Assembly (NCBI RefSeq): GCF_007954365.1 | Contig: NZ_VOLO01000003.1 | Coordinates: 62,001-126,000, forward strand | From: Frigoribacterium sp. ACAM 257 | GTDB lineage: Bacteria > Actinomycetota > Actinomycetes > Actinomycetales > Microbacteriaceae | Length of the DNA stretch: 64,000 bases | Direction: 5' to 3' | Part shown: piece by piece, positions 1 to 64,000 of the stretch | Numbering within the stretch: position 1 is the first letter of the stretch | How the letters are laid out: the number at the start of each line of letters is the position of its first letter | Position numbers and translations under genes: made by a program | The notes under the pieces: generated by a model | Told to the model about the DNA's origin: nothing | What the model saw: the letters and a program-made list of their open reading frames with translations, nothing else | The model's database searches: none

Positions 1-739
1 GCAGGAAGTAGTTGTTCCAGGTCGCGACGATCGAGAAGAGCAGCACGGTGATGAGGCCGGGGCTGAGGAGGCGGAGGCTGATGGTGAAGAACGTGCGGAC
101 CTCGCTCGAGCCGTCCATCCGCGCGGCCTCGAGGATCTCGGTCGGCACCGAGTCGACCGCGTAGGTCCAGATCAGGTAGAGGCCGAAGGGGCTGATCAAC
201 GAGGGCAGGATGATCGCCCACGGGGTGTTGGTCAGGCCCATCTGGCTGAACATCAGGAACGTCGGGACGGCGAGGGCGGTGCCCGGGATGGCGACCGCGC
301 CCAGCACGACGGCGAAGACGGCCTTCTTGCCCGGGAAGTCGAACTTGGCCAGGCCGTAGCCGGCCAGCGTGGCCAGCAGGGTCGCGCCTCCTGCGCCCAC
401 CACCACGTAGAGCAGGGTGTTGCCGAGCCAGCGGACGAACTCGCCGTCGCCGTAGGTGAAGACGCCCTTGATGTTGTCGACCAGGGCGAAGTCGCCGCTG
501 AACCAGAGGCCGAAGGAGCTGAACAGCGCCTCCTGCGTCTTGGTCGAGTTGACGAGCAGCCAGAAGAGCGGCAGCACCGAGTAGACGAGCAGCAGGGCCA
601 TCACGACGGTGAGCAGGACGCTGCGCTTGTCGCGGGGGGCGCCGGCGCGGCGCTTGCGGGCGGTCGCGACACGGTTGGGGGTGATGGTGGGGGTGCCTGC
701 GTCGGGCGCGGCGACCGGGGTTCCGGTGAGGGTCGACAT
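1..739 (-). CDS. carbohydrate ABC transporter permease (MalG/MetI type), 3' end outside window
   Basis: Inner-membrane subunit of a binding-protein-dependent sugar importer. The visible 246 codons start with ATG at 739 and run off the left edge. An Ala/Pro/Thr-rich cytoplasmic N-terminus of about 35 residues precedes hydrophobic segments typical of the MetI fold. The coupling loop has the EAA-type motif EILEAARMDGSS near its end, which contacts the ATPase. Its ATG overlaps the TGA of the upstream permease by one base (TGATG), so the two are translationally coupled. The binding protein or ATPase of this system is not in the window. The sugar cannot be assigned; the divergent LacI regulator suggests a plant or fungal oligosaccharide. 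Confidence 0.9.
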   Translation of the reverse strand, partial: MSTLTGTPVAAPDAGTPTITPNRVATARKRRAGAPRDKRSVLLTVVMALLLVYSVLPLFWLLVNSTKTQEALFSSFGLWFSGDFALVDNIKGVFTYGDGEFVRWLGNTLLYVVVGAGGATLLATLAGYGLAKFDFPGKKAVFAVVLGAVAIPGTALAVPTFLMFSQMGLTNTPWAIILPSLISPFGLYLIWTYAVDSVPTEILEAARMDGSSEVRTFFTISLRLLSPGLITVLLFSIVATWNNYFL

Positions 740-1680
740 CAGTTGTCCTTCCGGGTGCCGACGACCTGGACCACATAGGCGACGACCATCGTCAGGACGC
801 CCATGATGATCGCGATGGCGGCGGAGTAGTTGAACTGCTGGCCCGCGAACGACAGGTTGTAGGCGTACATGTTCGGGGTGAAGAAGGTGCTGATCGCGTT
901 GGGCGCCAGCGTCTGCAGGATGTTCGGCTCGTTGAAGAGCTGGAAGCTGCCGATGATCGAGAAGATGATGCCGATGACGATCGCTCCGCGGATGGCCGGC
1001 AGCTTGATGTTCCGCACGATGCGGAACGGGCCGGCGCCGTCGAGCTCGGCGGCCTCGTAGAGGTCGGGCGAGATGACGCGGAGGGCGGCGTAGAAGAGCA
1101 GCATGTTGTAGCCGACGAACTCCCACGTGACGATGTTGCCGATCGACGCGAGCACCCAGCTCTGCGAGAGCAGGTCGGGGAGGTCCCAGCCGGTGGCGTC
1201 CTCGAGGTTGCCGACGAGGCCGAAGCGGTTGCCGTAGATGAAGCCCCACATCAAGGCCGCGACGACCGCGGGAACGGCGTAGGGCAGGAAGATCGAGATG
1301 CGGAAGAACGCCGTGAAGTGCAGGCGGGCCGAGTCGAGGGCGAGGGCCGCGGCCAGGGCCACGATCAGCATGATCGGCACCTGCACGACGAGGAAGAGCG
1401 CGACGCGGCCGAGCGCGTCCCAGAAGTTCGGGTCGGTGAGCGCGCGGACGTAGTTGTCGGCGCCGACGAACGAGTTGCCGCCGATCATCTGCTCCTGGAA
1501 CAGGCTCAGGTAGATCGCGTAGACCACGGGGGCCACGAGCACGAGCGCGAAGACGACGAGGAACGGGAGCACGAAGCCCCAGCCGGTCCAGCGTCGTTTG
1601 TCGCGACGGATCTGCGAGCTGCTGCGGGGCGCCGGCGAGGTCGCCTCCGAGCGGGTCGCGGGTGTCGACAACGTCGTCAT
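739..1680 (-). CDS. carbohydrate ABC transporter permease (MalF type)
   Basis: First visible gene of the sugar-uptake operon, about 313 residues. A short polar N-terminus (MTTLSTPATRS) is followed by about six transmembrane segments. The EAA loop DLYEAAELDGAGPFR lies in the C-terminal half, as in MalF-like permeases. The same frame stays open upstream, but those codons look non-coding and run across the operator. In-frame ATGs exist at 1680, 1686 and 1695; 1680 is chosen because the family N-terminus is short, and 1686 is equally possible. It probably pairs with the permease ending at the left edge. Transcription likely starts in the 1681-1756 interval and is controlled by the LacI operator there. 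Confidence 0.9.
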   Translation of the reverse strand: MTTLSTPATRSEATSPAPRSSSQIRRDKRRWTGWGFVLPFLVVFALVLVAPVVYAIYLSLFQEQMIGGNSFVGADNYVRALTDPNFWDALGRVALFLVVQVPIMLIVALAAALALDSARLHFTAFFRISIFLPYAVPAVVAALMWGFIYGNRFGLVGNLEDATGWDLPDLLSQSWVLASIGNIVTWEFVGYNMLLFYAALRVISPDLYEAAELDGAGPFRIVRNIKLPAIRGAIVIGIIFSIIGSFQLFNEPNILQTLAPNAISTFFTPNMYAYNLSFAGQQFNYSAAIAIIMGVLTMVVAYVVQVVGTRKDN

Positions 1681-1736
1681 GTCCATCCACTTCATCGGGG
1701 CTGAGGAGCCGTGAACACGCTGCCCGGGAGGGTGTG

Positions 1737-1750
1737 TGTTTACGTAAACA
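1737..1750. promoter_or_regulatory. LacI-family operator (perfect 14-bp palindrome)
   Basis: TGTTTACGTAAACA is a perfect inverted repeat with a central CG, the classic LacI/GalR operator layout. It lies between the divergent permease operon and the LacI gene starting at 1757, only 6 bp before that start. One operator could therefore repress both the transporter and the regulator. Confidence 0.8.
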
Positions 1751-1756
1751 TCTGGG

Positions 1757-2824
1757 ATGCTCGCAACCATGACACCTCCGCCGTCCGAAATCAAGTCGGC
1801 ATCTCGACGCGCCCCGCGCACCCGCACGGTGTCGATGGCCGACGTCGCCGCGCGCGCCGGCGTCTCGTCGCAGACCGTGTCGCGCGTCTCGAACGGCGCG
1901 CAGAACGTCGAGGACGGCACCCGCCAGAGGGTGCTCGACGCGATGTCCGCGCTCGACTACCGGCCGAACAGCGCGGCGAGGGCGCTCAAGACGGGTCGCT
2001 TCCGCAGCGTCGGGGTGATCATGTTCACGCTGTCGACCCTGGGGAACATGCGCACCCTCGACGCGATCGTGACCGCCGCCTCCGGCGCCGGGTACACGAT
2101 CACGCTGATGCCCGTCGCCCAGCCCACCGAGGGCGAGGTCGCCGGGGCGTTCAGCCGCCTGCAGGAAGAAGCGGTCGACGGCGTCGTCATCATCATCGAG
2201 GCGCACATGCTCGACCGCGCCGACGTGATCATCCCGAGCGGGCTGCCCGTCGTCATCATCGACTCGGACGCCGGCGACCCCTTCGTCGTCGTCGACACCG
2301 ACCAGGAGCAGGGCACGCGGCTCGCGACCCAGCACCTGATCGACCTCGGGCACACGCGCATCGTGCACGTGGCCGGGCCCGACACCTCGTACTCGGCGAC
2401 CCGGCGGTCGGCGTCCTGGCACGCCACGATGCGCGACGCGGGCCTCGATCCGGAGCCGCCGCTGAAGGGGGACTGGACGACCGCCTCCGGCCACCGCCTG
2501 GGCCACGCGATCGCGAGCCGCGACGACGTCACCGCCGTCGTCGCCGCGAACGACCAGATGGCCCTCGGCGTCATGCACGCCCTGCACGAGAGGGGACGGT
2601 CCATCCCGGGAGAGATCAGCGTGGTCGGCTTCGACGACACCGACGAGTCGGGCTCGTTCTGGCCGCCGCTCACCACCGTGCACCAGGACTTCGGCGAGAT
2701 CGGCGCCCGGTCGATGCGGGTGCTGCTCGAGCTGCTCGAGGGGAAGCCGGCGTCGGGCGACCGCATCGTGCCGACCCGGCTCGTGGTGCGCGAGAGCGCG
2801 GGGCCGGCGCCCTCTGCCGGGTGA
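1757..2824 (+). CDS. LacI-family transcriptional regulator
   Basis: DNA-binding repressor, 355 residues. The N-terminal LacI helix-turn-helix is at about residues 27-50 (MADVAARAGVSSQTVSRVSN). The hinge region YRPNSAARALKTGR and a periplasmic-binding-protein-like sugar-sensing domain follow. The domain ends with the usual VGFDDTDESGSFWPPLTTV strand and VPTRLVVRES tail. It is transcribed divergently from the sugar permeases and is presumably their local regulator through the palindrome at 1737-1750. Starts at 1757 and 1769 are both ATG; neither has a strong ribosome site, so the start is uncertain by four codons. The effector is unknown. Confidence 0.93.
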   Translation: MLATMTPPPSEIKSASRRAPRTRTVSMADVAARAGVSSQTVSRVSNGAQNVEDGTRQRVLDAMSALDYRPNSAARALKTGRFRSVGVIMFTLSTLGNMRTLDAIVTAASGAGYTITLMPVAQPTEGEVAGAFSRLQEEAVDGVVIIIEAHMLDRADVIIPSGLPVVIIDSDAGDPFVVVDTDQEQGTRLATQHLIDLGHTRIVHVAGPDTSYSATRRSASWHATMRDAGLDPEPPLKGDWTTASGHRLGHAIASRDDVTAVVAANDQMALGVMHALHERGRSIPGEISVVGFDDTDESGSFWPPLTTVHQDFGEIGARSMRVLLELLEGKPASGDRIVPTRLVVRESAGPAPSAG

Positions 2825-2852
2825 GCCCGGCCCGGCGTGAGCTCGGCGCGGG

Positions 2853-4226
2853 TCAGCCCTGCTGCAGCGCCTCGCGGATCGCGGCCACCCCGACGCGCAC
2901 CTCGTCGAAGGTGGTGCTGAGCGGCGAGAGACCGATGCGGAGTGCGTCGGGGCCGCGGAAGTCCGGCACCACCCCCTCCTGCCAGAGCGTCGCGACGACC
3001 TCGCGGAACCGCGGGTGCCGCACCGTCACGTGGCTGCCCCGCCGCTCGTGCTCGCGCGGCGTCGCCGTCGCGACGCCGAGCGGGGCGAGCCAGGCGTCGA
3101 CGAGGTCGAACGCGTAGTCGGTCAGGGCGAGCGACTTCTCGCGGATCGCCGGGATGCCCGCCTCCTCGATCGCGTCGAGCATGTCCTGCATCGCGAGCAT
3201 GCCGACGACGGGCGGGGTGCCGCTGACGAACTTGCGGATGCCCGCGTCGGGCACGTATCCCTCGGCCATCGCGAACACGTCGGCCGCGCCCATCCAGCCC
3301 TGCACCGGCTGCTCGAGCTCGGGCAGCAGGTCGGCGCGGGCGTAGAGGAACGCCGGCGCGCCCGGCCCGCCGTTCAGGTACTTGTAGGTGCAGCCGACGG
3401 CGATGTCGACGCCCCAGGCGTCGAGCTCGGTCGGCACGACGCCGACGGAGTGGCAGAGGTCGGCGACGAGCAGCGCGCCCGCCTCGTGGACGATCTCGGT
3501 GATCGCGGGCAGGTCGGCGAGGAACCCCGACCGGTACGACACGTGGTTGACCAGCACGACCGCGGTGTCCGGCCCGACGACCTCGCGCACCTGCTCGGGC
3601 GTCACGCCGCGCGTCTCGTCGACGGACAGCCAGCGCACCGTCGCGCCGCGCTCGCGGGCGATGCCCTCGACGACGAATCGGTCGGTCGGGAACTGGTCGT
3701 CGTCGATGACGATCTCGTGCCGGCCGGGGCGGGCAGCCAGGGAGGCGCGGATCGCCTTGTAGAGCAGCACCGTCGTCGAGTCGGCCACGACGGTCTGCCC
3801 GGGGGCGGCGCCGAGCGCGGCGGCGCCGATGCGGTCGCCGAGCTCGGTGGGGAGCTGCATCCAGCGCTCGTCCCACGAGCGGATCAGGCGCGTGCCCCAG
3901 TCGCCGCGCACGAACGCGTCGAGCCGCGCGGGCGTCGCCGCCATCGGCCTGCCGAGGGAGTTGCCGTCGAGGTACGAGACCACGTCGCCCGCGGGCAGGA
4001 ACAACGCCGTGTGGTGCGCGAGCGGGTCGGCCGCGTCGCGGTGCGCACTCGCCAGCGGGTCGTCGAGCTCGGCGGGGTCGGCGGGCGGGGCGGCCGGCAC
4101 GAACGAGGCCGGGGTCGAGGCTGCGGGGGCCGCGTCGACGGGGGCCACGTCGGCGGGGGCCACGGCGGCGGGGGCCGCTGCGGGCGACTGGGAGCTGGTG
4201 CCGGGCGAGTCGGAGGCGGTGGTCAC
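2853..4226 (-). CDS. kynU: kynureninase
   Basis: PLP enzyme that cleaves L-kynurenine to anthranilate and alanine. The PLP lysine is near residue 282 in CTYKYLNGGPG, the family signature, and LYLDGNSLGR-like sequence (YLDGNSLGRPM) is at about 85-95. It is 457 residues, longer than usual because of an Ala/Pro-rich N-terminal stretch of about 55 residues encoded by repeated GGGGGCC-type sequence. The GTG start at 4226 overlaps the upstream amidohydrolase stop by four bases (GTGA), so the pair forms an operon. No tryptophan dioxygenase or recognisable kynurenine formamidase is nearby. The role may be kynurenine salvage or anthranilate supply. Confidence 0.93.
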   Translation of the reverse strand: MTTASDSPGTSSQSPAAAPAAVAPADVAPVDAAPAASTPASFVPAAPPADPAELDDPLASAHRDAADPLAHHTALFLPAGDVVSYLDGNSLGRPMAATPARLDAFVRGDWGTRLIRSWDERWMQLPTELGDRIGAAALGAAPGQTVVADSTTVLLYKAIRASLAARPGRHEIVIDDDQFPTDRFVVEGIARERGATVRWLSVDETRGVTPEQVREVVGPDTAVVLVNHVSYRSGFLADLPAITEIVHEAGALLVADLCHSVGVVPTELDAWGVDIAVGCTYKYLNGGPGAPAFLYARADLLPELEQPVQGWMGAADVFAMAEGYVPDAGIRKFVSGTPPVVGMLAMQDMLDAIEEAGIPAIREKSLALTDYAFDLVDAWLAPLGVATATPREHERRGSHVTVRHPRFREVVATLWQEGVVPDFRGPDALRIGLSPLSTTFDEVRVGVAAIREALQQG

Positions 4227-5308
4227 GAGAGGTGCTCCTGCAGGGTCGAGGCGGTGAGGACGGAGGCGCGGGCCAGCCACGCGGGATCGTCGCGTTCGTC
4301 GCCGGGCGGCGGCTGCGGCACCCACGACGCGCGCGGTGTCCAGTGTGCGCCGTCCTGCCCGGCGTCGAGCGAGTCGTCGCTGCCCAGGGCCCTGAGCAGC
4401 GCCTCGCGGCCGAGGCCGACGCGCTGCAGCGCCCGGAGCTCGCGCTCGTTCACCCCGACCGGGAGGTCGCCGTTCCCGAGGTCGGTGCCGTAGAGCACGT
4501 GCCCGCCTCGCTCGCGGAACCCGCGCAGGTTGGCGATCGCCACCTCCTGCGCCTCGTCCCGGTCTCCGTCGGCGGCGCGGTGGATGTCGAGCGTGCTGAT
4601 CCACGTGCCGTCGGCCGCGCGGTCGAGCAGGTCGTCGGACAGCAGCTCGCTGAAGGGCGTGTGCGCGAACCGGAGGAGACCGGCGTCGAGCGCCCGTCGC
4701 ACCTGTCCGGCGCCTTGGACGTGAGCGACGGTCAGCAGCCCGACGAGGTCGGCCGCGACCGCGATCGCCCGCAGCACGTCGTCGTCGAAGACGGGCCCGA
4801 CGTCGCTGTTGAGGGTCAGCTTGACGACGGAGGCACCGAGGTCGCGCATCCGCACGACGGCCCGTTCGGCGTCGGCGGCGTCGGCCACGACGACCGGTGC
4901 GTCGTCGGGCGCCCAGCCGGCGAGCGAGGGGTAGCCGCCGGGCGGGCAGAGCAGCCCGCCCGCGACCTGCACCTCGGGCCAGCCGGCGTCGACCCGGCCC
5001 CGTTCGGGCCAGAGCGCGGCGACGTCGGGGCTCCAGCCGAGGTCGAGCACGCGGCCGATGCCGCCCCGCACGAGCTGCTCGGCGTCGACGAGGCCGAGGT
5101 GCACGTGCGAGTCCGTGAACGGCGAGAAGAGGGTGCCGGGCAGATGCGGCAGGTCCGCGTGCTCGCCGCGGCCGGCGTGCGCGCCGTGCTCGGCCGCGGC
5201 CGCCCCGACGAGGTGGATCGCGGTCGGCGACACGCGCACGACGCTCGGGCCGTGCCACCTGCCCGACCAGACCCGGTCGACGGTGACGAGTCGCGCCTCC
5301 TGCTGCAT
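4223..5308 (-). CDS. amidohydrolase-family protein, upstream partner of kynureninase
   Basis: Predicted metal-dependent hydrolase with a TIM-barrel fold, 361 residues. The metal-binding HxH is visible at residues 68-70 (FTDSHVHLG). Later candidates are VAHVQG, LRFAHTP and the aspartate in YGTDLGNG, the expected His/His/Asp order of the superfamily. A lysine in VVKLTLNSD may be the bridging lysine. The start ATG at 5308 sits six bases after TACGGT, which suggests a leaderless transcript. The four-base overlap with kynU suggests a substrate in the kynurenine route; hydrolysis of N-formylkynurenine is one candidate, but that is inference only. An imidazolonepropionase-like or other cyclic-amide hydrolase remains possible. 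Confidence 0.8.
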   Translation of the reverse strand: MQQEARLVTVDRVWSGRWHGPSVVRVSPTAIHLVGAAAAEHGAHAGRGEHADLPHLPGTLFSPFTDSHVHLGLVDAEQLVRGGIGRVLDLGWSPDVAALWPERGRVDAGWPEVQVAGGLLCPPGGYPSLAGWAPDDAPVVVADAADAERAVVRMRDLGASVVKLTLNSDVGPVFDDDVLRAIAVAADLVGLLTVAHVQGAGQVRRALDAGLLRFAHTPFSELLSDDLLDRAADGTWISTLDIHRAADGDRDEAQEVAIANLRGFRERGGHVLYGTDLGNGDLPVGVNERELRALQRVGLGREALLRALGSDDSLDAGQDGAHWTPRASWVPQPPPGDERDDPAWLARASVLTASTLQEHLS

Positions 5309-5314
5309 GCCCCC

Positions 5315-5320
5315 ACCGTA
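5315..5320 (-). promoter_or_regulatory. -10 element of the amidohydrolase-kynU operon
   Basis: TACGGT on the minus strand, then six bases (GGGGGC), then ATG at 5308. This is the leaderless TANNNT-N6-start layout seen at many genes here. Confidence 0.55.
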
Positions 5321-5355
5321 CGGCCCGCCGCCGCCCTGTCCGTGTCGGCGCGGCC

Positions 5356-5391
5356 CGTGCTCGTGCCCGTGCCCGTGCTCGTGCCTGTGCT
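5356..5391. repeat. hexanucleotide microsatellite (CGTGCY)6
   Basis: Six tandem units of CGTGCT/CGTGCC, with one TGTGCT variant at the end, lie between the amidohydrolase promoter and the first 72-bp palindrome. They are non-coding in the annotation here. Confidence 0.85.
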
Positions 5392-5403
5392 GCCTGTGAA
5401 CTC

Positions 5404-5475
5404 TCGAGGGCGGGTATTCCGGGTCGAGGGCGGGTCTCCGCGTACCCGCCCTCGACCCGGAATGCCCGCCCTCGA
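5404..5475. repeat. 72-bp palindromic element, copy 1
   Basis: Four 12-mers of TCGAGGGCGGGT are arranged forward, forward, reverse, reverse, with exactly 8 bp between each. Spacers are ATTCCGGG, CTCCGCGT and CCCGGAAT. The outer spacers are complementary, so the arms form a 32-bp stem with one mismatch and an 8-base loop. It is intergenic, upstream of the amidohydrolase operon and downstream of the methyltransferase gene. Other copies are at 21523, 28521 and 60327. No target-site duplication was seen. Confidence 0.9.
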
Positions 5476-5535
5476 CACATCCATGCAAGGGCTGGGCGGC
5501 AAGGAGGCGCGGGCCGGGCGGCGAGGAGGCGCCGG

Positions 5536-6309
5536 TCAGCCGGGCAGCAGCGTGCGGCTCGCCCGTGTCACGTACGGCAGCCGGATCGTCTCGGCGCCCC
5601 GGGTGTCGGGATGCGTGTCGAGCAGCTGGCCGACGTCGCGGAGCACCTGCGCGCGGTCGTCCTCCGACAGGGTGATGACGTAGCTGCGCGAGGCGATCAT
5701 GGCGAGCAGCTCGTCGCGGCCCAGCTCGTGCACCCACGGGAAGTCGCGGCGCTCGATCGGGGCGAAGGGCTCGCCGACCGCAGGAGCGTCGGACGACATG
5801 TCGCGCTCGGCGGGGGAGTGCATCACCTGCGACAGCTCGGCCAGCCAGGGCACGGTCTCGTCGCGGATGTTCCACAGCAGGGCGAGCGTGCCGCCGGGGC
5901 GCAGCACCCGGGCGACCTCGGGGACGGCGGCCCGCGGGTCGACCCAGTGCCAGGCCTGCGCCACGAAGACGGCGTCCACCGACGAGTCGTCGAGCGGCAT
6001 CGACTCCGCCGATCCGGCCAGTGACGCCGCATCGGGGACGGCCCGCTCGAGCGTCGCGCGCATGCCCTCGCTCGGCTCGACCGCGGTCACCTGCTCGACG
6101 CGCGGCAGCAGCACGCGGGTCAGCTTGCCGGTGCCCGCGCCGAGGTCGACGACGTGCCGCGCGCCGAGCGGAAGCAGCCACTCGACCGCCTCGGCAGGGT
6201 AGGAGGGGCGGCCCCGTTCGTAGACGTCGGCCGCCTGGCCGAACGAGGAGGCGAGGGTGCTGAGCGGGTTCGCGGCGTCGAAGCCGTGCGGCGAGGAGGC
6301 GGTGGTCAC
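5536..6309 (-). CDS. class I SAM-dependent methyltransferase
   Basis: Predicted cytosolic methyltransferase of 257 residues. SAM motif I is VVDLGAGTG at residues 53-61, and the acidic residue VEPSEGM ends strand 2. The post-motif region AEDMPL-like (AESMPLDDSSVDAVF) and AQAWHWVDP are typical of the methyltransferase-11 family related to ubiquinone/trans-aconitate enzymes. The substrate is unknown. Translation starts at GTG 6309, six bases after a weak -10-like GACAGT on the minus strand. It is divergent from the FMN reductase at 6381 with about 70 bp between. It probably forms a single-gene unit. Confidence 0.88.
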   Translation of the reverse strand: MTTASSPHGFDAANPLSTLASSFGQAADVYERGRPSYPAEAVEWLLPLGARHVVDLGAGTGKLTRVLLPRVEQVTAVEPSEGMRATLERAVPDAASLAGSAESMPLDDSSVDAVFVAQAWHWVDPRAAVPEVARVLRPGGTLALLWNIRDETVPWLAELSQVMHSPAERDMSSDAPAVGEPFAPIERRDFPWVHELGRDELLAMIASRSYVITLSEDDRAQVLRDVGQLLDTHPDTRGAETIRLPYVTRASRTLLPG

Positions 6310-6380
6310 GCGACCACTGTCGCATGACTCACGGCGTCACACGGCTTCGTTACGGGTCGCCTCCGGAGCACGATGGCTGC

Positions 6381-7040
6381 ATGACGCAGACACCTCCGCA
6401 GCCGCTCCGTGTCGTCGCCGTGTCGGGCACGCTGAGCTCTCCCTCGAAGACGGACGCGCTCGTCGACGCCGTGCTCGACGAGCTCGCCCTCGTGCTCCCG
6501 ATCGAGCGGCACGTGATCCGCGTGAGCGAGCTCGGGCCGCTCTTCGCCGGCGCCCTGACCCGTGACCAGCTCGACGAGCGGGTCGAGCGCGAGCTCCGGG
6601 CCGTCGAGGGGGCCGACCTGCTGATCGCGGCCTCGCCGGTCTACCGCGCCTCCTTCACGGGGCTCTTCAAGCACTTCTTCGACTTCGTCGAGCAGTACGC
6701 GCTGGTCGACGTGCCGGTGCTGCTCGCGGCGACGGGCGGCAGCGAGCGGCACGCGCTGATCCTCGAGCACTCGCTCCGGCCGCTGTTCGGCTTCTTCCAG
6801 GCGCTGACGCTGCCCCTCGGCGTCTACGCGCACGCCAGCGACTTCACCGACCGGCGCGTGACGGCGCCGCTGCTGCAGGAGCGCATCCGGGCCGCGATCG
6901 CCAGGGGCCTCCCGCTGATCCGCTCGAGCGTCGACGAGAAGCGGCGCATCGAGCGGGCCGTCAGCGGCGTGGGCGACGAGCTCGACGCGCTGCCGACGCC
7001 CGCCGCGCAGGACGCGGTGCCCGTCCGTCTCTACAGCTGA
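6381..7040 (+). CDS. NAD(P)H-dependent FMN reductase
   Basis: Flavodoxin-fold reductase of 219 residues that would supply reduced FMN to a two-component oxygenase. The N-terminal phosphate-binding loop is VSGTLSSPSKTDALV. ASPVYRASFTGLFKHFFDF is the conserved FMN and dimer region, followed by AATGGSERHAL. This resembles the MsuE/SsuE-like and actinobacterial CE1759-type FMN reductases. The start at 6381 is chosen because the open frame further upstream encodes an atypical extension, and a -10-like CACGAT lies six bases before this ATG. No monooxygenase partner is adjacent. Confidence 0.88.
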   Translation: MTQTPPQPLRVVAVSGTLSSPSKTDALVDAVLDELALVLPIERHVIRVSELGPLFAGALTRDQLDERVERELRAVEGADLLIAASPVYRASFTGLFKHFFDFVEQYALVDVPVLLAATGGSERHALILEHSLRPLFGFFQALTLPLGVYAHASDFTDRRVTAPLLQERIRAAIARGLPLIRSSVDEKRRIERAVSGVGDELDALPTPAAQDAVPVRLYS

Positions 7041-7092
7041 CGACCCGCTCTGGGGGGAGGTGGTGCTCGGCGTCGTGTGATTAAGGTGGAGC

Positions 7093-7515
7093 GTGCCCGA
7101 CGAGACCCCGACTCCCGAGACCACGCCCCGTGACGTCGCCGTCGCCCGAGCAGAGATCCGCGACGACGAGGCCAAGCGCGTCATCGGCATGCTCGCTGCC
7201 GGCGAGCTGCCCGGCCGCGCCGCCCAGTGGGTGGCCGACGGCGTCGACGACGACGCGGCTCGCGAGCTCGCCGCCGCGACCGGACGCCCCGAGGAGGAGC
7301 GGGTCGGCCTCCTGGAACGCCTCGCCGCCGCCCAGGGCCTCGGCTTCCCGAGCGCACGCGAGGCGCGGGCGCACCACGGCCAGAGCGTGATCGCGTCGAT
7401 GACCGCGTCGTCCGCCGCCGGTGACTCGCTGTCGTTCTCGAACTCGTTCAGCGACACCATCGAGGAGTCGGTGCGCGACTCGATCTCCCGGCTGTTCCCG
7501 CGCCGCAAGAAGTAG
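7093..7515 (+). CDS. small hydrophilic hypothetical protein
   Basis: A 140-residue protein that I do not recognise. The start is GTG 7093. Upstream is TTAAGGTGGAGC, which could be a Shine-Dalgarno sequence (AAGGTGG) or a TAAGGT -10 for a near-leaderless transcript. The protein is acidic in the first half and predicted helical. A serine/phenylalanine-rich stretch (DSLSFSNSFSDTIEES) precedes a short basic C-terminus (FPRRKK). No signal peptide or transmembrane helix is evident. Codon third positions are GC-rich as in real genes. A strong hairpin follows at 7528-7560. Confidence 0.7.
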   Translation: MPDETPTPETTPRDVAVARAEIRDDEAKRVIGMLAAGELPGRAAQWVADGVDDDAARELAAATGRPEEERVGLLERLAAAQGLGFPSAREARAHHGQSVIASMTASSAAGDSLSFSNSFSDTIEESVRDSISRLFPRRKK

Positions 7516-7527
7516 GAGCGCACAGAG

Positions 7528-7560
7528 GAGGGCCCGGGCGCACGTCGCACCCGGGCCCTC
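7528..7560. terminator. bidirectional hairpin terminator
   Basis: GAGGGCCCGGG (7528-7538) pairs perfectly with CCCGGGCCCTC (7550-7560) around an 11-base loop. It is followed by TTC. It lies between convergent genes ending at 7515 and 7572, so it can serve both strands. Confidence 0.8.
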
Positions 7561-7571
7561 TTCGGCGCGGC

Positions 7572-9107
7572 TCAGGCCTTCGCGACCTCGAGCTCGACGA
7601 CCGCCCACGACAGGGCCGGCAGGCTCAGGCGGACGCTGCCGTCGTCGACCGTGACGCCGTCGAGCGGCACGAGGCCGACCGCGTCCTGGGCCTCGACGGT
7701 GTTGGCGGTGAAGCGGTCCCCGCCCTCCGGGACGGCCAGCAACTCGGAGCGGACGACCCGGGCGTCCGCGAAGCCGCGGAGGACGAGCTCGACGTCCGCC
7801 GCCTCCTCGAGTCCGCGGTTCGCGAGGAAGAACACGACGCGCCCCGTCTCCTCGTCCCACGTCGAGCTGACGTCGACCAGGTCGGCGTCGCCGTACTTCG
7901 GGGTGTCGATCTTGTCGCTGGTGACCTGCGTGCGGAGGATCTCGCCCTGGGCCAGCGCCGCCATGCGGGCGAACGGCCAGAAGATCGTCTGGCGCCAGGC
8001 GGGTCCGCCCTGCTCGCTGCGGATCGGCGCGATCACGTTGACGAGCTGGGCCTGGTTGGCGATCTTCACCCGGTCGCCGTGGCGCAGCAGCGAGTTGAGG
8101 AACGTGCCGACGACGACCGCGTCCGTGACGTTGTAGGTGTCCTCGATGAGGCGGGGGTGCTCGACCCAGCCCTTCGAGACGTTGTGCGGCTGGTCGTCGG
8201 TGTCGAGGCCCGTCTGGTACCAGACGTTCCACTCGTCGAACGAGATGTGCACCTGCTTGTCGTGCTTGCCCGCGGCCTTGACGCCGTCGATGGTCGAGAC
8301 GACCTCCTCGATGAAGGCGTCCATGTCGACCGCCGTCGCGAGGAAGCTCGTCGCGTCGCCGTCGTGCTCCTGGTAGTAGGCGTGCATCGAGACGTAGTCG
8401 ACCTCGTCGTAGGCGTGGGTGAGCACCTCGTGCTCCCAGGTGCCGAACGTCGGCATGCCGCGGCCCGAGCTGCCGACCGCGACGAGCTCGATGCTCGGGT
8501 CGACGAACTTCATCGCCTTGGCGGCCTCCTGGGCCAGGCGGCCGTACTCGGTGGCGGTCTTGTGCCCGATCTGCCAGGGGCCGTCGAGCTCGTTGCCGAG
8601 GCACCAGAGCTTGATGTCGAACGGGTCGGCCGCGCCGTTGGCGATGCGGCGGTCGCTGAGGGCGGTGCCGCCGGGGTGGTTCGCGTACTCGACGAGCTCG
8701 CGGGCGGCGTCGACGCCGCGGGTGCCGAGGTTGACGGCCTCCATCACCTCGACCTCCGCGAGCTTCGACCACTCGACGAACTCGTGCAGGCCGAACGCGT
8801 TCGACTCGACGGTGTGCCACGCGCCGTCGAGGCGGCGGGGGCGCTGGTCGACCGGCCCGACGCCGTCCTCCCAGTTGTAGCCGGAGACGAAGTTGCCGCC
8901 GGGGTAGCGGACGACGGTCGCGCCGAGTTCCTTGGTGAGGGCGAGGACGTCGCGACGGAAGCCCTTCTCGTCGGCGGTCTCGTGGCCGGGCTCGTAGATG
9001 CCGGTGTACACGCACCGGCCCATGTGCTCGACGAACGAGCCGAACAGGCGGCGCGGCACGGTGCCGATCGTGAACTCGCGGTCGACGGTGATGCGGGCGG
9101 TGGTCAT
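7572..9107 (-). CDS. abfA: alpha-L-arabinofuranosidase, glycoside hydrolase family 51
   Basis: Removes alpha-L-arabinofuranosyl residues from arabinan or arabinoxylan oligosaccharides with retention. It has 511 residues, normal for GH51, and no signal peptide, so it acts on imported oligosaccharides in the cytosol. The acid/base Glu is residue 173 in CLGNELDGPW; the nucleophile Glu is residue 292 in ISFDEWNVWY. RYPGGNFVSGYNWEDG is another family signature. An AGGAGA ribosome site precedes ATG 9107. It is the last gene of an operon with a binding protein and two permeases, 123 bp after the second permease, and this context supports arabinoside use. Confidence 0.95.
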   Translation of the reverse strand: MTTARITVDREFTIGTVPRRLFGSFVEHMGRCVYTGIYEPGHETADEKGFRRDVLALTKELGATVVRYPGGNFVSGYNWEDGVGPVDQRPRRLDGAWHTVESNAFGLHEFVEWSKLAEVEVMEAVNLGTRGVDAARELVEYANHPGGTALSDRRIANGAADPFDIKLWCLGNELDGPWQIGHKTATEYGRLAQEAAKAMKFVDPSIELVAVGSSGRGMPTFGTWEHEVLTHAYDEVDYVSMHAYYQEHDGDATSFLATAVDMDAFIEEVVSTIDGVKAAGKHDKQVHISFDEWNVWYQTGLDTDDQPHNVSKGWVEHPRLIEDTYNVTDAVVVGTFLNSLLRHGDRVKIANQAQLVNVIAPIRSEQGGPAWRQTIFWPFARMAALAQGEILRTQVTSDKIDTPKYGDADLVDVSSTWDEETGRVVFFLANRGLEEAADVELVLRGFADARVVRSELLAVPEGGDRFTANTVEAQDAVGLVPLDGVTVDDGSVRLSLPALSWAVVELEVAKA

Positions 9108-9173
9108 GGTTCTCCTAGGTAGAGGGGGAGCGGCGTGCTGGCGGGTGGTCGGTCGGTCAGGAGGTGCGGATCG

Positions 9174-9224
9174 AGGAGGCGCGGCGCGCGCACCGAGGAG
9201 GCGCCGGCCGGGCAGAGGAGGCGC
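9174..9224. repeat. three copies of AGGAGGCGC at 20-22 bp spacing
   Basis: Exact AGGAGGCGC copies lie at 9174-9182, 9196-9204 and 9216-9224, between the permease stop and the GH51 start, on the strand opposite to transcription. The word recurs throughout the window; this is its densest array. Confidence 0.85.
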
Positions 9225-9230
9225 TGGTCG

Positions 9231-10178
9231 CTACTGCCCCCCGAAGCCGGTGGTCGAGATGCCCTTGATGATCTGTCGCTGGAAGAACAGGAACACGAGG
9301 ATGAGGGGGAGCGCCGCCAGGATCGCCGCGGCCATGTTCTGCGCGTACTGGATCCCGTAGGCGCTCTTGATGGTCTGCAGGCCGACGGGCAGCGTGAGCA
9401 GCGACGCGTCGTTCGTGACGATGAAGGGCCAGAGGAAGTTGTTCCAGGCCCCGATGAACACGAAGATCGACACCGCCCCGAGGATGGGCCGCGAGAGCGG
9501 CAGCAGGATCGTGAAGAACACCCGGATGCGTCCGGCGCCGTCGACGCGGGCCGCGTCCTCGAGCTCGATCGGCACCTGGTCGAAGAACTTCTTGAGCACG
9601 AACACCATGGCGGGAGCTATGGCCTGCGGCAGGATGATGCCCCAGTAGGTGTCGACCATGTCGAAGGCGAGCATCTGGTAGAACAGCGGCACGATCAGCA
9701 CCTGCGGCGGGATGATGATCGACGCGATCGTCGCCACGTAGAGCCACTTCTTGCCGCGGAAGTCGAGCCGCGAGAACGCGTACGCCACGAGGGCCGACGT
9801 GGCGACGACGATCAGGGTGATGACGATCGACGTGAGCAGGCTGTTGAACAGCCACGTCGGGATGTTCCCCTGCTCGAGGATCGCCCGGTAAGCCTGCAGG
9901 GTGAAGCCGCCCGCGGGCAGCCAGGTCTGCGGCGTCGCCGCGGCGTCGGCCTCGCTCTTGAACGAGGTCGCGAGCGACCAGAGGAACGGCAGCAGCCAGA
10001 GCACGGCCAGCACGACGAGGACGACGATGCTGACGACGCCCATGACGCCGAAGCGCTGCTTGCCGGGTGCGTGGCCGTGGCTGCCGCCTCCTCGGCTCGG
10101 GCCTCTGCCTCGGTCGGCGGTCGGGGCTCGCAGGTCGCCGCCGGGCGCTGCGGCGGGGGCGACGGCAGGTGCGGTCAT
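9231..10178 (-). CDS. carbohydrate ABC transporter permease (MalG/AraQ-like)
   Basis: Second permease of the arabinoside importer, 315 residues. A Gly/Pro/Arg-rich cytoplasmic leader of about 45 residues precedes six predicted membrane helices. The EAA motif is IELEDAARVDGAGRIRVFF, and the C-terminus FFQRQIIKGISTTGFGG is close to the MalG-type consensus. ATG 10178 overlaps the upstream permease stop by four bases (ATGA). An ATPase is not encoded here; such actinobacterial sugar systems often share a single MsiK-like ATPase encoded elsewhere, which is inference for this genome. Confidence 0.93.
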   Translation of the reverse strand: MTAPAVAPAAAPGGDLRAPTADRGRGPSRGGGSHGHAPGKQRFGVMGVVSIVVLVVLAVLWLLPFLWSLATSFKSEADAAATPQTWLPAGGFTLQAYRAILEQGNIPTWLFNSLLTSIVITLIVVATSALVAYAFSRLDFRGKKWLYVATIASIIIPPQVLIVPLFYQMLAFDMVDTYWGIILPQAIAPAMVFVLKKFFDQVPIELEDAARVDGAGRIRVFFTILLPLSRPILGAVSIFVFIGAWNNFLWPFIVTNDASLLTLPVGLQTIKSAYGIQYAQNMAAAILAALPLILVFLFFQRQIIKGISTTGFGGQ

Positions 10179-11164
10179 CGCTGGGCTCCCTTGCGGTTGC
10201 GGGCCGTGATCGAGAACTGGGCGATCGAGATGACCACGATCACGGCGAAGAAGATGTACGAGATGGCGCTCGAGTAGCCGAAGCGGTAGCCGGTGAAGCC
10301 CGACTCGAAGATGTACTGGACCGTGGAGCGCGTCGTGCCCGCCGGCCCGCCGTTGGTCATCTGGTAGATCTGGTCGAAGACCTTGAGCGACGCGAGCACC
10401 TGCAGGATGACGATCAGGCCGGTGGTGGGGCCGAGCTGGGGGATCGTGATCGACCAGAGCGAGCGCCAGCGCCCGGCGCCGTCGAGAGACGCCGCCTCGT
10501 ACTGCTGGTCGGGGATGTTCTGCAGGGCAGCGAGGTAGAGCAGGAAGTTGAAGCCGACGGTCCACCAGACCGTCGTGGCGACGACGGCGATCATGGCCGT
10601 GTCCGGGTCCTGCAGCCATGCGGGCTGCGGCAGCCCCAGGGTGGCCAGCACGTTGTTGATCGGGCCGAGCGTCGGGCTGTACAGCTGGATCCAGAACAGC
10701 GACACGACGGTCGACGCCAACAGGTACGGCAGGAAGAAGCTCAGGCGCCAGAGCCACTGGCCGGGCAGGCCGGTGTTCACCAGCAGCGCGAGGACGAGCG
10801 CGACCGCGACGAGCGGGATCGTGCTGAGGATCGTGAACCAGAACGTGTTGAGCATCGAGCGCCACATGGCGCCGTCGGCGAAGGCCTCGGCGTAGTTGGC
10901 GAAGCCGATCAGCTCGCCGCCCTGGCCCGTGAGGCTCTGCCCGGTGAAGCTCAGGTAGAGGCCGTGCAGGAGGGGCCACACGAGGAACAGGGCGAACAAG
11001 ATCGTGAACGGGGCGGCGAAGCCCCAGCCGATGCGGTTCTCCTTGTGGGCGCCGGGGCGCAGGCGGGTGGTGGTCCCGCCGCGTCCGCCGCCGGCGCGGG
11101 TGCCGGTGGTCGCCGGGCTCCGGTCGGCGGGGGCCGCCGGGGTCTTGACCGTGGTGGTCGTCAC
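10175..11164 (-). CDS. carbohydrate ABC transporter permease (MalF/AraP-like)
   Basis: First permease of the arabinoside importer, 329 residues, starting at GTG 11164. The N-terminal 40 residues are low-complexity Gly/Arg/Thr. Membrane helices begin at IGWGFAAPFTILFALFLVWP. The coupling loop is QQYEAASLDGAGRWRSLW. The C-terminal region KVFDQIYQMTNGGPAG is a MalF-family hallmark. It lies 111 bp downstream of the solute-binding protein gene and overlaps the next permease by four bases, so the three are one transcription unit. Confidence 0.93.
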   Translation of the reverse strand: MTTTTVKTPAAPADRSPATTGTRAGGGRGGTTTRLRPGAHKENRIGWGFAAPFTILFALFLVWPLLHGLYLSFTGQSLTGQGGELIGFANYAEAFADGAMWRSMLNTFWFTILSTIPLVAVALVLALLVNTGLPGQWLWRLSFFLPYLLASTVVSLFWIQLYSPTLGPINNVLATLGLPQPAWLQDPDTAMIAVVATTVWWTVGFNFLLYLAALQNIPDQQYEAASLDGAGRWRSLWSITIPQLGPTTGLIVILQVLASLKVFDQIYQMTNGGPAGTTRSTVQYIFESGFTGYRFGYSSAISYIFFAVIVVISIAQFSITARNRKGAQR

Positions 11165-11275
11165 AGATCGACTCCTTCGTCGTCGTGCTGGTCAGGTCGT
11201 TCAGGGGAGGAAGTGCGGGTGCGGGGGCGGTTGCGGGTGGCGCGGTCCGGCCGGGCGCGGGTCATGTCGTCCTGT

Positions 11276-12664
11276 TCACACCGGCGCGGGGCGGCCGAGC
11301 TGCGTGTTCACCCGGTCGACGAACCGCTTCATGCCCGTCGCCGCGTCGTCCTTGGCGAGGATCACCGACTGGATGCTGTCGAGGAAGTACGTCTGGAAGT
11401 CCGACCCCGAGCCGGTGAACCAAGCGGGCGGGTCGTAGTTGAGGTACTCGGCGGCCTCGGCGTAGTGCGCCTGGGGGATGAGGTCGGCGTACTCGCTGCT
11501 GTCGACCACGGGCCCGTAGGCGGGGATGTGCCCGGCCTCGGCCCACGAGATCGAGTCCTTGAGGATGGTCGAGACCATCTTGTAGACGTCCTCGCGCGCG
11601 GCCTCGTCGACGGTGCTCTGCCGGGGCAGCACGAACGCGTGCGAGTCGGCGTAGACGGCGGGCGTCCCGAACAGCGTCGGGATCATGCTCGCGTCGTAGG
11701 GGATGCCCGACGCCGCGGCGCTCGGCACCTCCCACACCCCGGTGAAGAGCATGCCGCTCTCGCCCGAGACGAACTCGGCGATGCCCGACTGGATGTCGCT
11801 CGCCTCGGCCATCACGGTGCCGTCGGTCATCTGCTGCATGAACTCCAGCGCGGTGACGGCCGCCTCCTCGTCGTACTCGACCGACCCGCCCTCGCGGAGC
11901 ACCATGTCGGCGCCCTGCTGCTTGTAGAACGTGTAGAACATGCGCCAGAGCTGGGCGCCGTCGTTGAGGTACCCCCACGAGGCGCCGTGCTTGCCGGTGA
12001 CGGCCTGCATCGCGGTCGCGACCTCGAGGAACTGCTCGGGGCTCGAGATCTCGGCGAGCTGCCCGTCGGGGCCGAGGACGCCGGCCTGGGCGGCGATGTC
12101 GGTGTTGTACAACAGGATGAACGGGTGCGAGTCGAGGGCGACCGAGAAGAGCTGGTCGCCGCTGAAGCCGGCCTTCCAGACGGCGGGAGCGAAGTCCTCC
12201 TCGCGAAGGCCGTACGAGGCGAGCTTCTCGACGTCCCACGGGTCGAGCAGGCCGCCGGGCGCGTAGCCGGGCACCCGTGAGGCGTGCATGATCGCGACGT
12301 CGGGGGCACGGCCGCCGGCCGACGCCATGGCGAGCTTCGTGTAGTACGGAGTGCCCCAGGCGAGCACCGTCTGCGTCGCGTGGAACTCGGGGTTCTGCGC
12401 GTTCGCCTGGTCGACGAGAGCGGACATCTTCACGCCGTCGCCCCCGCTCAGCAGGTGCCAGAACTTGAGCTGCTCGACCGTGGCGCCGGAGGCGGTGGTC
12501 GCGCCGGTCGCGCAGCCGGTGAGCGCGGTGGCCGCGAACGCGGTGCCGAGCAGGGCCGCGCCGCCGACGAGGACGCCGCGGCGGCTGAGGCCGGCGCCTC
12601 GGGCCGCGGTGCCGGGCGGGGTGGCCTCGGCGCGGCTGCGGGCGGGGTTGTCGGGCAGGGTCAT
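11276..12664 (-). CDS. extracellular solute-binding lipoprotein for sugars (family 1)
   Basis: Substrate receptor of the importer, 462 residues, anchored outside the membrane. The signal region contains LSRRGVLVGG and a lipobox ending ALTGC, with the lipidated Cys at residue 51; the twin arginine suggests possible Tat export. Family 1 features include FWHLLSGGDG near the mature N-terminus and GESGMLFTGVWEV. An AAGGAG ribosome site sits correctly before ATG 12664. It heads the operon that ends with the GH51 arabinofuranosidase, so arabinose-containing oligosaccharides are the likely ligand. A LacI-like operator is at 12699-12714. Confidence 0.93.
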   Translation of the reverse strand: MTLPDNPARSRAEATPPGTAARGAGLSRRGVLVGGAALLGTAFAATALTGCATGATTASGATVEQLKFWHLLSGGDGVKMSALVDQANAQNPEFHATQTVLAWGTPYYTKLAMASAGGRAPDVAIMHASRVPGYAPGGLLDPWDVEKLASYGLREEDFAPAVWKAGFSGDQLFSVALDSHPFILLYNTDIAAQAGVLGPDGQLAEISSPEQFLEVATAMQAVTGKHGASWGYLNDGAQLWRMFYTFYKQQGADMVLREGGSVEYDEEAAVTALEFMQQMTDGTVMAEASDIQSGIAEFVSGESGMLFTGVWEVPSAAASGIPYDASMIPTLFGTPAVYADSHAFVLPRQSTVDEAAREDVYKMVSTILKDSISWAEAGHIPAYGPVVDSSEYADLIPQAHYAEAAEYLNYDPPAWFTGSGSDFQTYFLDSIQSVILAKDDAATGMKRFVDRVNTQLGRPAPV

Positions 12665-12698
12665 GTTCACTCCTTCGTGACGTGTGACTGCTCGCACT

Positions 12699-12714
12699 AT
12701 TCCATCGTTGTAAT
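12699..12714. promoter_or_regulatory. candidate LacI operator upstream of the arabinoside operon
   Basis: ATTCCATCGTTGTAAT is an imperfect palindrome (12 of 16 positions symmetric) centred on CG. It lies 35 bp upstream of the binding-protein start. The AT-rich flanks in otherwise GC-rich DNA support a promoter/operator role. The LacI gene at 13941-14951 is the likely cognate regulator. Confidence 0.5.
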
Positions 12715-12732
12715 CGGAGCGCAAGGGCTGTC

Positions 12733-12792
12733 GCACCGCGTTTCGTGCACCGCGCCGTGTCTAGTCCTGGTGTGGTGCACGAAACGCGGTGC
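12733..12792. repeat. 60-bp inverted repeat with internal repeats (forward-forward-reverse-reverse)
   Basis: GCACCGCGTTTCGTGCAC (12733-12750) and its perfect reverse complement (12775-12792) flank 24 bp. Inside, GCACCGCG occurs forward at 12733 and 12747. Its complement CGCGGTGC is at 12785, with a two-mismatch version at 12771. It lies between the binding-protein promoter and phzF, which are divergent. Confidence 0.8.
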
Positions 12793-12876
12793 AGTGCTCC
12801 CCGGCGACGGACGCTGCGGCCAGCGGTCGACGAGTGGCCCTTGCCCGAAGGAGGCGGCAGCCGGGAGGGTGGAGCG

Positions 12877-13866
12877 GTGACCGATCCGCAGGTGCCAGCG
12901 ACCGCCTCCTCGACCGACGTGGGTCCCTCGGTGCTGCGGCTGACCGCGTTCGCGGACGGGCCGGGCGGTGGCAACCCCGCGGGGGTCGTGCTCGACGCGC
13001 GGACGCTCGACGACGGGCAGATGCAGCAGATCGCCGCCGAGGTCGGCTACGCCGAGACCGCGTTCGTCGCCGACGGCGCCGTCGGGGGAGACGACCGCGT
13101 CGTGCGGACCCGTTACTTCTCGCCGATCGCCGAGGTGCCGTTCTGCGGACACGCGACGATCGCGACCGCTGCGGCACTCGCCGAGGCGCGGGGTCCCGGA
13201 GCGTTTCGCTTCGAGACGGCCGTCGGGCCCGTCGTCATCGAGACCACGCAGGAGGCGGTGGCCGGGGGAGAAGGCCGGCTGCGCGCCTCCTTCACCAGCG
13301 TCGAGCCGCGCATGCGGCCGCTCGACGACGCGGTCGCCGACGAGCTGCTCGGCCTCCTCGGGCTGGTGCGCGACGACGTCGATCCGGGATGGCCGGTGAC
13401 GGAGGCGTTCGCCGGCAACTGGCACCCGGTCGTGGCCCTGCGGTCGCTCGCGGTGTTCGACTCGTTCGGGTTCGACCCCGGCCCGGTGCGCGAGCTCATG
13501 GACCGGCAGGGCTGGTCGGGCACCGTGACGGTCGTCTGCACCGAGAGCGTGGCCTCAGCGGCTGGCGCTGGCGCTGGCGCTGTGGCCGCTGCCGCTGCCG
13601 CCGCGACCCGCGGAGCCGGCACCGAGGTGCCCGCTATCGAGGCCCGCAACCTGTTCCCCGTCGGCGACATCACCGAGGACCCCGCGACAGGGTCGGCGGC
13701 CGCCGCCCTCGGGGCGTACGTGCGGGCTGTCGGCCTGCTCGCGCCTCCGGCCCAGTTCGCGGTGCGGCAGGGCAGGCACGTCGGACGCCCGAGCGTGCTC
13801 ACGGTCGACGTGCCCGCGACCGGCGGCATCACGGTCAGCGGCACCGCGGCCCTGATCGTCGAGTGA
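12877..13866 (+). CDS. PhzF-family isomerase/epimerase-like protein
   Basis: Diaminopimelate-epimerase-fold protein of the phenazine-biosynthesis-like family, 329 residues from GTG 12877, which follows a GGAGGGTGGAG ribosome site. The putative catalytic Glu is residue 60 in GYAETAFV. Other signatures are GGGNPAGVVLD, FSPIAEVPFCGHATIA and EDPATGSAAAALGAY. A Gly/Ala repeat (AAGAGAGAVAAAAAAA) at about residues 228-243 is encoded by GGCGCTG/GCCGCTG microsatellite DNA and probably forms a surface loop. No phenazine genes are nearby, so the substrate is unknown. The open frame upstream of 12877 runs through the inverted repeat and looks non-coding. Confidence 0.9.
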   Translation: MTDPQVPATASSTDVGPSVLRLTAFADGPGGGNPAGVVLDARTLDDGQMQQIAAEVGYAETAFVADGAVGGDDRVVRTRYFSPIAEVPFCGHATIATAAALAEARGPGAFRFETAVGPVVIETTQEAVAGGEGRLRASFTSVEPRMRPLDDAVADELLGLLGLVRDDVDPGWPVTEAFAGNWHPVVALRSLAVFDSFGFDPGPVRELMDRQGWSGTVTVVCTESVASAAGAGAGAVAAAAAAATRGAGTEVPAIEARNLFPVGDITEDPATGSAAAALGAYVRAVGLLAPPAQFAVRQGRHVGRPSVLTVDVPATGGITVSGTAALIVE

Positions 13867-13892
13867 CGCGCCTGCCGCTCCTGTGGGGTGTT

Positions 13893-13930
13893 CCGCGATC
13901 GCGGCGCACCGCGGCGCACCGCGGCGCGCC
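13893..13930. terminator. palindrome plus 10-bp tandem repeats between convergent genes
   Basis: CCGCGATCGCGG (13893-13904) is a perfect palindrome. It runs into three copies of a GCGGCGCACC-like decamer (13901-13930), the last ending in GCC. These can form alternative GC-rich hairpins between phzF (ends 13866) and the LacI gene (ends 13941), so a terminator role is likely though no T-tract follows. Confidence 0.45.
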
Positions 13931-13940
13931 GCGGAGCGGG

Positions 13941-14951
13941 TCAGGGGCGGGCCGCGGTGCTCTCGCGCCGCACGATCTCGTGGGGGATGATCGCGAGCTC
14001 GGGCGGCCGGTCGCGGTCGGCGATGCGCGCCGCCAGCAGCTCGAGCGTGCGCTCGGCGAAGAGCCGCTTGTCGAGGCGCACGGTCGTGAGCGGCGGCAGC
14101 GTGAAGCGGCCGTCGGCGATGTCGTCGAATCCCGCGACCGACACGTCGTCGGGCACCCGCAGGCCCGCCGCCCAGAGGGCGTGCACGGCGCCGATCGCGA
14201 GCGAGTCGGTGAAGCAGAAGAGCGCGTCCGGCGGACCGTCGGCGGCGAGTCGCTCGCGCACGGCCGCCGCGCCCGCCTCGGGCGACCACGATCGGCACGA
14301 CCACCGGAGCGCGGGGTCGACGGGCAGCCCGGCCGCCTCGTGCGCCTGCTGCCAGCCGAGGGTGCGCGCCCGCGCCGTCGCGCTGTCGAAGCCGTCGCCC
14401 GAGCTGCCGAGCACGGCGATGCGCCGGTGCCCCAGCTCGATCAGGTGCATGGTCATGTCGCGTGCGGCCGCGACGCTGTCGACCCTGACCTGGTCGACGA
14501 GACTCTGCTCGACCTCGCCGATCACGACGACCGGGGGCAGGGACTCCGCGCCGACGATGGCGCTCTCGTCGAGGCTCACCGGGTTGAGCACGAGCCCGTC
14601 GACGAGGTGCTCCTTGCCCTTCAGCAGCAGCTCGCGCTCGCGCTCCGGGCGCATGCCGGTCTGCTCGAGCTGCACCGACCAGCCGCGCTCGTGCGCGACC
14701 TCGACGAACCAGTGCGACATCTCGGCGCTGTACGGCGTCGTGAGGTCGGGGAAGGCGAGCGCGATGGAGCCCGTGCGGCCGGTGCGGAGCCCTCGTGCGC
14801 TCAGGTTGGGCACGTAGGCGAGCGCGGCCACCGCCTCCTCGACACGCGCCCTGGTCTCGGCGCTGACCCGGACCGCCCCCGTCACGACGTTCGAGACCGT
14901 CTTCGGAGAGACGCCTGCCCGGGCGGCCACGTCCTTGACCGTCGCTCGCAT
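13941..14951 (-). CDS. LacI-family transcriptional regulator, probable arabinoside operon repressor
   Basis: Repressor of 336 residues. The helix-turn-helix VKDVAARAGVSPKTVSNVVTG is at residues 5-25, the hinge YVPNLSARGLRTGR follows, and then comes a sugar-binding core. The C-terminal VAGFDDIADGRFTLPPLTTV strand is typical. It sits one gene away from the arabinoside ABC/GH51 operon, whose promoter region has a CG-centred palindrome, so it is the best local candidate for that control. ATG 14951 lies six bases after TAGCCT on the minus strand, suggesting a leaderless mRNA and fixing the start. Confidence 0.92.
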   Translation of the reverse strand: MRATVKDVAARAGVSPKTVSNVVTGAVRVSAETRARVEEAVAALAYVPNLSARGLRTGRTGSIALAFPDLTTPYSAEMSHWFVEVAHERGWSVQLEQTGMRPERERELLLKGKEHLVDGLVLNPVSLDESAIVGAESLPPVVVIGEVEQSLVDQVRVDSVAAARDMTMHLIELGHRRIAVLGSSGDGFDSATARARTLGWQQAHEAAGLPVDPALRWSCRSWSPEAGAAAVRERLAADGPPDALFCFTDSLAIGAVHALWAAGLRVPDDVSVAGFDDIADGRFTLPPLTTVRLDKRLFAERTLELLAARIADRDRPPELAIIPHEIVRRESTAARP

Positions 14952-14957
14952 CCGCCC

Positions 14958-14963
14958 AGGCTA
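14958..14963 (-). promoter_or_regulatory. -10 element of the second LacI gene
   Basis: TAGCCT on the minus strand, six bases (GGGCGG), then ATG at 14951: leaderless layout. Confidence 0.55.
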
Positions 14964-15001
14964 GCGCCGCGCCGCACGTCGGACGCGACCGGCCGCAGCA
15001 G

Positions 15002-18000
15002 CTACGCCGAGGCGAGCACCTTGACGATGCGCTGCAGCGACACGCTCTCGCTCGGGCGCAGATCCTGGGCGAAGAGGCTGATGCGGAACTCCTCGAGCAT
15101 CCAGCGGGCACGCACGAGCGCCGGAGGCGCCCCCTCGGCCGGCGGGAACGCGCCGCCCGCCGCCTCGTACCGCTCCGTCGCCTGCTGCACCTCGGTCAGC
15201 CAGGCCCGGTCGCGCGACGGCGCCTCGAGCAGCTTCGCCGTACGGCGGGTGATGCCCACGAGGTACACGGGAACGCGTTGCAGCTGTTGCAGGCCGGTCG
15301 CCGAGACGAAGCCCGGGTGCACCAGCCGGTCGCGCTGCTGCCGCATGTCGGTCAGGGCCGTCAGCAGCGACATGTTCGTGGCCGCCTTCATGGCCTTGTC
15401 CGCGTCGCGGGCGGCGGTGAGGGTGCGGGCGACGAGCGACACCGTCTGGAACATCTGGTCCATCACGGCCCCCGACACCCGGTCGCGCACGGTGAGGAAC
15501 TCCTTCTTCGTGTAGAGCTGCCCGTCGGGCTTCACCCGGTGCAGCACGTCGTCGACGACCGCCACCAGGCAGTCCGCGAAGAGCGCTGAGGTGTTCTGGT
15601 ACGGGCTCGTCGCGAGGATGAGCTTCTCCGGCGCGGTGAGGTGCTGCTGCACGTACGCGACGGGGCTCGGCACGGCGAGCATCAGCAGGCGCCGCACCCC
15701 CTTCGGCGTCTCGCGTGCCTGGTCGGCCGGGGTCGCCATGAGGCGGATCGCCACGGAGGCGCCCTCGTCCACCAGCGCCGGGTACGCCCGGATCACGGTG
15801 TCGCCGTGTCGCGTGTCGAGCACGGTCGGGAGCTCGTCGAAGTCCCACGAGGTGAGGCCGCTGCGCTCGACGGCGTTCGCGGGGGCGGCGGTCGCGGCGT
15901 CGGGGCGACCGCCCTCGGGGCCGCCGCGTCCTCGCTGGCCGCGACCCGCGCCTCCTGCGCCCTGCCCCTGGGTGACCCGCGCGACGCTCTCGCGCATGTC
16001 GTCGCTGAGCCGGTGCTGCAGCTCGTCGAGCGACTTGCCCGCGCCGACCGTGCGGCCGCGCTCGTCGACGACGGCCCACGTCACGCGCAGGTGAGCGGGC
16101 ACCCGCTCGAGGTCGAAGTCGGCGGCGTCGACGGGCGTGTAGGTCAGCTTCTTGATGACGGAGGCGAGGGTCGCCGTGAACGACTCGGCCGCGTCGTGCG
16201 GCGGCTCGGCCGGCAGCTCGGCGGTGATCTTCGACGCCCAGTCGGCGGCGGGCACGACGTTCTTGCGGATCTGCTTCGGCAGCGACTTGATCAGCGAGGT
16301 GACCAGCTCGTCGCGGAGGCCCGGCACCTGCCAGTCGAACCCGGCCGGCCGGAGGCGCGCCAGCAGCGGCAGGGGCACGACCACCGTCACGCCGTCGTCG
16401 TCGGCACCCGGCTCGAACTTGTAGCGCAGGGTCAGCGTCTGGTCGCCCTGCCGCCACGTGCTCGGGAAGCCCGCCTCGTCGACGTCGGGCTCGTCGTCGC
16501 CGAGCAGGTCGGCGGCGGTCATCGTGAGCAGGTCGGGAGTGTCTTGCTTGGCCCTGCGCCACCAGCCCTCGAAGTCGCGGGTGCTCGTGACCTCGGCCGG
16601 CACGCGGCGCTGGAAGAACTCGAACGCGGCGTCGCCGTCGACGAGGATGTCGCGACGGCGGGTGCGCTCCTCCACCTCGGTGAGCTCGCGGATCAGCTGC
16701 TGGTTGGCCTTCTCGAACGACTGGCGGCTCTCCCAGTCGCCCTCGACGAGGGCGTGCCGGATGAAGAGCTCGCGGGCGTAGCCGGGGTCGATCCGGGAGA
16801 ACTGGATGCGCCTCCTCGGCACGATCGGGACGCCGTAGAGCGTCACGCGCTCGTAGGCGACGACCGAGCCCTGCTTCTTCTCCCAGTGCGGCTCGCCGTA
16901 GCTGCGCTTGACGAGGTCGGGCGCGAGCGGCTCGGCCCAGGCCGGGTCGATGGCGCCGTTGACGCGCGCGAAGAGGCGGCTCGTCTCGACGAGCTCGGCG
17001 CTCATGATCGCGGCGGGCTGCTTCTTCGCGAGGGAGCTGCCGGGGAACACCAGGAACCGCGTCTGGCGGGCGCCGACGTAGTCCTTCTTCTGCGGGTCGA
17101 ACAGGCCGATCTGGCTGAGCAGGCCGGCCAGGAGGCTGCGGTGCACGCCGTCGGGGTTCGTGCTGCGCTCGCCGACGTGCAGGCCGAGGGGCTTGGCCGC
17201 ACGCAGCAGCTGCCGGTAGACGTCCTGCCACTCGCGGACGCGCAGGTAGTTGAGGAACTCCTCGCGGCAGAGGCGCTTGAACGCGTTGCCGGTGAGCTCG
17301 TCCTTCTTGTCCTCCAGGTGGTTCCAGAGGTTGAGGAGCGTCATGAAGTCGCCCTGCGGGTCCTTGAAGCGCGCGTGCGCCTCGTCGGCCTGGGCACGGC
17401 GCTCGAGCGGGCGCTCGCGGGGATCCTGGATGCTCAGCGCCGCGACGATCGCGAGCACCTCGCGGGTGGTGCCGTGCACCTTCGACTCGACGGCCATCCG
17501 GGCCAGGCGCGGGTCGATCGGCAGACGCGTCAGCTGCTTGCCGACGCGGGTGATCTGGCCGCCCTGGGTGACGGCGCCGAGCTCGCGCAGCAGGTCGAGG
17601 CCGTCCTTGATGCCGCGCGAGTCCGGCGGCTGGAGGAACGGGAACGCCGCGATGTCGCCCAGCCCGAGCGAGATCATCTGCAGGATGACGGCGGCGAGGT
17701 TCGTGCGGAGGATCTCGGGCTCGGTGAACTCGTCGCGCCTGCCGAAGTCGGCCTCGCTGTAGAGCCGGATCGCGATGCCGTCGCTCGTGCGGCCCGACCG
17801 GCCGGAGCGCTGGTTCGCGCTGGCCTGCGAGATCGCCTCGATCGGCAGGCGCTGCACCTTCGCGCGGGTCGAGTAGCGGCTGATGCGCGCGGTGCCGGCG
17901 TCGATCACGTACTTGATGCCCGGCACGGTGAGGCTGGTCTCGGCGACGTTCGTCGCGAGGACGATGCGGCGCCTGGTCCCTGCCGTGCTGCTCGGCTGGA

Positions 18001-18985
18001 AGACGCGGTGCTGGTCGGCCGCGCTCAGTCGGCCGTAGAGGGGCAGCACCTCGGTCTGCGGCAGGTTCCGCGCACGGATCGCGTCCTCCGCGTCGCGGAT
18101 CTCGTTCTCGCCGCTGAGGAACACGAGCACGTCGCCCGAGCTCTCGCGGGCCAGCTCGTCGAGGGCCTCGTTGATGCCCTGAAGGTAGTCCTTGTCGTCG
18201 GCGCGCTGCCTCGGGTCGCCGGCCCGCGCCTCCTTCGCCCGTCTGGCTGCGGCACCGGGGCGGCCGGGCTCGCCACGGCGGCGGCCGTCGTCTCGTCGGG
18301 CGTCGTCGCGTCGGGCGCTCGGCCGCGAGGGCACGGGTGCCTCGTCGAGCTCGTCCAGGTCATCGACGTCGCGGTCGTCGTCGGCCGTCGTGTCGTCGGC
18401 GACGAGCGGCCGGTAGCGGATCTCGACCGGGTAGGTGCGGCCGGAGACCTCGACGATGGGCGCCCCGTCGAAGTGCTGGGAGAACGACTCGGGATCGATC
18501 GTCGCGCTCGTGATGATCAGCTTGAGGTCGGGACGGCGCGGCAGCAGCTGCTTCAGGTACCCGAGCAGGAAGTCGATGGTGAGGCTGCGCTCGTGCGCCT
18601 CGTCGATGATGATCGTGTCGTACCGCTTCAGCTCGCGGTCGAAGTGGATCTCGTTCAGCAGGATGCCGTCGGTCATCAGCTTGATCTGCGTGTCGGCGCC
18701 GACCTTGTCGGTGAACCGCACCTGGTAGCCGACGAGCCCGCCGACCTCCTCGCCGAGCTCTTCGGCGATGCGCTCGCTGATCGTGCGTGCGGCGATGCGG
18801 CGCGGCTGGGTGTGCCCGATGCTCGTGCGGCCGAGCTCGAGGCAGATCTTCGGCAGCTGCGTCGTCTTGCCCGAGCCGGTCGACCCCGCGACGATGACGA
18901 CCTGGTGGTCGCGGATCGCGGCGGCGATGTCGTCGCGTCTCTGGCTGACCGGCAGCTCGGGGGGATAGGTGATGGTGGGCGACAT
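15002..18985 (-). CDS. hrpA: ATP-dependent RNA helicase HrpA (DEAH family)
   Basis: DEAH/RHA helicase that remodels RNA or ribonucleoprotein, 1327 residues, full length for HrpA. Walker A GSTGSGKTT is at residues 34-42; the DEAH box (IIIDEAHERS) is at 128-131; SAT is at 160-162; motif VI is QRSGRSGR. A charged, low-complexity insertion of about 70 residues (about 196-265, rich in Asp then Arg) separates the two RecA lobes. The HA2/OB-fold and the long HrpA-specific C-terminal region follow. GGAGGG precedes ATG 18985. It appears monocistronic. Confidence 0.95.
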   Translation of the reverse strand: MSPTITYPPELPVSQRRDDIAAAIRDHQVVIVAGSTGSGKTTQLPKICLELGRTSIGHTQPRRIAARTISERIAEELGEEVGGLVGYQVRFTDKVGADTQIKLMTDGILLNEIHFDRELKRYDTIIIDEAHERSLTIDFLLGYLKQLLPRRPDLKLIITSATIDPESFSQHFDGAPIVEVSGRTYPVEIRYRPLVADDTTADDDRDVDDLDELDEAPVPSRPSARRDDARRDDGRRRGEPGRPGAAARRAKEARAGDPRQRADDKDYLQGINEALDELARESSGDVLVFLSGENEIRDAEDAIRARNLPQTEVLPLYGRLSAADQHRVFQPSSTAGTRRRIVLATNVAETSLTVPGIKYVIDAGTARISRYSTRAKVQRLPIEAISQASANQRSGRSGRTSDGIAIRLYSEADFGRRDEFTEPEILRTNLAAVILQMISLGLGDIAAFPFLQPPDSRGIKDGLDLLRELGAVTQGGQITRVGKQLTRLPIDPRLARMAVESKVHGTTREVLAIVAALSIQDPRERPLERRAQADEAHARFKDPQGDFMTLLNLWNHLEDKKDELTGNAFKRLCREEFLNYLRVREWQDVYRQLLRAAKPLGLHVGERSTNPDGVHRSLLAGLLSQIGLFDPQKKDYVGARQTRFLVFPGSSLAKKQPAAIMSAELVETSRLFARVNGAIDPAWAEPLAPDLVKRSYGEPHWEKKQGSVVAYERVTLYGVPIVPRRRIQFSRIDPGYARELFIRHALVEGDWESRQSFEKANQQLIRELTEVEERTRRRDILVDGDAAFEFFQRRVPAEVTSTRDFEGWWRRAKQDTPDLLTMTAADLLGDDEPDVDEAGFPSTWRQGDQTLTLRYKFEPGADDDGVTVVVPLPLLARLRPAGFDWQVPGLRDELVTSLIKSLPKQIRKNVVPAADWASKITAELPAEPPHDAAESFTATLASVIKKLTYTPVDAADFDLERVPAHLRVTWAVVDERGRTVGAGKSLDELQHRLSDDMRESVARVTQGQGAGGAGRGQRGRGGPEGGRPDAATAAPANAVERSGLTSWDFDELPTVLDTRHGDTVIRAYPALVDEGASVAIRLMATPADQARETPKGVRRLLMLAVPSPVAYVQQHLTAPEKLILATSPYQNTSALFADCLVAVVDDVLHRVKPDGQLYTKKEFLTVRDRVSGAVMDQMFQTVSLVARTLTAARDADKAMKAATNMSLLTALTDMRQQRDRLVHPGFVSATGLQQLQRVPVYLVGITRRTAKLLEAPSRDRAWLTEVQQATERYEAAGGAFPPAEGAPPALVRARWMLEEFRISLFAQDLRPSESVSLQRIVKVLASA

Positions 18986-19125
18986 GAGCCCTCCATCGTA
19001 AGCCGCGCGGGCTGGGGAGCGCTCCCCGCCGTGGTCCCTCCCCGACCGGTCGGCCGTGGTGCGTCGTCCCCAGCGGCAGCCGACACGAGGAGGCGCGGGC
19101 CGGCCCGGCAGGCAGCCTCGCTCCC

Positions 19126-19830
19126 ATGACCCTCACGAACCGTCTCCCCGCCGCCTCCCCGTCCGCCGCCGTCGGGGCGGCCTCGCCGCTCGCCGTCATG
19201 ACCGACCCGCTCTGCGTCTGCGTTCTCGACGTGCTCGAGGACGGCACGCGGGCGGCCTCGCAGCTCGTGGCCGAGGTGTCGCGGCGGCTCGGGCCCTCGG
19301 CCGGAGGACCAGCGTTCGTGGCGTCGCGCGTGGCGCTGCTGGTCGCGTCGGGCTTCGTGGAGGCGAGCGAGCCGCCGCCGGGCGCGGCCGCACGGGCCGA
19401 GACGGTGCTGTCCGTCGCGGAACGGCGGTCGTGCGAGCTGCTCGACGCGCTCGCCGAGGCAGTCTCGGAGGTGCGCGACGCCGGCGACGTGCAGCAGGAG
19501 CAGGACCTCGTGGACGCTCTCGAGACCGCGTGGGCCGCCCGCGACGGTCGCCGGTCCGGTCTGCGGGGCGTCGATGAGTTCCGCGCGTCCGAGGCCGGCC
19601 GCCGCCACGCGCGTCGAGTCGCCGAGGGGACGCTCGGCCAGCCGGGCTCGCCCTTCGCCGCCGGCCGAGTCGGATCGTGCCGGCCGTCCGGGGTACGCCT
19701 TCGCACAGCTCCGCTTCGTCGGGCGCACGGCGGTGTTCCTCGTGTTCCTCTCGACCCTGATCGTGCGCAGCGGGGTGCGGTAGCGGCGCCGGCAACGAGC
19801 CAGCCGGGCTCGGCGTCACGGGACGTATGA
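19126..19830 (+). CDS. putative winged-helix regulator with an anomalous 3' end
   Basis: The open frame encodes 234 residues. The first 180 or so look real: a helical domain with a PadR/winged-helix-like pattern (MTDPLCVCVLDVLEDGTRAASQLVAEV, described in parts) and a C-terminal helical segment ending near RRHARRVAEG, with GC-rich third codon positions. From about 19665 the GC-rich third position moves to the next frame. There the codons read AFAQLRFVGRTAVFLVFLS and stop at 19781-19783. I read this as a possible frameshift, sequencing or natural, that replaces a hydrophobic tail. The family call is tentative. No clear ribosome site precedes ATG 19126. Confidence 0.5.
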   Translation: MTLTNRLPAASPSAAVGAASPLAVMTDPLCVCVLDVLEDGTRAASQLVAEVSRRLGPSAGGPAFVASRVALLVASGFVEASEPPPGAAARAETVLSVAERRSCELLDALAEAVSEVRDAGDVQQEQDLVDALETAWAARDGRRSGLRGVDEFRASEAGRRHARRVAEGTLGQPGSPFAAGRVGSCRPSGVRLRTAPLRRAHGGVPRVPLDPDRAQRGAVAAPATSQPGSASRDV

Positions 19831-19873
19831 TCCGACCAGGACCACTCGTCAACGGAGACGGAGCACACCCGAC

Positions 19874-21490
19874 ATGAGCACGAACGCACCCACGACCAGC
19901 CCGACCGGCCGCGCGACGGCCTCGGTCGCCGCGATCCTCAGCGAGGCGGCCTCCCGGTACCCGGACGACGTCGCCGTCGTCGTCGGCCCGCAGCGCACCA
20001 CCTACCGCGAGCTCTGGCAGCAGTCGCTCGCCTACGCGGGCGCCCTCCGCGCCCGTGGCGTCGGCGAGGGCGACCGCGTCGCGATGCTCGTGCCGAACGT
20101 CGCCGACTTCGCCCGCGTCTACTACGCGACCCTCGCGCTCGGCGCAGTCGTCGTGCCCGTGCACGCGCTGCTCAAGCGCCACGAGATCGAGTACGTGCTG
20201 GGCGACAGCGGGTCGTCGTTGCTCGTCTGCGCGGCGCCGCTGCTCGCCGAGGGCGCGGCCGGGGCGCAGCTGGCGGGAGTCGACGTCGTGACGGTGCTCG
20301 CGCCTCCTGCGACCGACGCCGGCACGGCCGTCGTGCCCGCGGCGCCCGACCGGCTCGAGGCGCTCGCCGCCGAGGCAGAGCCGCTGACGACCTACGTGCC
20401 GCGGCACCCGTTCGACACCGCCACGATCCTCTACACGAGCGGCACGACCGGCCAGCCGAAGGGTGCCGAGGGCTCGCACTTCGCCCTGCTGCAGCAGGTC
20501 GACACCAACCTGATGAGCACCTTCGACATGCGTCGCGGCGACGTGCTGCTCGGCGCCCTGCCCCTGTTCCACACCTTCGGCCAGACCTGCACGATGAACA
20601 CCGGCTTCCGGGCCGGCGCGACGATCGTCATGCTGCCGAAGTTCGACGGCGACGCGGCGCTCGCGGCCATGGTCGAGCACGGCTGCGAGGTCTTCATGGG
20701 CGTGCCGACGATGTACATGGCGCTGCTCGACGCCGCGACGCGGTCGGAGGCACGACCGCCGCTGCGGTACGCGATCTCGGGCGGCGCCTCCTTGCCGCTC
20801 GCCGTGCTGGCCAAGTTCGAGCAGGTCTTCGGCGCCCCGGTGCACGAGGGGTACGGGCTCACCGAGACGTCGCCGGTCGCGACGTTCAACCACGTCGGGC
20901 GTCCTCCACGGCCCGGCACGATCGGCACCCCGATCTGGGGAGTCGACGTGGAGATCGCCGACTCGTCCGTGGAGGACCGGATCGTGCTGCTGCCGCACGG
21001 CGAGATCGGCGAGATCGTCGTCCGCGGCCACAACCTCATGAACGGCTACCTCGACCGGCCGGAGGACACGGCGAAGGCGGTCGTCGACGGCTGGTTCCGC
21101 ACCGGCGACCTCGGCACGAAGGACGACGACGACTACCTCACCGTCGTCGACCGCACCAAGGACATGATCATCCGCAACGGCTACAACGTGTACCCGCGCC
21201 AGGTCGAGGAGGTGCTCGCCCAGCACCCCGACGTGACCATGGCCGCCGTCTTCGGCGTGCCGCACGAGACGCACGGTCAGGAGATCGAGGCGGCCGTCGT
21301 GCTGCGCGCCGGCGCGACCGTCGCCCCCGAGGAGCTGGTCGCCTTCGTCTCGGACGAGATCGCCGCGTACAAGTTCCCCCGCGTGGTGCACGTCGTCGAC
21401 GCGCTGCCCCTCGGCCCCAGCGGCAAGGTGCTTAAGCGCGACCTGGTCGCGAGGTTCGGCACGCAGGAGGCGGCCGTCACGCCATCCTGA
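19874..21490 (+). CDS. long-chain fatty-acid--CoA ligase (AMP-binding enzyme)
   Basis: Adenylate-forming acyl-CoA synthetase, 538 residues. All core motifs are present: ILYTSGTTGQPKGAE (A3, about 185-200), GYGLTETSP (A5), GWFRTGDLG (A7), DRTKDMIIRNGYNVYP (A8) and GPSGKVLKRDL with the catalytic lysine (A10). There is no carrier domain, so the product is an acyl-CoA for beta-oxidation or lipid synthesis. Substrate chain length cannot be told from sequence. It starts at ATG 19874 after a purine-rich CGGAGACGGAGC. The 72-bp palindrome copy 2 begins 33 bp after its stop. Confidence 0.92.
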   Translation: MSTNAPTTSPTGRATASVAAILSEAASRYPDDVAVVVGPQRTTYRELWQQSLAYAGALRARGVGEGDRVAMLVPNVADFARVYYATLALGAVVVPVHALLKRHEIEYVLGDSGSSLLVCAAPLLAEGAAGAQLAGVDVVTVLAPPATDAGTAVVPAAPDRLEALAAEAEPLTTYVPRHPFDTATILYTSGTTGQPKGAEGSHFALLQQVDTNLMSTFDMRRGDVLLGALPLFHTFGQTCTMNTGFRAGATIVMLPKFDGDAALAAMVEHGCEVFMGVPTMYMALLDAATRSEARPPLRYAISGGASLPLAVLAKFEQVFGAPVHEGYGLTETSPVATFNHVGRPPRPGTIGTPIWGVDVEIADSSVEDRIVLLPHGEIGEIVVRGHNLMNGYLDRPEDTAKAVVDGWFRTGDLGTKDDDDYLTVVDRTKDMIIRNGYNVYPRQVEEVLAQHPDVTMAAVFGVPHETHGQEIEAAVVLRAGATVAPEELVAFVSDEIAAYKFPRVVHVVDALPLGPSGKVLKRDLVARFGTQEAAVTPS

Positions 21491-21522
21491 CCGCTCGCGC
21501 CGCTGTCGCGTCCAGCTGAGCG

Positions 21523-21594
21523 TCGAGGGCGGGTATTCCGGGTCGAGGGCGGGTAGCCGCGGACCCGCCCTCGGCCCGGAATACCCGCCCTCGA
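21523..21594. repeat. 72-bp palindromic element, copy 2
   Basis: Same architecture as copy 1: four 12-mers at a 20-bp period, forward, forward, reverse, reverse. Spacers are ATTCCGGG, AGCCGCGG and CCCGGAAT; the outer two match copy 1 exactly. The 32-bp arms differ at one position. It ends 9 bp upstream of the TACGAT -10 of the DMT gene, so it covers the place where a -35 element would sit. Confidence 0.9.
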
Positions 21595-21603
21595 CGGGGT
21601 CGG

Positions 21604-21609
21604 TACGAT
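21604..21609 (+). promoter_or_regulatory. -10 element of the DMT transporter gene
   Basis: TACGAT, six bases (CGGCGC), then GTG at 21616: leaderless layout, immediately downstream of palindrome copy 2. Confidence 0.55.
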
Positions 21610-21615
21610 CGGCGC

Positions 21616-22590
21616 GTGATCGGCATCGTGCTCGCGGCACTGCTCTGGGGCACCACCGGCACGGCGGCGAGCCTGCTCCCGGAGTCGGTCAGCCCGCTCG
21701 CGACGGGCGCGGCGACGATGTGCGTCGGCGGCCTGCTGCTCGCGCTGACCGCGCCGAGGCAGGCGGCGGCGGTGCTCCGAGGAGGCGGCGCCTCCTGGCG
21801 CTGGATCGTCCCGGGAGCGCTGGCGGTCGTCGCGTACCCGCTCGCGTTCTACTCGTCGATGTCCCTGGCCGGGGTCGCCGTCGGCAACGTCGTCTCGCTC
21901 GGGACGGCGCCCCTCTTCGCGGCGCTGCTCGAGCGGCTGCTCGACCCGGCCGCGCGCCGGCGACGGCTCGACCGGCGCTGGGCGGCCTCGGCCGGGGCCG
22001 CCGTCGCGGGGGTGGCGCTGCTGGCGGCGTTCGGGCACGACGAGCAGCCCCGTGACTTCGGCTTCGTCGCCGGTCCCGGCCAGGCGGCGGCCACCGGGCT
22101 GCAGCCGACGTCGACGTTCCTGGTCGGGGTCGCGCTCGGCCTGCTCGCCGGTCTCGCGTACGCGACCTACACGTACACGGCGGGCCGCCTCCTCGACCTC
22201 GGCCACACGGCGCGCGGCTCGATGGCGGCGCAGTTCGGCGTCGGGGCCGTGCTGCTCGTGCCGGTGCTGCTGCTGACGGGCGCCCCGATCGTGCAGACGG
22301 GCAGCTCCGTGGGGGTGCACGTGTACCTCGCGCTCGGGCCGATGTTCGTCGCGTACCTGCTGTTCGGGGCCGGCCTCCGCACCGTGCCGAGCTCGCGTGC
22401 GACGACGGTCACGCTGCTCGAGCCCGTGGTGGCGCCCCTGCTCGCGGTCCTCGTCGTGGGGGAGCGGCTCGCTCCGCCCGGCTGGCTCGGCCTCGCGCTA
22501 GTGCTGGCCGGGGTCGCGGCCGTCGTCACGTCCCGGCCGTCGCCGCCGGGGTCGGCCGCCTCTCGACGAGCGGTCGTGTCGGACGCCTAG
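21616..22590 (+). CDS. EamA/DMT-family transporter
   Basis: Drug/metabolite-transporter-type permease of 324 residues with about ten hydrophobic helices in two EamA repeats. The first helix begins at the GTG start ([20 protein letters not shown], the usual WG-T/G signature). The last repeat has [20 protein letters not shown] and VVGERL, the second EamA signature. Likely an exporter of amino acids or other metabolites; the substrate is unknown. The TAG stop at 22588-22590 is part of the putative -10 (TAGGGT) of prpD, so the two genes abut. Confidence 0.88.
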
Positions 22591-22593
22591 GGT
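22588..22593 (+). promoter_or_regulatory. -10 element of the prp operon, overlapping the DMT stop codon
   Basis: TAGGGT, seven bases (GGGGCAG), then GTG 22601. The first three bases are the stop codon of the preceding gene. Confidence 0.45.
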
Positions 22594-22600
22594 GGGGCAG

Positions 22601-24244
22601 GTGATGCTCATCGACGTGCACGTCCACCGTTCCGACGACCCGCTCGCGCGGCACGACGAGCTGGCCCACCGGCTGGCCTCGGTCGCGGTCGACCCCGTGG
22701 CGGTCGACGACGACGTGGCCGAGATGGTGGTGAACCGCGTGATCGACAACGCGGCCGTCGCGGTCGCGAGCCTCGGCCGGGCACCGGTCACCGCGGCCAG
22801 GGCGCAGGCGGCGGCGCGGCTGCAGCACCGCGCACGGCACGCCGGGGCAGGTGCCGGCGACAGCCCCGCCGACACGGCCGACCGCCCCGACAGCACCCTG
22901 CACGCCGCGGGCCCGGCCGGCATCGCGAGCTCCGACGCCCGCAGCCCGCGCGCCGGCTCGACCGTCTTCGGCCTCGACCCCGAGCTGCGCGTCCAGCCCG
23001 AGTGGGCGGCCTGGGCGAACGGCGTCGCCGTGCGCGAGCTCGACTACCACGACACGTTCCTCGCCGCCGAGTACTCGCACCCCGGCGACAACATCCCGCC
23101 CGTGCTCGCCGTCGCCCAGCACGTCGGCGCCGACGGCGAGCAGCTGGTCCGCGGCATCGCGGCCGGCTACGAGCTGCAGATCGACCTCGCCCGCGCGATC
23201 AGCCTGCACGCCCACAAGATCGACCACGTGGCGCACCTCGGCCCGAGCGCGGCCGGCGGCATCGCCGCGCTGCTCGGCCTGGACACGGAGACCACCGCGC
23301 AGGCCATCGCCCAGGCTCTCCACACGACCACGGCCACGCGGCAGTCCCGCAAGGGCCTGATCTCGAGCTGGAAGGCCTACGCGCCCGCCTTCGCCGGCAA
23401 GCAGGCGATCGAGGCGATCGACCGTGCGCTGCGGGGCCAGACCAGCCCGAGCCCGATCTGGGAGGGGGAGGACGGCGTCGTCGCGCGCCTGCTCGACGGC
23501 CCCGACGCGCGCTACTCCGTGCCGCTGCCCGGCCCCGGCGAGGCGAAGCGGGCGATCCTCGACAGCTACACGAAAGAGCACTCGGCCGAGTACCAGGCCC
23601 AGGCCTGGATCGACCTCGCCCGTCGTCTCGGCCGCGAACGGCCCGAGCTGCGCGACCCGGCCGCAGTGCGGAGCATCGTCCTGCACACCAGCCACCACAC
23701 GCACGTCGTGATCGGCTCGGGCGCCGGCGACCCGCAGAAGTACGACCCGACCGCCAGCCGCGAGACGCTCGACCACTCGATCCCGTACATCGTCGCCGTC
23801 GCCCTGCAGGACGGCGAGTGGCACCACGAGCGCAGCTACGCGCCCGAGCGGGCACAGCGCCCCGACACGATCGAGCTCTGGAGGCGGATCACGACCGCCG
23901 AGGACGCAGAGTGGACCCGGCGCTACCACTCCGCCGACCCGGCCGAGAAGGCGTTCGGCGGACGCATCGAGGTGGAGTTCACCGACGGCTCGCGGCTCGT
24001 CGACGAGATCGCCGTCGCCGACGCGCACCCGCTCGGCGCGCGGCCGTTCGCCCGCGAGGACTACGTGCGGAAGTTCCGCACGCTGGCCGAGGGGGTGCTG
24101 GCGCAGGAGGAGGTGGAGCGGTTCCTAGAACTGGCCACGCGCCTCCGGACGCTCGACGCGCACGAGCTCGCCGGGCTGACGCTCACGCCCCCGGCGGGCT
24201 CGCTCGACCAGGCCGACGCGGCCTCGCCCGACGGGCTCTTCTGA
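22601..24244 (+). CDS. prpD: 2-methylcitrate dehydratase
   Basis: MmgE/PrpD-family dehydratase that converts 2-methylcitrate to 2-methylaconitate in propionate breakdown; about 547 residues. Characteristic segments include [53 protein letters not shown] and [18 protein letters not shown] Pro/Ala/Gly-rich insertion occurs at about residues 65-110. Possible starts are GTG 22592, GTG 22601 and ATG 22604. GTG 22601 is preferred because TAGGGT lies seven bases upstream, while ATG 22604 could use GGTGGGG as ribosome site. The stop overlaps the prpB start by one base (TGATG). Confidence 0.94.
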
Positions 24245-25143
24245 TGCTGTACTCGACGACGACCCCGGCCGCGAAGCGACGCCGGCTCCGCGAGGCGCTC
24301 GCCGGTGACCGGCTCGTGCGCCTGCCCGGAGCGTTCAACCCGCTCAGCGCGCGGCTGATCGAACGGAAGGGCTTCGAGGGCGTCTACGTCTCGGGCGCCG
24401 TCGTCGCGGCCGACCTGGGACTGCCCGACATCGGCCTCACGACGCTGACCGAGGTCGCCACGCGCGCCGGACAGATCGCGCGGATGACCGACCTGCCGAC
24501 GCTCGTCGACGCCGACACGGGCTTCGGCGAGCCGATGAACGTCGCCCGCACCGTGCAGACGATGGAGGACGCAGGCCTCGCGGGCCTCCACGTCGAGGAC
24601 CAGGTGAACCCCAAGCGCTGCGGCCACCTCGACGGCAAGCAGGTCGTCGGCCTCGACACGGCCGTCAAGCGGGTCCGTGCCGCCGTGGAGGGCCGCCGTG
24701 ACCCCGACTTCCTCGTGATGGCCCGCACCGACGTGCGCGCGGCCGAGGGCCTCGACGTCGCGGTCGACCGAGCGAAGGCGCTCGTGGACGCGGGCGCCGA
24801 CGCGATCTTCCCGGAGGCGCTGACCGGCCTGGCCGAGTTCGAGGCCGTGGCCGAGGCGGTCGGGGTGCCGGTCCTCGCCAACATGACCGAGTTCGGCAAG
24901 GGCGAGCTGCACACGACCGAGCAGCTGCTGGGCGCCGGGGTGCGGATGGTCATCTGGCCGGTGATGTTGCTGCGCCTCGCCATGGGCGAGGCCGGGCGCG
25001 GGCTGGACGAGCTCGCCGCGACCGGCACCCAGGTGCGCCTCCTCGACCGCATGCAGCACCGCGCCGACCTCTACGACCTCGTCGACTACGAGGGCTACTC
25101 TGCCTTCGACGGCGGCGTGTTCGACTTCACGGTCGAGCGCTGA
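24244..25143 (+). CDS. prpB: methylisocitrate lyase
   Basis: Splits 2-methylisocitrate into pyruvate and succinate, 299 residues. The isocitrate-lyase/PEP-mutase superfamily signature with the catalytic Cys is NPKRCGHLDGK at about residues 120-130. VDADTGFGEP provides metal-binding Asp residues, and VMARTDVRAAEGLD follows. It is coupled to prpD by TGATG, and prpC follows after 86 bp, giving the order prpD-prpB-prpC. Together these genes are the methylcitrate cycle apart from the aconitase step. Confidence 0.95.
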   Translation: MLYSTTTPAAKRRRLREALAGDRLVRLPGAFNPLSARLIERKGFEGVYVSGAVVAADLGLPDIGLTTLTEVATRAGQIARMTDLPTLVDADTGFGEPMNVARTVQTMEDAGLAGLHVEDQVNPKRCGHLDGKQVVGLDTAVKRVRAAVEGRRDPDFLVMARTDVRAAEGLDVAVDRAKALVDAGADAIFPEALTGLAEFEAVAEAVGVPVLANMTEFGKGELHTTEQLLGAGVRMVIWPVMLLRLAMGEAGRGLDELAATGTQVRLLDRMQHRADLYDLVDYEGYSAFDGGVFDFTVER

Positions 25144-25229
25144 GCCGCAGCACAGCACCGCCGCACGACCTGCACCGCCTGTCGGCACCGCCGCCGGCGC
25201 ACCTCGCCTCACCTCACGAAGGAGTGACC

Positions 25230-26411
25230 ATGAGCGACACCCTCACCGCACCTCCCGCCCCCGAGCTGCACAAGGGCCTGGCCGGGGTCGTCGTCGACCG
25301 CACGGCCGTCTCGTCCGTCGACGCGGACAGCAACTCCCTGCTGTACCGCGGCTACCCGGTGCAGCAGCTCGCCGCCTCGTGCGAGATCGAGGACGTCGCG
25401 TACCTCCTGCTGCACGGTGAGCTGCCGACGCCTGAGCAGCGGTCCGCCTTCGACGCCGAGCTGCGGGCCGCGCGCCCCCTCGCGCCGGGGCTGCAGCACG
25501 TCATCGACCTCATCCCCACGTCCGCGCACCCGATGGACGTCGTCCGCACGGCCATCAGCGCCCTCGGCGCGGCGGAGCCCGAGCGGAGCAGCGCACCCGG
25601 CGAGCACGACCCCGCCGACACCCGCCGCCTGGCGACGCGCCTCTTCGGCGCCCTGCCCGCCGTCATCGCGTACGACCAGCGGAGGAGGCGCGACCTCCCT
25701 CCCGTGCGCCCTCGCGACGACCTCGGCTACAGCGCTGACTTCCTCCGGCAGGTCTTCGGCACGGAGGCCGACGACCTCGACGTCCGAGCGTTCGACACCT
25801 CGATGGTGCTCTACGCGGAGCACTCCTTCAACGCGTCCACCTTCACGGCGCGCGTGGTGGCGTCGACGCTGAGCGACCTGCACTCGTCGATCGTCGCCGC
25901 GGTCGGGGCCCTCAAGGGGCCGCTGCACGGCGGGGCCAACGAGGCGGCGCTCGAGCTGCTCGTCCGGGTCGCCGACGAGGGCGGCGCGGACGGTGCAGCC
26001 GCCTGGCTCGACGGCGCCTTCTCGCGCCGGGAGAAGATCATGGGCTTCGGGCACCGCGTCTACAAGAACGGCGACAGCCGGGTGCCGACCATGGAGGAGG
26101 CGCTGGCGGGCCTCGTCGACCGGGCCCGCGCCTCCGGCGACGCCAGGGTCGACCAGCTCGCCGCCGTCTACGACGCGCTGGCCGCGGGTGTGCTCGAGCG
26201 CAAGGGCCTGAAGCCCAACGTCGACTGGCCGTCGGGCTTCGCGTACCACCTGATGGGCTTCGACACGGCGGTGTTCACGCCGCTGTTCGTCGCGTCGCGG
26301 GTGCTCGGCTGGAGCGCCCACGTGATCGAGCAGCGCGAGGCCAACTCGCTGATCCGGCCGCTGTCGCACTACGACGGCCCGGCGCTGCGCGACGTGCCGT
26401 CGCGCGCGTAG
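25230..26411 (+). CDS. prpC: 2-methylcitrate synthase / citrate synthase-like
   Basis: Condenses propionyl-CoA with oxaloacetate, 393 residues, starting at ATG 25230 after GAAGGAG. The first catalytic His is in GPLHGGANEAAL, the second in MGFGHRVYKNGDSR and the catalytic Asp in GFDTAVFTPLFVASR. EQREANSLIRPLSHYDGP is the C-terminal arginine loop. Assignment to prpC rather than the TCA-cycle citrate synthase rests mainly on the prpD-prpB context and on the short bacterial type II-like length. A Glu/Asp/Pro-rich loop at about 110-175 is longer than in some homologues. Confidence 0.93.
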   Translation: MSDTLTAPPAPELHKGLAGVVVDRTAVSSVDADSNSLLYRGYPVQQLAASCEIEDVAYLLLHGELPTPEQRSAFDAELRAARPLAPGLQHVIDLIPTSAHPMDVVRTAISALGAAEPERSSAPGEHDPADTRRLATRLFGALPAVIAYDQRRRRDLPPVRPRDDLGYSADFLRQVFGTEADDLDVRAFDTSMVLYAEHSFNASTFTARVVASTLSDLHSSIVAAVGALKGPLHGGANEAALELLVRVADEGGADGAAAWLDGAFSRREKIMGFGHRVYKNGDSRVPTMEEALAGLVDRARASGDARVDQLAAVYDALAAGVLERKGLKPNVDWPSGFAYHLMGFDTAVFTPLFVASRVLGWSAHVIEQREANSLIRPLSHYDGPALRDVPSRA

Positions 26412-26463
26412 CCGGTTCATCGTTCAGGAAGCCAGGGCCCGCGCCGCCCGGCCGGCACGCGCC

Positions 26464-26469
26464 TAGCGT
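26464..26469 (+). promoter_or_regulatory. -10 element of the DUF255 gene
   Basis: TAGCGT, six bases (GGAGGC), then ATG 26476. The GGAGGC could alternatively serve as a closely spaced ribosome site. Confidence 0.45.
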
Positions 26470-26475
26470 GGAGGC

Positions 26476-28500
26476 ATGACGAACCGACTCGCCGACGCCG
26501 TCAGCCCCTACCTGCGCTCGCACGCCGACAACCCCGTCGACTGGTGGCCGTGGGGCCCGGAGGCCTTCGCGGAGGCCGTCCGGCGCGACGTCCCCGTGCT
26601 CGTCTCGATCGGCTACTCGACGTGTCACTGGTGCCACGTCATGGCCCGTGAGAGCTTCAGCGACCCCGACCTCGCGGCGCACCTGAACGAGCGGTTCGTC
26701 GCGATCAAGGTCGACCGCGAGGAGCACCCCGACGTCGACTCCAGCTACCTCGCCGCCGCGTCCGCCTTCACCCCGCAGCTCGGCTGGCCGCTCACCGTCT
26801 TCACGACGCCCGCCGGGCAGGCGTTCTTCGCCGGCACGTACTTCCCGCCGCGGCCGGTGCAGGACCACCCGGCGTTCCGACAGGTGCTCGACGCGGTCAC
26901 CGAGGCGTGGACGACCCGGCGCGGCGAGGTCGACACGACCGCCCGGGGCGTCGCGGCCGCGCTCGCGGCTCAGCCCGCGCCTCCTGCGGCCGGCGCCGTC
27001 GAGCTGCCCGCGCCTGCCGCGCTCTCGCGCGCGGCGGCCCGCGTCGCCGCCGCCGAGGACGTCGAGCACGGCGGCTTCGGCGGCGCCCCGAAGTTCCCCG
27101 TCGCACCCGCCCAGCTGGCGCTGCTCGGCCTCGGAGCTGGAGGAGACCGTCAGGCGCTCGCCCTCGCCTCGCGCACCCTGCGGCGCATGGCGGCGTCCCC
27201 GCTGCGCGATCCGGTCGAGGGCGGCTTCTTCCGCTACTCGACCCGTCGCGACTGGGGCGATCCCCACTGGGAGCGGATGCTCTACGACAACGCGCTGCTC
27301 CTGACCGCGTACTCGCGGCTTGCCCTGCTCGAGCCAGCTGACACCGTCGGCGACGGCACGGACGAGACCGCAGGAGGTGCGGGTCGCGGATCCGCTCCTG
27401 CCCTCGGACCGCTCGAGGTCGCGGCCGGCATCGCGGGGTTCCTGCTCACGCGGCTGCGCACGTCGCGCGGGGCCTTCGGCTCGGCACAGGACTCGGAGAG
27501 CACGATCGACGGCCGCCGGGTCGAGGGCGGGTTCTACGCCCTCGACGCCGCCGAGCGAGCTCGCCACGAGGCACCGCCCGTCGACGACAAGGTGCTGACG
27601 GGCTGGAACGGGCTCGCGATCGCCGCGCTCGCCGAGGCCGGTGCCCGGCACGACCGCCCGGACTGGGTGGCTGCCGCCCGGCGAGCCGCGGACGTCCTGC
27701 TCGACGAGCACGTGACGCCGGACGGGCGGCTGCTGCGCGCCTCCTCGTCGACCGGGGTCTCGGAGGCGGTCGCCACGCTCGAGGACCACGGCATGTTCGC
27801 CGAGGGGCTGCTGCAGCTGACGCTGGCGACCGGTCTTCCCCGGTACGCGGTGGTCGCACGCGCGGTGCTCGAGGCGTGCCTGACCGACGACGAGACGGCG
27901 GCGCCCTTCGCCGCGCCCGCGGGAGCGGATCCCGTGCTGCGGGAGCAGGGGACGGCGCTCGCGGCCGACCCGTCCGAGGGCGCCTACCCGTCCGGCGTCG
28001 CCGCGACGGCTGTCGCCGCGCTCACGCTGCACAGGCTCACGGGCGAGGCGCGGTGGCGCCGGGCCGTGGAGCGGGCAGTCGGGCCGGCCGCCGACGCCGC
28101 GCTCGACTCGCCCGTCGCGTACGGGACGACGTTCTCGTTGATGGCGGAGCTCGCGGCGCCCTCCACGCAGCTGCTCGTCGTCGAGCCGTCGGTGATCACG
28201 CTTGCCGGCACGGCCTCCGTCGGGACAGCGGCTGGCGAGGACGACCTCGTGGCTGCCGCGGGTCTCGGCGCTCGCGCGCGGCGGACGCTCGGCCCCGGCG
28301 TGCTGGTGGGCGTCGTCGACGAGGACTCCGCCGTCGCCCTGGCCGACGCCGGGTTCGAGCTCTTCGCGGGGCGCACCGCCGTGCAGGGCCACGCGACCGC
28401 GTACCTCTGCCACGACTTCGTCTGCCGACTTCCCGTCACGGGCGTCGCCGAGCTCGATCGCGACCTCGCCGAGCAGGCCCGCTCGCGGTCACGCTCGTAG
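26476..28500 (+). CDS. thioredoxin-domain protein of the DUF255/YyaL (SPATA20-like) family
   Basis: Large cytosolic protein of 674 residues. The N-terminal thioredoxin-fold domain (about 1-165) carries the CxxC motif STCHWCHVM with Cys50 and Cys53. [20 protein letters not shown] and [20 protein letters not shown] are family hallmarks. The rest is an alpha/alpha-barrel resembling N-acylglucosamine 2-epimerase and cellobiose-epimerase folds ([32 protein letters not shown]). The biological role of this family is poorly known. One exact TCGAGGGCGGGT 12-mer, the unit of the 72-bp element, occurs inside the gene at 27521-27532. Palindrome copy 3 follows 20 bp after the stop. Confidence 0.9.
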
Positions 28501-28520
28501 GCCCGAGCCTGCTCGATTCG

Positions 28521-28592
28521 CCGAGGGCGGGTCATCTGGGCCGAGGGCGGGTTCCGTGCGACCCGCCCTCGACCCGAGAGACCCGCCCTCGA
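28521..28592. repeat. 72-bp palindromic element, copy 3
   Basis: Four 12-mers (C/T)CGAGGGCGGGT at the same 20-bp period, forward, forward, reverse, reverse. The spacers differ from copies 1 and 2 (CATCTGGG, TCCGTGCG, CCCGAGAG) and the outer pair is no longer fully complementary. Only the 12-mers are conserved. It lies between convergent genes ending at 28500 and 28640. Confidence 0.9.
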
Positions 28593-28639
28593 CCCACGGC
28601 GGCCGGCTCACGCCGCAACCGAGTCAGGCAGCGAGCCCG

Positions 28640-29518
28640 TCAGGCGGCGAGCGACTCGAGCGGCGCGTCGTCGTCGCTCGTCCACTCGTCGAGCGAACCG
28701 TCGTAGAGCGCGACGTCGTCGTGCCCCACCAGCACCAGCGCGAGGGCGTCGGCGCTGGCCGCGATGCCCTGGCCGCAGTAGACGACGATCTTCTCCGCCT
28801 CGAGCACCGGAGCGAAGGCCGCCTCGAGCTGCTCGACCTCGGCGAAGTGCAGGTCGTCGTCGCCGACTAGCTCGATCGACGGCACGTTGACGCTGCCGGG
28901 GATGTGGCCCAGTCGGGGACGCGCCCCTGCGACGCCGTCGAACTCGGCACGCGGCGAGCCGCACACGAGTGCCGCGCGCTCGTCTCCGCGCACCACGGCC
29001 TTGACGAAGGGCTTGTCGACCCAGAGCCCGGGACGCTCGTGCGCGACGAACACCGAGGGCTCGGGCCGGACCGCTCCGACGTCGACGGGCCGCCCCTCGG
29101 CGGCCCAGGAGGAGAAGCCGCCGTCGAGGACGGCCGCGTCGTCGTGGCCGGCTGCGCGCAGCAACCACCAGAGCCGAGCGGCCCACGGTCCCCCCGACGA
29201 GTCGTAGGCGACGACCGTGGTGCCGGTGGTGATGCCCAGCGCACCCGCGGCCTCGGCGAAGCGCTCGGCATCGGGCCGGGTGAACGGGAGGGCCGCCCGG
29301 TCGTCGCTGAGGTCGTGGATGAGGTCGCCGAACACGGCCCCGGGGACGTGCCCCTGCTCGAGGTACTCGCCGCGGCCGGTGGTGAACCGGCCGGTCGCCT
29401 CGCCGTCGCGGTCGCGGACGGGGAGCACCGACACGTCGACCACGACCATGTCGTCGGCGCCGAGGTGGTCGGCGACCCACTGGCTGGAGACGAGCGGAGA
29501 GGTGATGACGGGGGACAT
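28640..29518 (-). CDS. sseA: thiosulfate/3-mercaptopyruvate sulfurtransferase (tandem rhodanese)
   Basis: Transfers sulfane sulfur from thiosulfate or mercaptopyruvate to an acceptor; 292 residues with two rhodanese domains. The inactive N-terminal domain spans about 10-145 (AYDSSGGPWAARLWWLL). The catalytic domain follows, with active-site Cys248 in VYCGQGIAAS. DGGFSSWAAEGRP and GSLDEWTSDDD are the usual domain ends. The start at ATG 29518 is chosen because TACCGT lies seven bases upstream. It is transcribed in the same direction as the CoA-binding protein and metY genes, forming a sulfur-related neighbourhood, but has its own promoter. Confidence 0.9.
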   Translation of the reverse strand: MSPVITSPLVSSQWVADHLGADDMVVVDVSVLPVRDRDGEATGRFTTGRGEYLEQGHVPGAVFGDLIHDLSDDRAALPFTRPDAERFAEAAGALGITTGTTVVAYDSSGGPWAARLWWLLRAAGHDDAAVLDGGFSSWAAEGRPVDVGAVRPEPSVFVAHERPGLWVDKPFVKAVVRGDERAALVCGSPRAEFDGVAGARPRLGHIPGSVNVPSIELVGDDDLHFAEVEQLEAAFAPVLEAEKIVVYCGQGIAASADALALVLVGHDDVALYDGSLDEWTSDDDAPLESLAA

Positions 29519-29525
29519 GCGGGCC

Positions 29526-29531
29526 ACGGTA
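29526..29531 (-). promoter_or_regulatory. -10 element of the sulfurtransferase gene
   Basis: TACCGT on the minus strand, seven bases, then ATG 29518: leaderless layout. Confidence 0.5.
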
Positions 29532-29625
29532 GCGCCCACCGCCGTCATCGAGCCCTGGACACGTTCACACGGCGTCACGGGCAGCCGTCACGACGTGCGC
29601 CCGCCCGGGCCGGTCGCGTCCGACC

Positions 29626-30198
29626 TCAGCGACCCGACCGCCGGGACGAGATGACGCCGGTGTCGAACCCCATCAGGTTCAGCCCGCCGTTGAAGCGGGC
29701 GTGCTCGACCTTGATGCAGCGGTCCATCACGACGGTCAGGCCCTTTTCCTCGGCGTACCGCGCCGCCTCCTCGTTCCAGATGCCGAGCTGCACCCAGATC
29801 GTCCGGGCCCCGCTCGCCAGCACGTCGTCGACCACCGACGGGATGTCGCTCGCCTTGCGGAACACGTCGACGATGTCGGGCACCTCGGGCAGCGACGCCA
29901 GGTCGGGGTAGGCCTTCTCGCCGAGGATCACGTCGGCCCGTGGGTTCACGAAGTAGACGCGCAGGTCGCTCGACTGCTGCAGGTAGGTGCCGACGAAGTA
30001 GGAGGAGCGGGTCGAGTTCGGCGAGGCGCCCACGATCGCGACGCTCTTCGCGGAGCGCAGGATGGCCTGCCGGGCGCGGGCGTCCGGCCCGACCCAGGTG
30101 CGCTGCGACTTCAGCAGCTTCGCCAGCGGCGAGCTCGACGGCAGCTCGCAGGTGCGTCCGTTGGCGAGCTGCGTCGTGACGGTGTCGCTGCTGCTCAT
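29626..30198 (-). CDS. CoA-binding protein (Rossmann-fold CoA_binding domain)
   Basis: Stand-alone CoA-binding domain protein, 190 residues. The nucleotide-binding loop is AIVGASPNSTRSSYFVG, followed by VYFVNPRADVILGEKAYPDL and IWVQLGIWNEEAARYAEEKG, as in succinyl-CoA synthetase alpha-like YccU proteins. VVMDRCIKVEH near the C-terminus is a conserved feature of this family. A conserved N-terminal extension of about 45 residues is present. It starts one base after the metY stop, so the two are co-transcribed. Such proteins often accompany metY in actinobacteria, but the function is unknown. Confidence 0.88.
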   Translation of the reverse strand: MSSSDTVTTQLANGRTCELPSSSPLAKLLKSQRTWVGPDARARQAILRSAKSVAIVGASPNSTRSSYFVGTYLQQSSDLRVYFVNPRADVILGEKAYPDLASLPEVPDIVDVFRKASDIPSVVDDVLASGARTIWVQLGIWNEEAARYAEEKGLTVVMDRCIKVEHARFNGGLNLMGFDTGVISSRRSGR

Positions 30199-30199
30199 G

Positions 30200-31492
30200 T
30201 CACGCCTCCTTCGTCGCGGCGCGGAGCGCCTGGTCGAGGTCGTCGATGATGTCGGCGGCGTCCTCGATGCCGACGCTGATCCGCACCGAGCCCGGCAGCA
30301 CGCCGGCGTCGACGAGCTGCTGCTCGCTGAGCTGCGCGTGGGTCGTCGAGCCGGGGTGGATGACGAGCGTCTTGGCGTCGCCGATGTTGGCCAGGTGGCC
30401 CGCGAGCTCGACCGACTCGATGAAGGTCTTGCCTGCGGCGCGCCCGCCGGCCAGCTCGAAGGTGAAGACCGAGCCGGGCCCCTCGGGCAGGTACTTCTGC
30501 GCGCGCTCGTGGTGCGGGTGCCCGGGCAACCCGGCCCAGCGCACGCGCTCGATGCGCGGGTCGGCATCGAGCCACTCGGCGACCTCGCGCGCGTTCTCGA
30601 CGTGGGCGCGCATCCGGAACGGCAGGGTCTCGACGCCCTGCGCCAGCAGGAAGGCCGAGTGCGGCGCCAGCGCGGGCCCGATGTCGCGCAGCTGCTCGGC
30701 CCGCAGCCGCGTGAGGAACGCGTACTCGCCGAAGTTGCCCGACCAGTTGAGCCCGCCGTAGCTCGGCACAGGCTGGTCGAAGAGCGGGAACCGCTCGCTG
30801 TCCCAGCCGAAGCGGCCCGACTCGACGACCACGCCGCCGAGGGTCGTGCCGTGCCCGCCGAGGAACTTCGTGGCCGAGTGGATCACGACGTCGGCGCCCC
30901 ACTCGATCGGCCGGTTGAGGTAGGGGGTCGCGATGGTCGAGTCGACGATCAGCGGTATGCCGGCGGCGTGGGCGACCTCGGCGAGGCCCTCGAGGTCGGC
31001 GATCTCGCCCGAGGGGTTCGCGACGGTCTCGACGAAGAGCAGCTTCGTGGCCGGGGTGATCGCCGCGGCGTAGTCGGCGGGCTCGCTCGACTGCACGAAG
31101 GTCGTCTCGACGCCGAAGCGCCGCAGGGTGACGTCGAGCTGGGTCACCGAGCCGCCGTAGAGCGCGGCGCTCGCGACGATGTGGTCGCCTGCGCCGGCCA
31201 GCGAGGCGAAGGTGATGAACTGCGCACTCAGCCCGCTCGACGTCGCGACGGCGCCGAGGCCGCCCTCGAGGCTGGCGATCCTCTCCTCGAAGGAGGCAGT
31301 GGTCGGGTTGGCCAGACGGCTGTATATGTTGCCGTACTTCTGCAGCGCGAACCGCGCCGCCGCGTCCTCCGTGTCGTCGAACACGAAGGCGCTCGACTGG
31401 TAGATCGGGAGCGCGCGCGCCCCGGTCGCCGAGTCGGGGACGTTGCCCGCGTGGATCGCACGCGTGCGGAAGCCGTAGTCACGATCTGCCAT
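30200..31492 (-). CDS. metY: O-acetylhomoserine sulfhydrylase
   Basis: PLP enzyme that makes homocysteine from O-acetylhomoserine and sulfide, 430 residues. The PLP lysine is Lys209 in HSATKFLGGHGTTLGG. IYSRLANPTTASFEERIA and ETVANPSGEIADLEGLA are Cys/Met-metabolism PLP signatures, and the length with HPGSTTHAQLSEQQL fits the MetY/OAH-OAS sulfhydrylase group. It heads a two-gene operon with the CoA-binding protein. ATG 31492 lies six bases after TAGCGT, so the mRNA is probably leaderless and no riboswitch leader is expected. Confidence 0.95.
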   Translation of the reverse strand: MADRDYGFRTRAIHAGNVPDSATGARALPIYQSSAFVFDDTEDAAARFALQKYGNIYSRLANPTTASFEERIASLEGGLGAVATSSGLSAQFITFASLAGAGDHIVASAALYGGSVTQLDVTLRRFGVETTFVQSSEPADYAAAITPATKLLFVETVANPSGEIADLEGLAEVAHAAGIPLIVDSTIATPYLNRPIEWGADVVIHSATKFLGGHGTTLGGVVVESGRFGWDSERFPLFDQPVPSYGGLNWSGNFGEYAFLTRLRAEQLRDIGPALAPHSAFLLAQGVETLPFRMRAHVENAREVAEWLDADPRIERVRWAGLPGHPHHERAQKYLPEGPGSVFTFELAGGRAAGKTFIESVELAGHLANIGDAKTLVIHPGSTTHAQLSEQQLVDAGVLPGSVRISVGIEDAADIIDDLDQALRAATKEA

Positions 31493-31498
31493 GCGGCC

Positions 31499-31504
31499 AC
31501 GCTA
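31499..31504 (-). promoter_or_regulatory. -10 element of the metY operon
   Basis: TAGCGT on the minus strand, six bases (GGCCGC), then ATG 31492: leaderless layout. Confidence 0.55.
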
Positions 31505-31597
31505 GCCGCTGGGCGTCACAGGACGCCTCGTGACGTAACGCGGCTTCACAGGACGAGCCGCGCCTCCTCGACGGGGGAGGGACGACCGGCGGCCACG

Positions 31598-33313
31598 CTA
31601 CTTCCAGCTGGGGATCCAGTAGTGCAGCCGGATGAACTCCCAGTCCTCGAGCTGCGCCGTCCAGAGCGGGTAGAAGAACACGGTCACGGCCACCGAGACG
31701 ACGACCACGATGCCCGTCACGACGATCCCGCTCAGGCGCCGGTCGGGGTGGTCGGTGCGGCGTCCGAGCACGATGCCGAGCACGCCCGCCAGCCCGAGCA
31801 GCAAGTAGGGCTCGAAGGCGATCGTGTAGAACTGGAACACAGTCCGGCCCGAGAACGCCAGCCAGGGCAGGTAGCCCGCCGCGATGCCGACCAGCACGGC
31901 GCCGACCTGCCACTCGCGGCGGCGGACCAGGCGGTACACGAGGTACGCGCAGGCCGCGACGGCCGCGTACCAGATGAACGGGTTCGCGATCGAGGTGATC
32001 GCCATCCCGCAGCGAGCGACCTCGCAGGCGCCTTGCCCCTGGTCGAGCCCTTGGTAGTACATGCTCGTCGGCCGCAGCATCAGCAGCCAGCCGAACGGGT
32101 TCGCCGCGTACGAGTGCGGCGTGTGCAGTCCGACGTTGAACGCGTAGACGCCGGCCTCGTAGTGCCACCAGTTCTGGACCGTGTCGGGGACCCAGGCGAG
32201 TGCTCCCGACCAGCGCGCGCCTCCTTCGGACACCCAGTTGCGGTAGTAGCCGCCGTCGGTGACGAACCAGCCCGTCCAGCTGGCGACGTAGGCGACGACG
32301 GCGATCGGCACCGTGAGCAGGAAGCTCACCGGCGCCTGGCGGAACAGCGTGCCCGAGAGCCAGAACTCGACGCCCGCCCGGCGACGCGCGAGCACGTCGA
32401 CGACGACCGTGTAGACGGCGAACACGGCCAGGAAGTAGAGGCCGTTCCACTTCACGCCCGTCGCGAGGCCGCACATCAGCCCGGCCGTCACGAGCCAGGG
32501 ACGGCCCCAGATCGACGGGCCCCAGGCGGTGTCGCGGCCGGCGCCCCGCCTCCTCGCGAGCCAGGCGTCGAGCGCCCTCGCGCTCTGCCGCCGGTCGAGC
32601 AGCACCGCCCCGAACGCCAGCAGCCCGAACAGCATCACGAAGTCGTCGAGCAGCGCCACCCGCGACATCACGATCGCGTGCCCGTCGATCGCCATGAAGA
32701 AGCCGGCCAGCGTGCCGACCAGCGTCGAGCGCGACAGGTACGTGCCGATCACGGCGACGAGCGCCACGGCGACGATGCCCGCGACCGCCGTGCTGATCCG
32801 CCAGCCGGCCGGGTCGTCGGGACCGAGGGCCCACATGCCGAGGCCGATCAGCCACTTGCCGAGGGGAGGGTGGGCCACGAAGGAGGGGGCGGCCAGGTAG
32901 CCGTCCGCGCCGCCGGCCGCGAAGGCGGCGTCGTACCCGCTCGGCCACGAGCCCTCGTAGCCCAGGTTCCAGAGGCTCCAGGCGTCCTTGACGTAGTAGG
33001 TCTCGTCGAAGACGAGGGTGCCGGGCCGGCCGAGGTCCCAGAGGCGCAGCGCGGCGGCGAGCAGGGTGACGACCAGCGGCCCGCCCCAGGCCCAGGCGCG
33101 GCGGCGAGCGGGCGTCGAGAGGAGGCGGCCCCACCACGCGTCGATCCGGAGCAGCGGGCGGGGGACGACCTGAGCTGCGGCCGCCTCGCTCGTCGCGTCT
33201 CCGGCGGCAGTCTCGAGGTCGACCCGCTCGTGGGGCTCAGCCGGGGCGACGCGCCCTGGGGCCGTCCCGGTGTCGAGCAGGGCGTCGAACTCCCGATCGC
33301 CCTGGCTGCTCAT
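31598..33313 (-). CDS. pmt: dolichyl/polyprenyl-phosphate-mannose--protein mannosyltransferase (GT39)
   Basis: Membrane enzyme that O-mannosylates secreted proteins using polyprenyl-phosphate-mannose, 571 residues. The catalytic first loop carries VFDETYYVKDAWS with the key DE pair. HPPLGKWLIGLGMW, LLDDFVMLFGLLAFG and GVKWNGLYFLAVFA are PMT-family hallmarks. About ten or more membrane helices are predicted, after a 60-residue acidic cytoplasmic N-terminus. ATG 33313 is fixed by TACGAT six bases upstream. It is divergent from rsmI, an arrangement common in actinobacteria. Confidence 0.95.
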   Translation of the reverse strand: MSSQGDREFDALLDTGTAPGRVAPAEPHERVDLETAAGDATSEAAAAQVVPRPLLRIDAWWGRLLSTPARRRAWAWGGPLVVTLLAAALRLWDLGRPGTLVFDETYYVKDAWSLWNLGYEGSWPSGYDAAFAAGGADGYLAAPSFVAHPPLGKWLIGLGMWALGPDDPAGWRISTAVAGIVAVALVAVIGTYLSRSTLVGTLAGFFMAIDGHAIVMSRVALLDDFVMLFGLLAFGAVLLDRRQSARALDAWLARRRGAGRDTAWGPSIWGRPWLVTAGLMCGLATGVKWNGLYFLAVFAVYTVVVDVLARRRAGVEFWLSGTLFRQAPVSFLLTVPIAVVAYVASWTGWFVTDGGYYRNWVSEGGARWSGALAWVPDTVQNWWHYEAGVYAFNVGLHTPHSYAANPFGWLLMLRPTSMYYQGLDQGQGACEVARCGMAITSIANPFIWYAAVAACAYLVYRLVRRREWQVGAVLVGIAAGYLPWLAFSGRTVFQFYTIAFEPYLLLGLAGVLGIVLGRRTDHPDRRLSGIVVTGIVVVVSVAVTVFFYPLWTAQLEDWEFIRLHYWIPSWK

Positions 33314-33319
33314 CCGGCC

Positions 33320-33325
33320 ATCGTA
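33320..33325 (-). promoter_or_regulatory. -10 element of the mannosyltransferase gene
   Basis: TACGAT on the minus strand, six bases (GGCCGG), then ATG 33313. A matching weaker element for the divergent rsmI gene is GACAAT at 33370-33375, also six bases before its GTG. Confidence 0.55.
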
Positions 33326-33381
33326 TTCGGCCCGCATCGGGCTCGTCGGCGGCGACGGCCGGGCCAGGGGACAATGGGCGG

Positions 33382-34212
33382 GTGATCGTCCTCGCCGCCA
33401 CCCCCATCGGAAACCTCGGCGACGCCTCCCGGCGGCTGGTCGAGGCCTTGACGAACGCCGAGGTCGTCGCGGCGGAGGACACCCGCACCGCCATCCACCT
33501 GATGCGCGCCCTGGGGGTCGAGAACCGTCCCCGCCTGATCGCCCTGCACGAGCACAACGAGCGCGAGAAGGCGGCGGAGCTCGTCGAGCTGGCCCGGACG
33601 GCCGACCTGATCGTCCTCACGGACGCGGGCATGCCCGCGATCAGCGACCCGGGGTTCCCCCTCGTCGAGGCGGCCGCGGCCGCGGGCGTCACCGTCACGG
33701 CGATCCCCGGCCCGTCCGCCGTGCTCACCGCGCTCGCCGTCTCCGGCCTGCCCACCGACCGGTTCAGCTTCGAGGGGTTCCTGCCGCGCAAGCAGGGCGA
33801 CCGTCTCCGGGTGCTCGGAGCCCTCGCCGACGAGCGTCGCACGATGGTCTTCTTCGAGTCGCCGCACCGTCTCGGCGACTCGCTCGGCGACGTGGTGACG
33901 GCGCTCGGCGCCGACCGTCGCGTCGTCGTCTGTCGTGAGCTGACCAAGCTGCACGAGGAGGTGCGGCGCGGCTCCGCCTCCGAGCTCGCCTCCTGGGCGG
34001 CCGAGGGCGTCCGCGGCGAGATCTGCGTCGTCGTCGAGGGCGCCCCCGAGCGCGAGTTCGACCTCGCGGCGGGTCTCGCGCAGGTGCAGGCCCTCGTCGC
34101 GGACGGCGCCCGCCTCAAGGAGGCCTCGACCGACGTGGCCGCCGCCACCGGCCTCTCCCGTCGCGACCTCTACCAGGCGGCCCTCGCGGCCAAGGCGCCC
34201 CGCCCCTCCTGA
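33382..34212 (+). CDS. rsmI: 16S rRNA (cytidine-1402-2'-O)-methyltransferase
   Basis: SAM-dependent tetrapyrrole-methylase-fold enzyme that methylates the ribose of C1402 in 16S rRNA; 276 residues from GTG 33382. LAATPIGNLGDAS is the N-terminal signature. AAEDTRTAIHLMRALG, DAGMPAISDPGFPLV and FEGFLPRKQGDR are strongly conserved in RsmI. VFFESPHRLGDSL and VCRELTKLHEEVRRG follow. It is the first of a housekeeping run with metG, tatD and rsmA. Confidence 0.96.
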   Translation: MIVLAATPIGNLGDASRRLVEALTNAEVVAAEDTRTAIHLMRALGVENRPRLIALHEHNEREKAAELVELARTADLIVLTDAGMPAISDPGFPLVEAAAAAGVTVTAIPGPSAVLTALAVSGLPTDRFSFEGFLPRKQGDRLRVLGALADERRTMVFFESPHRLGDSLGDVVTALGADRRVVVCRELTKLHEEVRRGSASELASWAAEGVRGEICVVVEGAPEREFDLAAGLAQVQALVADGARLKEASTDVAAATGLSRRDLYQAALAAKAPRPS

Positions 34213-34274
34213 GCCCCCGGCGTGGGCGGCAGCCGAGGAGTCGCGGGCCGCGTCGCGGCGTCGGCGGCCGCACC

Positions 34275-34280
34275 TAAGAT
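34275..34280 (+). promoter_or_regulatory. -10 element of the metG-tatD-rsmA operon
   Basis: TAAGAT, seven bases (GGTCCCC), then ATG 34288. An in-frame ATG at 34279 overlaps this hexamer, so 34288 is the better start. Confidence 0.5.
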
Positions 34281-34287
34281 GGTCCCC

Positions 34288-35856
34288 ATGCCCGCCGGCG
34301 ACTCCTTCTTCATCGCAACGCCCATCTTCTACGTCAACGACGTGCCGCACATCGGCCACGCCTACACCGAGGTCGCGGCCGACGTGCTCGCCCGCTGGCA
34401 CCGCCAGCGCGGCGACGACACGTGGCTGCTCACCGGCACGGACGAGCACGGCCAGAAGATCCTCCGCACCGCGACCAGCCACGACGTGACGCCGCAGGCG
34501 TGGGCCGACAAGCTCGTCACCGAGTCCTGGAAGCCGCTGCTCGAGACCGTCGACATCAGCAACGACGACTTCATCCGCACGACCGACGAGCGCCACGAGA
34601 AGGGCGTGCAGCGGTTCCTGCAGAAGCTCCACGACGACGGCTACATCTACCAGGGCGAGTTCGAGGGCTACTACTGCGTCGGCTGTGAGGAGTACAAGCA
34701 GCCGGGCGACCTCGTCGACGGCACCGGGGCGTTCGAGGGCGAGCAGGTCTGCGCGATCCACTCGAAGCCCGTCGAGCTCCTGAAAGAGAGCAACTACTTC
34801 TTCCGCATGAGCGACTTCGAGCAGCGCCTGCTCGACCTGTACGAGTCGCAGCCCGACTTCGTCCAGCCCGAGAACGTCCGCAACGAGATCGTCCAGTTCG
34901 TCAAGCAGGGCCTCCGCGACCTGTCGATCTCTCGTCAGACGTTCGACTGGGGCGTCAAGGTCCCGTGGGACGAGAAGCACGTCGTCTACGTCTGGTTCGA
35001 CGCGCTGCTCAACTACGTCACGGCGATCGGCTACGGCGTCGACGACGAGCAGTTCGACCGGCGGTGGCCCGCCGTCCAGCTCGTCGGCAAGGACATCGCG
35101 CGGTTCCACGCCGTCATCTGGCCCGCCATGCTGATGGCCGCCGGCCTGCCCGTCCCGAAGGCCGTCTTCGGCCACGGATGGCTGCTCGTCGGCGGCGAGA
35201 AGATGTCCAAGTCGAAGCTGACCGGCATCGCGCCGCAGCAGATCACCGACGTCTTCGGCGCCGACGCCTTCCGCTACTACTTCATGCGCGCCATCACCTT
35301 CGGACAAGACGGCAACTTCTCGTGGGAGGACATCTCGGCCCGTTACCAGGCCGAGCTCGCGAACGGCTTCGGCAACCTGGCCTCGCGCGTCATCGCCATG
35401 ATCACCCGCTACTTCGACGGCACCGTCCCCGTCGCGGGCGAGCTGACCCCTGCCGACCTCGCCGTCCGCGAGACCGAGCTGCGCGTCACGGCCGCCGCCG
35501 ACGGCGCGATGGACCGCTTCGCGATCAACGAGGCGCTCTCGTCGATCTGGGAACTCGTCGACGTGCTCAACGGCTACATCACCGAGCAGGAGCCCTGGGC
35601 CCTCGCCAAGCACGACGACCAGCGCGAGCGCCTCGCGACGGTGCTCGCCACCGCGCTCCGTGGCCTCGGCACCCTCACGGTGCTGCTGTCGCCGTTCATG
35701 CCCACCGCGACCCGCACCCTGTGGGAGGCGATCGGCCAGGGCGAGCTCACCAGCCAGCCCGTCGACCGTGCCGCCGAGTGGTCCAGCGCCCCGACCGTCC
35801 AGCCCCTCGCGGCGGGGCTCTTCCCGCGCATCGAGCAGCCCGAGCCGGCCGCATGA
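34288..35856 (+). CDS. metG: methionyl-tRNA synthetase
   Basis: Charges tRNA-Met; class I synthetase of 522 residues without the C-terminal dimerisation domain found in some bacteria. The HIGH motif is VPHIGHAYTE (about 18-27) and the KMSKS loop is GEKMSKSKLTG (about 308-318). The connective-peptide knuckle shows YCVGCEEYKQPGDLV and CAIHSKPVE, that is, a single set of metal ligands. The anticodon-binding helical domain ends with ITEQEPWALAKHDDQRE and LLSPFMPTATRTLWEAIG. The stop overlaps tatD by four bases. Confidence 0.97.
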   Translation: MPAGDSFFIATPIFYVNDVPHIGHAYTEVAADVLARWHRQRGDDTWLLTGTDEHGQKILRTATSHDVTPQAWADKLVTESWKPLLETVDISNDDFIRTTDERHEKGVQRFLQKLHDDGYIYQGEFEGYYCVGCEEYKQPGDLVDGTGAFEGEQVCAIHSKPVELLKESNYFFRMSDFEQRLLDLYESQPDFVQPENVRNEIVQFVKQGLRDLSISRQTFDWGVKVPWDEKHVVYVWFDALLNYVTAIGYGVDDEQFDRRWPAVQLVGKDIARFHAVIWPAMLMAAGLPVPKAVFGHGWLLVGGEKMSKSKLTGIAPQQITDVFGADAFRYYFMRAITFGQDGNFSWEDISARYQAELANGFGNLASRVIAMITRYFDGTVPVAGELTPADLAVRETELRVTAAADGAMDRFAINEALSSIWELVDVLNGYITEQEPWALAKHDDQRERLATVLATALRGLGTLTVLLSPFMPTATRTLWEAIGQGELTSQPVDRAAEWSSAPTVQPLAAGLFPRIEQPEPAA

Positions 35857-36809
35857 CCGACGGGCGCAGCAGCAGCAGGGACGGGCGCAGCGGCGATGCG
35901 ACACCGACGCACGTCCGGCACCGCTCCTCCACCGAGTCGGGCGGGCAGACCCGCGACCTGACCTACCCGCCGAGCCCGCAGGCGCTCGTCGTGCCCGTGT
36001 ACGACAACCACACCCACCTCGAGATCGCCGACGGGCAGAACGCGCTCGACTACCGCGAGCACCTCGACCGAGCGTCGAGCGTCGGCGTTCGCGGCGTCGT
36101 CCAGGTCGGCACCGACCTCGAGACGTCCCGCTGGTCGGCCGACATCGCGGCCCGTGAGCCCCGAGTCCTGGCCGCCGTGGCGATCCACCCCAACGAGGCG
36201 CCGCTGCTGGCCGCCCGCGGCGAGCTCGCCGACGCCCTCGACGAGATCGACGAGCTGGCTGCCCGTCCGCGCGTCCGCGCCGTCGGCGAGACGGGGCTCG
36301 ACTTCTTCCGCACGGGCGCCGAGGGACGCGACGCGCAGCTCGAGTCGTTCGCCCGGCACGTCGAGATCGCGAAGAAGCACGACCTGGCCCTGCAGATCCA
36401 CGACCGTGACGCGCACGACGACGTCGTCGACCTGCTGCTCGAGCTCGGCGCCCCGGCGCGGACCGTGTTCCACTGCTTCAGCGGAGGCCCGGAGCTGGCG
36501 AGCATCCTCGCCGAGAACGGCTGGTACGCGTCGTTCGCGGGCACCGTGACGTTCAAGAACGCCCAGCCTCTCCGCGACGCACTCGTGCAGCTGCCCCGCC
36601 ACCTCGTGATGGTCGAGACCGACGCCCCGTACCTCACTCCGACGCCGTTCCGCGGCCGACCCAACGCGCCGTACCTCATCCCGCACACGCTCCGGTCGAT
36701 GGCCGAGACCATCGGCACCGACGTCTCGATGCTCGCGGCGCAGATCTCGTCGAACACCGAGCTGGTCTACGGCTCGTGGACCGACGAGCCCGTGACGGTC
36801 GAGGGCTGA
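35853..36809 (+). CDS. tatD: TatD-family metal-dependent deoxyribonuclease
   Basis: TIM-barrel hydrolase, 318 residues. Metal ligands are visible in order: HTHLE (YDNHTHLEIADG), Glu in VGETGLDFFR, His in LQIHDRDAHDD, His in FHCFSGGPE and Asp in VETDAPYLTP. A polar N-terminal extension of about 45 residues precedes the barrel and may be disordered. It is translationally coupled to metG (ATGA) upstream and rsmA (TGATG) downstream, the standard actinobacterial order. Confidence 0.95.
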   Translation: MTDGRSSSRDGRSGDATPTHVRHRSSTESGGQTRDLTYPPSPQALVVPVYDNHTHLEIADGQNALDYREHLDRASSVGVRGVVQVGTDLETSRWSADIAAREPRVLAAVAIHPNEAPLLAARGELADALDEIDELAARPRVRAVGETGLDFFRTGAEGRDAQLESFARHVEIAKKHDLALQIHDRDAHDDVVDLLLELGAPARTVFHCFSGGPELASILAENGWYASFAGTVTFKNAQPLRDALVQLPRHLVMVETDAPYLTPTPFRGRPNAPYLIPHTLRSMAETIGTDVSMLAAQISSNTELVYGSWTDEPVTVEG

Positions 36810-37648
36810 TGTCGCGCTCGACCCTGCTCGGCCCCGCCGAGATCCGCGACCTCGCCGACCTGCTGGGCATCCAGCCGACGAAGAAGCTCGGCCAGAACTT
36901 CGTCCACGACGCCAATACGGTGCGGCGCATCGTCGCCGCGTCCGGGGTGTCGGCCGGCACCTCGGTCGTCGAGATCGGGCCGGGCCTCGGCTCGCTGACG
37001 CTCGGCCTCCTCGAGGCCGGGGCGGACGTCGTCGCCGTCGAGATCGACAAGCGCCTCGCCGCGCAGCTGCCGACGACGGTGTCCCTCCTGCAGCCCGCGG
37101 CCGACCTGTCGGTGGTCGTCGACGACGCCATGCGCGTGGTCGAGCTCCCGTCGGCTCCGACGCACCTCGTCGCGAACCTGCCGTACAACATCAGCGTGCC
37201 GGTGCTGCTGCACTTCCTAGAGCACTTCCCGTCCCTCACGCGCGGCCTCGTCATGGTCCAGGCCGAGGTCGGGCTTCGGCTCGCCGCCGAGCCAGGCTCG
37301 AAGATCTACGGCTCGCCGAGCATCAAGGCAGCCTGGTACGGCGAGTTCTCCACGGCCGGCCAGGTCAGCCGACAGGTCTTCTGGCCCGTGCCGAACGTCG
37401 ACAGCATCCTCGTCGCCTTCGACCGCAAGGAGGCGCGGGGCACCGAAGAAGAACGCCTCGCAGTCTTCGAGCTGGTCGACGCCGCCTTCCAGCAGCGCCG
37501 CAAGATGCTCCGACAGTCGCTGTCCGGCGTCTTCGGCTCCTCGGCCGCCGCCTCCGACGCCCTCGTCGCCGCCGGCCTGCCGCCGACCGAGCGCGGCGAG
37601 CAGCTCACCGTGGACGACTTCCTGGCGCTGGCGCGCGCGACGCGCTGA
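36809..37648 (+). CDS. rsmA: 16S rRNA (adenine-1518/1519-N6)-dimethyltransferase
   Basis: KsgA-type enzyme that dimethylates two adenines at the 3' end of 16S rRNA, 279 residues. KKLGQNFVHD near residue 30 is the family N-terminal signature. SAM motif I is VVEIGPGLGSLTLGLL and the catalytic motif IV is ANLPYNISVPVLLH. FWPVPNVDSILVAF and QQRRKMLRQSL follow. It is coupled to tatD by TGATG; ispE lies downstream after one small gene, as in many actinobacteria. Confidence 0.96.
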   Translation: MSRSTLLGPAEIRDLADLLGIQPTKKLGQNFVHDANTVRRIVAASGVSAGTSVVEIGPGLGSLTLGLLEAGADVVAVEIDKRLAAQLPTTVSLLQPAADLSVVVDDAMRVVELPSAPTHLVANLPYNISVPVLLHFLEHFPSLTRGLVMVQAEVGLRLAAEPGSKIYGSPSIKAAWYGEFSTAGQVSRQVFWPVPNVDSILVAFDRKEARGTEEERLAVFELVDAAFQQRRKMLRQSLSGVFGSSAAASDALVAAGLPPTERGEQLTVDDFLALARATR

Positions 37649-37691
37649 GCCGCAGGGCGCGCCGCGTGCTCGTCGCTGGCAGGCTGGCGAC

Positions 37692-38258
37692 GTGAGCACG
37701 CGGGGCAGCGACGACGACCGGCGGAGGCGACCCGCGGTCATCAGCGACGCCCGCCTGGCCTCGGGCACGGGCCGCAGCAGCGACCAGTGGTTCGCGCTGC
37801 TCGACGCCGCGGACGCCACGCGGCTGTCCCACACGCAGATCGCGCGCCTCCTCGTCGACGAGCACGAGGTGCCCGGCTGGTGGGCGCAGTCGATCACCGT
37901 GCGCTACGAGCAGGCCCGCGGCATGCGGCTGCCCGGGCAGCAGCCGGACGGCACGTTCTCGGTCGCGGTGAGCCGCAGCCTGCGGGGCGAGCCTCTCGAG
38001 CTGCTCGACCTCGGCGCCACACGGTTCGCGGACTTCGCCGGGGGAGCGCCCGAGGCGACGAGCCGCGCCGCGGCGCACCCGACGGCTCGGTGGCGGCTCG
38101 ACGGCGACGTGCGCCTGCAGCTGATGGTCTCGCCGGGCACGGGCGGCAAGTGCAGCGTCAGCCTGACGCAGAGCCGTCTCCGGCTCCCCGAGCGCGTCGA
38201 GCCCGCGCGCGAGGCCATGACCCGGGCGTTCCGGGTCATGGGGGACCGACAGAACTGA
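37692..38258 (+). CDS. hypothetical protein with a DUF4287-like N-terminal half
   Basis: A 188-residue protein starting at GTG 37692, six bases after CAGGCT. The first half (WFALLDAADATRLSHTQIAR, then VPGWWAQSITVRYEQARGMR) resembles DUF4287-type sequences that recognise short helical segments. The second half is beta-rich (WRLDGDVRLQLMVSPGTGGK, CSVSLTQSRLRLPERVEP) and recalls an SRPBCC/AHSA1-like core. The role is unknown. Its position between rsmA and ispE does not reveal function. Its stop precedes the ispE -10 by two bases. Confidence 0.75.
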   Translation: MSTRGSDDDRRRRPAVISDARLASGTGRSSDQWFALLDAADATRLSHTQIARLLVDEHEVPGWWAQSITVRYEQARGMRLPGQQPDGTFSVAVSRSLRGEPLELLDLGATRFADFAGGAPEATSRAAAHPTARWRLDGDVRLQLMVSPGTGGKCSVSLTQSRLRLPERVEPAREAMTRAFRVMGDRQN

Positions 38259-38259
38259 C

Positions 38260-38265
38260 TAGGTT
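38260..38265 (+). promoter_or_regulatory. -10 element of ispE
   Basis: TAGGTT, six bases (GGGACC), then ATG 38272: leaderless layout. Confidence 0.55.
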
Positions 38266-38271
38266 GGGACC

Positions 38272-39210
38272 ATGAGCTCCGTGGCCGGCCCGACCGTGGT
38301 CCACACCCGTGCCCCGGGCAAGATCAACGTGTTCCTCGCCGTCGGCGACCTGCAGGACGACGGCTACCACGAGCTCGCGACGGCCTACCAGGCGGTGTCG
38401 CTCTACGAAGACGTGCGGGCCCGCAAGGCGGACGACTTCACCGTTCGGGTCTCGGCCGGCCCCGGCGTCGACGTGTCGGGGGTGCCGACCGACGAGAGCA
38501 ACCTCGCGGTCCGCGCCGCGCGCCTCCTGGCGACGACCACCGGCTACCGGGGCGGCGTCGACCTCAGCATCGAGAAGGCGGTGCCCGTCGCGGGCGGCAT
38601 GGGCGGCGGCTCGGCCGACGCGGCCGCGACGCTGCTGGCCTGCGACGCGCTCTGGGGCACGGGCCTCGGCCGAGACGACCTGCTCAAGCTGTCGGCCGAG
38701 CTGGGCGCCGACGTGCCGTTCGCCTTCGCCGGCGGCACCGCGGTCGGCACCGGGCGCGGCGACGAGCTCAGCCCGGCGCTGGCCAAGGGGCAGTTCCAGT
38801 GGGTGCTGGCACTGGCCGACTTCGGCCTGTCGACGCCGACCGTCTACCGCGAGCTCGACGAGCACCGGCTGCGCCACTCGAGCGACATCACGCCCGTGCG
38901 CCAGCCCGTCGTCGACACCGGCGTGCTCCAGGCTCTCCGCGCCGGCGACGCGGAGCTGCTGGCCGACGTGATGCACAACGACCTCCAGGCGCCGGCCCTG
39001 CACCTCGAGCCGGGCCTCGGCCGCGTGCTCGAGCTCGGCGAGGGCAACGGCGCCCTGGCCGGCATCGTGTCGGGGTCCGGGCCGACCGTCGCCTTCCTGA
39101 CACCCGACCTCGACGGGGCCCTCGAGCTGCAGATCGCGCTGAGCGCGGCCCGCCTCACCGTCGTCCGGGCGACGGGGCCGGTGCACGGCGCCCGGGTCAT
39201 CACCGACTAG
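38272..39210 (+). CDS. ispE: 4-diphosphocytidyl-2-C-methyl-D-erythritol kinase
   Basis: GHMP kinase of the non-mevalonate isoprenoid pathway, 312 residues. The N-terminal [12 protein letters not shown] carries the substrate-binding Lys. The ATP loop is [20 protein letters not shown] at about residues 104-123. The third motif is [13 protein letters not shown]. Product flow is toward polyprenyl phosphates, which the membrane glycosyltransferases in this window would use. It is transcribed from its own leaderless promoter and converges with the glycosyltransferase gene ending at 39303. Confidence 0.95.
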
Positions 39211-39288
39211 GAGGCGCGGGCGCGGCACCGTTCGCCGCTCGCGCCCTCGGGAGCGCGGCCAGCTCCGCACGGCCGCCCCGCGCCTCCT
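39209..39288. terminator. inverted repeat between convergent ispE and glycosyltransferase genes
   Basis: AGGAGGCGCGGG (39209-39220) has its exact reverse complement at 39277-39288, bracketing a GC-rich stretch. It starts at the ispE stop codon and may act as a bidirectional terminator. The arms are two oppositely oriented copies of the frequent AGGAGGCGC word. Confidence 0.45.
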
Positions 39289-39302
39289 CGGGTCGGCGAG
39301 CG

Positions 39303-40994
39303 TCAGCGCGTGAACTTGAGCACGTTCGTGCGGGTGAGGCCCCACTCCTGGTCGAGCGTGAAGCCGACCGAGCCGAGCTGCTCGGTGACGCGCGGCCGCC
39401 AGTCCTGCTTGTCGCTGGTGATCAGCCAGACGACGTCGAGGTCGTCGGTGCGGTCGAGCACGTCGCCGAGCGGGTGCTGGGTCTCCCAGAGGCCGTCGGT
39501 CTCGTAGCCGGGGGTCTCGAGGGTGAAGTCGGACATGCCGCGGAAGGCGTCGGGGTAGGTGTCCTGGATGATCCGCGACGTCGCCTTCGGGTGACGCCGG
39601 ACGGGACCGAAGACGACCCCCTCGCGGGTGCCGGGCGCCTCGGTCGCGCGTTCGCCCGCGACGAGGTCGGCCACCTGGTCCCAGGCGGACGAGTCCTTCG
39701 CCTCGGGCTGGCGCTGCTCCACGTAGGTCGGCGCGGTGAGCACGACGGCGACGAGCAGCACGAGCGCGATCACGCGACGCCACGGGATCGCCGCGACGGC
39801 GACGGCCATCGTCATCGCGATCGCGGGGGTGCCGAAGGTGAGGTAGCGCGGCGAGTAGAGCGGATCGACGACCAGGGACACGCCCACGAGGCCGACGGTC
39901 GGCACGACCATCCACGGCAGCACCACCTCGGCGAAGCCGCGGGCGGCGGGCACGAGGCGGAGCGAGAGCACGACGAGCGTCGCGCCGGCGCAGACGAGCC
40001 CGAACACGGCGAAGTTCTCGTTGCCCTGGAACCACTGCGTGACGAGGACGCCGCGGAGCGTGCTGAAGCTCGGTCGCTCGATCCAGCTGACCTGGCTGTT
40101 CTGCGAGGCGATGAACCAGGCCAGCGGCAGGCTCGCGAGACCGGCGACCCCGGCGCCGGCGAACCAGCCGAGCAGGGCCCGGCGAGACGACCGGACCGAG
40201 GGGGCGCCCTGTTCCGGCACGACGGCGACGGCACCGGTGCGCGCCCACTCGTCGACGGCCGCGCGCTCGGCGGCGTGGTCGTGGCGGTCGCGCAGCACCC
40301 GGACGAGCATGGTGAGGGCGTGGCCGACGACGAGCAGGGCGACGTAGAGGAAGAACGCGCAGGCCACGACGGCGAGCACGGCGTAGCCGACCCACCAGAG
40401 CGTGATCGACCGGCGGGTGCGGGCGTGGCCGTCCTCGGCGGTGCGTCGGGCGGCCACGACGAGCACGAGCGTGAGCGCGACGGCGAAGAGCGCCGAGAGG
40501 GCGTACGAACGGCCCTCGCCGCCCATCCACGTGACGCGTGGCAGGAGCACGAAGACCAGCCCCGCGACGACCGCGGTGCGGCGGTTCACGAGGATGCGGG
40601 TCAGCGACACCGTGAGGCCGGCCGCGACGCCCGTGGCGAGGGCGCTCGGCACCCGCAGCGAGGTCGGCGAGTACGGGAACACGTCGAACCACAGGTGCAT
40701 GAACGCGTAGTACGCGGCGTGCACGAGGTCGACGGTGTGGACCATCGCCCAGAGCTGGCCCCAGGTGCGCGTGGCGGAGACGACCGTCGCGGCCTCGTCG
40801 TACCAGACCGAGGGCACCCAGAGGAAGGCGCCGGAGACGAGCGTGGCCAGCACGCCGATCAGCACCGCGTCGGCATGGCGGCGGCCGAGGAGGCGCGCGA
40901 GCGACGAGCGCGTCGGCGGCTGCTCGCCGTCCGGGGCGCGGGTTACTGTGGGCGGGGTCGTGTCGTCCGCGGCCGTTCTCCGGAGGTCTGCCAT
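39303..40994 (-). CDS. GT-C-fold membrane glycosyltransferase (GT39/mannosyltransferase-like)
   Basis: Predicted polyprenyl-phosphate-sugar-dependent glycosyltransferase, 563 residues, with about ten membrane helices. The first extracytoplasmic loop carries WYDEAATVVSATRTWG, the acidic catalytic signature of ArnT/PMT-like enzymes. The C-terminal 130 residues form a soluble domain (DLVAGERATEAPGTREG, DVVWLITSDKQDWRPR). The ATG at 40994 shares two bases with the ATG of the divergent moeZ-like gene (CATG). A purine-rich GAGGGGGCAG lies upstream on this strand. The acceptor is unknown; cell-envelope glycan or protein is likely. Confidence 0.85.
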   Translation of the reverse strand: MADLRRTAADDTTPPTVTRAPDGEQPPTRSSLARLLGRRHADAVLIGVLATLVSGAFLWVPSVWYDEAATVVSATRTWGQLWAMVHTVDLVHAAYYAFMHLWFDVFPYSPTSLRVPSALATGVAAGLTVSLTRILVNRRTAVVAGLVFVLLPRVTWMGGEGRSYALSALFAVALTLVLVVAARRTAEDGHARTRRSITLWWVGYAVLAVVACAFFLYVALLVVGHALTMLVRVLRDRHDHAAERAAVDEWARTGAVAVVPEQGAPSVRSSRRALLGWFAGAGVAGLASLPLAWFIASQNSQVSWIERPSFSTLRGVLVTQWFQGNENFAVFGLVCAGATLVVLSLRLVPAARGFAEVVLPWMVVPTVGLVGVSLVVDPLYSPRYLTFGTPAIAMTMAVAVAAIPWRRVIALVLLVAVVLTAPTYVEQRQPEAKDSSAWDQVADLVAGERATEAPGTREGVVFGPVRRHPKATSRIIQDTYPDAFRGMSDFTLETPGYETDGLWETQHPLGDVLDRTDDLDVVWLITSDKQDWRPRVTEQLGSVGFTLDQEWGLTRTNVLKFTR

Positions 40995-42255
40995 GTCGTC
41001 ACTGCCCCCTCTCGTCTCGGTCGCGTCGGCCTCGACGAGGCCGGAAGCCGCTGACGAGACCGACGAGCGCTGGTCGCGCACCGTGCGGCTGCCGGGCTTC
41101 GGCCTCGAGGCCCAGGCCCGACTGCGCGCGGCTCGCGTGCTGGTCGTCGGCGCCGGCGGTCTGGGATCTCCGGCTGTCCAATATCTCGCAGCCTCGGGTG
41201 TGGGGACGCTGGGAGTGGTCGACGACGACGTCGTCGACCGGTCGAACCTACAGCGTCAGGTGCTCTTCGCACCTGGGGACGTGGGCCTGCCGAAGGCGCG
41301 GATCGCCGCCGAGCGCGTGCGGGCGACCGCCCCCCACACGCAGGTCGTCGTGCACCCCGTCCGGCTGACGGCCGAGACCGCGGCCATCCTCGACGGGTAC
41401 GACCTCGTCGTCGACGGCAGCGACTCGTTCGACACCTGCTACGTCGTCGCCGACGAGGCCGCAGCCAGGGGACTGCCCGTCGTCTGGGGCAGCGTCGCTC
41501 GGCTCGACGGCCAGGTCAGCGTCTTCTGGGACGCCGCCCCCGACGGCCGTGACGTCGACTACCGCGACCTGCACCCGTCGCCGCCGGCCGGCGGCTGGGA
41601 CGAGTCCTGCGCCGACGTCGGCGTGCTCGGGCCGCTCTGCGGCACCGTCGGCTCGGTCATGGCCAGCGAGGTCGTCAAGCTCGTCACGGGCGTCGGCGAG
41701 CCGCTGCTCGGCCGCGTCGTGACGATCGACGCGGGCACCGCCTCCTGGCGGGAGAGCCGCCTCCGACGCGCTCCGCACCGGGCTGCTGCGCGTGCCGTGG
41801 CACGTGCTGAGCCGAGCCGCGCGCGAGGAGCATCGGCGTCTGGTGCGGCCAGCGCACCCGGCGAGGCCGACGAGGAGGCGCGGGCCGGTTCCGGCGAGTC
41901 CGTCGCGACCCGGCCCCTCGGCACCCGCAGCCCGGACGTCTCCGCCGAGGAGCTCGCCGACCTGCTCGCCGCACGCGATGCGGGTGAGGCGGCGTTCACC
42001 CTGCTCGACGTGCGGGAGCCCGACGAGCACGACTTCGCACACCTGCCGGGCGACGTGCTCGCGGCAGGCTTCGGGGTCCGCACCCGTCAGAGGCCCGAGC
42101 TCGACCCGGACACGCCCGTCATCGCCTACTGCGCCCGCGGCCCGCGCGCCCGGGCGGCCGCCGAGCTGCTCGTCGCGGACGGGTTCGACGTGGCCGTGCT
42201 CGACGGGGGCATGCTCGGCTGGCAGCTGCGCACCTCCTCGGCTGCACGCCCCTGA
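40993..42255 (+). CDS. moeZ: MoeB/MoeZ-type adenylyltransferase-sulfurtransferase with C-terminal rhodanese
   Basis: Activates the C-terminal glycine of MoaD or other small sulfur carriers by adenylation and loads sulfur from its rhodanese domain; 420 residues. The nucleotide loop VVGAGGLGSPAVQYLAASG is at about 52-70; NLQRQVLF and DGSDSFDTCYVV follow. The conserved Cys region is CADVGVLGPLCGTVGS. The zinc CxxC pairs of E. coli MoeB are absent, as in MoeZ-like proteins. An Ala/Arg-rich linker of about 50 residues leads to the rhodanese domain with active Cys in AYCARGPRARA. GGAGG sits six bases before ATG 40993. It converges on moaD. Confidence 0.92.
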   Translation: MSSLPPLVSVASASTRPEAADETDERWSRTVRLPGFGLEAQARLRAARVLVVGAGGLGSPAVQYLAASGVGTLGVVDDDVVDRSNLQRQVLFAPGDVGLPKARIAAERVRATAPHTQVVVHPVRLTAETAAILDGYDLVVDGSDSFDTCYVVADEAAARGLPVVWGSVARLDGQVSVFWDAAPDGRDVDYRDLHPSPPAGGWDESCADVGVLGPLCGTVGSVMASEVVKLVTGVGEPLLGRVVTIDAGTASWRESRLRRAPHRAAARAVARAEPSRARGASASGAASAPGEADEEARAGSGESVATRPLGTRSPDVSAEELADLLAARDAGEAAFTLLDVREPDEHDFAHLPGDVLAAGFGVRTRQRPELDPDTPVIAYCARGPRARAAAELLVADGFDVAVLDGGMLGWQLRTSSAARP

Positions 42256-42279
42256 CCAGCCCGGCTGAGGCGACCGGGC

Positions 42280-42549
42280 TCAGCCGCCGGCGAAGGGCGG
42301 CATGACGTCGACCACGTCGCCGTCGGCCACGACCTGTTCGCGATCGCGCGTGGTCAGCCCGTCGACGAGGAACGAGCAGCGCAGCAGCACGTCGCGCCAG
42401 TCGGCCGCCGAGGTGCCCTCGACGGGACGCACCTCGGTCAGGAGTCGTCCGAGCGTCGCGGCCTCGTCGCCGGGCACCTCGACGACCTGCTCGTCACGGC
42501 CGACTGCCGCGCGCGCGGCGGCGAAGAACCTCAGGGTCGCTCGGGTCAC
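42280..42549 (-). CDS. moaD: molybdopterin synthase small subunit (sulfur carrier)
   Basis: Ubiquitin-fold sulfur carrier of 89 residues ending in the required Gly-Gly (MPPFAGG), which is thiocarboxylated by the MoeZ-like protein encoded convergently next door. FFAAARAAVGRDEQVVEVPG is the typical start. The GTG start at 42549 lies two bases after the moaA stop, so the small subunit is made from the moaA transcript. The longer upstream open frame overlaps moaA and is not used. Confidence 0.93.
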   Translation of the reverse strand: MTRATLRFFAAARAAVGRDEQVVEVPGDEAATLGRLLTEVRPVEGTSAADWRDVLLRCSFLVDGLTTRDREQVVADGDVVDVMPPFAGG

Positions 42550-42551
42550 GG

Positions 42552-43664
42552 TCAGCCTCCGATGGCGCTCATGGTGCGGACGGGCTGGACGAAGTCGTCG
42601 CGGTCGATGCCGTGCGAAGCCGGCTTCGTCCACATCGCACCACGCCAGAGGTCGGCGAGCTCGACGTCGCTCGCCCCCGCGCGCAGCGGGTCGCGGAGAC
42701 CCGTCTCGGCGTCGCCGAAGAGGCAGCTGCGGACGCCTCCCTCGGCGGTCAGGCGGGTGCGGCGGCAGTCGCCGCAGAACGGCTCGCTGACCGACGCGAT
42801 GATGCCGACGGTGCCGACGAGGTGGGCCTCCGCGCCGAGGCCGACCGCGTCGAACCGCTCGGCGGGCGCACCGTCGCGCGGGGCGGCGTGGGGGCTCAGC
42901 GCGAACCGCTCGGCGAGACGGCCCCGGATGTCGTCGGCCGTCACGAAGGACGCGCGGTGCCAGGTCCGGTCCGCGTCGAGCGGCATCTGCTCGATGAAGC
43001 GCAGCTCGTGCCCGCGGTCGAGCGACCAGGCCAGCAGGTCGGCCGCCTCGTGGTCGTTGACCCCGGGCAGCAGCACCGCGTTGATCTTGATCGGGGTCAG
43101 GCCCGCGGCCGCCGCTGCGTCGACGCCGGCCAGGACCTTGTCGAGGAACGGACGGCGGGTCAGCGTCTCGAAGGTCTCGGCGTGCAGCGAGTCGAGCGAC
43201 ACGTTGATGCGGTCGAGCCCGGCGTCGGCCAGGGCGCGAGCACGCTGCGCGAGGCCGATCGCGTTCGTCGTGAGCGAGATGTCGGGCCTCGGCTCGAGTG
43301 CGGCGACGCGTCGCACGATGTCGACGAGGTCGGCGCGCAGCAGCGGCTCGCCCCCGGTGAACCGCACCTGGCGGACGCCGAGGTCGCGCACCCCGATGCT
43401 CACCAGCCGCACGATCTCGTCGGCGCTGAGGGCCTGGTCCTTCGGCAGCCAGGGCAGGCCGTCGGCCGGCATGCAGTAGGTGCAGCGCAGGTTGCAGCGA
43501 TCGGTCAGCGACACGCGCAGGTCGGTGGCCGTGCGGCCGAAGCGGTCGAGCAGGCCGGGAGCCGCGTCGGAGCCGGGGCGAGCCGGCAGCGCGGCGCCCG
43601 GGGCTGCTGCGTCGCCCGCGGCGATCCGCCGGGGGATCGTGGGCAGACCGAGCGAGACCGTCAT
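42552..43664 (-). CDS. moaA: GTP 3',8-cyclase (radical SAM)
   Basis: First enzyme of molybdenum cofactor synthesis, 370 residues. The radical-SAM cluster motif is CNLRCTYCMP at about residues 60-69. VRFTGGEPLLRADLV is the GGE motif. The second [4Fe-4S] site is CGDCRRTRLTAEGGVRSCLF. The C-terminal Gly-Gly (SAIGG) needed for GTP binding is present. An N-terminal extension of about 35 residues precedes the core. ATG 43664 lies six bases after TACTCT, so a leaderless mRNA is likely and no Moco riboswitch leader is present. It is co-transcribed with moaD. Confidence 0.96.
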   Translation of the reverse strand: MTVSLGLPTIPRRIAAGDAAAPGAALPARPGSDAAPGLLDRFGRTATDLRVSLTDRCNLRCTYCMPADGLPWLPKDQALSADEIVRLVSIGVRDLGVRQVRFTGGEPLLRADLVDIVRRVAALEPRPDISLTTNAIGLAQRARALADAGLDRINVSLDSLHAETFETLTRRPFLDKVLAGVDAAAAAGLTPIKINAVLLPGVNDHEAADLLAWSLDRGHELRFIEQMPLDADRTWHRASFVTADDIRGRLAERFALSPHAAPRDGAPAERFDAVGLGAEAHLVGTVGIIASVSEPFCGDCRRTRLTAEGGVRSCLFGDAETGLRDPLRAGASDVELADLWRGAMWTKPASHGIDRDDFVQPVRTMSAIGG

Positions 43665-43670
43665 CCCCTG

Positions 43671-43676
43671 AGAGTA
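43671..43676 (-). promoter_or_regulatory. -10 element of the moaA-moaD operon
   Basis: TACTCT on the minus strand, six bases (CAGGGG), then ATG 43664: leaderless layout. Confidence 0.55.
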
Positions 43677-43712
43677 GGCGACGTCGCTGTGCGCCGCTGG
43701 CCGGCGGCCGTC

Positions 43713-43776
43713 ATGCACTCCGGAGTGGACGATGCACCCCGTCGTGTCGGGGTGCATCGTCCACTCCGGGGTGCAT
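43713..43776. repeat. 64-bp palindrome with four ATGCACYCC motifs
   Basis: A 29-bp inverted repeat (43713-43741 and 43748-43776) with one mismatch and a six-base loop. The motif ATGCAC(T/C)CC occurs forward at 43713 and 43732 and reversed at 43749-43757 and 43768-43776, a forward-forward-reverse-reverse layout with 19-bp steps. It lies between the modC stop and the moaA promoter, so it may terminate the mod operon or bind a regulator. Confidence 0.88.
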
Positions 43777-43800
43777 CGCACCGTGCGGGCCCGGTGGGCC

Positions 43801-43842
43801 CACGCTCACGCTCACGCTCACGCTCACGCTCACGCTCACGCG
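43801..43842. repeat. hexanucleotide microsatellite (CACGCT)6-CACGCG containing the modC stop
   Basis: Six perfect CACGCT units and one CACGCG. On the minus strand the repeat reads GCG TGA in the modC frame, so the modC stop codon is followed by several further in-frame stops at six-base intervals. Confidence 0.9.
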
Positions 43843-45020
43843 ATCGTGACGCGCTCCGGGTCGAGCAGCAGCCCGACCCGCTCGCCGCGCCGGAGCCGGG
43901 CGCCGTCGGCGGTCGCGAGGGGCAGCTCGGCCACGGCCGAGAGCGACCCCTGGTCGGTGACGACGGTCACGGCCAGCCGGGAGAGGCGCTGCTCGACGCT
44001 CACCACGCGCGCCGGGACTGGGACGGGTGCCGCGCCTCCTGCGGGCACGGCGCCGCTCCGAGGTCGGGACCCGACCGCGGGCCCGGGAGGCGCGGCCGGC
44101 TCGTCGAGGCGCACCAGCGACACCGCCTCGATCGGCACCGACACGCGCGCGGGCCCGTGCGCGAGCGGCCGAGTCGACGACACGGTGAGCCCGCCCGTAA
44201 GCGAGGCGCGAGCTCCGCGGCCCGTCGCCGACGACTCGACGGGCGTCCAGACCGTGGCCCCCGTCAACGAGGCGACGTACGAGGTGTGCGGGTCGGTGAG
44301 CACCTCGGTCGGCGTCCCGCGCTGCACCACGACGCCGCCCTCGAGCACGACCACGCGGTCGGCGAGGGCGACCGCGTCCACGGGGTCGTGGGTGACGAGC
44401 AGCGTCGCGACCCGCACCTCCTGCAGCACGTCGGCGAGCGCCGCGCGCAGGGCCGGGCGCTGTTCGGCGTCCAGGGCCGCCAGCGGCTCGTCGAGCAGCA
44501 GGAGGCGCGGGTCGGCCGCCAGCGCGCGCGCCACCGCCACCCGCTGCGACTGGCCGCCGGAGAGCTCGGAAGGACGCCGTCCCGCGAGGTCGCCGAGGCC
44601 GACCCTGCGCAGCTCGGCCAGTGCCAGCTCGCGGGCCGCGCGGGCCGGGCCCCCCCTGCTGCGGGGACCGAAGGCGACGTTCTCGAGGGCGCTGAGGTGG
44701 GGGAACAGGCGGTGGTCCTGGAAGACGGTGCCGACACGACGGTCGCGGGCGGTGACCCGGGCGGCCGGCCCGTCGTCTGGACCTGGCCCGTCCAGCAGGC
44801 GTCCGTCGAGGACGACCCGCGACCCGTCAGCGGGCAGCAGCCCGGCGAGTGCCCCGAGCGCCGACGACTTGCCCGCGCCGTTCGGGCCGAGCAGGGCGAC
44901 GACCTCGCCCGGGGCGACGTCGAGGTCGAGCTCGAGCCTGAACGAGCCGCGCGCCACGCGGAGACGAGCGCTCAGCCCGCCCCCGCTCAGCCCGCCCCCG
45001 CTCAGCCCGCCGTCGCTCAT
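43836..45020 (-). CDS. modC: molybdate ABC transporter ATP-binding protein
   Basis: Cytosolic ATPase of the molybdate importer, 394 residues. Walker A LLGPNGAGKSS, Q-loop TVFQDHRLFPHL, signature LSGGQSQRVAVARAL and Walker B LLLLDEPLAALD are all present. A C-terminal regulatory TOBE/Mop-like domain follows (VSVPIEAVSLVRL to LLLDPERVTIA). The N-terminus begins with a repetitive Ser/Gly/Leu stretch (MSDGGLSGGGLSGGGLS) from a 15-bp tandem repeat. ATG 45020 overlaps the modB stop by four bases. The stop codon lies inside a CACGCT microsatellite. Confidence 0.95.
   Translation of the reverse strand: MSDGGLSGGGLSGGGLSARLRVARGSFRLELDLDVAPGEVVALLGPNGAGKSSALGALAGLLPADGSRVVLDGRLLDGPGPDDGPAARVTARDRRVGTVFQDHRLFPHLSALENVAFGPRSRGGPARAARELALAELRRVGLGDLAGRRPSELSGGQSQRVAVARALAADPRLLLLDEPLAALDAEQRPALRAALADVLQEVRVATLLVTHDPVDAVALADRVVVLEGGVVVQRGTPTEVLTDPHTSYVASLTGATVWTPVESSATGRGARASLTGGLTVSSTRPLAHGPARVSVPIEAVSLVRLDEPAAPPGPAVGSRPRSGAVPAGGAAPVPVPARVVSVEQRLSRLAVTVVTDQGSLSAVAELPLATADGARLRRGERVGLLLDPERVTIA
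44971..45015. repeat. three 15-bp tandem repeats at the modC start
   Basis: CTCAGCCCGCCCCCG twice and a two-mismatch third copy, in frame, encode the GGLSG repeats at the modC N-terminus. Unit number could vary between strains without breaking the frame. Confidence 0.88.
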
Positions 45021-45889
45021 CGCGGCCCCGTCGTCAGCCAGCGGTCGCGCAGCAGCAACAGGACCCCGACCCCGACCGCCAGCAGCAGCAACGAGATGGC
45101 CACGGCGCTCTCGGGGTCGCTCTGCTGTGCCAGGTAGACGCTCGTCGGGAGGGTCTGCGTCCGTCCCGGGAAGGTCCCGGCGAACGTGATCGTCGCCCCG
45201 AACTCGCCGAGGGCCCTGGCGAAGCAGAGCACGGCTCCCGCGGTGACGCCGGGGGCGACCAGGGGGACCGTCACCCGCCGGAACGCGTACCAGCGCGACG
45301 CCCCGAGCGAGGCGGCGGCGTCGTCGAGCCCACGGTCGACACCGCGCAGCGCCCCCTCGACGCTGAGCACCAGGAACGGCATCGCGACGAACGTCTGCGC
45401 GATCACGACGGCCGCGAGCGTGAACGGGATCGTCACGCCGAGGGCCGCGTCGAGCGGACGGCCGAGCAGTCCGTTGCGCCCTAGCAGGTAGAGCAGCGCG
45501 ATGCCGCCGACGACGGGCGGCAGCACGAGCGGCACGGTCACGACGGCTCGCAGGAGGCGTCGCCAGACCGCAGGCCAGGCGTCGCTGGCCGTCAGCAGCC
45601 ACGCCAGGGGCACGCCCAGCAGCAGGCTGATCGCGGTGGCGAGCAGCGCGCTCGTGACCGACACCCGCAGGGCGTCGAGCACCGTCTCGCTCGCCAGCCG
45701 CTGGCCGAGGGTCGACCACGGGGCCCGGACGAGCAGCGCGACGGCGGGGAGGACGAGCAGCGCCAGCCCGACGAGCGCCGGCACGAGGACGGCGACGGGC
45801 AGGCGCCGGTCGCGCCGCTGACGTCGATCACGCGGGAGGCGCCGATCAGGCAGCAGCCGGCGGTCACGCTGGTGGGGAGGAAGGACCAC
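45017..45889 (-). CDS. modB: molybdate ABC transporter permease
   Basis: Inner-membrane permease of the molybdate importer, 290 residues. The N-terminal 30 residues are Arg-rich (positive-inside), then about six hydrophobic helices follow. The EAA loop is RGVDRGLDDAAASLGASRW, and the family signature ARALGEFGATITFAG follows. The GTG start at 45889 is ten bases after the modA stop and has no strong ribosome site, so the start is the least certain part. It is coupled to modC by ATGA. Confidence 0.93.
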   Translation of the reverse strand: MVLPPHQRDRRLLPDRRLPRDRRQRRDRRLPVAVLVPALVGLALLVLPAVALLVRAPWSTLGQRLASETVLDALRVSVTSALLATAISLLLGVPLAWLLTASDAWPAVWRRLLRAVVTVPLVLPPVVGGIALLYLLGRNGLLGRPLDAALGVTIPFTLAAVVIAQTFVAMPFLVLSVEGALRGVDRGLDDAAASLGASRWYAFRRVTVPLVAPGVTAGAVLCFARALGEFGATITFAGTFPGRTQTLPTSVYLAQQSDPESAVAISLLLLAVGVGVLLLLRDRWLTTGPR

Positions 45890-45899
45890 GGCGCCCAGG

Positions 45900-46751
45900 T
45901 CAGCCGATCCTGAAGCCGGCGTCGGCGAGCGCGTCCTGGCCGGTCGACGACAGCACGAACGTGAGGAACGCCTCTGCCAGGTCCGGGTTCGGGGCGTCGA
46001 CGAGGCGGGCGGCGAGGTACGAGGTGGTCGGGGTCGAGGCGTCGCCCACCTCGATCCCCTCGACCGAGTCGCCGGCCGCCGCGACGTCGGTCTCGTACAC
46101 GAGCGCCGCGTCGACCTCGCCGAGCTCGACCTTCGTGAGGGCGCTCTTCACGTCCGGCTCGAGCGTCGCCGGGGTGACGGCCACCCCCTCTGCCTCGAGC
46201 ACGGTCGTGGCCAGGGCCCCGCAGGGCACCTCGGCCGCGCACAGCGCTACCTTCACGTCGGGCGAGGCGAGGTCGGCCAGCGAGGTCACGCCGCCGGGGT
46301 TGCCGGCGGGCACGGCGATCTCGAGCGCGTTGCGCGCGAACGTGGCGGGCTCGCCCTCGGCGAGGCCCGCGTCGGTCACGGTCTGCATGGTGGCGGCGCT
46401 GGCGCTGAAGAAGTCGTCGACGGGCGACCCGGCGACGATCTGCTGGGCGAGTGCCGAGCTTCCGCCGTAGCTGACGGTGACGATGGTGCCGGGGTTCGCG
46501 GCCTCGAAGTCGGCGGCGAGGGCGTCGAAGGTCTCCGTGAGGGAGGCGGCGGCCAGCACCGTGATGTCGCCGGTCGGCGCGGCGGCGGGCCTCGCGACGG
46601 GGGGGCCCGAGGCGGTCGGGTCGTCGGCGGCGCCCCGGGAGGAGCAGGCGCTCAGCACGAGCAGCGCGGCAGCGCCGGCGGCGAGGGCGAGGAGCACGCG
46701 GGCGGAGGGCATGCGGGCCGAGGAGGCGCGGGTGCGGCGTGCAGGAGTCAT
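45900..46751 (-). CDS. modA: molybdate-binding lipoprotein
   Basis: Extracellular molybdate receptor, 283 residues. The signal peptide ends with the lipobox LVLSAC (Cys at about residue 36). TVLAAASLTETFDALAADFE is the ModA N-terminal signature, and VSYGGSSALAQQI and GSPVDDFFSAS contribute oxyanion-binding Ser residues. VYETDVAAAGD and AFLTFVLSSTGQDALADAGF complete the fold. ATG 46751 overlaps the upstream regulator's stop by four bases, giving the order regulator-modA-modB-modC. Confidence 0.95.
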   Translation of the reverse strand: MTPARRTRASSARMPSARVLLALAAGAAALLVLSACSSRGAADDPTASGPPVARPAAAPTGDITVLAAASLTETFDALAADFEAANPGTIVTVSYGGSSALAQQIVAGSPVDDFFSASAATMQTVTDAGLAEGEPATFARNALEIAVPAGNPGGVTSLADLASPDVKVALCAAEVPCGALATTVLEAEGVAVTPATLEPDVKSALTKVELGEVDAALVYETDVAAAGDSVEGIEVGDASTPTTSYLAARLVDAPNPDLAEAFLTFVLSSTGQDALADAGFRIG

Positions 46752-47224
46752 CGAGCGGTCTCGCTCTCGGCCTCGGCGGGCGCGGGCGCTGTCGCGCCCA
46801 GCCGCCCGAGCGTCACGCTCACGTTCGTCGCCTTGGCGCTCGCGACCACGGGGCTGCCGACCTCCAGTCCCAGCTCGTCGGCCGCCTCCCGGCTGATCAG
46901 CGACACGACCCTGAACGGCCCGGCCTGCACGTCGACCTGCGCCATGACCGTGTCCCGGACGATCGCCGTGACGATGCCCGTGAACCGGTTGCGCTCGCTC
47001 GCCACGGAGCCCGAGGTGTCGCCTCCCGTCGCAGGACGAGGAGGTGCGGCGAGCGCCGCCTGCTCGCTCGCGACGCGTGCCAGCTCCGAGCCGACGACGG
47101 CGAGGCGTCCGCCGGGGCCGGGCACGAGCTCGAGCCGCCCGGCGTCGGCCCAGCGGCGGACGGTGTCGTCCGAGACGCCGACCAGCGCGGCGGCCTCGCT
47201 GACGCGGTACAGGGTCTCTGGCAT
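46748..47224 (-). CDS. molybdate-responsive regulator: helix-turn-helix plus molybdate-binding (Mop/TOBE) domain
   Basis: Compact ModE-like regulator of 158 residues. The N-terminal excisionase/MerR-type helix-turn-helix (YRVSEAAALVGVSDDTVRRW) spans residues 6-25. One Mop/TOBE domain follows (NRFTGIVTAIVRDTVMAQV to ATNVSVTLGRLG), expected to bind molybdate. It is the first gene of the mod operon, overlapping modA, so autoregulation by molybdate is likely. ATG 47224 lies six bases after TAGGCT (leaderless). True ModE has a winged helix; this is the short actinobacterial version. Confidence 0.88.
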   Translation of the reverse strand: MPETLYRVSEAAALVGVSDDTVRRWADAGRLELVPGPGGRLAVVGSELARVASEQAALAAPPRPATGGDTSGSVASERNRFTGIVTAIVRDTVMAQVDVQAGPFRVVSLISREAADELGLEVGSPVVASAKATNVSVTLGRLGATAPAPAEAESETAR

Positions 47225-47230
47225 GCGTCG

Positions 47231-47236
47231 AGCCTA
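47231..47236 (-). promoter_or_regulatory. -10 element of the mod operon
   Basis: TAGGCT on the minus strand, six bases (CGACGC), then ATG 47224: leaderless layout. Only 25 bp separate it from the stop of the upstream glycosyltransferase gene. Confidence 0.55.
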
Positions 47237-47261
47237 GCGGCCCGGTGCCGCGCGTGCGGCC

Positions 47262-48716
47262 TCAGTCGACGGTCGCCGCCGTACGTGCGGGTCTACGGCC
47301 GACGATGCGCCGCACCCGACGCACGTCGGCCACGACGACGTCCCCCAGCCGCTCGGACCACCCCGGCCCCGCCCGCCAGATCGACACGAGCAGGATCACG
47401 AGCACCGCCGTCGCCAGCGACGCCCGCTGCAGGGCCATGTACGGCTCCAGCTGTCGCACGAGCAGGGCGAGCGGGATCGCCAGCCACTCCCACCGACCCG
47501 TCAGTGCGACGAACGGCACGAGCAGCAGGGCGTACCAGGGGTAGCGCGGGCTGACGGCGACGAGCACGACGCCGATCATCACGAGCTGGCCGAGCCAGGG
47601 GCTGTCGACCGGGGTCTTCACCCAGACGAGGGCGGCCGTCACGGCGAGCAGCAGGGCGACGACCGGCGTCGTCCAGGCGTCGGGCAGGAAGGCGGACATG
47701 AAGACGAAGCGCGAGCCGTCCTCGTAGCCCTCCTCCGTGAGGTAGCCGGGCAGGTAGCCGAGCACCTGCCAGCCGGTCGTGGCGACGTACGGCACGTAGA
47801 GCAGGGCGAACGTGACGATCGAGGCGACGACGACCTTCGCCGGCTGACGACGCAGCAGGGCGGGGGCGGCGATCGCCGGGATGAGCTTGGTCGCGACGGC
47901 GGCGCCAAGCGCGATGCCGCCCCGCCAGCGACGGCCGGTCGCGACGAGCAGCGTGGCCGCGACGACGAGCACGGCCCCCAGCAGGTCGACGTGCGAGTTG
48001 GTGATCCCCTCGCCGACGACGAGCGGGCACCAGCCCCAGAGAGCGGCCCAGCGCGGGTCGAGGCCGCGGCGGCGGAGGGTGACGACGAGCGCGACGGTCG
48101 TGCCGAACACGAGCAGCGCGCCGGTGAGCTGGAGCGGGAAGAAACCGACCTCGGGGCCCACGAGGGCCCGCACGCCCGCGAAGTACAGCTCGGCCGCGGG
48201 CGGGTAGATCGTCGGGACCTCCGGGCGGTTGATCGCCGTGCAGACGACGTCGCCCGTCTCGGTGTCGTAGGCGCGGTGGATCTGCCGGTCGGGCTGGCTG
48301 CACCGCTCGCCGATCGTGCCGTCGTCCCGGGTGAAGGGCGCCGACTCCGGGAAGATCCAGTCGGGGCGCAGGTCGCGCAGCTCGCCCGAGTCGGGGGTGT
48401 GCGCGTACGGCGAGACGCCGTTCACCTGGACGATGCCGTCCCAGGCGTAGCGGGCCGGGTCGGTGCTCGTGTTCGGGTCGCCGACGAGGGCCGCACCGCC
48501 GACGAGGGCCGTGCCCGCGAGCACGAGCGCCGTGACCGCCCGGGCGGGCACCCGGCGCAGCAGCAGCAGGGCCACGACGAAGAAGGCCCAGCACACCGCG
48601 GTCCACACCACGTAGGAGGCGCGGAGCTCCTCCCGCAGGAATCCCAGCTCGAGAACGCCCCACGCCACGGACGCCGCCAATCCGGTGACGGCGACGGCCG
48701 CGAATAGAGTACGCAC
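47262..48716 (-). CDS. GT-C/GT87-like membrane glycosyltransferase, candidate methylthio-sugar transferase
   Basis: Polytopic membrane protein of 484 residues with about 11-12 helices and the GT87-like pattern. The first large outside loop contains DPARYAWDGIVQVNGVSPYA, with candidate acidic residues, and TIYPPAAELYFAGVR. TNSHVDLLGAVLVV and SPRYPWYALLLVPFVA are further family features. It would transfer a sugar from a polyprenyl phosphate to an envelope glycan. By position and type it could correspond to M. tuberculosis Rv0541c (MtxT), the methylthioxylose transferase; that is inference. GTG 48716 is chosen because CAGACT lies six bases upstream. Confidence 0.82.
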   Translation of the reverse strand: MRTLFAAVAVTGLAASVAWGVLELGFLREELRASYVVWTAVCWAFFVVALLLLRRVPARAVTALVLAGTALVGGAALVGDPNTSTDPARYAWDGIVQVNGVSPYAHTPDSGELRDLRPDWIFPESAPFTRDDGTIGERCSQPDRQIHRAYDTETGDVVCTAINRPEVPTIYPPAAELYFAGVRALVGPEVGFFPLQLTGALLVFGTTVALVVTLRRRGLDPRWAALWGWCPLVVGEGITNSHVDLLGAVLVVAATLLVATGRRWRGGIALGAAVATKLIPAIAAPALLRRQPAKVVVASIVTFALLYVPYVATTGWQVLGYLPGYLTEEGYEDGSRFVFMSAFLPDAWTTPVVALLLAVTAALVWVKTPVDSPWLGQLVMIGVVLVAVSPRYPWYALLLVPFVALTGRWEWLAIPLALLVRQLEPYMALQRASLATAVLVILLVSIWRAGPGWSERLGDVVVADVRRVRRIVGRRPARTAATVD

Positions 48717-48773
48717 CTGTCCAGTCTGGTCGACGACCGCCTGGGAACCAGGACCACGCACCAGATATGTGAA

Positions 48774-50126
48774 ATGATGGCCGACATGAGACAGCTGCTG
48801 CTCACGCTCCGCACGGCCGCCTCGTCGCCGACCCGCAACGCCCGCTCGGCGACCGTCCTCGGCCGGCTGCTCGCCGCCGCGTTCCTGATCTGCCTGCTGA
48901 CCGGCCTGTACAGCCACTTCCTGCAGGAGCCCGCATCGTGGATGCGGTTCCCCACCTCGCCCGTCTGGCTCTACCAGGTGACGCAGGGCATCCACATCAC
49001 GGCCGGCATCGCGTCGATCCCCCTGCTGCTCGGCAAGCTGCACGCCGTGTTCCCGCAGCTGTTCCAGCACCCTCCGGTGCGGCACCCGGTGCAGGTGCTC
49101 GAGCGCGCCTCCATCGCCCTGTTCATCTCGACGTCGGTGCTGCAGCTCGTCACCGGCCTGCTGAACACCTACCAGTGGTACCCCTGGCCGTTCCCGTTCA
49201 AGCAGGTGCACTTCGCCCTGTCCTTCGTGATCATCGGCTCCCTCGCCGTCCACATCGCGGTGAAGCTCCCGCTGATCACGCGCTACTGGCGGGCCCGCGA
49301 CAGCTACGACGCCGAGGGCCGGTTCGTCGAGCCGTCGGGCGAGCTCGACCCTGCGCGGGCAGAGCACGAGGCAGTCCGCGAGCTCGCACGGATGCGCCGC
49401 GACGCCGCGCCGACGGGCGTCGGTGAGCACGGCGACGCGGGGCCCGCAGCCGCTCAGCCCCGCGGGCTGGTCGGCCGCGTGACGCGCTGGATCGACGACG
49501 CCCGCGAGCCCGAGCGAGACCCGGCCCGCAGCCGCGTGTCGCGCCGGGGCTTCTTCGTCGCGATCGGCGCCTCGACCGTCGGCGTCGTCGCGCTCACCGC
49601 CGGCCAGTCCTTCACGCCGCTGGAGCCGCTCAACGCCTTCGGTCCCCGCCAGCGCGGCATCGGCCCGAACGACCTGCCGGTGAACCGCACCGCCTCGGCC
49701 GCCAAGGTGCTCGAGACCGCCATGGACCCCGACTGGACCCTCACGATCGCCCACGGCGAACGCACGATGGCCTTCACCGCCGCCGACCTGGAGGCGATGG
49801 CCCAGGGCGACGAGCGCCTCCCGATCTCGTGCGTCGAGGGCTGGAGCCAGACCGCGCGCTGGCGTGGTCCGCGGCTCGTCGAGCTCATGGCGCTGGTGGG
49901 GGCGCCGTCCGACCGGTCCCTCCGCGTCACCAGCCTCGAGGAGAAGGGCGGCTACCGCGTCATGCTGATGGGCCCCGAGTACGCCACCGACCCCGCCACG
50001 CTCGTCGCCCTCGAGGTCAACGGCGGCCGGCTCGACATCGAGCACGGCTACCCTGCCCGGATGATCGCCCCCGGGCGTCCCGGCGTCCTGCAGACCAAGT
50101 GGCTCAGCCTGATCGAGGTGATCTGA
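48774..50126 (+). CDS. membrane-anchored molybdopterin-dependent oxidoreductase (sulfite-oxidase fold)
   Basis: Predicted molybdoenzyme of 450 residues. The N-terminal half has four hydrophobic helices with several His in or near them (YSHFL, GIHITAG, KLHAVFP, KQVHFALS, AVHIAVK), suggesting a cytochrome-b-like domain. A twin-arginine segment, VSRRGFFVAIGAS (Arg257-258), begins a fifth helix. The Moco domain follows, with the ligand Cys353 in PISCVEGWSQTARWRGPRL and the C-terminal YPARMIAPGRPGVLQTKW. Sec insertion of four helices followed by Tat export of the folded domain is the likely topology. Starts at 48774, 48777 and 48786 are possible. It is coupled to the next gene by TGATG. Confidence 0.9.
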   Translation: MMADMRQLLLTLRTAASSPTRNARSATVLGRLLAAAFLICLLTGLYSHFLQEPASWMRFPTSPVWLYQVTQGIHITAGIASIPLLLGKLHAVFPQLFQHPPVRHPVQVLERASIALFISTSVLQLVTGLLNTYQWYPWPFPFKQVHFALSFVIIGSLAVHIAVKLPLITRYWRARDSYDAEGRFVEPSGELDPARAEHEAVRELARMRRDAAPTGVGEHGDAGPAAAQPRGLVGRVTRWIDDAREPERDPARSRVSRRGFFVAIGASTVGVVALTAGQSFTPLEPLNAFGPRQRGIGPNDLPVNRTASAAKVLETAMDPDWTLTIAHGERTMAFTAADLEAMAQGDERLPISCVEGWSQTARWRGPRLVELMALVGAPSDRSLRVTSLEEKGGYRVMLMGPEYATDPATLVALEVNGGRLDIEHGYPARMIAPGRPGVLQTKWLSLIEVI

Positions 50127-50617
50127 TGACGCGCTCGTCGGCCGTCCCCGCCGTCCCCGCCTCGACAGGCCGCGGCGTGCGCGTCGCCCGTGCCGTCCTC
50201 GTCGTCGTCGGGGTCGCCCTGATCGGCCTCGGCGGCTGGGTGCTCACCGAGACGGTGTCGCCGACGCGCTACGGCGGCTTGCTCGTCTGGCTGATCGGCT
50301 CCGTGATCGCCCACGACGCGATCATCGCCCCGGTCGTGGCCGGAGCGGCGCTGCTCGTCGGGCGGACGGGACGCCGCATCTCCGCCGCCGTGGTCGCGAT
50401 CCTGCAGGTCGGGGTCGTCCTCGGGGTCGTGCTGACCCTGGTCGTCGTGCCCGAGATCATCGCGAAGGCGCGAGGGCCGAAGAACGACACCGTGCTGCCC
50501 TTCGACTACGGCGCCCGGCTGGCGGTCGCGTGGCTCGTCGTGGCCGTGCTGACGGCGCTGGCCGTCGTCGGCTGGACCGTGCTCGCCCGCCGTCGCGAGG
50601 CGCGCTGCGCGGCCTGA
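50126..50617 (+). CDS. small integral membrane protein, partner of the molybdoenzyme
   Basis: A 163-residue protein with four predicted helices: VARAVLVVVGVALIGLGGWV, LLVWLIGSVIAHDAIIAPVV, ISAAVVAILQVGVVLGVVLT and AVAWLVVAVLTALAVVGWTV. I do not recognise a named family. The single His (AHDAII) in helix 2 is conserved-looking but unproven. ATG 50126 overlaps the molybdoenzyme stop (TGATG), so the two are made together; it may be a membrane partner or assembly factor. It ends just before a 60-bp perfect palindrome. Confidence 0.8.
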   Translation: MTRSSAVPAVPASTGRGVRVARAVLVVVGVALIGLGGWVLTETVSPTRYGGLLVWLIGSVIAHDAIIAPVVAGAALLVGRTGRRISAAVVAILQVGVVLGVVLTLVVVPEIIAKARGPKNDTVLPFDYGARLAVAWLVVAVLTALAVVGWTVLARRREARCAA

Positions 50618-50661
50618 CGCGCACGTCCTGGCGCGCCCGAGCGGCCTCGGCCTCGGCTGAG

Positions 50662-50721
50662 GCGACGCGCAAACGACGAACCGACGTGATCTCCCACGTC
50701 GGTTCGTCGTTTGCGCGTCGC
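50662..50721. terminator. 60-bp palindrome with perfect 27-bp arms between convergent genes
   Basis: Left arm 50662-50688 begins GCGACGCGC and ends CCGACGTG. The right arm 50695-50721 is its exact complement, with a six-base loop ATCTCC. It lies between convergent genes ending at 50617 and 50730. A 27-bp stem without mismatch is unusually long for a simple terminator, and no T-tract follows. Confidence 0.7.
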
Positions 50722-50729
50722 TTCCTGGC

Positions 50730-51473
50730 CTAGGAGGCGCGCACCAGCCGGCAGAAGGTGCGACGACCGACCGACCAGGTCTGCGACACGCGCAGGCCCG
50801 CGGCGGCGGCGTGGCGGCCGAGTGCCTCGCGGCCGACCTCGGCCCAGGGGAACGTGGCGCTCGCGCGGCCCTGCTCGTCGACGACCTGGGCGTCGTACGC
50901 GACGTCGACCGCGGGGTCCGCCGCGGTCTCGACGACGACGGACCCCGTGGGGGCGACCACCGAGGAGGCGCGGGCGACGAGCGCGGTCGGGTCGCCGCCG
51001 ATCCCGACGTTGCCGTCGAGCAGCAGGGCGACGTCCCACGTCCCCTCGCCCGGCAGCGCGTCGAAGACCGAGCCGGCCACGACGGGGAGCCCGGCGTCGA
51101 CGGCCATGGCGACCGCGGTGACGGAGACGTCGACGCCGAGGGCGCCGAGCCCGCGGTCGACGGCGGCGCGCACCATCCTGGCGGGGCCGCAGCCGATGTC
51201 GAGCACGGAGGACGCGTCGAGGATCGTGCTCAGGTCGGCGGCGTCGGCGTCGCGGCTCCAGCGGGCGACGTCGAACGCGTCGAGGTCGGAGGTGCTGCGG
51301 TCCACCGCGTTGCGGTCCGCGGCGTCGCGGACGCTGTCGACCGGGCGTGAGCCCTGGCGAGCGGTGCCGGGGGAGCGGACGAGCTGGAGCCGCCCCTCGC
51401 GGCGGAGGGCACGGGCGTACGGCTCGGCGCCTCCTGAGCCGAAGGTGGGCTGGGGGTCGGCGGTCATGGTCAC
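50730..51473 (-). CDS. class I SAM-dependent methyltransferase of the glycan cluster
   Basis: Predicted methyltransferase of 247 residues. SAM motif I is VLDIGCGPARMVRAAVDRG at about residues 90-108, followed by LGVDVSVTAVAMA. The C-terminus VGRRTFCRLVR is typical of small Methyltransf-11/25 proteins. GTG 51473 overlaps the DUF2064 gene stop by four bases (GTGA); ATG 51467 is an alternative. It is the last gene of the GT2-DUF2064-methyltransferase operon. Its substrate is unknown; a sugar or lipid intermediate of the same pathway is plausible. Confidence 0.86.
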   Translation of the reverse strand: MTMTADPQPTFGSGGAEPYARALRREGRLQLVRSPGTARQGSRPVDSVRDAADRNAVDRSTSDLDAFDVARWSRDADAADLSTILDASSVLDIGCGPARMVRAAVDRGLGALGVDVSVTAVAMAVDAGLPVVAGSVFDALPGEGTWDVALLLDGNVGIGGDPTALVARASSVVAPTGSVVVETAADPAVDVAYDAQVVDEQGRASATFPWAEVGREALGRHAAAAGLRVSQTWSVGRRTFCRLVRAS

Positions 51474-52141
51474 GAGAGGGTCTCCTCGGTGGTGGGCCGG
51501 GAGGCGTCGGGATCGCCAGCGGTGGTGGGGTCGAGTCGGCGCAGGGCCTGCGCGAAGAGGGTGTCGGGGCCCGCGGCGGCCGCCAGCCGGGCGTCGTCGA
51601 TCGTGTCGACGTCGACGAGCTCGGGCAGGGCGCGGACGCGCAGACCCGCCTCGGCGAGTCGACGCAGCTGGTGTGCGCCGGTGTCGTCGCGCGACATCGG
51701 GACGCCGCGCAGCAGGTCGCCCGTGGGTCGCTCGAGTCCCAGAGCCCAGAAGCCCCCGTCGTTGGCCGGGCCGAACCAGGCGTCGACGTCGTCGGAAGGG
51801 TCGTCGAAGGCCGGGGCGAGGTCGGCGACGGTGAGCTGGGGCGTGTCCATGCCGACGAGCACGGTGCGCCCGTCGACCTCGTCGAAGAGGGCTCCGAGCC
51901 GTGCGTCGAGGCCGCCGCCGATCTGGTGGATCACATCGAAGTCTTCGGAGCCGGGGGGCGTTCGGTTGCCGTCGAAGAGCAGGACGCGTCGGCTCGCGGG
52001 CAGCTGCCGCACCACGGCGAGGGTGTCCTGGATCGCCGCGGCCGCAACCTCGGCGGCCTGCTCGAGGGTCAGGGGAGGGTGCAGGCGCGTCTTGACCTTG
52101 CCCGGCAGGGTCTCCTTGCAGATCACCACGACGGTCGTCAT
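51470..52141 (-). CDS. DUF2064 protein (TIGR04282-type glycosyl/nucleotidyltransferase-like)
   Basis: A 223-residue protein with a GT-A/nucleotidyltransferase-like fold. The N-terminus VVVICKETLPGKVKTRLHPP matches the KxxGxxKTRL signature of DUF2064. LVGMDTPQLTVADL contains the conserved DTP. GPANDGGFWALGLERP is the third family motif. Homologues are annotated as arsenosugar or CofC-like transferases and include, as I recall, M. tuberculosis Rv0540. Activating a sugar 1-phosphate to a nucleotide sugar would fit this cluster but is inference. ATGA overlaps couple it to the genes on both sides. Confidence 0.86.
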   Translation of the reverse strand: MTTVVVICKETLPGKVKTRLHPPLTLEQAAEVAAAAIQDTLAVVRQLPASRRVLLFDGNRTPPGSEDFDVIHQIGGGLDARLGALFDEVDGRTVLVGMDTPQLTVADLAPAFDDPSDDVDAWFGPANDGGFWALGLERPTGDLLRGVPMSRDDTGAHQLRRLAEAGLRVRALPELVDVDTIDDARLAAAAGPDTLFAQALRRLDPTTAGDPDASRPTTEETLS

Positions 52142-52806
52142 CGGCCTGCCTCCCTGAGCAGGCGCGACATGTCCTCGACGGCCCGTGCGGTGCCGCGGAT
52201 CGTGCCGGTCACCTTGCTGCGGCCGACGCGCGGCGAGTACGGCACGTCGAGCTCGTGGATGCGCCAGCCCGCCTCGGAGGCGCGCAGCACCATCTCGAGC
52301 GGGTAGCCGCTGCGTCGGTCGAGGAGGCCGAGGCCGAGCAGCCCCTCGCGGCTGGCGACGCGCATCGGGCCGAGGTCGTGCAGGGCGACGCCGGAGGCGC
52401 GGCGCATCAGGTGCGCGAGCACGCGGTTCGCGACGCGGGCGTGGAACGGCCAGGCCCCTCGGACGGTGGGTCGTCGGCGGCCCAGCACCAGCTCCGCCTC
52501 GCCCGCGAGCACGGGTCCGGCGAGCGTCGGCAGGTCGGCGGGGTCCATCGACGCGTCGGCGTCGCAGAAGGCCACGAACGGTGCCGTGGCGGCCTCGAGA
52601 CCGGCATGGGCGGCTGCTCCGAAGCCACGACGCGCCTCCTCGACGACCAGGGCGCCGTGCTGACGGGCGACGTCGGCCGAGCCGTCGGTCGAGCCGTTGT
52701 CGACGACGATGGCTCGCCAGCCCTCGGGCAGTCGTCCGAGCACCCAGGGCAGCGCCCCGGCCTCGTCGAGACAGGGGAGCACGACGTCGACCTGGGAACT
52801 GCTCAT
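52138..52806 (-). CDS. GT2 glycosyltransferase, polyprenyl-phosphate-sugar-synthase-like
   Basis: Short GT-A enzyme of 222 residues without membrane helices. VDVVLPCLDEAGALPWVLG begins the fold; VVDNGSTDGSADVA and FCDADASMDPADLPTL (DxD) bind nucleotide sugar and metal. FHARVANRVLAHLMRR and GYPLEMVLRASEAGWRI resemble dolichyl-phosphate-mannose synthases. In M. tuberculosis the similar Rv0539 (MtxS) is reported to load methylthioxylose onto decaprenyl phosphate. ATG 52806 lies seven bases after TAATAT (leaderless), and this gene starts the three-gene operon. Confidence 0.88.
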   Translation of the reverse strand: MSSSQVDVVLPCLDEAGALPWVLGRLPEGWRAIVVDNGSTDGSADVARQHGALVVEEARRGFGAAAHAGLEAATAPFVAFCDADASMDPADLPTLAGPVLAGEAELVLGRRRPTVRGAWPFHARVANRVLAHLMRRASGVALHDLGPMRVASREGLLGLGLLDRRSGYPLEMVLRASEAGWRIHELDVPYSPRVGRSKVTGTIRGTARAVEDMSRLLREAGR

Positions 52807-52813
52807 CCTGGTG

Positions 52814-52819
52814 ATATTA
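52814..52819 (-). promoter_or_regulatory. -10 element of the GT2-DUF2064-methyltransferase operon
   Basis: TAATAT on the minus strand, seven bases (CACCAGG), then ATG 52806: leaderless layout and unusually AT-rich for this DNA. Confidence 0.6.
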
Positions 52820-52913
52820 CGGTCCCGCCCCTGGGAGGGGCCAGGGTCGGCCCGGACGGGGGGTCGTCGGCCCTGCTCGGTCTGCCCGGGCAGGGAACTC
52901 GGGCGGGTCCGTC

Positions 52914-52962
52914 CAGCACGGTCCGTGTCGCCGGACCGTCGGCGACGAACTGGACCGTGCTG
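52914..52962. terminator. nested inverted repeats downstream of the epimerase gene
   Basis: CAGCACGGTCC (52914-52924) pairs with GGACCGTGCTG (52952-52962). A second GGACCGT at 52933-52939 allows an alternative short hairpin with 52918-52924. It lies in the 181-bp gap between the epimerase stop and the GT2 promoter, so it probably ends the mtnP-epimerase transcript. Confidence 0.5.
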
Positions 52963-52987
52963 CCCCTCAGGATCTGCAGGTGCGGCC

Positions 52988-54115
52988 TCAGCCGCCGACG
53001 GCAGCCCTCAGCGGCGCAGTCGCGAACTCGCGCATGCCCGCCTCGAACGACACAGCCGGTCTCCAGCCCAGCTCGTCGCGCAGCCGGGCTGACGAAGCGG
53101 TGACGTGGCGCACGTCGCCCGCGCGGTACTGGCCGGTGACCACGGGAGCGGGCCCGCCGGCCTCGCGGGCCAGCGCCTCCGCCATCTCGCCGATCGTGTG
53201 CACGGTGCCGCTGCCGACGTTGAACGCCCGGAACGAGTCGGGCTCCTGCTCGCCCGTCCAGTCGAGCGCCGCCAGGTTGGCGGACGCGATGTCGCGCACG
53301 TGCACGAAGTCGCGCCGCTGGGCGCCGTCCTCGTAGACGCGGGGCGCCTCGCCGCGCTCGAGCGCGGAGCGGAACAGCGACGCCACCCCGGCGTAGGGGG
53401 TGTTCTGCGGCATGCCCGGCCCGTAGACGTTGTGGTAGCGCAGGGCGGCGGCGCGGCCGCCGGTGCTGCGGGCCCACGAGGTCGACAGGTGCTCCTGCGT
53501 GAGCTTCGTGATCGCGTACACGTTGCGGGGGTCGAGGGGGGCGTCCTCCGCGATCAGCTGCGGCTCGAGGAGCTCGCCCTCGGCGTCGCGCGGGTCGAAG
53601 ACGCCGGCGTCGAGGTCGGCGATGCGACGGGGGGCCGGCCGCTCGGTCTCGCCCGCGCTCGTGCGGTAGCTGCCCTCGCCGTAGACGACCATCGACGAGG
53701 CGACGACGAGCCGGTCGATCCCCGCCCTGTCCATCGCGGCGAGCAGCACGGCCGTGCCGTGCTCGTTGCTGTCGACGTAGTCAGGCGCGTCCTGGAAGTC
53801 GACGCCGAGGCCGACCTTGGCCGCCTGGTGACAGACTGCGTCGACGCCCGCGAGCGCCGCGTCGACGACCGCCGCGTCGCGCACGTCGCCGTGGACGAAG
53901 TCGACCCGCGGGTCGAGCGTCGGGGGGCCGCCGTGCACGTCGGGTCGCAGCGAGTCGAGCACGCGCACGGACCAGCCACGGCCCAGCGCCTGCTCGACGA
54001 CGGCCGAGCCGATGAAGCCGGCGCCGCCCGTCACGAGCAGCAGCCCGGGCGACGAGGAGGCGCGGGCTGCGTCGGCGGGGCCCGTCGCGGAGGAGGCGCC
54101 CGTCGTGTCGGTCAC
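52988..54115 (-). CDS. NAD-dependent sugar epimerase/dehydratase (extended SDR)
   Basis: GalE-like protein of 375 residues. The NAD loop is LVTGGAGFIGSAVVEQA at about residues 28-44, and HGDVRDAAVVDAAL follows. Catalytic Ser/Tyr/Lys lie in VVASSMVVYGEG and NVYAITKLTQEH (YxxxK). RYHNVYGPGMP and RRDFVHVRDIASAN bind substrate and cofactor. It overlaps the phosphorylase gene by four bases (GTGA), linking sugar epimerisation to methylthioribose release. As I recall, M. tuberculosis Rv0536 (galE3) follows Rv0535 in the same way. A ribo-to-xylo epimerisation is the inferred step. Confidence 0.9.
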   Translation of the reverse strand: MTDTTGASSATGPADAARASSSPGLLLVTGGAGFIGSAVVEQALGRGWSVRVLDSLRPDVHGGPPTLDPRVDFVHGDVRDAAVVDAALAGVDAVCHQAAKVGLGVDFQDAPDYVDSNEHGTAVLLAAMDRAGIDRLVVASSMVVYGEGSYRTSAGETERPAPRRIADLDAGVFDPRDAEGELLEPQLIAEDAPLDPRNVYAITKLTQEHLSTSWARSTGGRAAALRYHNVYGPGMPQNTPYAGVASLFRSALERGEAPRVYEDGAQRRDFVHVRDIASANLAALDWTGEQEPDSFRAFNVGSGTVHTIGEMAEALAREAGGPAPVVTGQYRAGDVRHVTASSARLRDELGWRPAVSFEAGMREFATAPLRAAVGG

Positions 54116-54999
54116 GAGGTCGCCGACCGCACGGGGCGCGCGAGCACCGCCGCCGTCGCCGCCGACGAGACGAGCTCGCGCGGCGCGTAGTCCGCAGGCA
54201 GCCCCGCGACGATCGCCTCGATGGCGGCGACGATGCGCGGCTGGGCCGCGGCGAGGCGGTCCATCACGAGCTGGTGGCTGACGGCGTCGTCGTCGGTGCC
54301 TGCCTGGCCCTCCTCGGGGGCGAGGCCTGCGTCGCTGTCCGTGACGAACGAGATGTTCACGGCGCCCATGCCGAGCTCGAGCGTGAGGGGCACCTCCGGG
54401 TACATCGTCATGTTGATCGTGTGCGCACCGGCGGCGCGGAACCAGAGCGACTCGGCCCGGGTCGAGAACCGGGGGCCCTGGATGACGACGCAGGTGCCGG
54501 TCGGGGCGAACGGCTCGCCCTGGGCCTCGAGGGCCGAGACGGCGGCGGCCCGCAGCACCGGGTCGAACGGGTCGGCGGCGACGAGGTGCTGCACCCCGCC
54601 CTCGACGTCGAAGAAGGTGTCGGGGCGGCCCCAGGTGCGGTCGATGAACTGGTCGGTGACGACCATGGTGCCCGGCGGGTACTCGGGGCTGACCCCGCCC
54701 ACGGCGGACGACGAGACGACCGCCTTCGCGCCGAGCGAGGCGAGCGCCCAGACGTTCGCGCGGAAGTCGATGCGGTGCGGCGGCACGGAGTGGCCCTTGC
54801 CGTGCCGGGTGAGGAACGCGACGGTCTTGCCGCCCATCTCGCCGATCGTCACCTCGCTCGACGTCGGCCCGTAGGGCGTCTCGACGACGTGGCTCGTCGC
54901 CGTGCCGGGTGCGAAGAGGGAGTACAGGCCGGAGCCGCCGATGACGGCGACGTCGACGCGGGGGAGGGCGGGGGACGAGGAGGAGGAGGTGTCGGTCAC
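54112..54999 (-). CDS. mtnP: S-methyl-5'-thioadenosine phosphorylase (or related purine phosphorylase)
   Basis: Splits methylthioadenosine with phosphate into adenine and methylthioribose-1-phosphate; 295 residues. AVIGGSGLYSLF is the N-terminal signature. FLTRHGKGHSVPPHRIDFRA holds the phosphate site. VIQGPRFSTRAESLWFR and TINMTMYPEVPLTLELGM are the purine-phosphorylase family 2 motifs, with FVTDSDAG near the C-terminus giving the base-binding Asp. Starts at GTG 54999, seven bases after TAGCGT. No Met-salvage genes (mtnA, mtnB and so on) are adjacent; the product may instead feed the sugar pathway. Confidence 0.92.
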   Translation of the reverse strand: MTDTSSSSSPALPRVDVAVIGGSGLYSLFAPGTATSHVVETPYGPTSSEVTIGEMGGKTVAFLTRHGKGHSVPPHRIDFRANVWALASLGAKAVVSSSAVGGVSPEYPPGTMVVTDQFIDRTWGRPDTFFDVEGGVQHLVAADPFDPVLRAAAVSALEAQGEPFAPTGTCVVIQGPRFSTRAESLWFRAAGAHTINMTMYPEVPLTLELGMGAVNISFVTDSDAGLAPEEGQAGTDDDAVSHQLVMDRLAAAQPRIVAAIEAIVAGLPADYAPRELVSSAATAAVLARPVRSATS

Positions 55000-55006
55000 G
55001 CTCGCT

Positions 55007-55012
55007 ACGCTA
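55007..55012 (-). promoter_or_regulatory. -10 element of the mtnP-epimerase operon
   Basis: TAGCGT on the minus strand, seven bases (AGCGAGC), then GTG 54999. It shares a 38-bp divergent intergenic region with moeA. Confidence 0.55.
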
Positions 55013-55037
55013 TCGACGACCGCCGTGAGAGGAACCC

Positions 55038-56288
55038 GTGCGCACAGTCGAGCAGCACCAGATCGCCGTCCGGGCGCTGGTGGAGGAGGCGTTGGCGCGG
55101 CGTCCTGTGGAGGCCCTCCTCGTCGACCCGGTCCGCATCGCGGCCGAGCCCGACCGGCACCGCCGCCGGGTGCTCGCGGCCGACGTCGTCGCGCCGCTCG
55201 ACCTCCCTCCCTTCGCCAACTCGCAGATGGACGGCTACGCCCTGACCGCTGCCGACGCCGCGCGCGACGGCGGAGTCGACCTGGTGGTCGTCGACCCGAT
55301 CCCGGCCGGCCACGTGGGCCCGGCGCTCCGACAGGGCACCGCCGCGCCGATCATGACGGGTGCAGCGGTCCCGGCGGGCGCCGTCGCGGTCGTGCCGATC
55401 GAGCGCGCCGCCCCGCCCGCGTTCCCCGTCGCGGGCGCCGACGCCCGTGTCGTCCTCCCCGGCCCCGTGGCCGAGGGCACCTTCGTCCGCGCCGCCGGCA
55501 GCGACGTCTCCGCAGGCAGCGTCCTGCTGCGCGCCGGCACGGTGCTCACCCCGGCGCGCTGGGGGGTGCTGGCCGCCTCCGGGCTCGTGACCGTCGAGGT
55601 CGTCCGCCGCCCGCGCCTCCTGCTGGTCTCGACCGGGGAGGAGCTGAGCGCCCCCGGTGCCGCCCTCGCCCCCGGCCTCATCCACGACGCCAACGGCTCG
55701 GGCCTCGCTGCGGCCCTCGTCGACGTCGGCGTCGACGTGGTCGTCGAGCGCGTCCCCGACGACGCGGACGCACTGCTCGGCGTCGTGGCCCGGCACGCCG
55801 GGTCGGTCGACCTCGTGCTCACCACGGGGGGCGTCAGCGCCGGTGCCTACGAGGTGGTCCGCGACGCTTTCGAGACGGCGGGCGTCGTCTTCGGGCACGT
55901 GGCGATGCAGCCCGGCGGGCCGCAGGGCTGGGGCTCCCTCACCGTGCACGACCGCCGGCTGCCCGTCGTCTGCTTCCCGGGGAACCCGGTCAGCGCGCTC
56001 GTCTCGTTCGAGGCGTTCCTGCGGCCTGTGCTGCACGACGCGACGGGCGTCGGCACGCCTCGCCTGCACCGCACGGTGCCGATGGGCGAGGCGGCCGACT
56101 CTCCCGTGGGCAAGCACCAGCTGCGACGCGGACGCCTCGACGTCGACGGGCGGGTCGTGCTCGTCGGCGGCCCGAGCTCGCACCTCCTGGCCTCGTACGC
56201 CGAGGCGACCGTGCTCGTGCACGTCCCGGTCGGCGTCGACCGGCTCGACGACGGCGACGAGGTCGTAGTCTGGACGCTCGATGAGTGA
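55038..56288 (+). CDS. moeA: molybdopterin molybdotransferase
   Basis: Inserts molybdate into adenylyl-molybdopterin, 416 residues from GTG 55038, with AGAGGA upstream. Signatures: PPFANSQMDGYALTAAD near residue 55; IMTGAAVPAGAVAVVPIE; LLVSTGEELSAPG; HDANGSGLAAAL; LTTGGVSAGAYEVV; PVVCFPGNPVSALVSFEAF. All four MoeA domains are present. It heads moeA-moaC-mog-moaE, an operon with 4-8 base overlaps, and is divergent from mtnP. Confidence 0.95.
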   Translation: MRTVEQHQIAVRALVEEALARRPVEALLVDPVRIAAEPDRHRRRVLAADVVAPLDLPPFANSQMDGYALTAADAARDGGVDLVVVDPIPAGHVGPALRQGTAAPIMTGAAVPAGAVAVVPIERAAPPAFPVAGADARVVLPGPVAEGTFVRAAGSDVSAGSVLLRAGTVLTPARWGVLAASGLVTVEVVRRPRLLLVSTGEELSAPGAALAPGLIHDANGSGLAAALVDVGVDVVVERVPDDADALLGVVARHAGSVDLVLTTGGVSAGAYEVVRDAFETAGVVFGHVAMQPGGPQGWGSLTVHDRRLPVVCFPGNPVSALVSFEAFLRPVLHDATGVGTPRLHRTVPMGEAADSPVGKHQLRRGRLDVDGRVVLVGGPSSHLLASYAEATVLVHVPVGVDRLDDGDEVVVWTLDE

Positions 56289-56811
56289 CGACGCGCACGG
56301 CGCCCCGCCCGCGTCGGCCGGGCAGCAGCCGGTCGGCGACCTGACCCACGTCCGGCCCGACGGGTCGGCCCACATGGTCGACGTGACGGGCAAGGCCGAG
56401 ACGAGCCGCGAGGCCGCCGCCCAGGCGGTGCTCACGACCCGGCCCGACGTGGTCGCCCGGCTCGTCGACGGCACCCTGCCCAAGGGCGAGGCGCTCGGCA
56501 CAGCCCGGATCGCCGGCATCATGGCCGCGAAGCAGACCCCGGCCCTCATCCCGCTCTGCCACCCCCTGCCGCTCGGCGCGATCACGGTCGACTTCGAGAC
56601 CCACACCGGCGCCGAGGAGGCGTCGGTCACCGTCGTCGCCCGCGTCCGGACCCGAGGCGTCACGGGCGTCGAGATGGAGGCGCTGACCGCGGCGACCGTC
56701 GCGGCGCTCACCCTCTTCGACATGATCAAGGCCGTCGACCACCTCGCCGTGATCGGCGACGTCAAGGTGCTCGAGAAGAGCGGCGGCAAGAGCGGGGAGT
56801 GGGCGAGATGA
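56281..56811 (+). CDS. moaC: cyclic pyranopterin monophosphate synthase
   Basis: Converts the MoaA product to cyclic pyranopterin monophosphate, 176 residues. MVDVTGKAETSREA, AAKQTPALIPLCHPLPLG and GVEMEALTAATVAALTLFDM are the family signatures. KAVDHLAVIGDVKVLEKSGGKSG ends the protein with the active-site Lys region. The first 20 residues are an atypical polar leader. Its start overlaps moeA by eight bases. Confidence 0.96.
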   Translation: MSDDAHGAPPASAGQQPVGDLTHVRPDGSAHMVDVTGKAETSREAAAQAVLTTRPDVVARLVDGTLPKGEALGTARIAGIMAAKQTPALIPLCHPLPLGAITVDFETHTGAEEASVTVVARVRTRGVTGVEMEALTAATVAALTLFDMIKAVDHLAVIGDVKVLEKSGGKSGEWAR

Positions 56812-57299
56812 CGACGTCACCTGCCGCCCGGCGCGCGGTCGTGGTCGTCGCCTCCACCCGAGCCGCGGCCGGGACGTCGCCCGACCTCACCGGCCCGGTG
56901 ATCCGCGACTGGTTCACGGCACGCGGCTGGCTCGCCGGCGAGCCGGTCGTGGTCGCCGACGGTGCCCCCGTGGGCGAGGCGCTCGCCGCGGCCCTGGCGC
57001 AGGGCGTCGACGTCGTGCTCACCACCGGCGGCACCGGCCTCACGCCGACCGACCGCACTCCGGAGCAGACCGCTCCGCTGCTCGAGCGCGAGATCCCCGG
57101 CATCGCCGAGGAGCTGAGGAGGCGCGGCGCGGCCGCCGTCCCCACGGCCGTGCTCTCGAGGGGGCTGGCGGGAGTCGCGGGCCGCACCGTCGTCGTCAAC
57201 CTGCCCGGCTCCCGCGGGGGAGTGCGCGACGGCCTCGCCGTCCTCGACCCCCTGATCGACCACCTGCTCGACCAGCTCTCCGGAGGCGCTCATGACTGA
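56808..57299 (+). CDS. mog: molybdopterin adenylyltransferase (MogA/MoaB family)
   Basis: Adenylates molybdopterin before metal insertion, 163 residues. The MPT-binding signature is VLTTGGTGLTPTDRTPEQT at about 66-84. PGIAEELRRRGAAAVPTAVL and VVNLPGSRGGVRDGL complete the fold. ATG 56808 overlaps the moaC stop by four bases; the longer frame to 56799 would start inside moaC without need. It overlaps moaE by eight bases. Confidence 0.94.
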   Translation: MTTSPAARRAVVVVASTRAAAGTSPDLTGPVIRDWFTARGWLAGEPVVVADGAPVGEALAAALAQGVDVVLTTGGTGLTPTDRTPEQTAPLLEREIPGIAEELRRRGAAAVPTAVLSRGLAGVAGRTVVVNLPGSRGGVRDGLAVLDPLIDHLLDQLSGGAHD

Positions 57300-57756
57300 C
57301 GACGACGACGTGGCCCGGGCGAGCGGCCCCAGCGGGCGCGTGCTTTTGGCCGAGGTGGTCGAGACCGTGCTGTCGGCGGCCGAGTGCTCCGTGATCGTGG
57401 CGAGCCGCGCCTCCGGGGCGGTCGTGACGTTCGAGGGGGTCGTGCGCGACCACGACGAAGGGCGCGACGTCGTCGCGCTGCACTACGAGCAGCACCCGTC
57501 GGCCGGCGACGTCATGGGCTCCGTGGCCGAGCAGATCGCGGCGGAGCACCCCGCGGTCACGATCGCGGTGCAGCACCGTGTCGGCGACCTCGAGATCGGC
57601 GACGTGGCGCTCGCCTGCGCCGTCGCCTCGCCCCACCGTGCCGAGGCCTTCGCCGCCTGCTCGGCGCTCGTCGACCTCGTCAAGCAGAGGCTGCCGATCT
57701 GGAAGCGCCAGGCGTTCACGGACGGCCCCGACGAGTGGACGGCGTCGCTGGGCTGA
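57292..57756 (+). CDS. moaE: molybdopterin synthase large subunit
   Basis: Transfers sulfur from MoaD thiocarboxylate to precursor Z, 154 residues. VVTFEGVVRDHDEGRDVVAL and HYEQHPSAGDVM are the N-terminal signatures. QHRVGDLEIGDVALACAVAS and HRAEAFAACSALVDLVKQR lead to the catalytic-lysine motif LPIWKRQAF. It is the last gene of the moeA operon. Its partner MoaD is encoded 15 kb away next to moaA. Confidence 0.95.
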   Translation: MTDDDDVARASGPSGRVLLAEVVETVLSAAECSVIVASRASGAVVTFEGVVRDHDEGRDVVALHYEQHPSAGDVMGSVAEQIAAEHPAVTIAVQHRVGDLEIGDVALACAVASPHRAEAFAACSALVDLVKQRLPIWKRQAFTDGPDEWTASLG

Positions 57757-57808
57757 GCGCAGCCGGGCGGCGCCGCGGATGCGGTCCGCTCGGTCAGCCG
57801 CCGTCGCC

Positions 57809-57814
57809 TACCCT
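57809..57814 (+). promoter_or_regulatory. -10 element of the ABC-F gene
   Basis: TACCCT, six bases (TCTGAG), then GTG 57821: leaderless layout, which also selects this start over the longer frame. Confidence 0.6.
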
Positions 57815-57820
57815 TCTGAG

Positions 57821-59635
<1,815 letters not shown>

Positions 59636-59660
59636 CGCGCTGGCTGGGGGTCTGGCCGGC

Positions 59661-59716
59661 CGAGTGGTCAGGTCCGGTCCCTCGCGAGGCGCGGAACGAC
59701 AGGAACCGACCACTCG
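59661..59716. terminator. imperfect inverted repeat between convergent genes
   Basis: CGAGTGGTC (59661-59669) pairs with GACCACTCG (59708-59716). The inside is GC-rich with partial further pairing. It lies between the ABC-F stop (59635) and the MarR stop (59732) and can act on both strands. Confidence 0.45.
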
Positions 59717-59731
59717 TCGCCGGGGGCAGGG

Positions 59732-60271
59732 TCAGTCGCCGAGGGTGAGGCTGAGGCGGCGCAGCAGGTCGCCGAGACGCTGCTCGTCGACCGGACCCAG
59801 GTCGGCGAGGAGGCGGCGCTCGGCAGCGAGGAGGCGCTCGATGGCCGCGTCGACCGCGTCGCCCCCTGCCTGGGTCAGCCGTGCCCGCACGCCGCGGCCG
59901 TCGTTCGGGTCGGTGCGACGCTCGACGAGGCCGCGCGCGACGAGCCGGTCGATGCGGTTGGTCATGGCGCCGCTCGAGACGAGCGTCTGCTGCAGCAGGG
60001 CCTTCGGGCTCAGCTCGTAGGGGCCGCCGGCGCGGCGCAGCGCGGAGAGGACGTCGAACTCCCACTGCTCGAGGTCGCTGGCGACGAAGGCGTCGCGGCG
60101 GGCACGGTCGAGGTGCTTCGCGAGGCGGCCGACGCGTGAGAGGACGTGCAACGGCGCGAAGTCGAGGTCGGGCCGCTCGTAAGACCACGCCGCGACGATC
60201 CGGTCGACCTCGTCGCGCGGCGCGGTCCCGCCCTGCGGCTCGCGCTCGTCGTGCTGATCGGCCTCGGGCAT
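59732..60271 (-). CDS. MarR-family transcriptional regulator
   Basis: Winged-helix regulator of 179 residues. The order is a polar N-terminus, a dimerisation helix (LHVLSRVGRLAKHLDRARRD), the recognition helices LSPKALLQQTLVSSGAMTNR and the wing (GLVERRTDPNDGRGVRARLT). ATG 60271 is preferred over GTG 60277 because CATGAT lies six bases upstream. Its promoter region abuts 72-bp palindrome copy 4. The effector is unknown; the convergent ABC-F gene is not an obvious target. Confidence 0.9.
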   Translation of the reverse strand: MPEADQHDEREPQGGTAPRDEVDRIVAAWSYERPDLDFAPLHVLSRVGRLAKHLDRARRDAFVASDLEQWEFDVLSALRRAGGPYELSPKALLQQTLVSSGAMTNRIDRLVARGLVERRTDPNDGRGVRARLTQAGGDAVDAAIERLLAAERRLLADLGPVDEQRLGDLLRRLSLTLGD

Positions 60272-60306
60272 CTGCACATCATGGCAGCGCGCCCGTCCCG
60301 AGTCCG

Positions 60307-60398
60307 TCGACGGCGGGCTTTCCGGGTCGAGGGCGGGTCAGCGTGGCCGAGGGCGGGTTCGCATCGACCCGCCCTCGATGACGATGACCCGCCCTCGA
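60307..60398. repeat. 72-bp palindromic element, copy 4, with an extra degenerate unit
   Basis: The core at 60327-60398 has four 12-mers in forward, forward, reverse, reverse order at a 20-bp period, with spacers CAGCGTGG, TCGCATCG and TGACGATG. A fifth, degenerate unit TCGACGGCGGGC (60307-60318) sits exactly 20 bp upstream, joined by TTTCCGGG, which resembles the spacer of copies 1 and 2. It lies between the MarR promoter and tRNA-Gln. Confidence 0.88.
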
Positions 60399-60476
60399 GC
60401 AGAAGAGGGGCGACAGCGGGCGGCAGCGACGACGGAGGCGGCGTCTGACAGAATCGACCCTGCGCCGAGAGCGCGG

Positions 60477-60548
60477 TCCGCCATGGTGTAACGGCAGCAC
60501 GACAGCCTTTGGAGCTGTTAGGTCCAGGTTCGAATCCTGGTGGCGGAG
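60477..60548 (+). tRNA. tRNA-Gln (anticodon TTG)
   Basis: A 72-base cloverleaf. The acceptor arms TCCGCCA (60477-60483) and TGGCGGA (60541-60547) pair fully, with discriminator G at 60548. The D arm contains GTGTAACGGCAGC. The anticodon stem ACAGC/GCTGT closes the loop CTTTGGA, giving anticodon TTG. The T arm is CCAGG, TTCGAAT, CCTGG. CCA is not encoded. It is the only tRNA in the window. Confidence 0.97.
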
Positions 60549-60605
60549 CCGAGAGCAGCCGAGGAGGCGCTGGTCCCGATCCGGACCGGCGGCCGCCGCC
60601 CTCGA

Positions 60606-60611
60606 TAGCCT
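60606..60611 (+). promoter_or_regulatory. -10 element of the DUF4126 gene
   Basis: TAGCCT, six bases (GCGGCC), then ATG 60618: leaderless layout. Confidence 0.55.
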
Positions 60612-60617
60612 GCGGCC

Positions 60618-61112
60618 ATGTCGACCACCACGCTCTCCCCGCTCGCCCGTGCCGCCCTGCTCGGCGTCCTCACCGGCTCCCGCTCGGCTACCCCGCTCGC
60701 GGCGCTCGCCCTCAGCCGCGACAGCCGCACCCTCACGGGCAGCTGGCAGGAGTGGGCGGTCTTCCGCTCGCCGATCGGCCGTGCCGTCTTCGTGGCCGCC
60801 GGCGCGGGCGAGCTCGTCGGCGACAAGCTGCCCTCGACGCCCAGCCGCATCTCGGGCGGCGCGATCTCCGGACGCATCGCCGCCGGTGCCGTCGTCGGCT
60901 TCGCCATGGGCACCACCGATCTGCGTGCCGACCGCGGGGTGCAGGGCGCCCTGCTCGGCGCCGCCGGGGCGGTCGTCGGCAGCTTCGCGGGCTACCTCGG
61001 CCGCAAGGTCCTCGTCGAGAAGACCGGCCTGCCCGACGTGCTCGTCGCCCTGCTCGAGGACGCCGTCGCAGTCGGCGGCACCGCCGCCGTGGTGCGCGCC
61101 GCCCGCAGCTGA
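60618..61112 (+). CDS. DUF4126-like membrane protein
   Basis: A 164-residue protein with Gly/Ala-rich hydrophobic helices. LLGVLTGSRSATPLAALALS at the N-terminus and GELVGDKLPSTPSRISGGA are typical of DUF4126 proteins. AIGGLAG-like glycine-rich helices follow (GALLGAAGAVVGSFAGYLGR). The function of the family is unknown. It lies between tRNA-Gln and glmU with its own probable leaderless promoter. Confidence 0.82.
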   Translation: MSTTTLSPLARAALLGVLTGSRSATPLAALALSRDSRTLTGSWQEWAVFRSPIGRAVFVAAGAGELVGDKLPSTPSRISGGAISGRIAAGAVVGFAMGTTDLRADRGVQGALLGAAGAVVGSFAGYLGRKVLVEKTGLPDVLVALLEDAVAVGGTAAVVRAARS

Positions 61113-61239
61113 CGTCTCCCCTCCACCGCCACCGCCCCGCTCGCCCGCGGCAGCGGACACGCGGGGCCCACCGGCGGCTGCTCCGACGCCCGTGGGAGGA
61201 TCGCCGGTGATCGCCGCACGCCCCACCTCTAGGAGTCCC

Positions 61240-62673
61240 ATGCCCGAACGCAGCCTCGCCGTCGTCGTCCTCGCCGCAGGACAGGGCACGCGCATGAAGT
61301 CCTCGACGCCCAAGGTCCTGCACCGCCTGGCCGGCCTGCCGCTGGTCCAGCACGTGCTCGAGACCGCGGGGGCGCTGCAGCCAGAGCACCTCGTCGCCGT
61401 CGTGCGCCACGAGCGCGACCTGGTCGTGACGAGCATCGTCGAGACGACGCCCGGCGCGGTGATCGTCGACCAGGACGAGGTGCCGGGCACGGGCCGGGCC
61501 GTCGAGCAGGCCGTCGAGGCGCTGCCCGCCGACTTCGACGGCGACGTCGTCGTCGTGAGCGCCGACGTGCCGTTCCTCGACCACGTGACCCTCACGGCTC
61601 TCCTCGCCCAGCACCGCGAGGAGGCGGCGGCGGCGACGCTGCTGTCGGCCGTCCTCCCCGACGCCCACGGCTACGGCCGCGTGGTGCGGCGCTCGTCGGG
61701 CGACGTCGACCGCATCGTCGAGCACAAGGACGCCACCGAGGAGGAGCGGCAGCTGCGCGAGATCAACTCCGGCACCTACGCGTTCACCGTCGCCGCCCTG
61801 CGGACCCACCTGCCCCGCGTCGGCTCGGCCAACGCACAGAACGAGAAGTACGTCACCGACGTCGTCGGGCTGCTCACCGCCGCCGGCGAGCGCGTCTCCG
61901 CCCGCGCGGTCGACGAGACGTGGCGTCTCGAGGGCATCAACGACCGTGTGCAGCTCGCTGCTGCGGCGCGCCGCCTGAACGACCGGATCGTCGAGCACTG
62001 GCAGCGCGAGGGCGTGAGCATCGTCGACCCGCAGACCACCTGGATCGACCGCGACGTCGCGCTCAGCCCCGACGTCGAGCTGCTTCCCGGCACGCAGCTG
62101 AAGGGCGCCACGTACGTCGCGGCGGGTGCCGTTGTCGGTCCCGACACGACGCTCGTCGACACCGAGGTCGGAGAAAGGGCGGTCGTGAAGCGCACCGACG
62201 CGACCCTCGCCGTCATCGGTGCCCGCGCCTCCGTGGGGCCGTTCTCGTACCTGCGTCCCGGCACCGTGCTCGGCGAGGGCGGCAAGATCGGCACCTTCGT
62301 CGAGACGAAGAACGCCGAGATCGGCGCGGGCTCGAAGGTGCCCCACCTCAGCTACATCGGCGACACGGAGGTCGGCACCGACAGCAACATCGGCGCCGGC
62401 ACCATCACGGCGAACTACGACGGGGTGCACAAGCACCGCACCGAGGTCGGGTCGAACGTGCGCACCGGGTCGCACAACGTCTTCGTCGCCCCCGTTAGGA
62501 TTGGCGACGGAGCGTACTCAGGCGCAGGGACGGTCGTCCGCAAGGACGTGCCGGCCGGCGCGCTGGCGCTGAGCATCGCCCCACAGCGCAATGCGAGCGG
62601 ATGGGTCGAGGCGAACCGCCCCGGCTCAGCGGCGGCCGAGGCCGCCGCCCGCGCCGAACGAACGACCGACTGA
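61240..62673 (+). CDS. glmU: bifunctional UDP-N-acetylglucosamine pyrophosphorylase / glucosamine-1-phosphate acetyltransferase
   Basis: Makes UDP-GlcNAc for the cell wall, 477 residues. The N-terminal uridylyltransferase begins VVVLAAGQGTRMKSSTPKVL and includes QDEVPGTGRAVEQAV and SADVPFLD. The C-terminal left-handed beta-helix has hexapeptide repeats and the acetyltransferase motifs GPFSYLRPGTVLGEGGKIG, FVETKNAEIG and ITANYDGVHKHRTEVGS. AGGAG lies four bases before ATG 61240. prs follows after 42 bp, the usual glmU-prs pair. Confidence 0.97.
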   Translation: MPERSLAVVVLAAGQGTRMKSSTPKVLHRLAGLPLVQHVLETAGALQPEHLVAVVRHERDLVVTSIVETTPGAVIVDQDEVPGTGRAVEQAVEALPADFDGDVVVVSADVPFLDHVTLTALLAQHREEAAAATLLSAVLPDAHGYGRVVRRSSGDVDRIVEHKDATEEERQLREINSGTYAFTVAALRTHLPRVGSANAQNEKYVTDVVGLLTAAGERVSARAVDETWRLEGINDRVQLAAAARRLNDRIVEHWQREGVSIVDPQTTWIDRDVALSPDVELLPGTQLKGATYVAAGAVVGPDTTLVDTEVGERAVVKRTDATLAVIGARASVGPFSYLRPGTVLGEGGKIGTFVETKNAEIGAGSKVPHLSYIGDTEVGTDSNIGAGTITANYDGVHKHRTEVGSNVRTGSHNVFVAPVRIGDGAYSGAGTVVRKDVPAGALALSIAPQRNASGWVEANRPGSAAAEAAARAERTTD

Positions 62674-62715
62674 CCCCCTGTCGGGTTGGCCCTCCGGGGC
62701 CGGAGAGCGAGTGAC

Positions 62716-63693
62716 GTGTCCGGAATCAAGATCACCGGCGAGAACCGACTCGTTCTGGTCTCGGGGCGTGCGCACCCCGAGCTGGCGAACCAGATCGCGT
62801 CGGAGCTCGGCTCCGAGCTGATCCCGACCGACGCCCGCACCTTCGCCAACGGCGAGCTGTACGCCCGGTACGACGAGAGCGTGCGCGGCGCCGACGCGTT
62901 CGTCATCCAGTCGCACTCGGCCCCGATCAACGAGTGGCTCATGGAGCAGCTGATCATGGTCGACGCCCTCAAGCGCGCCTCGGCGAAGCGCATCACGGTG
63001 GTCGCACCGTTCTACCCTTACGCCCGCCAGGACAAGAAGGGGCGCGGTCGCGAGCCGATCTCGGCCCGTCTCGTCGCCGACCTGTTCAAGGCCGCGGGCG
63101 CGCACCGCATCATGAGCGTCGATCTGCACGCCCCGCAGATCCAGGGCTTCTTCGACGGCCCGGTCGACCACCTCTTCGCCATGCCGGTGCTGCTCGAGCA
63201 CTTCCGCACCAAGCTCGACAACAGCACCCTGACCGTGGTCTCGCCCGACATGGGCCGCGTCCGCGTCGCCGACATCTGGAGCGAGAAGCTCGACGCGCCC
63301 CTCGCCATCATCCACAAGCGCCGCGACCCGCTGGTGCCGAACCAGGTCACGGTGCACGAGATCGTCGGCGAGGTCGAGGGCCGCGTCTGCCTGCTGGTCG
63401 ACGACCTGATCGACACGGGCCGCACCATCGTCAAGGCCGCTGAGGCGCTCAAGGCGGCCGGTGCGATCGGCGTCGTCGTCGCGGCCACCCACGCGGTCTT
63501 CAGCGACCCGGCGCCCGAGATCCTCAGCAGCGATTTCATCGACTCGGTCGTCGTCACGGACACCCTGCCGCTGACCGACCACCAGAAGTTCGACAAGCTC
63601 GAGATCCTGCCGATCGCCCCCCTCATCGCCCGCGCGATCCACGAGGTCTTCGACAACGGCTCGGTCACGTCGATGTTCGACGGCGCGGCGTAG
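62716..63693 (+). CDS. prs: ribose-phosphate pyrophosphokinase
   Basis: Makes PRPP from ribose-5-phosphate and ATP for nucleotide, histidine and tryptophan synthesis; 325 residues from GTG 62716. The ATP region is FANGELYARYDESVRGAD and APFYPYARQDKKGRGREPIS. The flexible catalytic loop and metal site are HKRRDP and VEGRVCLLVDDLIDTGRT, the PRPP-binding signature. The C-terminus LPLTDHQKFDKLEILPIAPL is typical of class I enzymes. The longer upstream frame overlaps the glmU 3' region and is not used. Confidence 0.97.
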   Translation: MSGIKITGENRLVLVSGRAHPELANQIASELGSELIPTDARTFANGELYARYDESVRGADAFVIQSHSAPINEWLMEQLIMVDALKRASAKRITVVAPFYPYARQDKKGRGREPISARLVADLFKAAGAHRIMSVDLHAPQIQGFFDGPVDHLFAMPVLLEHFRTKLDNSTLTVVSPDMGRVRVADIWSEKLDAPLAIIHKRRDPLVPNQVTVHEIVGEVEGRVCLLVDDLIDTGRTIVKAAEALKAAGAIGVVVAATHAVFSDPAPEILSSDFIDSVVVTDTLPLTDHQKFDKLEILPIAPLIARAIHEVFDNGSVTSMFDGAA

Positions 63694-63745
63694 CGGAGTC
63701 GGCGAACCCGTCGGCGCTGCCGACGCCCGGCGTAGGCAGCATCTC

Positions 63746-63893
63746 GTGCCCGTCGTCGAGTCCCGCTGCGTCGTCCCCGTCAGCCCCGAGCTCGCCTTCG
63801 CCGTGTCGCAGACGACGGGAGAGGCGCGCCTCCGCTGGGACCCGTTCATCCGGCCCCGCACCGGCAGCGCCTGCAACGCCGGCCGCTCCGACA
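63746..63893 (+). pseudogene. 5' remnant of an SRPBCC-family gene
   Basis: From GTG 63746 the frame reads VVESRCVVPVSPELAFAVSQ followed by TTGEARLRWDPFIRP, which looks like the first 35 residues of an actinobacterial SRPBCC (START-like) protein. After FIRP the expected continuation of the fold is lost and the frame enters a perfect hairpin at 63894. The gene therefore appears truncated. Alternatively it is a chance similarity in a non-coding stretch; a database search would decide. Nothing else was found in the 307 bases after prs apart from the hairpin. Confidence 0.4.
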
Positions 63894-63945
63894 GCGAGAA
63901 GGGACGAGGCAGGCGCGGGACCGCGCCTGCCTCGTCCCTTCTCGC
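63894..63945. terminator. strong 25-bp perfect hairpin downstream of prs
   Basis: The left arm 63894-63918 starts GCGAGAAGGGACGAGG; the right arm 63921-63945 is its exact complement, leaving a two-base loop. It is about 200 bp after the prs stop and directly after the SRPBCC-like remnant. A bidirectional terminator is likely, although no T-tract follows on the plus strand. Confidence 0.7.
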
Positions 63946-64000
63946 CTGCGACACCGCGACCCGGCGTCGAGTCGCGCCGACGTCAGTGCGTCGACGGCTC

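Follow-up and report, generated by a model that had tools for sequence, protein, structure and literature searches.

Does a gene cluster in Frigoribacterium sp. ACAM 257 encode the decoration of a glycan with a sugar like methylthioxylose (MTX), which has been termed a hallmark of the lipoarabinomannan (LAM) of Mycobacterium tuberculosis (PMC8531672)? The making of MTX is discussed as part of LAM biology. A 2023 review (PMC10675199) describes the presence of MTX in other mycobacteria as not apparent, a 2024 PNAS paper (PMC11127046) describes it as unclear whether the MTX reaction exists outside LAM assembly, and the linkage work cited in PMC3229680 is that of Guerardel 2003, a study with M. 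kansasii as the subject of its title. The cluster lies in a stretch of 64,000 nucleotides (contig NZ_VOLO01000003.1, positions 62,001 to 126,000), hereafter the window. We consider that it probably specifies a pathway, akin to that for MTX, by which a glycan is decorated with a methylthio-pentose.

A sequence-only reading had proposed five genes of this type, and domain matches confirmed all of them, each on the minus strand. The MTA phosphorylase (MTAP; mtnP, 54112-54999; PF01048, E 3.9e-39), whose predicted product is 5-methylthioribose-1-phosphate from methylthioadenosine (MTA), overlaps by 4 bp a GalE-like NAD-dependent sugar epimerase (52988-54115; PF01370, E 6.2e-50). These are followed by an MtxS-like GT2 polyprenyl-phosphate glycosyltransferase, predicted to load the donor (52138-52806; PF00535, E 4.5e-18), and, again with a 4-bp overlap, by a DUF2064 nucleotidyltransferase-like protein predicted to activate the sugar-1-phosphate (51470-52141; PF09837, E 2e-19). 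The fifth gene, with an uncertain start at 48734, 48716 or 48611, encodes a GT-C glycosyltransferase of the GT87 type, the predicted extracytoplasmic transferase (47262-48734; PF09594, E 2.3e-9, 37.8 bits against a gathering cut-off of 25). The two overlaps already described are genuine, and the DUF2064 gene has another, also of 4 bp, with the gene of a class I SAM methyltransferase (50730-51473, minus strand; PF13489, E 4.4e-8).

The methyltransferase had escaped the sequence-only reading, as had a membrane molybdo-oxidoreductase of the Sco3746 type (48774-50126, plus strand), with a b561-like heme domain and a sulfite-oxidase-fold domain, a small hydrophobic protein, and the flanking molybdenum genes. 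The small protein (50126-50617, plus strand; 163 aa) is probably in the membrane; its start coincides with the final base of the stop codon of the molybdo-oxidoreductase gene, and the longer ORF that holds it gave no Pfam match. The MoeA molybdopterin molybdotransferase gene (55038-56288, plus strand; Pfam MoeA domains; NF050098, E 5.8e-114, below the model cut-off) is divergent from mtnP, with 38 bp between them, and may serve in cofactor supply. Adjoining the GT-C gene are the molybdate uptake genes modC, modB and modA with a TOBE/HTH protein (43836-47224, minus strand; TIGR01256 and TIGR02141 above cut-off, TIGR02142 below; PF03459), the true modC start lying inside its ORF.

MTAP models were the best matches of the window mtnP, though below the NCBIfam cut-offs (TIGR01694: E 1.9e-71, 240 bits, cut-off 274.85), and its VTDxD motif is common to five aligned MTAP-like PDB chains. 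Elsewhere in the genome, PF01048 was found in a single further gene, that of a purine-nucleoside phosphorylase. Three of the four PDB relatives of the GT2 are undecaprenyl-P Ara4FN transferases, and that of the DUF2064 protein is 3cgx, a putative nucleotide-diphospho-sugar transferase.

Conservation of the neighbourhood, which the sequence-only reading had named as a check on its proposal, was evident in two samples, one of 41 neighbourhoods (the window and 40 further Actinomycetes genomes picked for carrying the GT2) and one of 80 named neighbourhoods. The epimerase, GT2 and DUF2064 genes occurred together in 38/41 and 76/80, far beyond chance, the epimerase being present in 39/41 and 77/80. 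The methyltransferase was found in 33/41 and 72/80, the molybdoenzyme in 27/41 and 62/80, relatives of the small hydrophobic protein in 11/41 and 30/80, and MoeA relatives in 11 of the 80 named loci. DUF2064 was fused to the GT2 in five of 121 loci and to the methyltransferase in four; these nine fusions were counted among rows without an internal stop and with two non-overlapping domain matches, whereas at least 16 of the automatically extracted rows held internal stops. The five genes are part of a larger module that is widespread in Actinomycetota and present in close to half of the class as sampled; in its usual form it includes the methyltransferase and the molybdoenzyme. To our knowledge, the mycobacterial MTX model contains neither. 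Far from being peculiar to a single organism, the MTX-like set is found, expanded, in many soil and plant bacteria.

The five genes had been matched by type to the Rv0535-Rv0541c set, and for the donor half this held. Compared with a mycobacterial-type cluster (L039), the window proteins are 53% (GT2), 53% (epimerase), 48% (MTAP) and 37% (DUF2064) identical, and the gene order is the same; the order, the fabH and the menA-like neighbours of L039 presumably agree with Rv0533c-Rv0541c. With scoring limited to the ten top candidates of each genome, every one of the 15 f10 genomes that matched had a single GT2 match at E<=1e-20, with 53-56% identity to the window GT2, so that an MtxS-type GT2 with adjoining DUF2064 and epimerase genes, as had been proposed, was indeed what we found. 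The FabH sequence of 1m1m/1hzp, which we take to be that of M. tuberculosis, had a best identity of 92% across 297 genomes of g16, a genus inferred to be Mycobacterium. As M. tuberculosis is absent from the genomes searched, the Rv numbers rest in part on PMC8780516. These comparisons support the view that the donor half (epimerase, GT2 and DUF2064, usually with an MTAP in the genome) corresponds to the mycobacterial MtxS region, whose reported MTX pathway starts from MTA (PMC11127046, PMC8780516).

Counting against the MTX reading, the MTAP of the window falls among those of other Microbacteriaceae, apart from the mycobacterial ones. A TDxDAG motif was considered as a mark of cluster MTAPs and rejected: it occurs in 17/20 in-cluster MTAPs and also in 16/20 unlinked or cluster-free ones, and is thus an actinobacterial trait. 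It was not found in L159, L162 or L163, and L164 has TDYDVG; L159 and L163 have very long branches, are probably wrong-frame reads, and nothing was drawn from either.

The part of the match that failed is the GT-C protein, which had been taken for the Rv0541c/MtxT type. The window protein belongs to GT87, with an hhalign probability of 0.3-0.4% against the mycobacterial-type GT-C, and on sequence profiles alone the two have no detectable relation; a gene of the mycobacterial type was not found in the window genome. GT87-type relatives of the window GT-C occur in 16/41 and 27/80 loci, and both types together in none of the 121 neighbourhoods. On the GT2 tree, in which 49/118 inner branches are poorly supported, the fewest changes of GT-C type number 15, of which five are forced by starred branches. 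These data show two unrelated GT-C types serving one donor pathway. The emb arabinosyltransferase family (PF04602) was found in 8/41 cluster genomes, all of group f10, and not in the window genome, which makes an arabinan-type LAM acceptor unlikely and agrees with the earlier suggestion of an acceptor other than mannose-capped LAM.

The locus therefore resembles MTX capping of M. tuberculosis LAM (MtxS Rv0539, MtxT Rv0541c) in the families and order of its MTAP, GalE-like epimerase, GT2 and DUF2064 genes, and differs in its GT-C of an unrelated family, in the methyltransferase and molybdoenzyme within the locus, and in that no emb gene was found. With the three-component pentofuranose side-chain systems described in PMC11127046 it shares a pentofuranose donor carried on polyprenyl-P and a GT-C that performs the transfer on the outer side of the membrane; the donor of those systems, however, derives from PRPP, and the paper sets MTX apart from them.

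Co-occurrence was counted in 57 genomes with the GT2 (41 with an inspected neighbourhood and 16 of the 110 g16 genomes with a match, counted by gene presence) and 84 without it (no match at E<=1e-20 or 1e-30, depending on the search). The latter comprised 20 genomes of the own family and order, 48 others of the class draw, which held 153 GT2-negative genomes in all, and 16 of 38 g16 negatives; G204, of the own family and with a weak GT2 match (5.6e-22), was counted in neither group. In the test sets, 12/80 and 5/61 genomes miss the mark of 90% completeness and 5% contamination. P-values computed for the co-occurrence disregard how the genomes are related. The molybdoenzyme gene was present in 50/57 genomes with the GT2 and 0/84 without; when genomes below 90% completeness or above 5% contamination were dropped, the counts were 46/52 and 0/72, and within g16 they were 16/16 and 0/16, which holds also where the gene is unlinked. 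Seven of the 41 cluster genomes lack it. The molybdoenzyme travels with the module, a link that is new.

The window molybdoenzyme matches PF00174 (E 2.3e-20, above cut-off) and PF01292 (E 9.9e-7, just below cut-off). Residues H74, H146, H160, R257, R258 and C353 are identical in 26/26 aligned rows with a letter there (27 rows); the twin arginine R257R258 lies in SRRGFF before the last TM, C353 is presumably the Mo-site Cys, and a CVEGW-type motif occurs in 83/85 rows longer than 330 aa. The protein thus has all the Sco3746-type features of heme-type His, twin arginine and Mo-site Cys. Its PDB relatives (best E 3.6e-6) are sulfite oxidases or dehydrogenases and 1xdq, which we take to be YedY/MsrP. 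With MsrP/YedY and the sulfite oxidases it shares the molybdopterin domain and the Mo-site Cys, whereas its fusion to a heme-type membrane domain and the low sequence similarity set it apart. Like the Sco3746 family of five-TM Sec/Tat molybdenum-cofactor proteins (PMC5449189), it has conserved membrane His, a twin arginine and a C-terminal molybdenum domain; what sets the window member apart is its tie, through neighbourhood and co-occurrence, to a glycan pathway. Reporters substituted for the molybdenum domain of Sco3746 are reported to be exported by Tat (PMC5449189). The same paper describes homologues from firmicutes, chloroflexi and euryarchaeota; on that account, the family is not tied to the pathway outside Actinomycetota.

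Could mtnP be a housekeeping gene for MTA disposal that stands by chance in an ordinary polyprenyl-phosphate-sugar glycosylation cluster? We regard this as very unlikely. MTAP was present in 51/57 genomes with the GT2 and 36/84 without, and its frequency in GT2-negative genomes (15/16 in g16, 18/48 in the others of the class draw), together with its position outside the neighbourhood in 21/41 and 60/80 loci, speaks for such a role; the g16 count makes MTAP alone weak evidence. In the own family (Microbacteriaceae), however, MTAP accompanies the cluster (3/3 with it, 0/10 without), and the mycobacterial counterpart is the reported MTX pathway from MTA (PMC11127046, PMC8780516). Moreover, no methionine-salvage genes were seen beside mtnP, as the sequence-only reading had remarked, and neither mtnA (TIGR00512) nor MTR kinase (TIGR01767) was found in the window genome, which is among the 26/35 MTAP-positive cluster genomes tested that lack mtnA. 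An MTAP without mtnA fits the biosynthetic use that had been proposed. A second alternative is that the activated sugar is some other pentose or a 5-deoxypentose, whose source might for instance be 5'-deoxyadenosine or a further nucleoside modified at 5'; MTX would then be the mycobacterial case only, with MTAP supplying the sugar-1-phosphate where present. MTAPs accept 5'-deoxyadenosine too. Further, the module occurs without MTAP in 3/3 genomes of group f24, Frankia-like by the GT2 tree, and in G249; none of the four has MTR kinase, which was rejected as a second route since it was found in one of 25 genomes tested, G242, also of f24. The donor thus need not derive from MTA everywhere, and the sugar may vary among genomes with the module. 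The DUF2064 protein also shows similarity to TIGR04282, whose name refers to a different pathway for a 5-modified ribose, at 116.8 bits against a cut-off of 134; the arsenosugar-type members offer an analogy in activating a 5-modified ribose, and no arsenic genes were found among the locus proteins scanned. Against this, MTAP lies in the cluster in 11/11 Microbacteriaceae loci among the 80 named, its frequency in GT2-positive genomes is that given above, and the molybdoenzyme co-occurrence fits a sulfur-bearing product. We think a different pentose unlikely.

The last alternative concerns one step and is compatible with the methylthio-pentose reading: the molybdoenzyme might have no connection with the sugar, acting instead as a general methionine-sulfoxide reductase or sulfite oxidase outside the cytoplasm, and be kept with the cluster by shared ecology. 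That its similarity to sulfite oxidases and 1xdq is at superfamily level only leaves room for this, as does PMC5449189, which in the text consulted gives no function or substrate for Sco3746. Its co-occurrence with the GT2, seen also within a single genus, and its place in most neighbourhoods of both samples argue the other way, and we hold the general enzyme to be a real, if minority, possibility.

From gene content, conservation, fusions, co-occurrence, GT-C replacement and the failure to find salvage genes or emb, we infer the following reactions, acceptor and molybdoenzyme substrate for the methylthio-pentose pathway. MtnP would split MTA to 5-methylthioribose-1-phosphate, which DUF2064 would convert to a nucleotide sugar, and the GT2 would load the activated sugar onto polyprenyl phosphate; the GalE-like enzyme would turn the ribo into the xylo form by epimerisation at C3, either at the nucleotide stage or at the lipid stage. 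In organisms that carry it, the methyltransferase may modify the cytosolic donor. The lipid-linked sugar would then be flipped and transferred by the GT-C, here of the GT87 type, to an extracytoplasmic glycan, probably not arabinan, and the Sco3746-type molybdoenzyme would act outside the membrane on the thioether or sulfoxide of the sugar. LAM bears methylsulfoxy-xylose besides MTX (PMC8531672). More speculatively, and rather doubtfully, many Actinomycetota might wear a renewable antioxidant coat. Oxidants would convert methylthio-pentose residues of an envelope glycan to the sulfoxide, and a heme-linked molybdoenzyme in the membrane, having a molybdenum supply of its own, would reduce them again, in many cases under a two-component system. 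On this view the M. tuberculosis LAM cap, which has a methylthio and a methylsulfoxy form alongside an unlinked Rv0218-like molybdoenzyme, would have descended from such a coat as one specialised case. The data predict MTX, or a close variant, in model actinomycetes. They also point to a possible role for the Sco3746 molybdoenzyme family and for the two-component system SCO3740/SCO3741, for neither of which the literature consulted names a function.

In the 3.33 Mb Frigoribacterium genome, mtnP, a GalE-like epimerase, a GT2 glycosyltransferase, a DUF2064 protein and a SAM methyltransferase follow one another in that order on the minus strand, from 54999 down to 50730. The sequence-only reading had reported overlaps of the epimerase and DUF2064 genes, and we indeed found that neighbouring genes of this run overlap by 4 bp at three junctions, the fourth, between epimerase and GT2, being a 181-bp gap. 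A plus-strand pair consists of a molybdo-oxidoreductase gene (48774-50126) and a gene for a 163-aa hydrophobic protein (50126-50617), whose start is the last base of the preceding stop codon. The small protein had no Pfam match; it is frequent in neighbourhoods that also hold the molybdoenzyme, and could possibly be an electron-transfer or assembly partner. Divergent from this pair is a GT-C gene of the GT87 type, ending at 47262. Molybdenum uptake and cofactor genes are localized on both sides of the cluster: modABC with a TOBE/HTH protein (43836-47224, minus strand) adjoin the GT-C gene, a MoeZ-like cofactor gene occupies 40735-42255 (plus strand), and MoeA (55038-56288, plus strand) lies 38 bp past mtnP. 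Two Solirubrobacter loci, L119 and L132, likewise contain TOBE and MoeA relatives.

The window GT2 shares 82% identity with the GT2 of Frigoribacterium sp. VKM Ac-2836. Of 296 genomes drawn evenly from the class, 143 gave a GT2 match at E<=1e-20; 12 of these (best E 1e-20 to 1e-31) are probably paralogues. We analyzed 41 neighbourhoods (the window and 40 genomes picked among the GT2-positive, some with contigs ending within the stretch) and, independently, 80 named loci that ranked best among at least 419 confirmed candidates; in these two sets, respectively, the epimerase was present in 39/41 and 77/80, DUF2064 in 40/41 and 79/80, the methyltransferase in 33/41 and 72/80, the molybdoenzyme in 27/41 and 62/80, MTA phosphorylase (MTAP) in 20/41 and 20/80, a response regulator in 22/41 and 54/80, and a kinase in 22/41 and 52/80. 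The earlier reading had proposed to check neighbourhood conservation across Microbacteriaceae; MTAP lies inside the cluster in all 11 loci of this family among the best 80 of at least 419. Members of another class, Solirubrobacter and Patulibacter, carry the module too. The OmpR-type regulator and the kinase, often located between the epimerase and GT2 genes, are missing from the window cluster.

We infer that genus-level group g16, in group f10, is Mycobacterium, because emb genes occur there and its FabH proteins reach 92% identity to the comparison chain, which we take to be that of M. tuberculosis. The g16 locus L039 runs from fabH through a MenA-like gene, MTAP and epimerase to, after about 4 kb, GT2, DUF2064 and a convergent GT-C gene, presumably matching Rv0533c-Rv0541c. 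Rv0539 and Rv0541c are named MtxS and MtxT in an excerpt of PMC8780516.

For the GT-C protein, the proposed match to Rv0541c failed: the window protein belongs to GT87, and profile comparison detected no relation between the two types. A Pfam scan of four mycobacterial-type members gave no match. The mycobacterial type was found in 23/41 neighbourhoods and in 44 of the 80 loci (best of at least 419), and the window type in 16/41 and 27/80 of the same sets, where no locus held both and 2/41 and 9/80 held neither. On the GT2 tree (121 rows) the GT-C type changes at least 15 times, and five of these changes are forced by well supported branches. Genome-wide, mutual exclusion is not absolute: a distant relative of the mycobacterial type was found elsewhere in 4 of 16 window-type genomes, and none in the other 12, the window genome included. 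The neighbourhood of G237 holds neither type, and the mycobacterial one is found unlinked in that genome; none was found anywhere in G105. Three Curtobacterium loci (L095, L108, L110) have MTAP and the methyltransferase in the cluster; their neighbourhoods hold no molybdoenzyme and neither known GT-C type, and perhaps another transferase is encoded elsewhere in these genomes.

The molybdoenzyme was present in 34 of 41 cluster genomes versus 0 of 20 negatives. Within g16 it occurred in 16/16 genomes with GT2 versus 0/16 without, and it was found in 0 of 48 other GT2-negative genomes, giving totals of 50/57 versus 0/84 (46/52 versus 0/72 when restricted to genomes with completeness of 90% or more and contamination of 5% or less). 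This association is not mere linkage, since several genomes, G082, G386 and G329 among them, carry the gene far from the cluster. The enzyme matches the Sco3746 family: its conserved histidines, and a twin arginine that precedes the final membrane helix, do not vary among the aligned rows. According to an excerpt of PMC5449189, reporters replacing the molybdenum domain of Sco3746 were exported through Tat, which puts the domain on the outer side of the membrane. Methylsulfoxy-xylose occurs beside methylthioxylose in lipoarabinomannan (LAM) of four M. tuberculosis strains, as excerpted from PMC8531672. That this enzyme, of the sulfite-oxidase superfamily, would act on the sulfur of the sugar is therefore a natural proposal. 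Rv0218 is described, in an excerpt of PMC5800017, as a membrane protein whose C-terminal part is a molybdopterin domain, with no stated reaction; our guess is that the unlinked mycobacterial genes are its orthologues.

Use of methylthioadenosine (MTA) by the pathway receives evidence on both sides. Taking matches above 230 bits as true MTAP (PNP-like matches scored below 90 bits), we found it in 35 of 41 cluster genomes versus 3 of 20 cluster-negative relatives from the same family and order; with 80 further genomes the totals were 51/57 with GT2 versus 36/84 without, and within Microbacteriaceae 3/3 with the cluster versus 0/10 without. The claim that methionine salvage is absent extends to the whole window genome, where neither mtnA nor MTR kinase was found and the only PF01048 genes found were the cluster MTAP and a purine-nucleoside phosphorylase; thus, no known onward salvage route was found for the MTAP product. 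mtnA was not found in 26 of the 35 MTAP-positive cluster genomes, this one included. Against the MTA link, however, MTAP also occurs in 15 of 16 GT2-negative g16 genomes, and is absent, despite the module, from G249 and from 3 of 3 cluster genomes of f24, a group that clusters with Frankia torreyi on a GT2 tree. These three f24 genomes (G100, G207, G017) and G249 are likewise without MTR kinase. G014 and G097 also lack MTAP, but these genomes are just 72% and 77% complete. On the MTAP tree, the Microbacteriaceae cluster enzymes, the window's included, are separate from mycobacterial and other MTAPs, which argues that the window gene was not acquired recently from mycobacteria.

In 33 of the 41 cluster genomes, the window included, no emb gene was found, and these are unlikely to have an arabinan LAM acceptor; the eight genomes with emb all belong to f10. 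A mannosylated glycan is possible, since the window encodes a distant relative of CapA, which has a LAM mannose-capping role (excerpt of PMC10503756), and in Schumannella soli (L087, 15289-16764; one of the 121 loci searched, L033-L153) a relative lies beside the GT-C gene of the cluster. The window protein (39303-41081, minus strand), a GT-C mannosyltransferase-like protein matching NF052499 at 252 bits (cut-off 900), is a distant relative of CapA (MT1671).

Many Streptomyces loci among the best 80 of at least 419 carry, in this order, a kinase, regulator, GT2, DUF2064, methyltransferase and molybdoenzyme. Excerpts describe SCO3740/SCO3741 as a two-component pair without gene names (PMC9739842) and SCO3744 as a putative methyltransferase (PMC6135851). 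The SCO3740-Sco3746 numbering fits this order with Sco3746 as the molybdoenzyme, and we infer the genes between. Among the literature matches listed, no paper describes such a pathway outside mycobacteria or ties a molybdoenzyme to it.

DUF2064 is tied to both of its neighbours by natural fusions, with GT2 in L080, L086, L101 and L103 (reverse order in L149) and with the methyltransferase in L035, L050, L057 and L123. Its PDB relative is a putative nucleotide-sugar transferase, and among the four PDB relatives of the window GT2, three are undecaprenyl-phosphate Ara4FN transferases.
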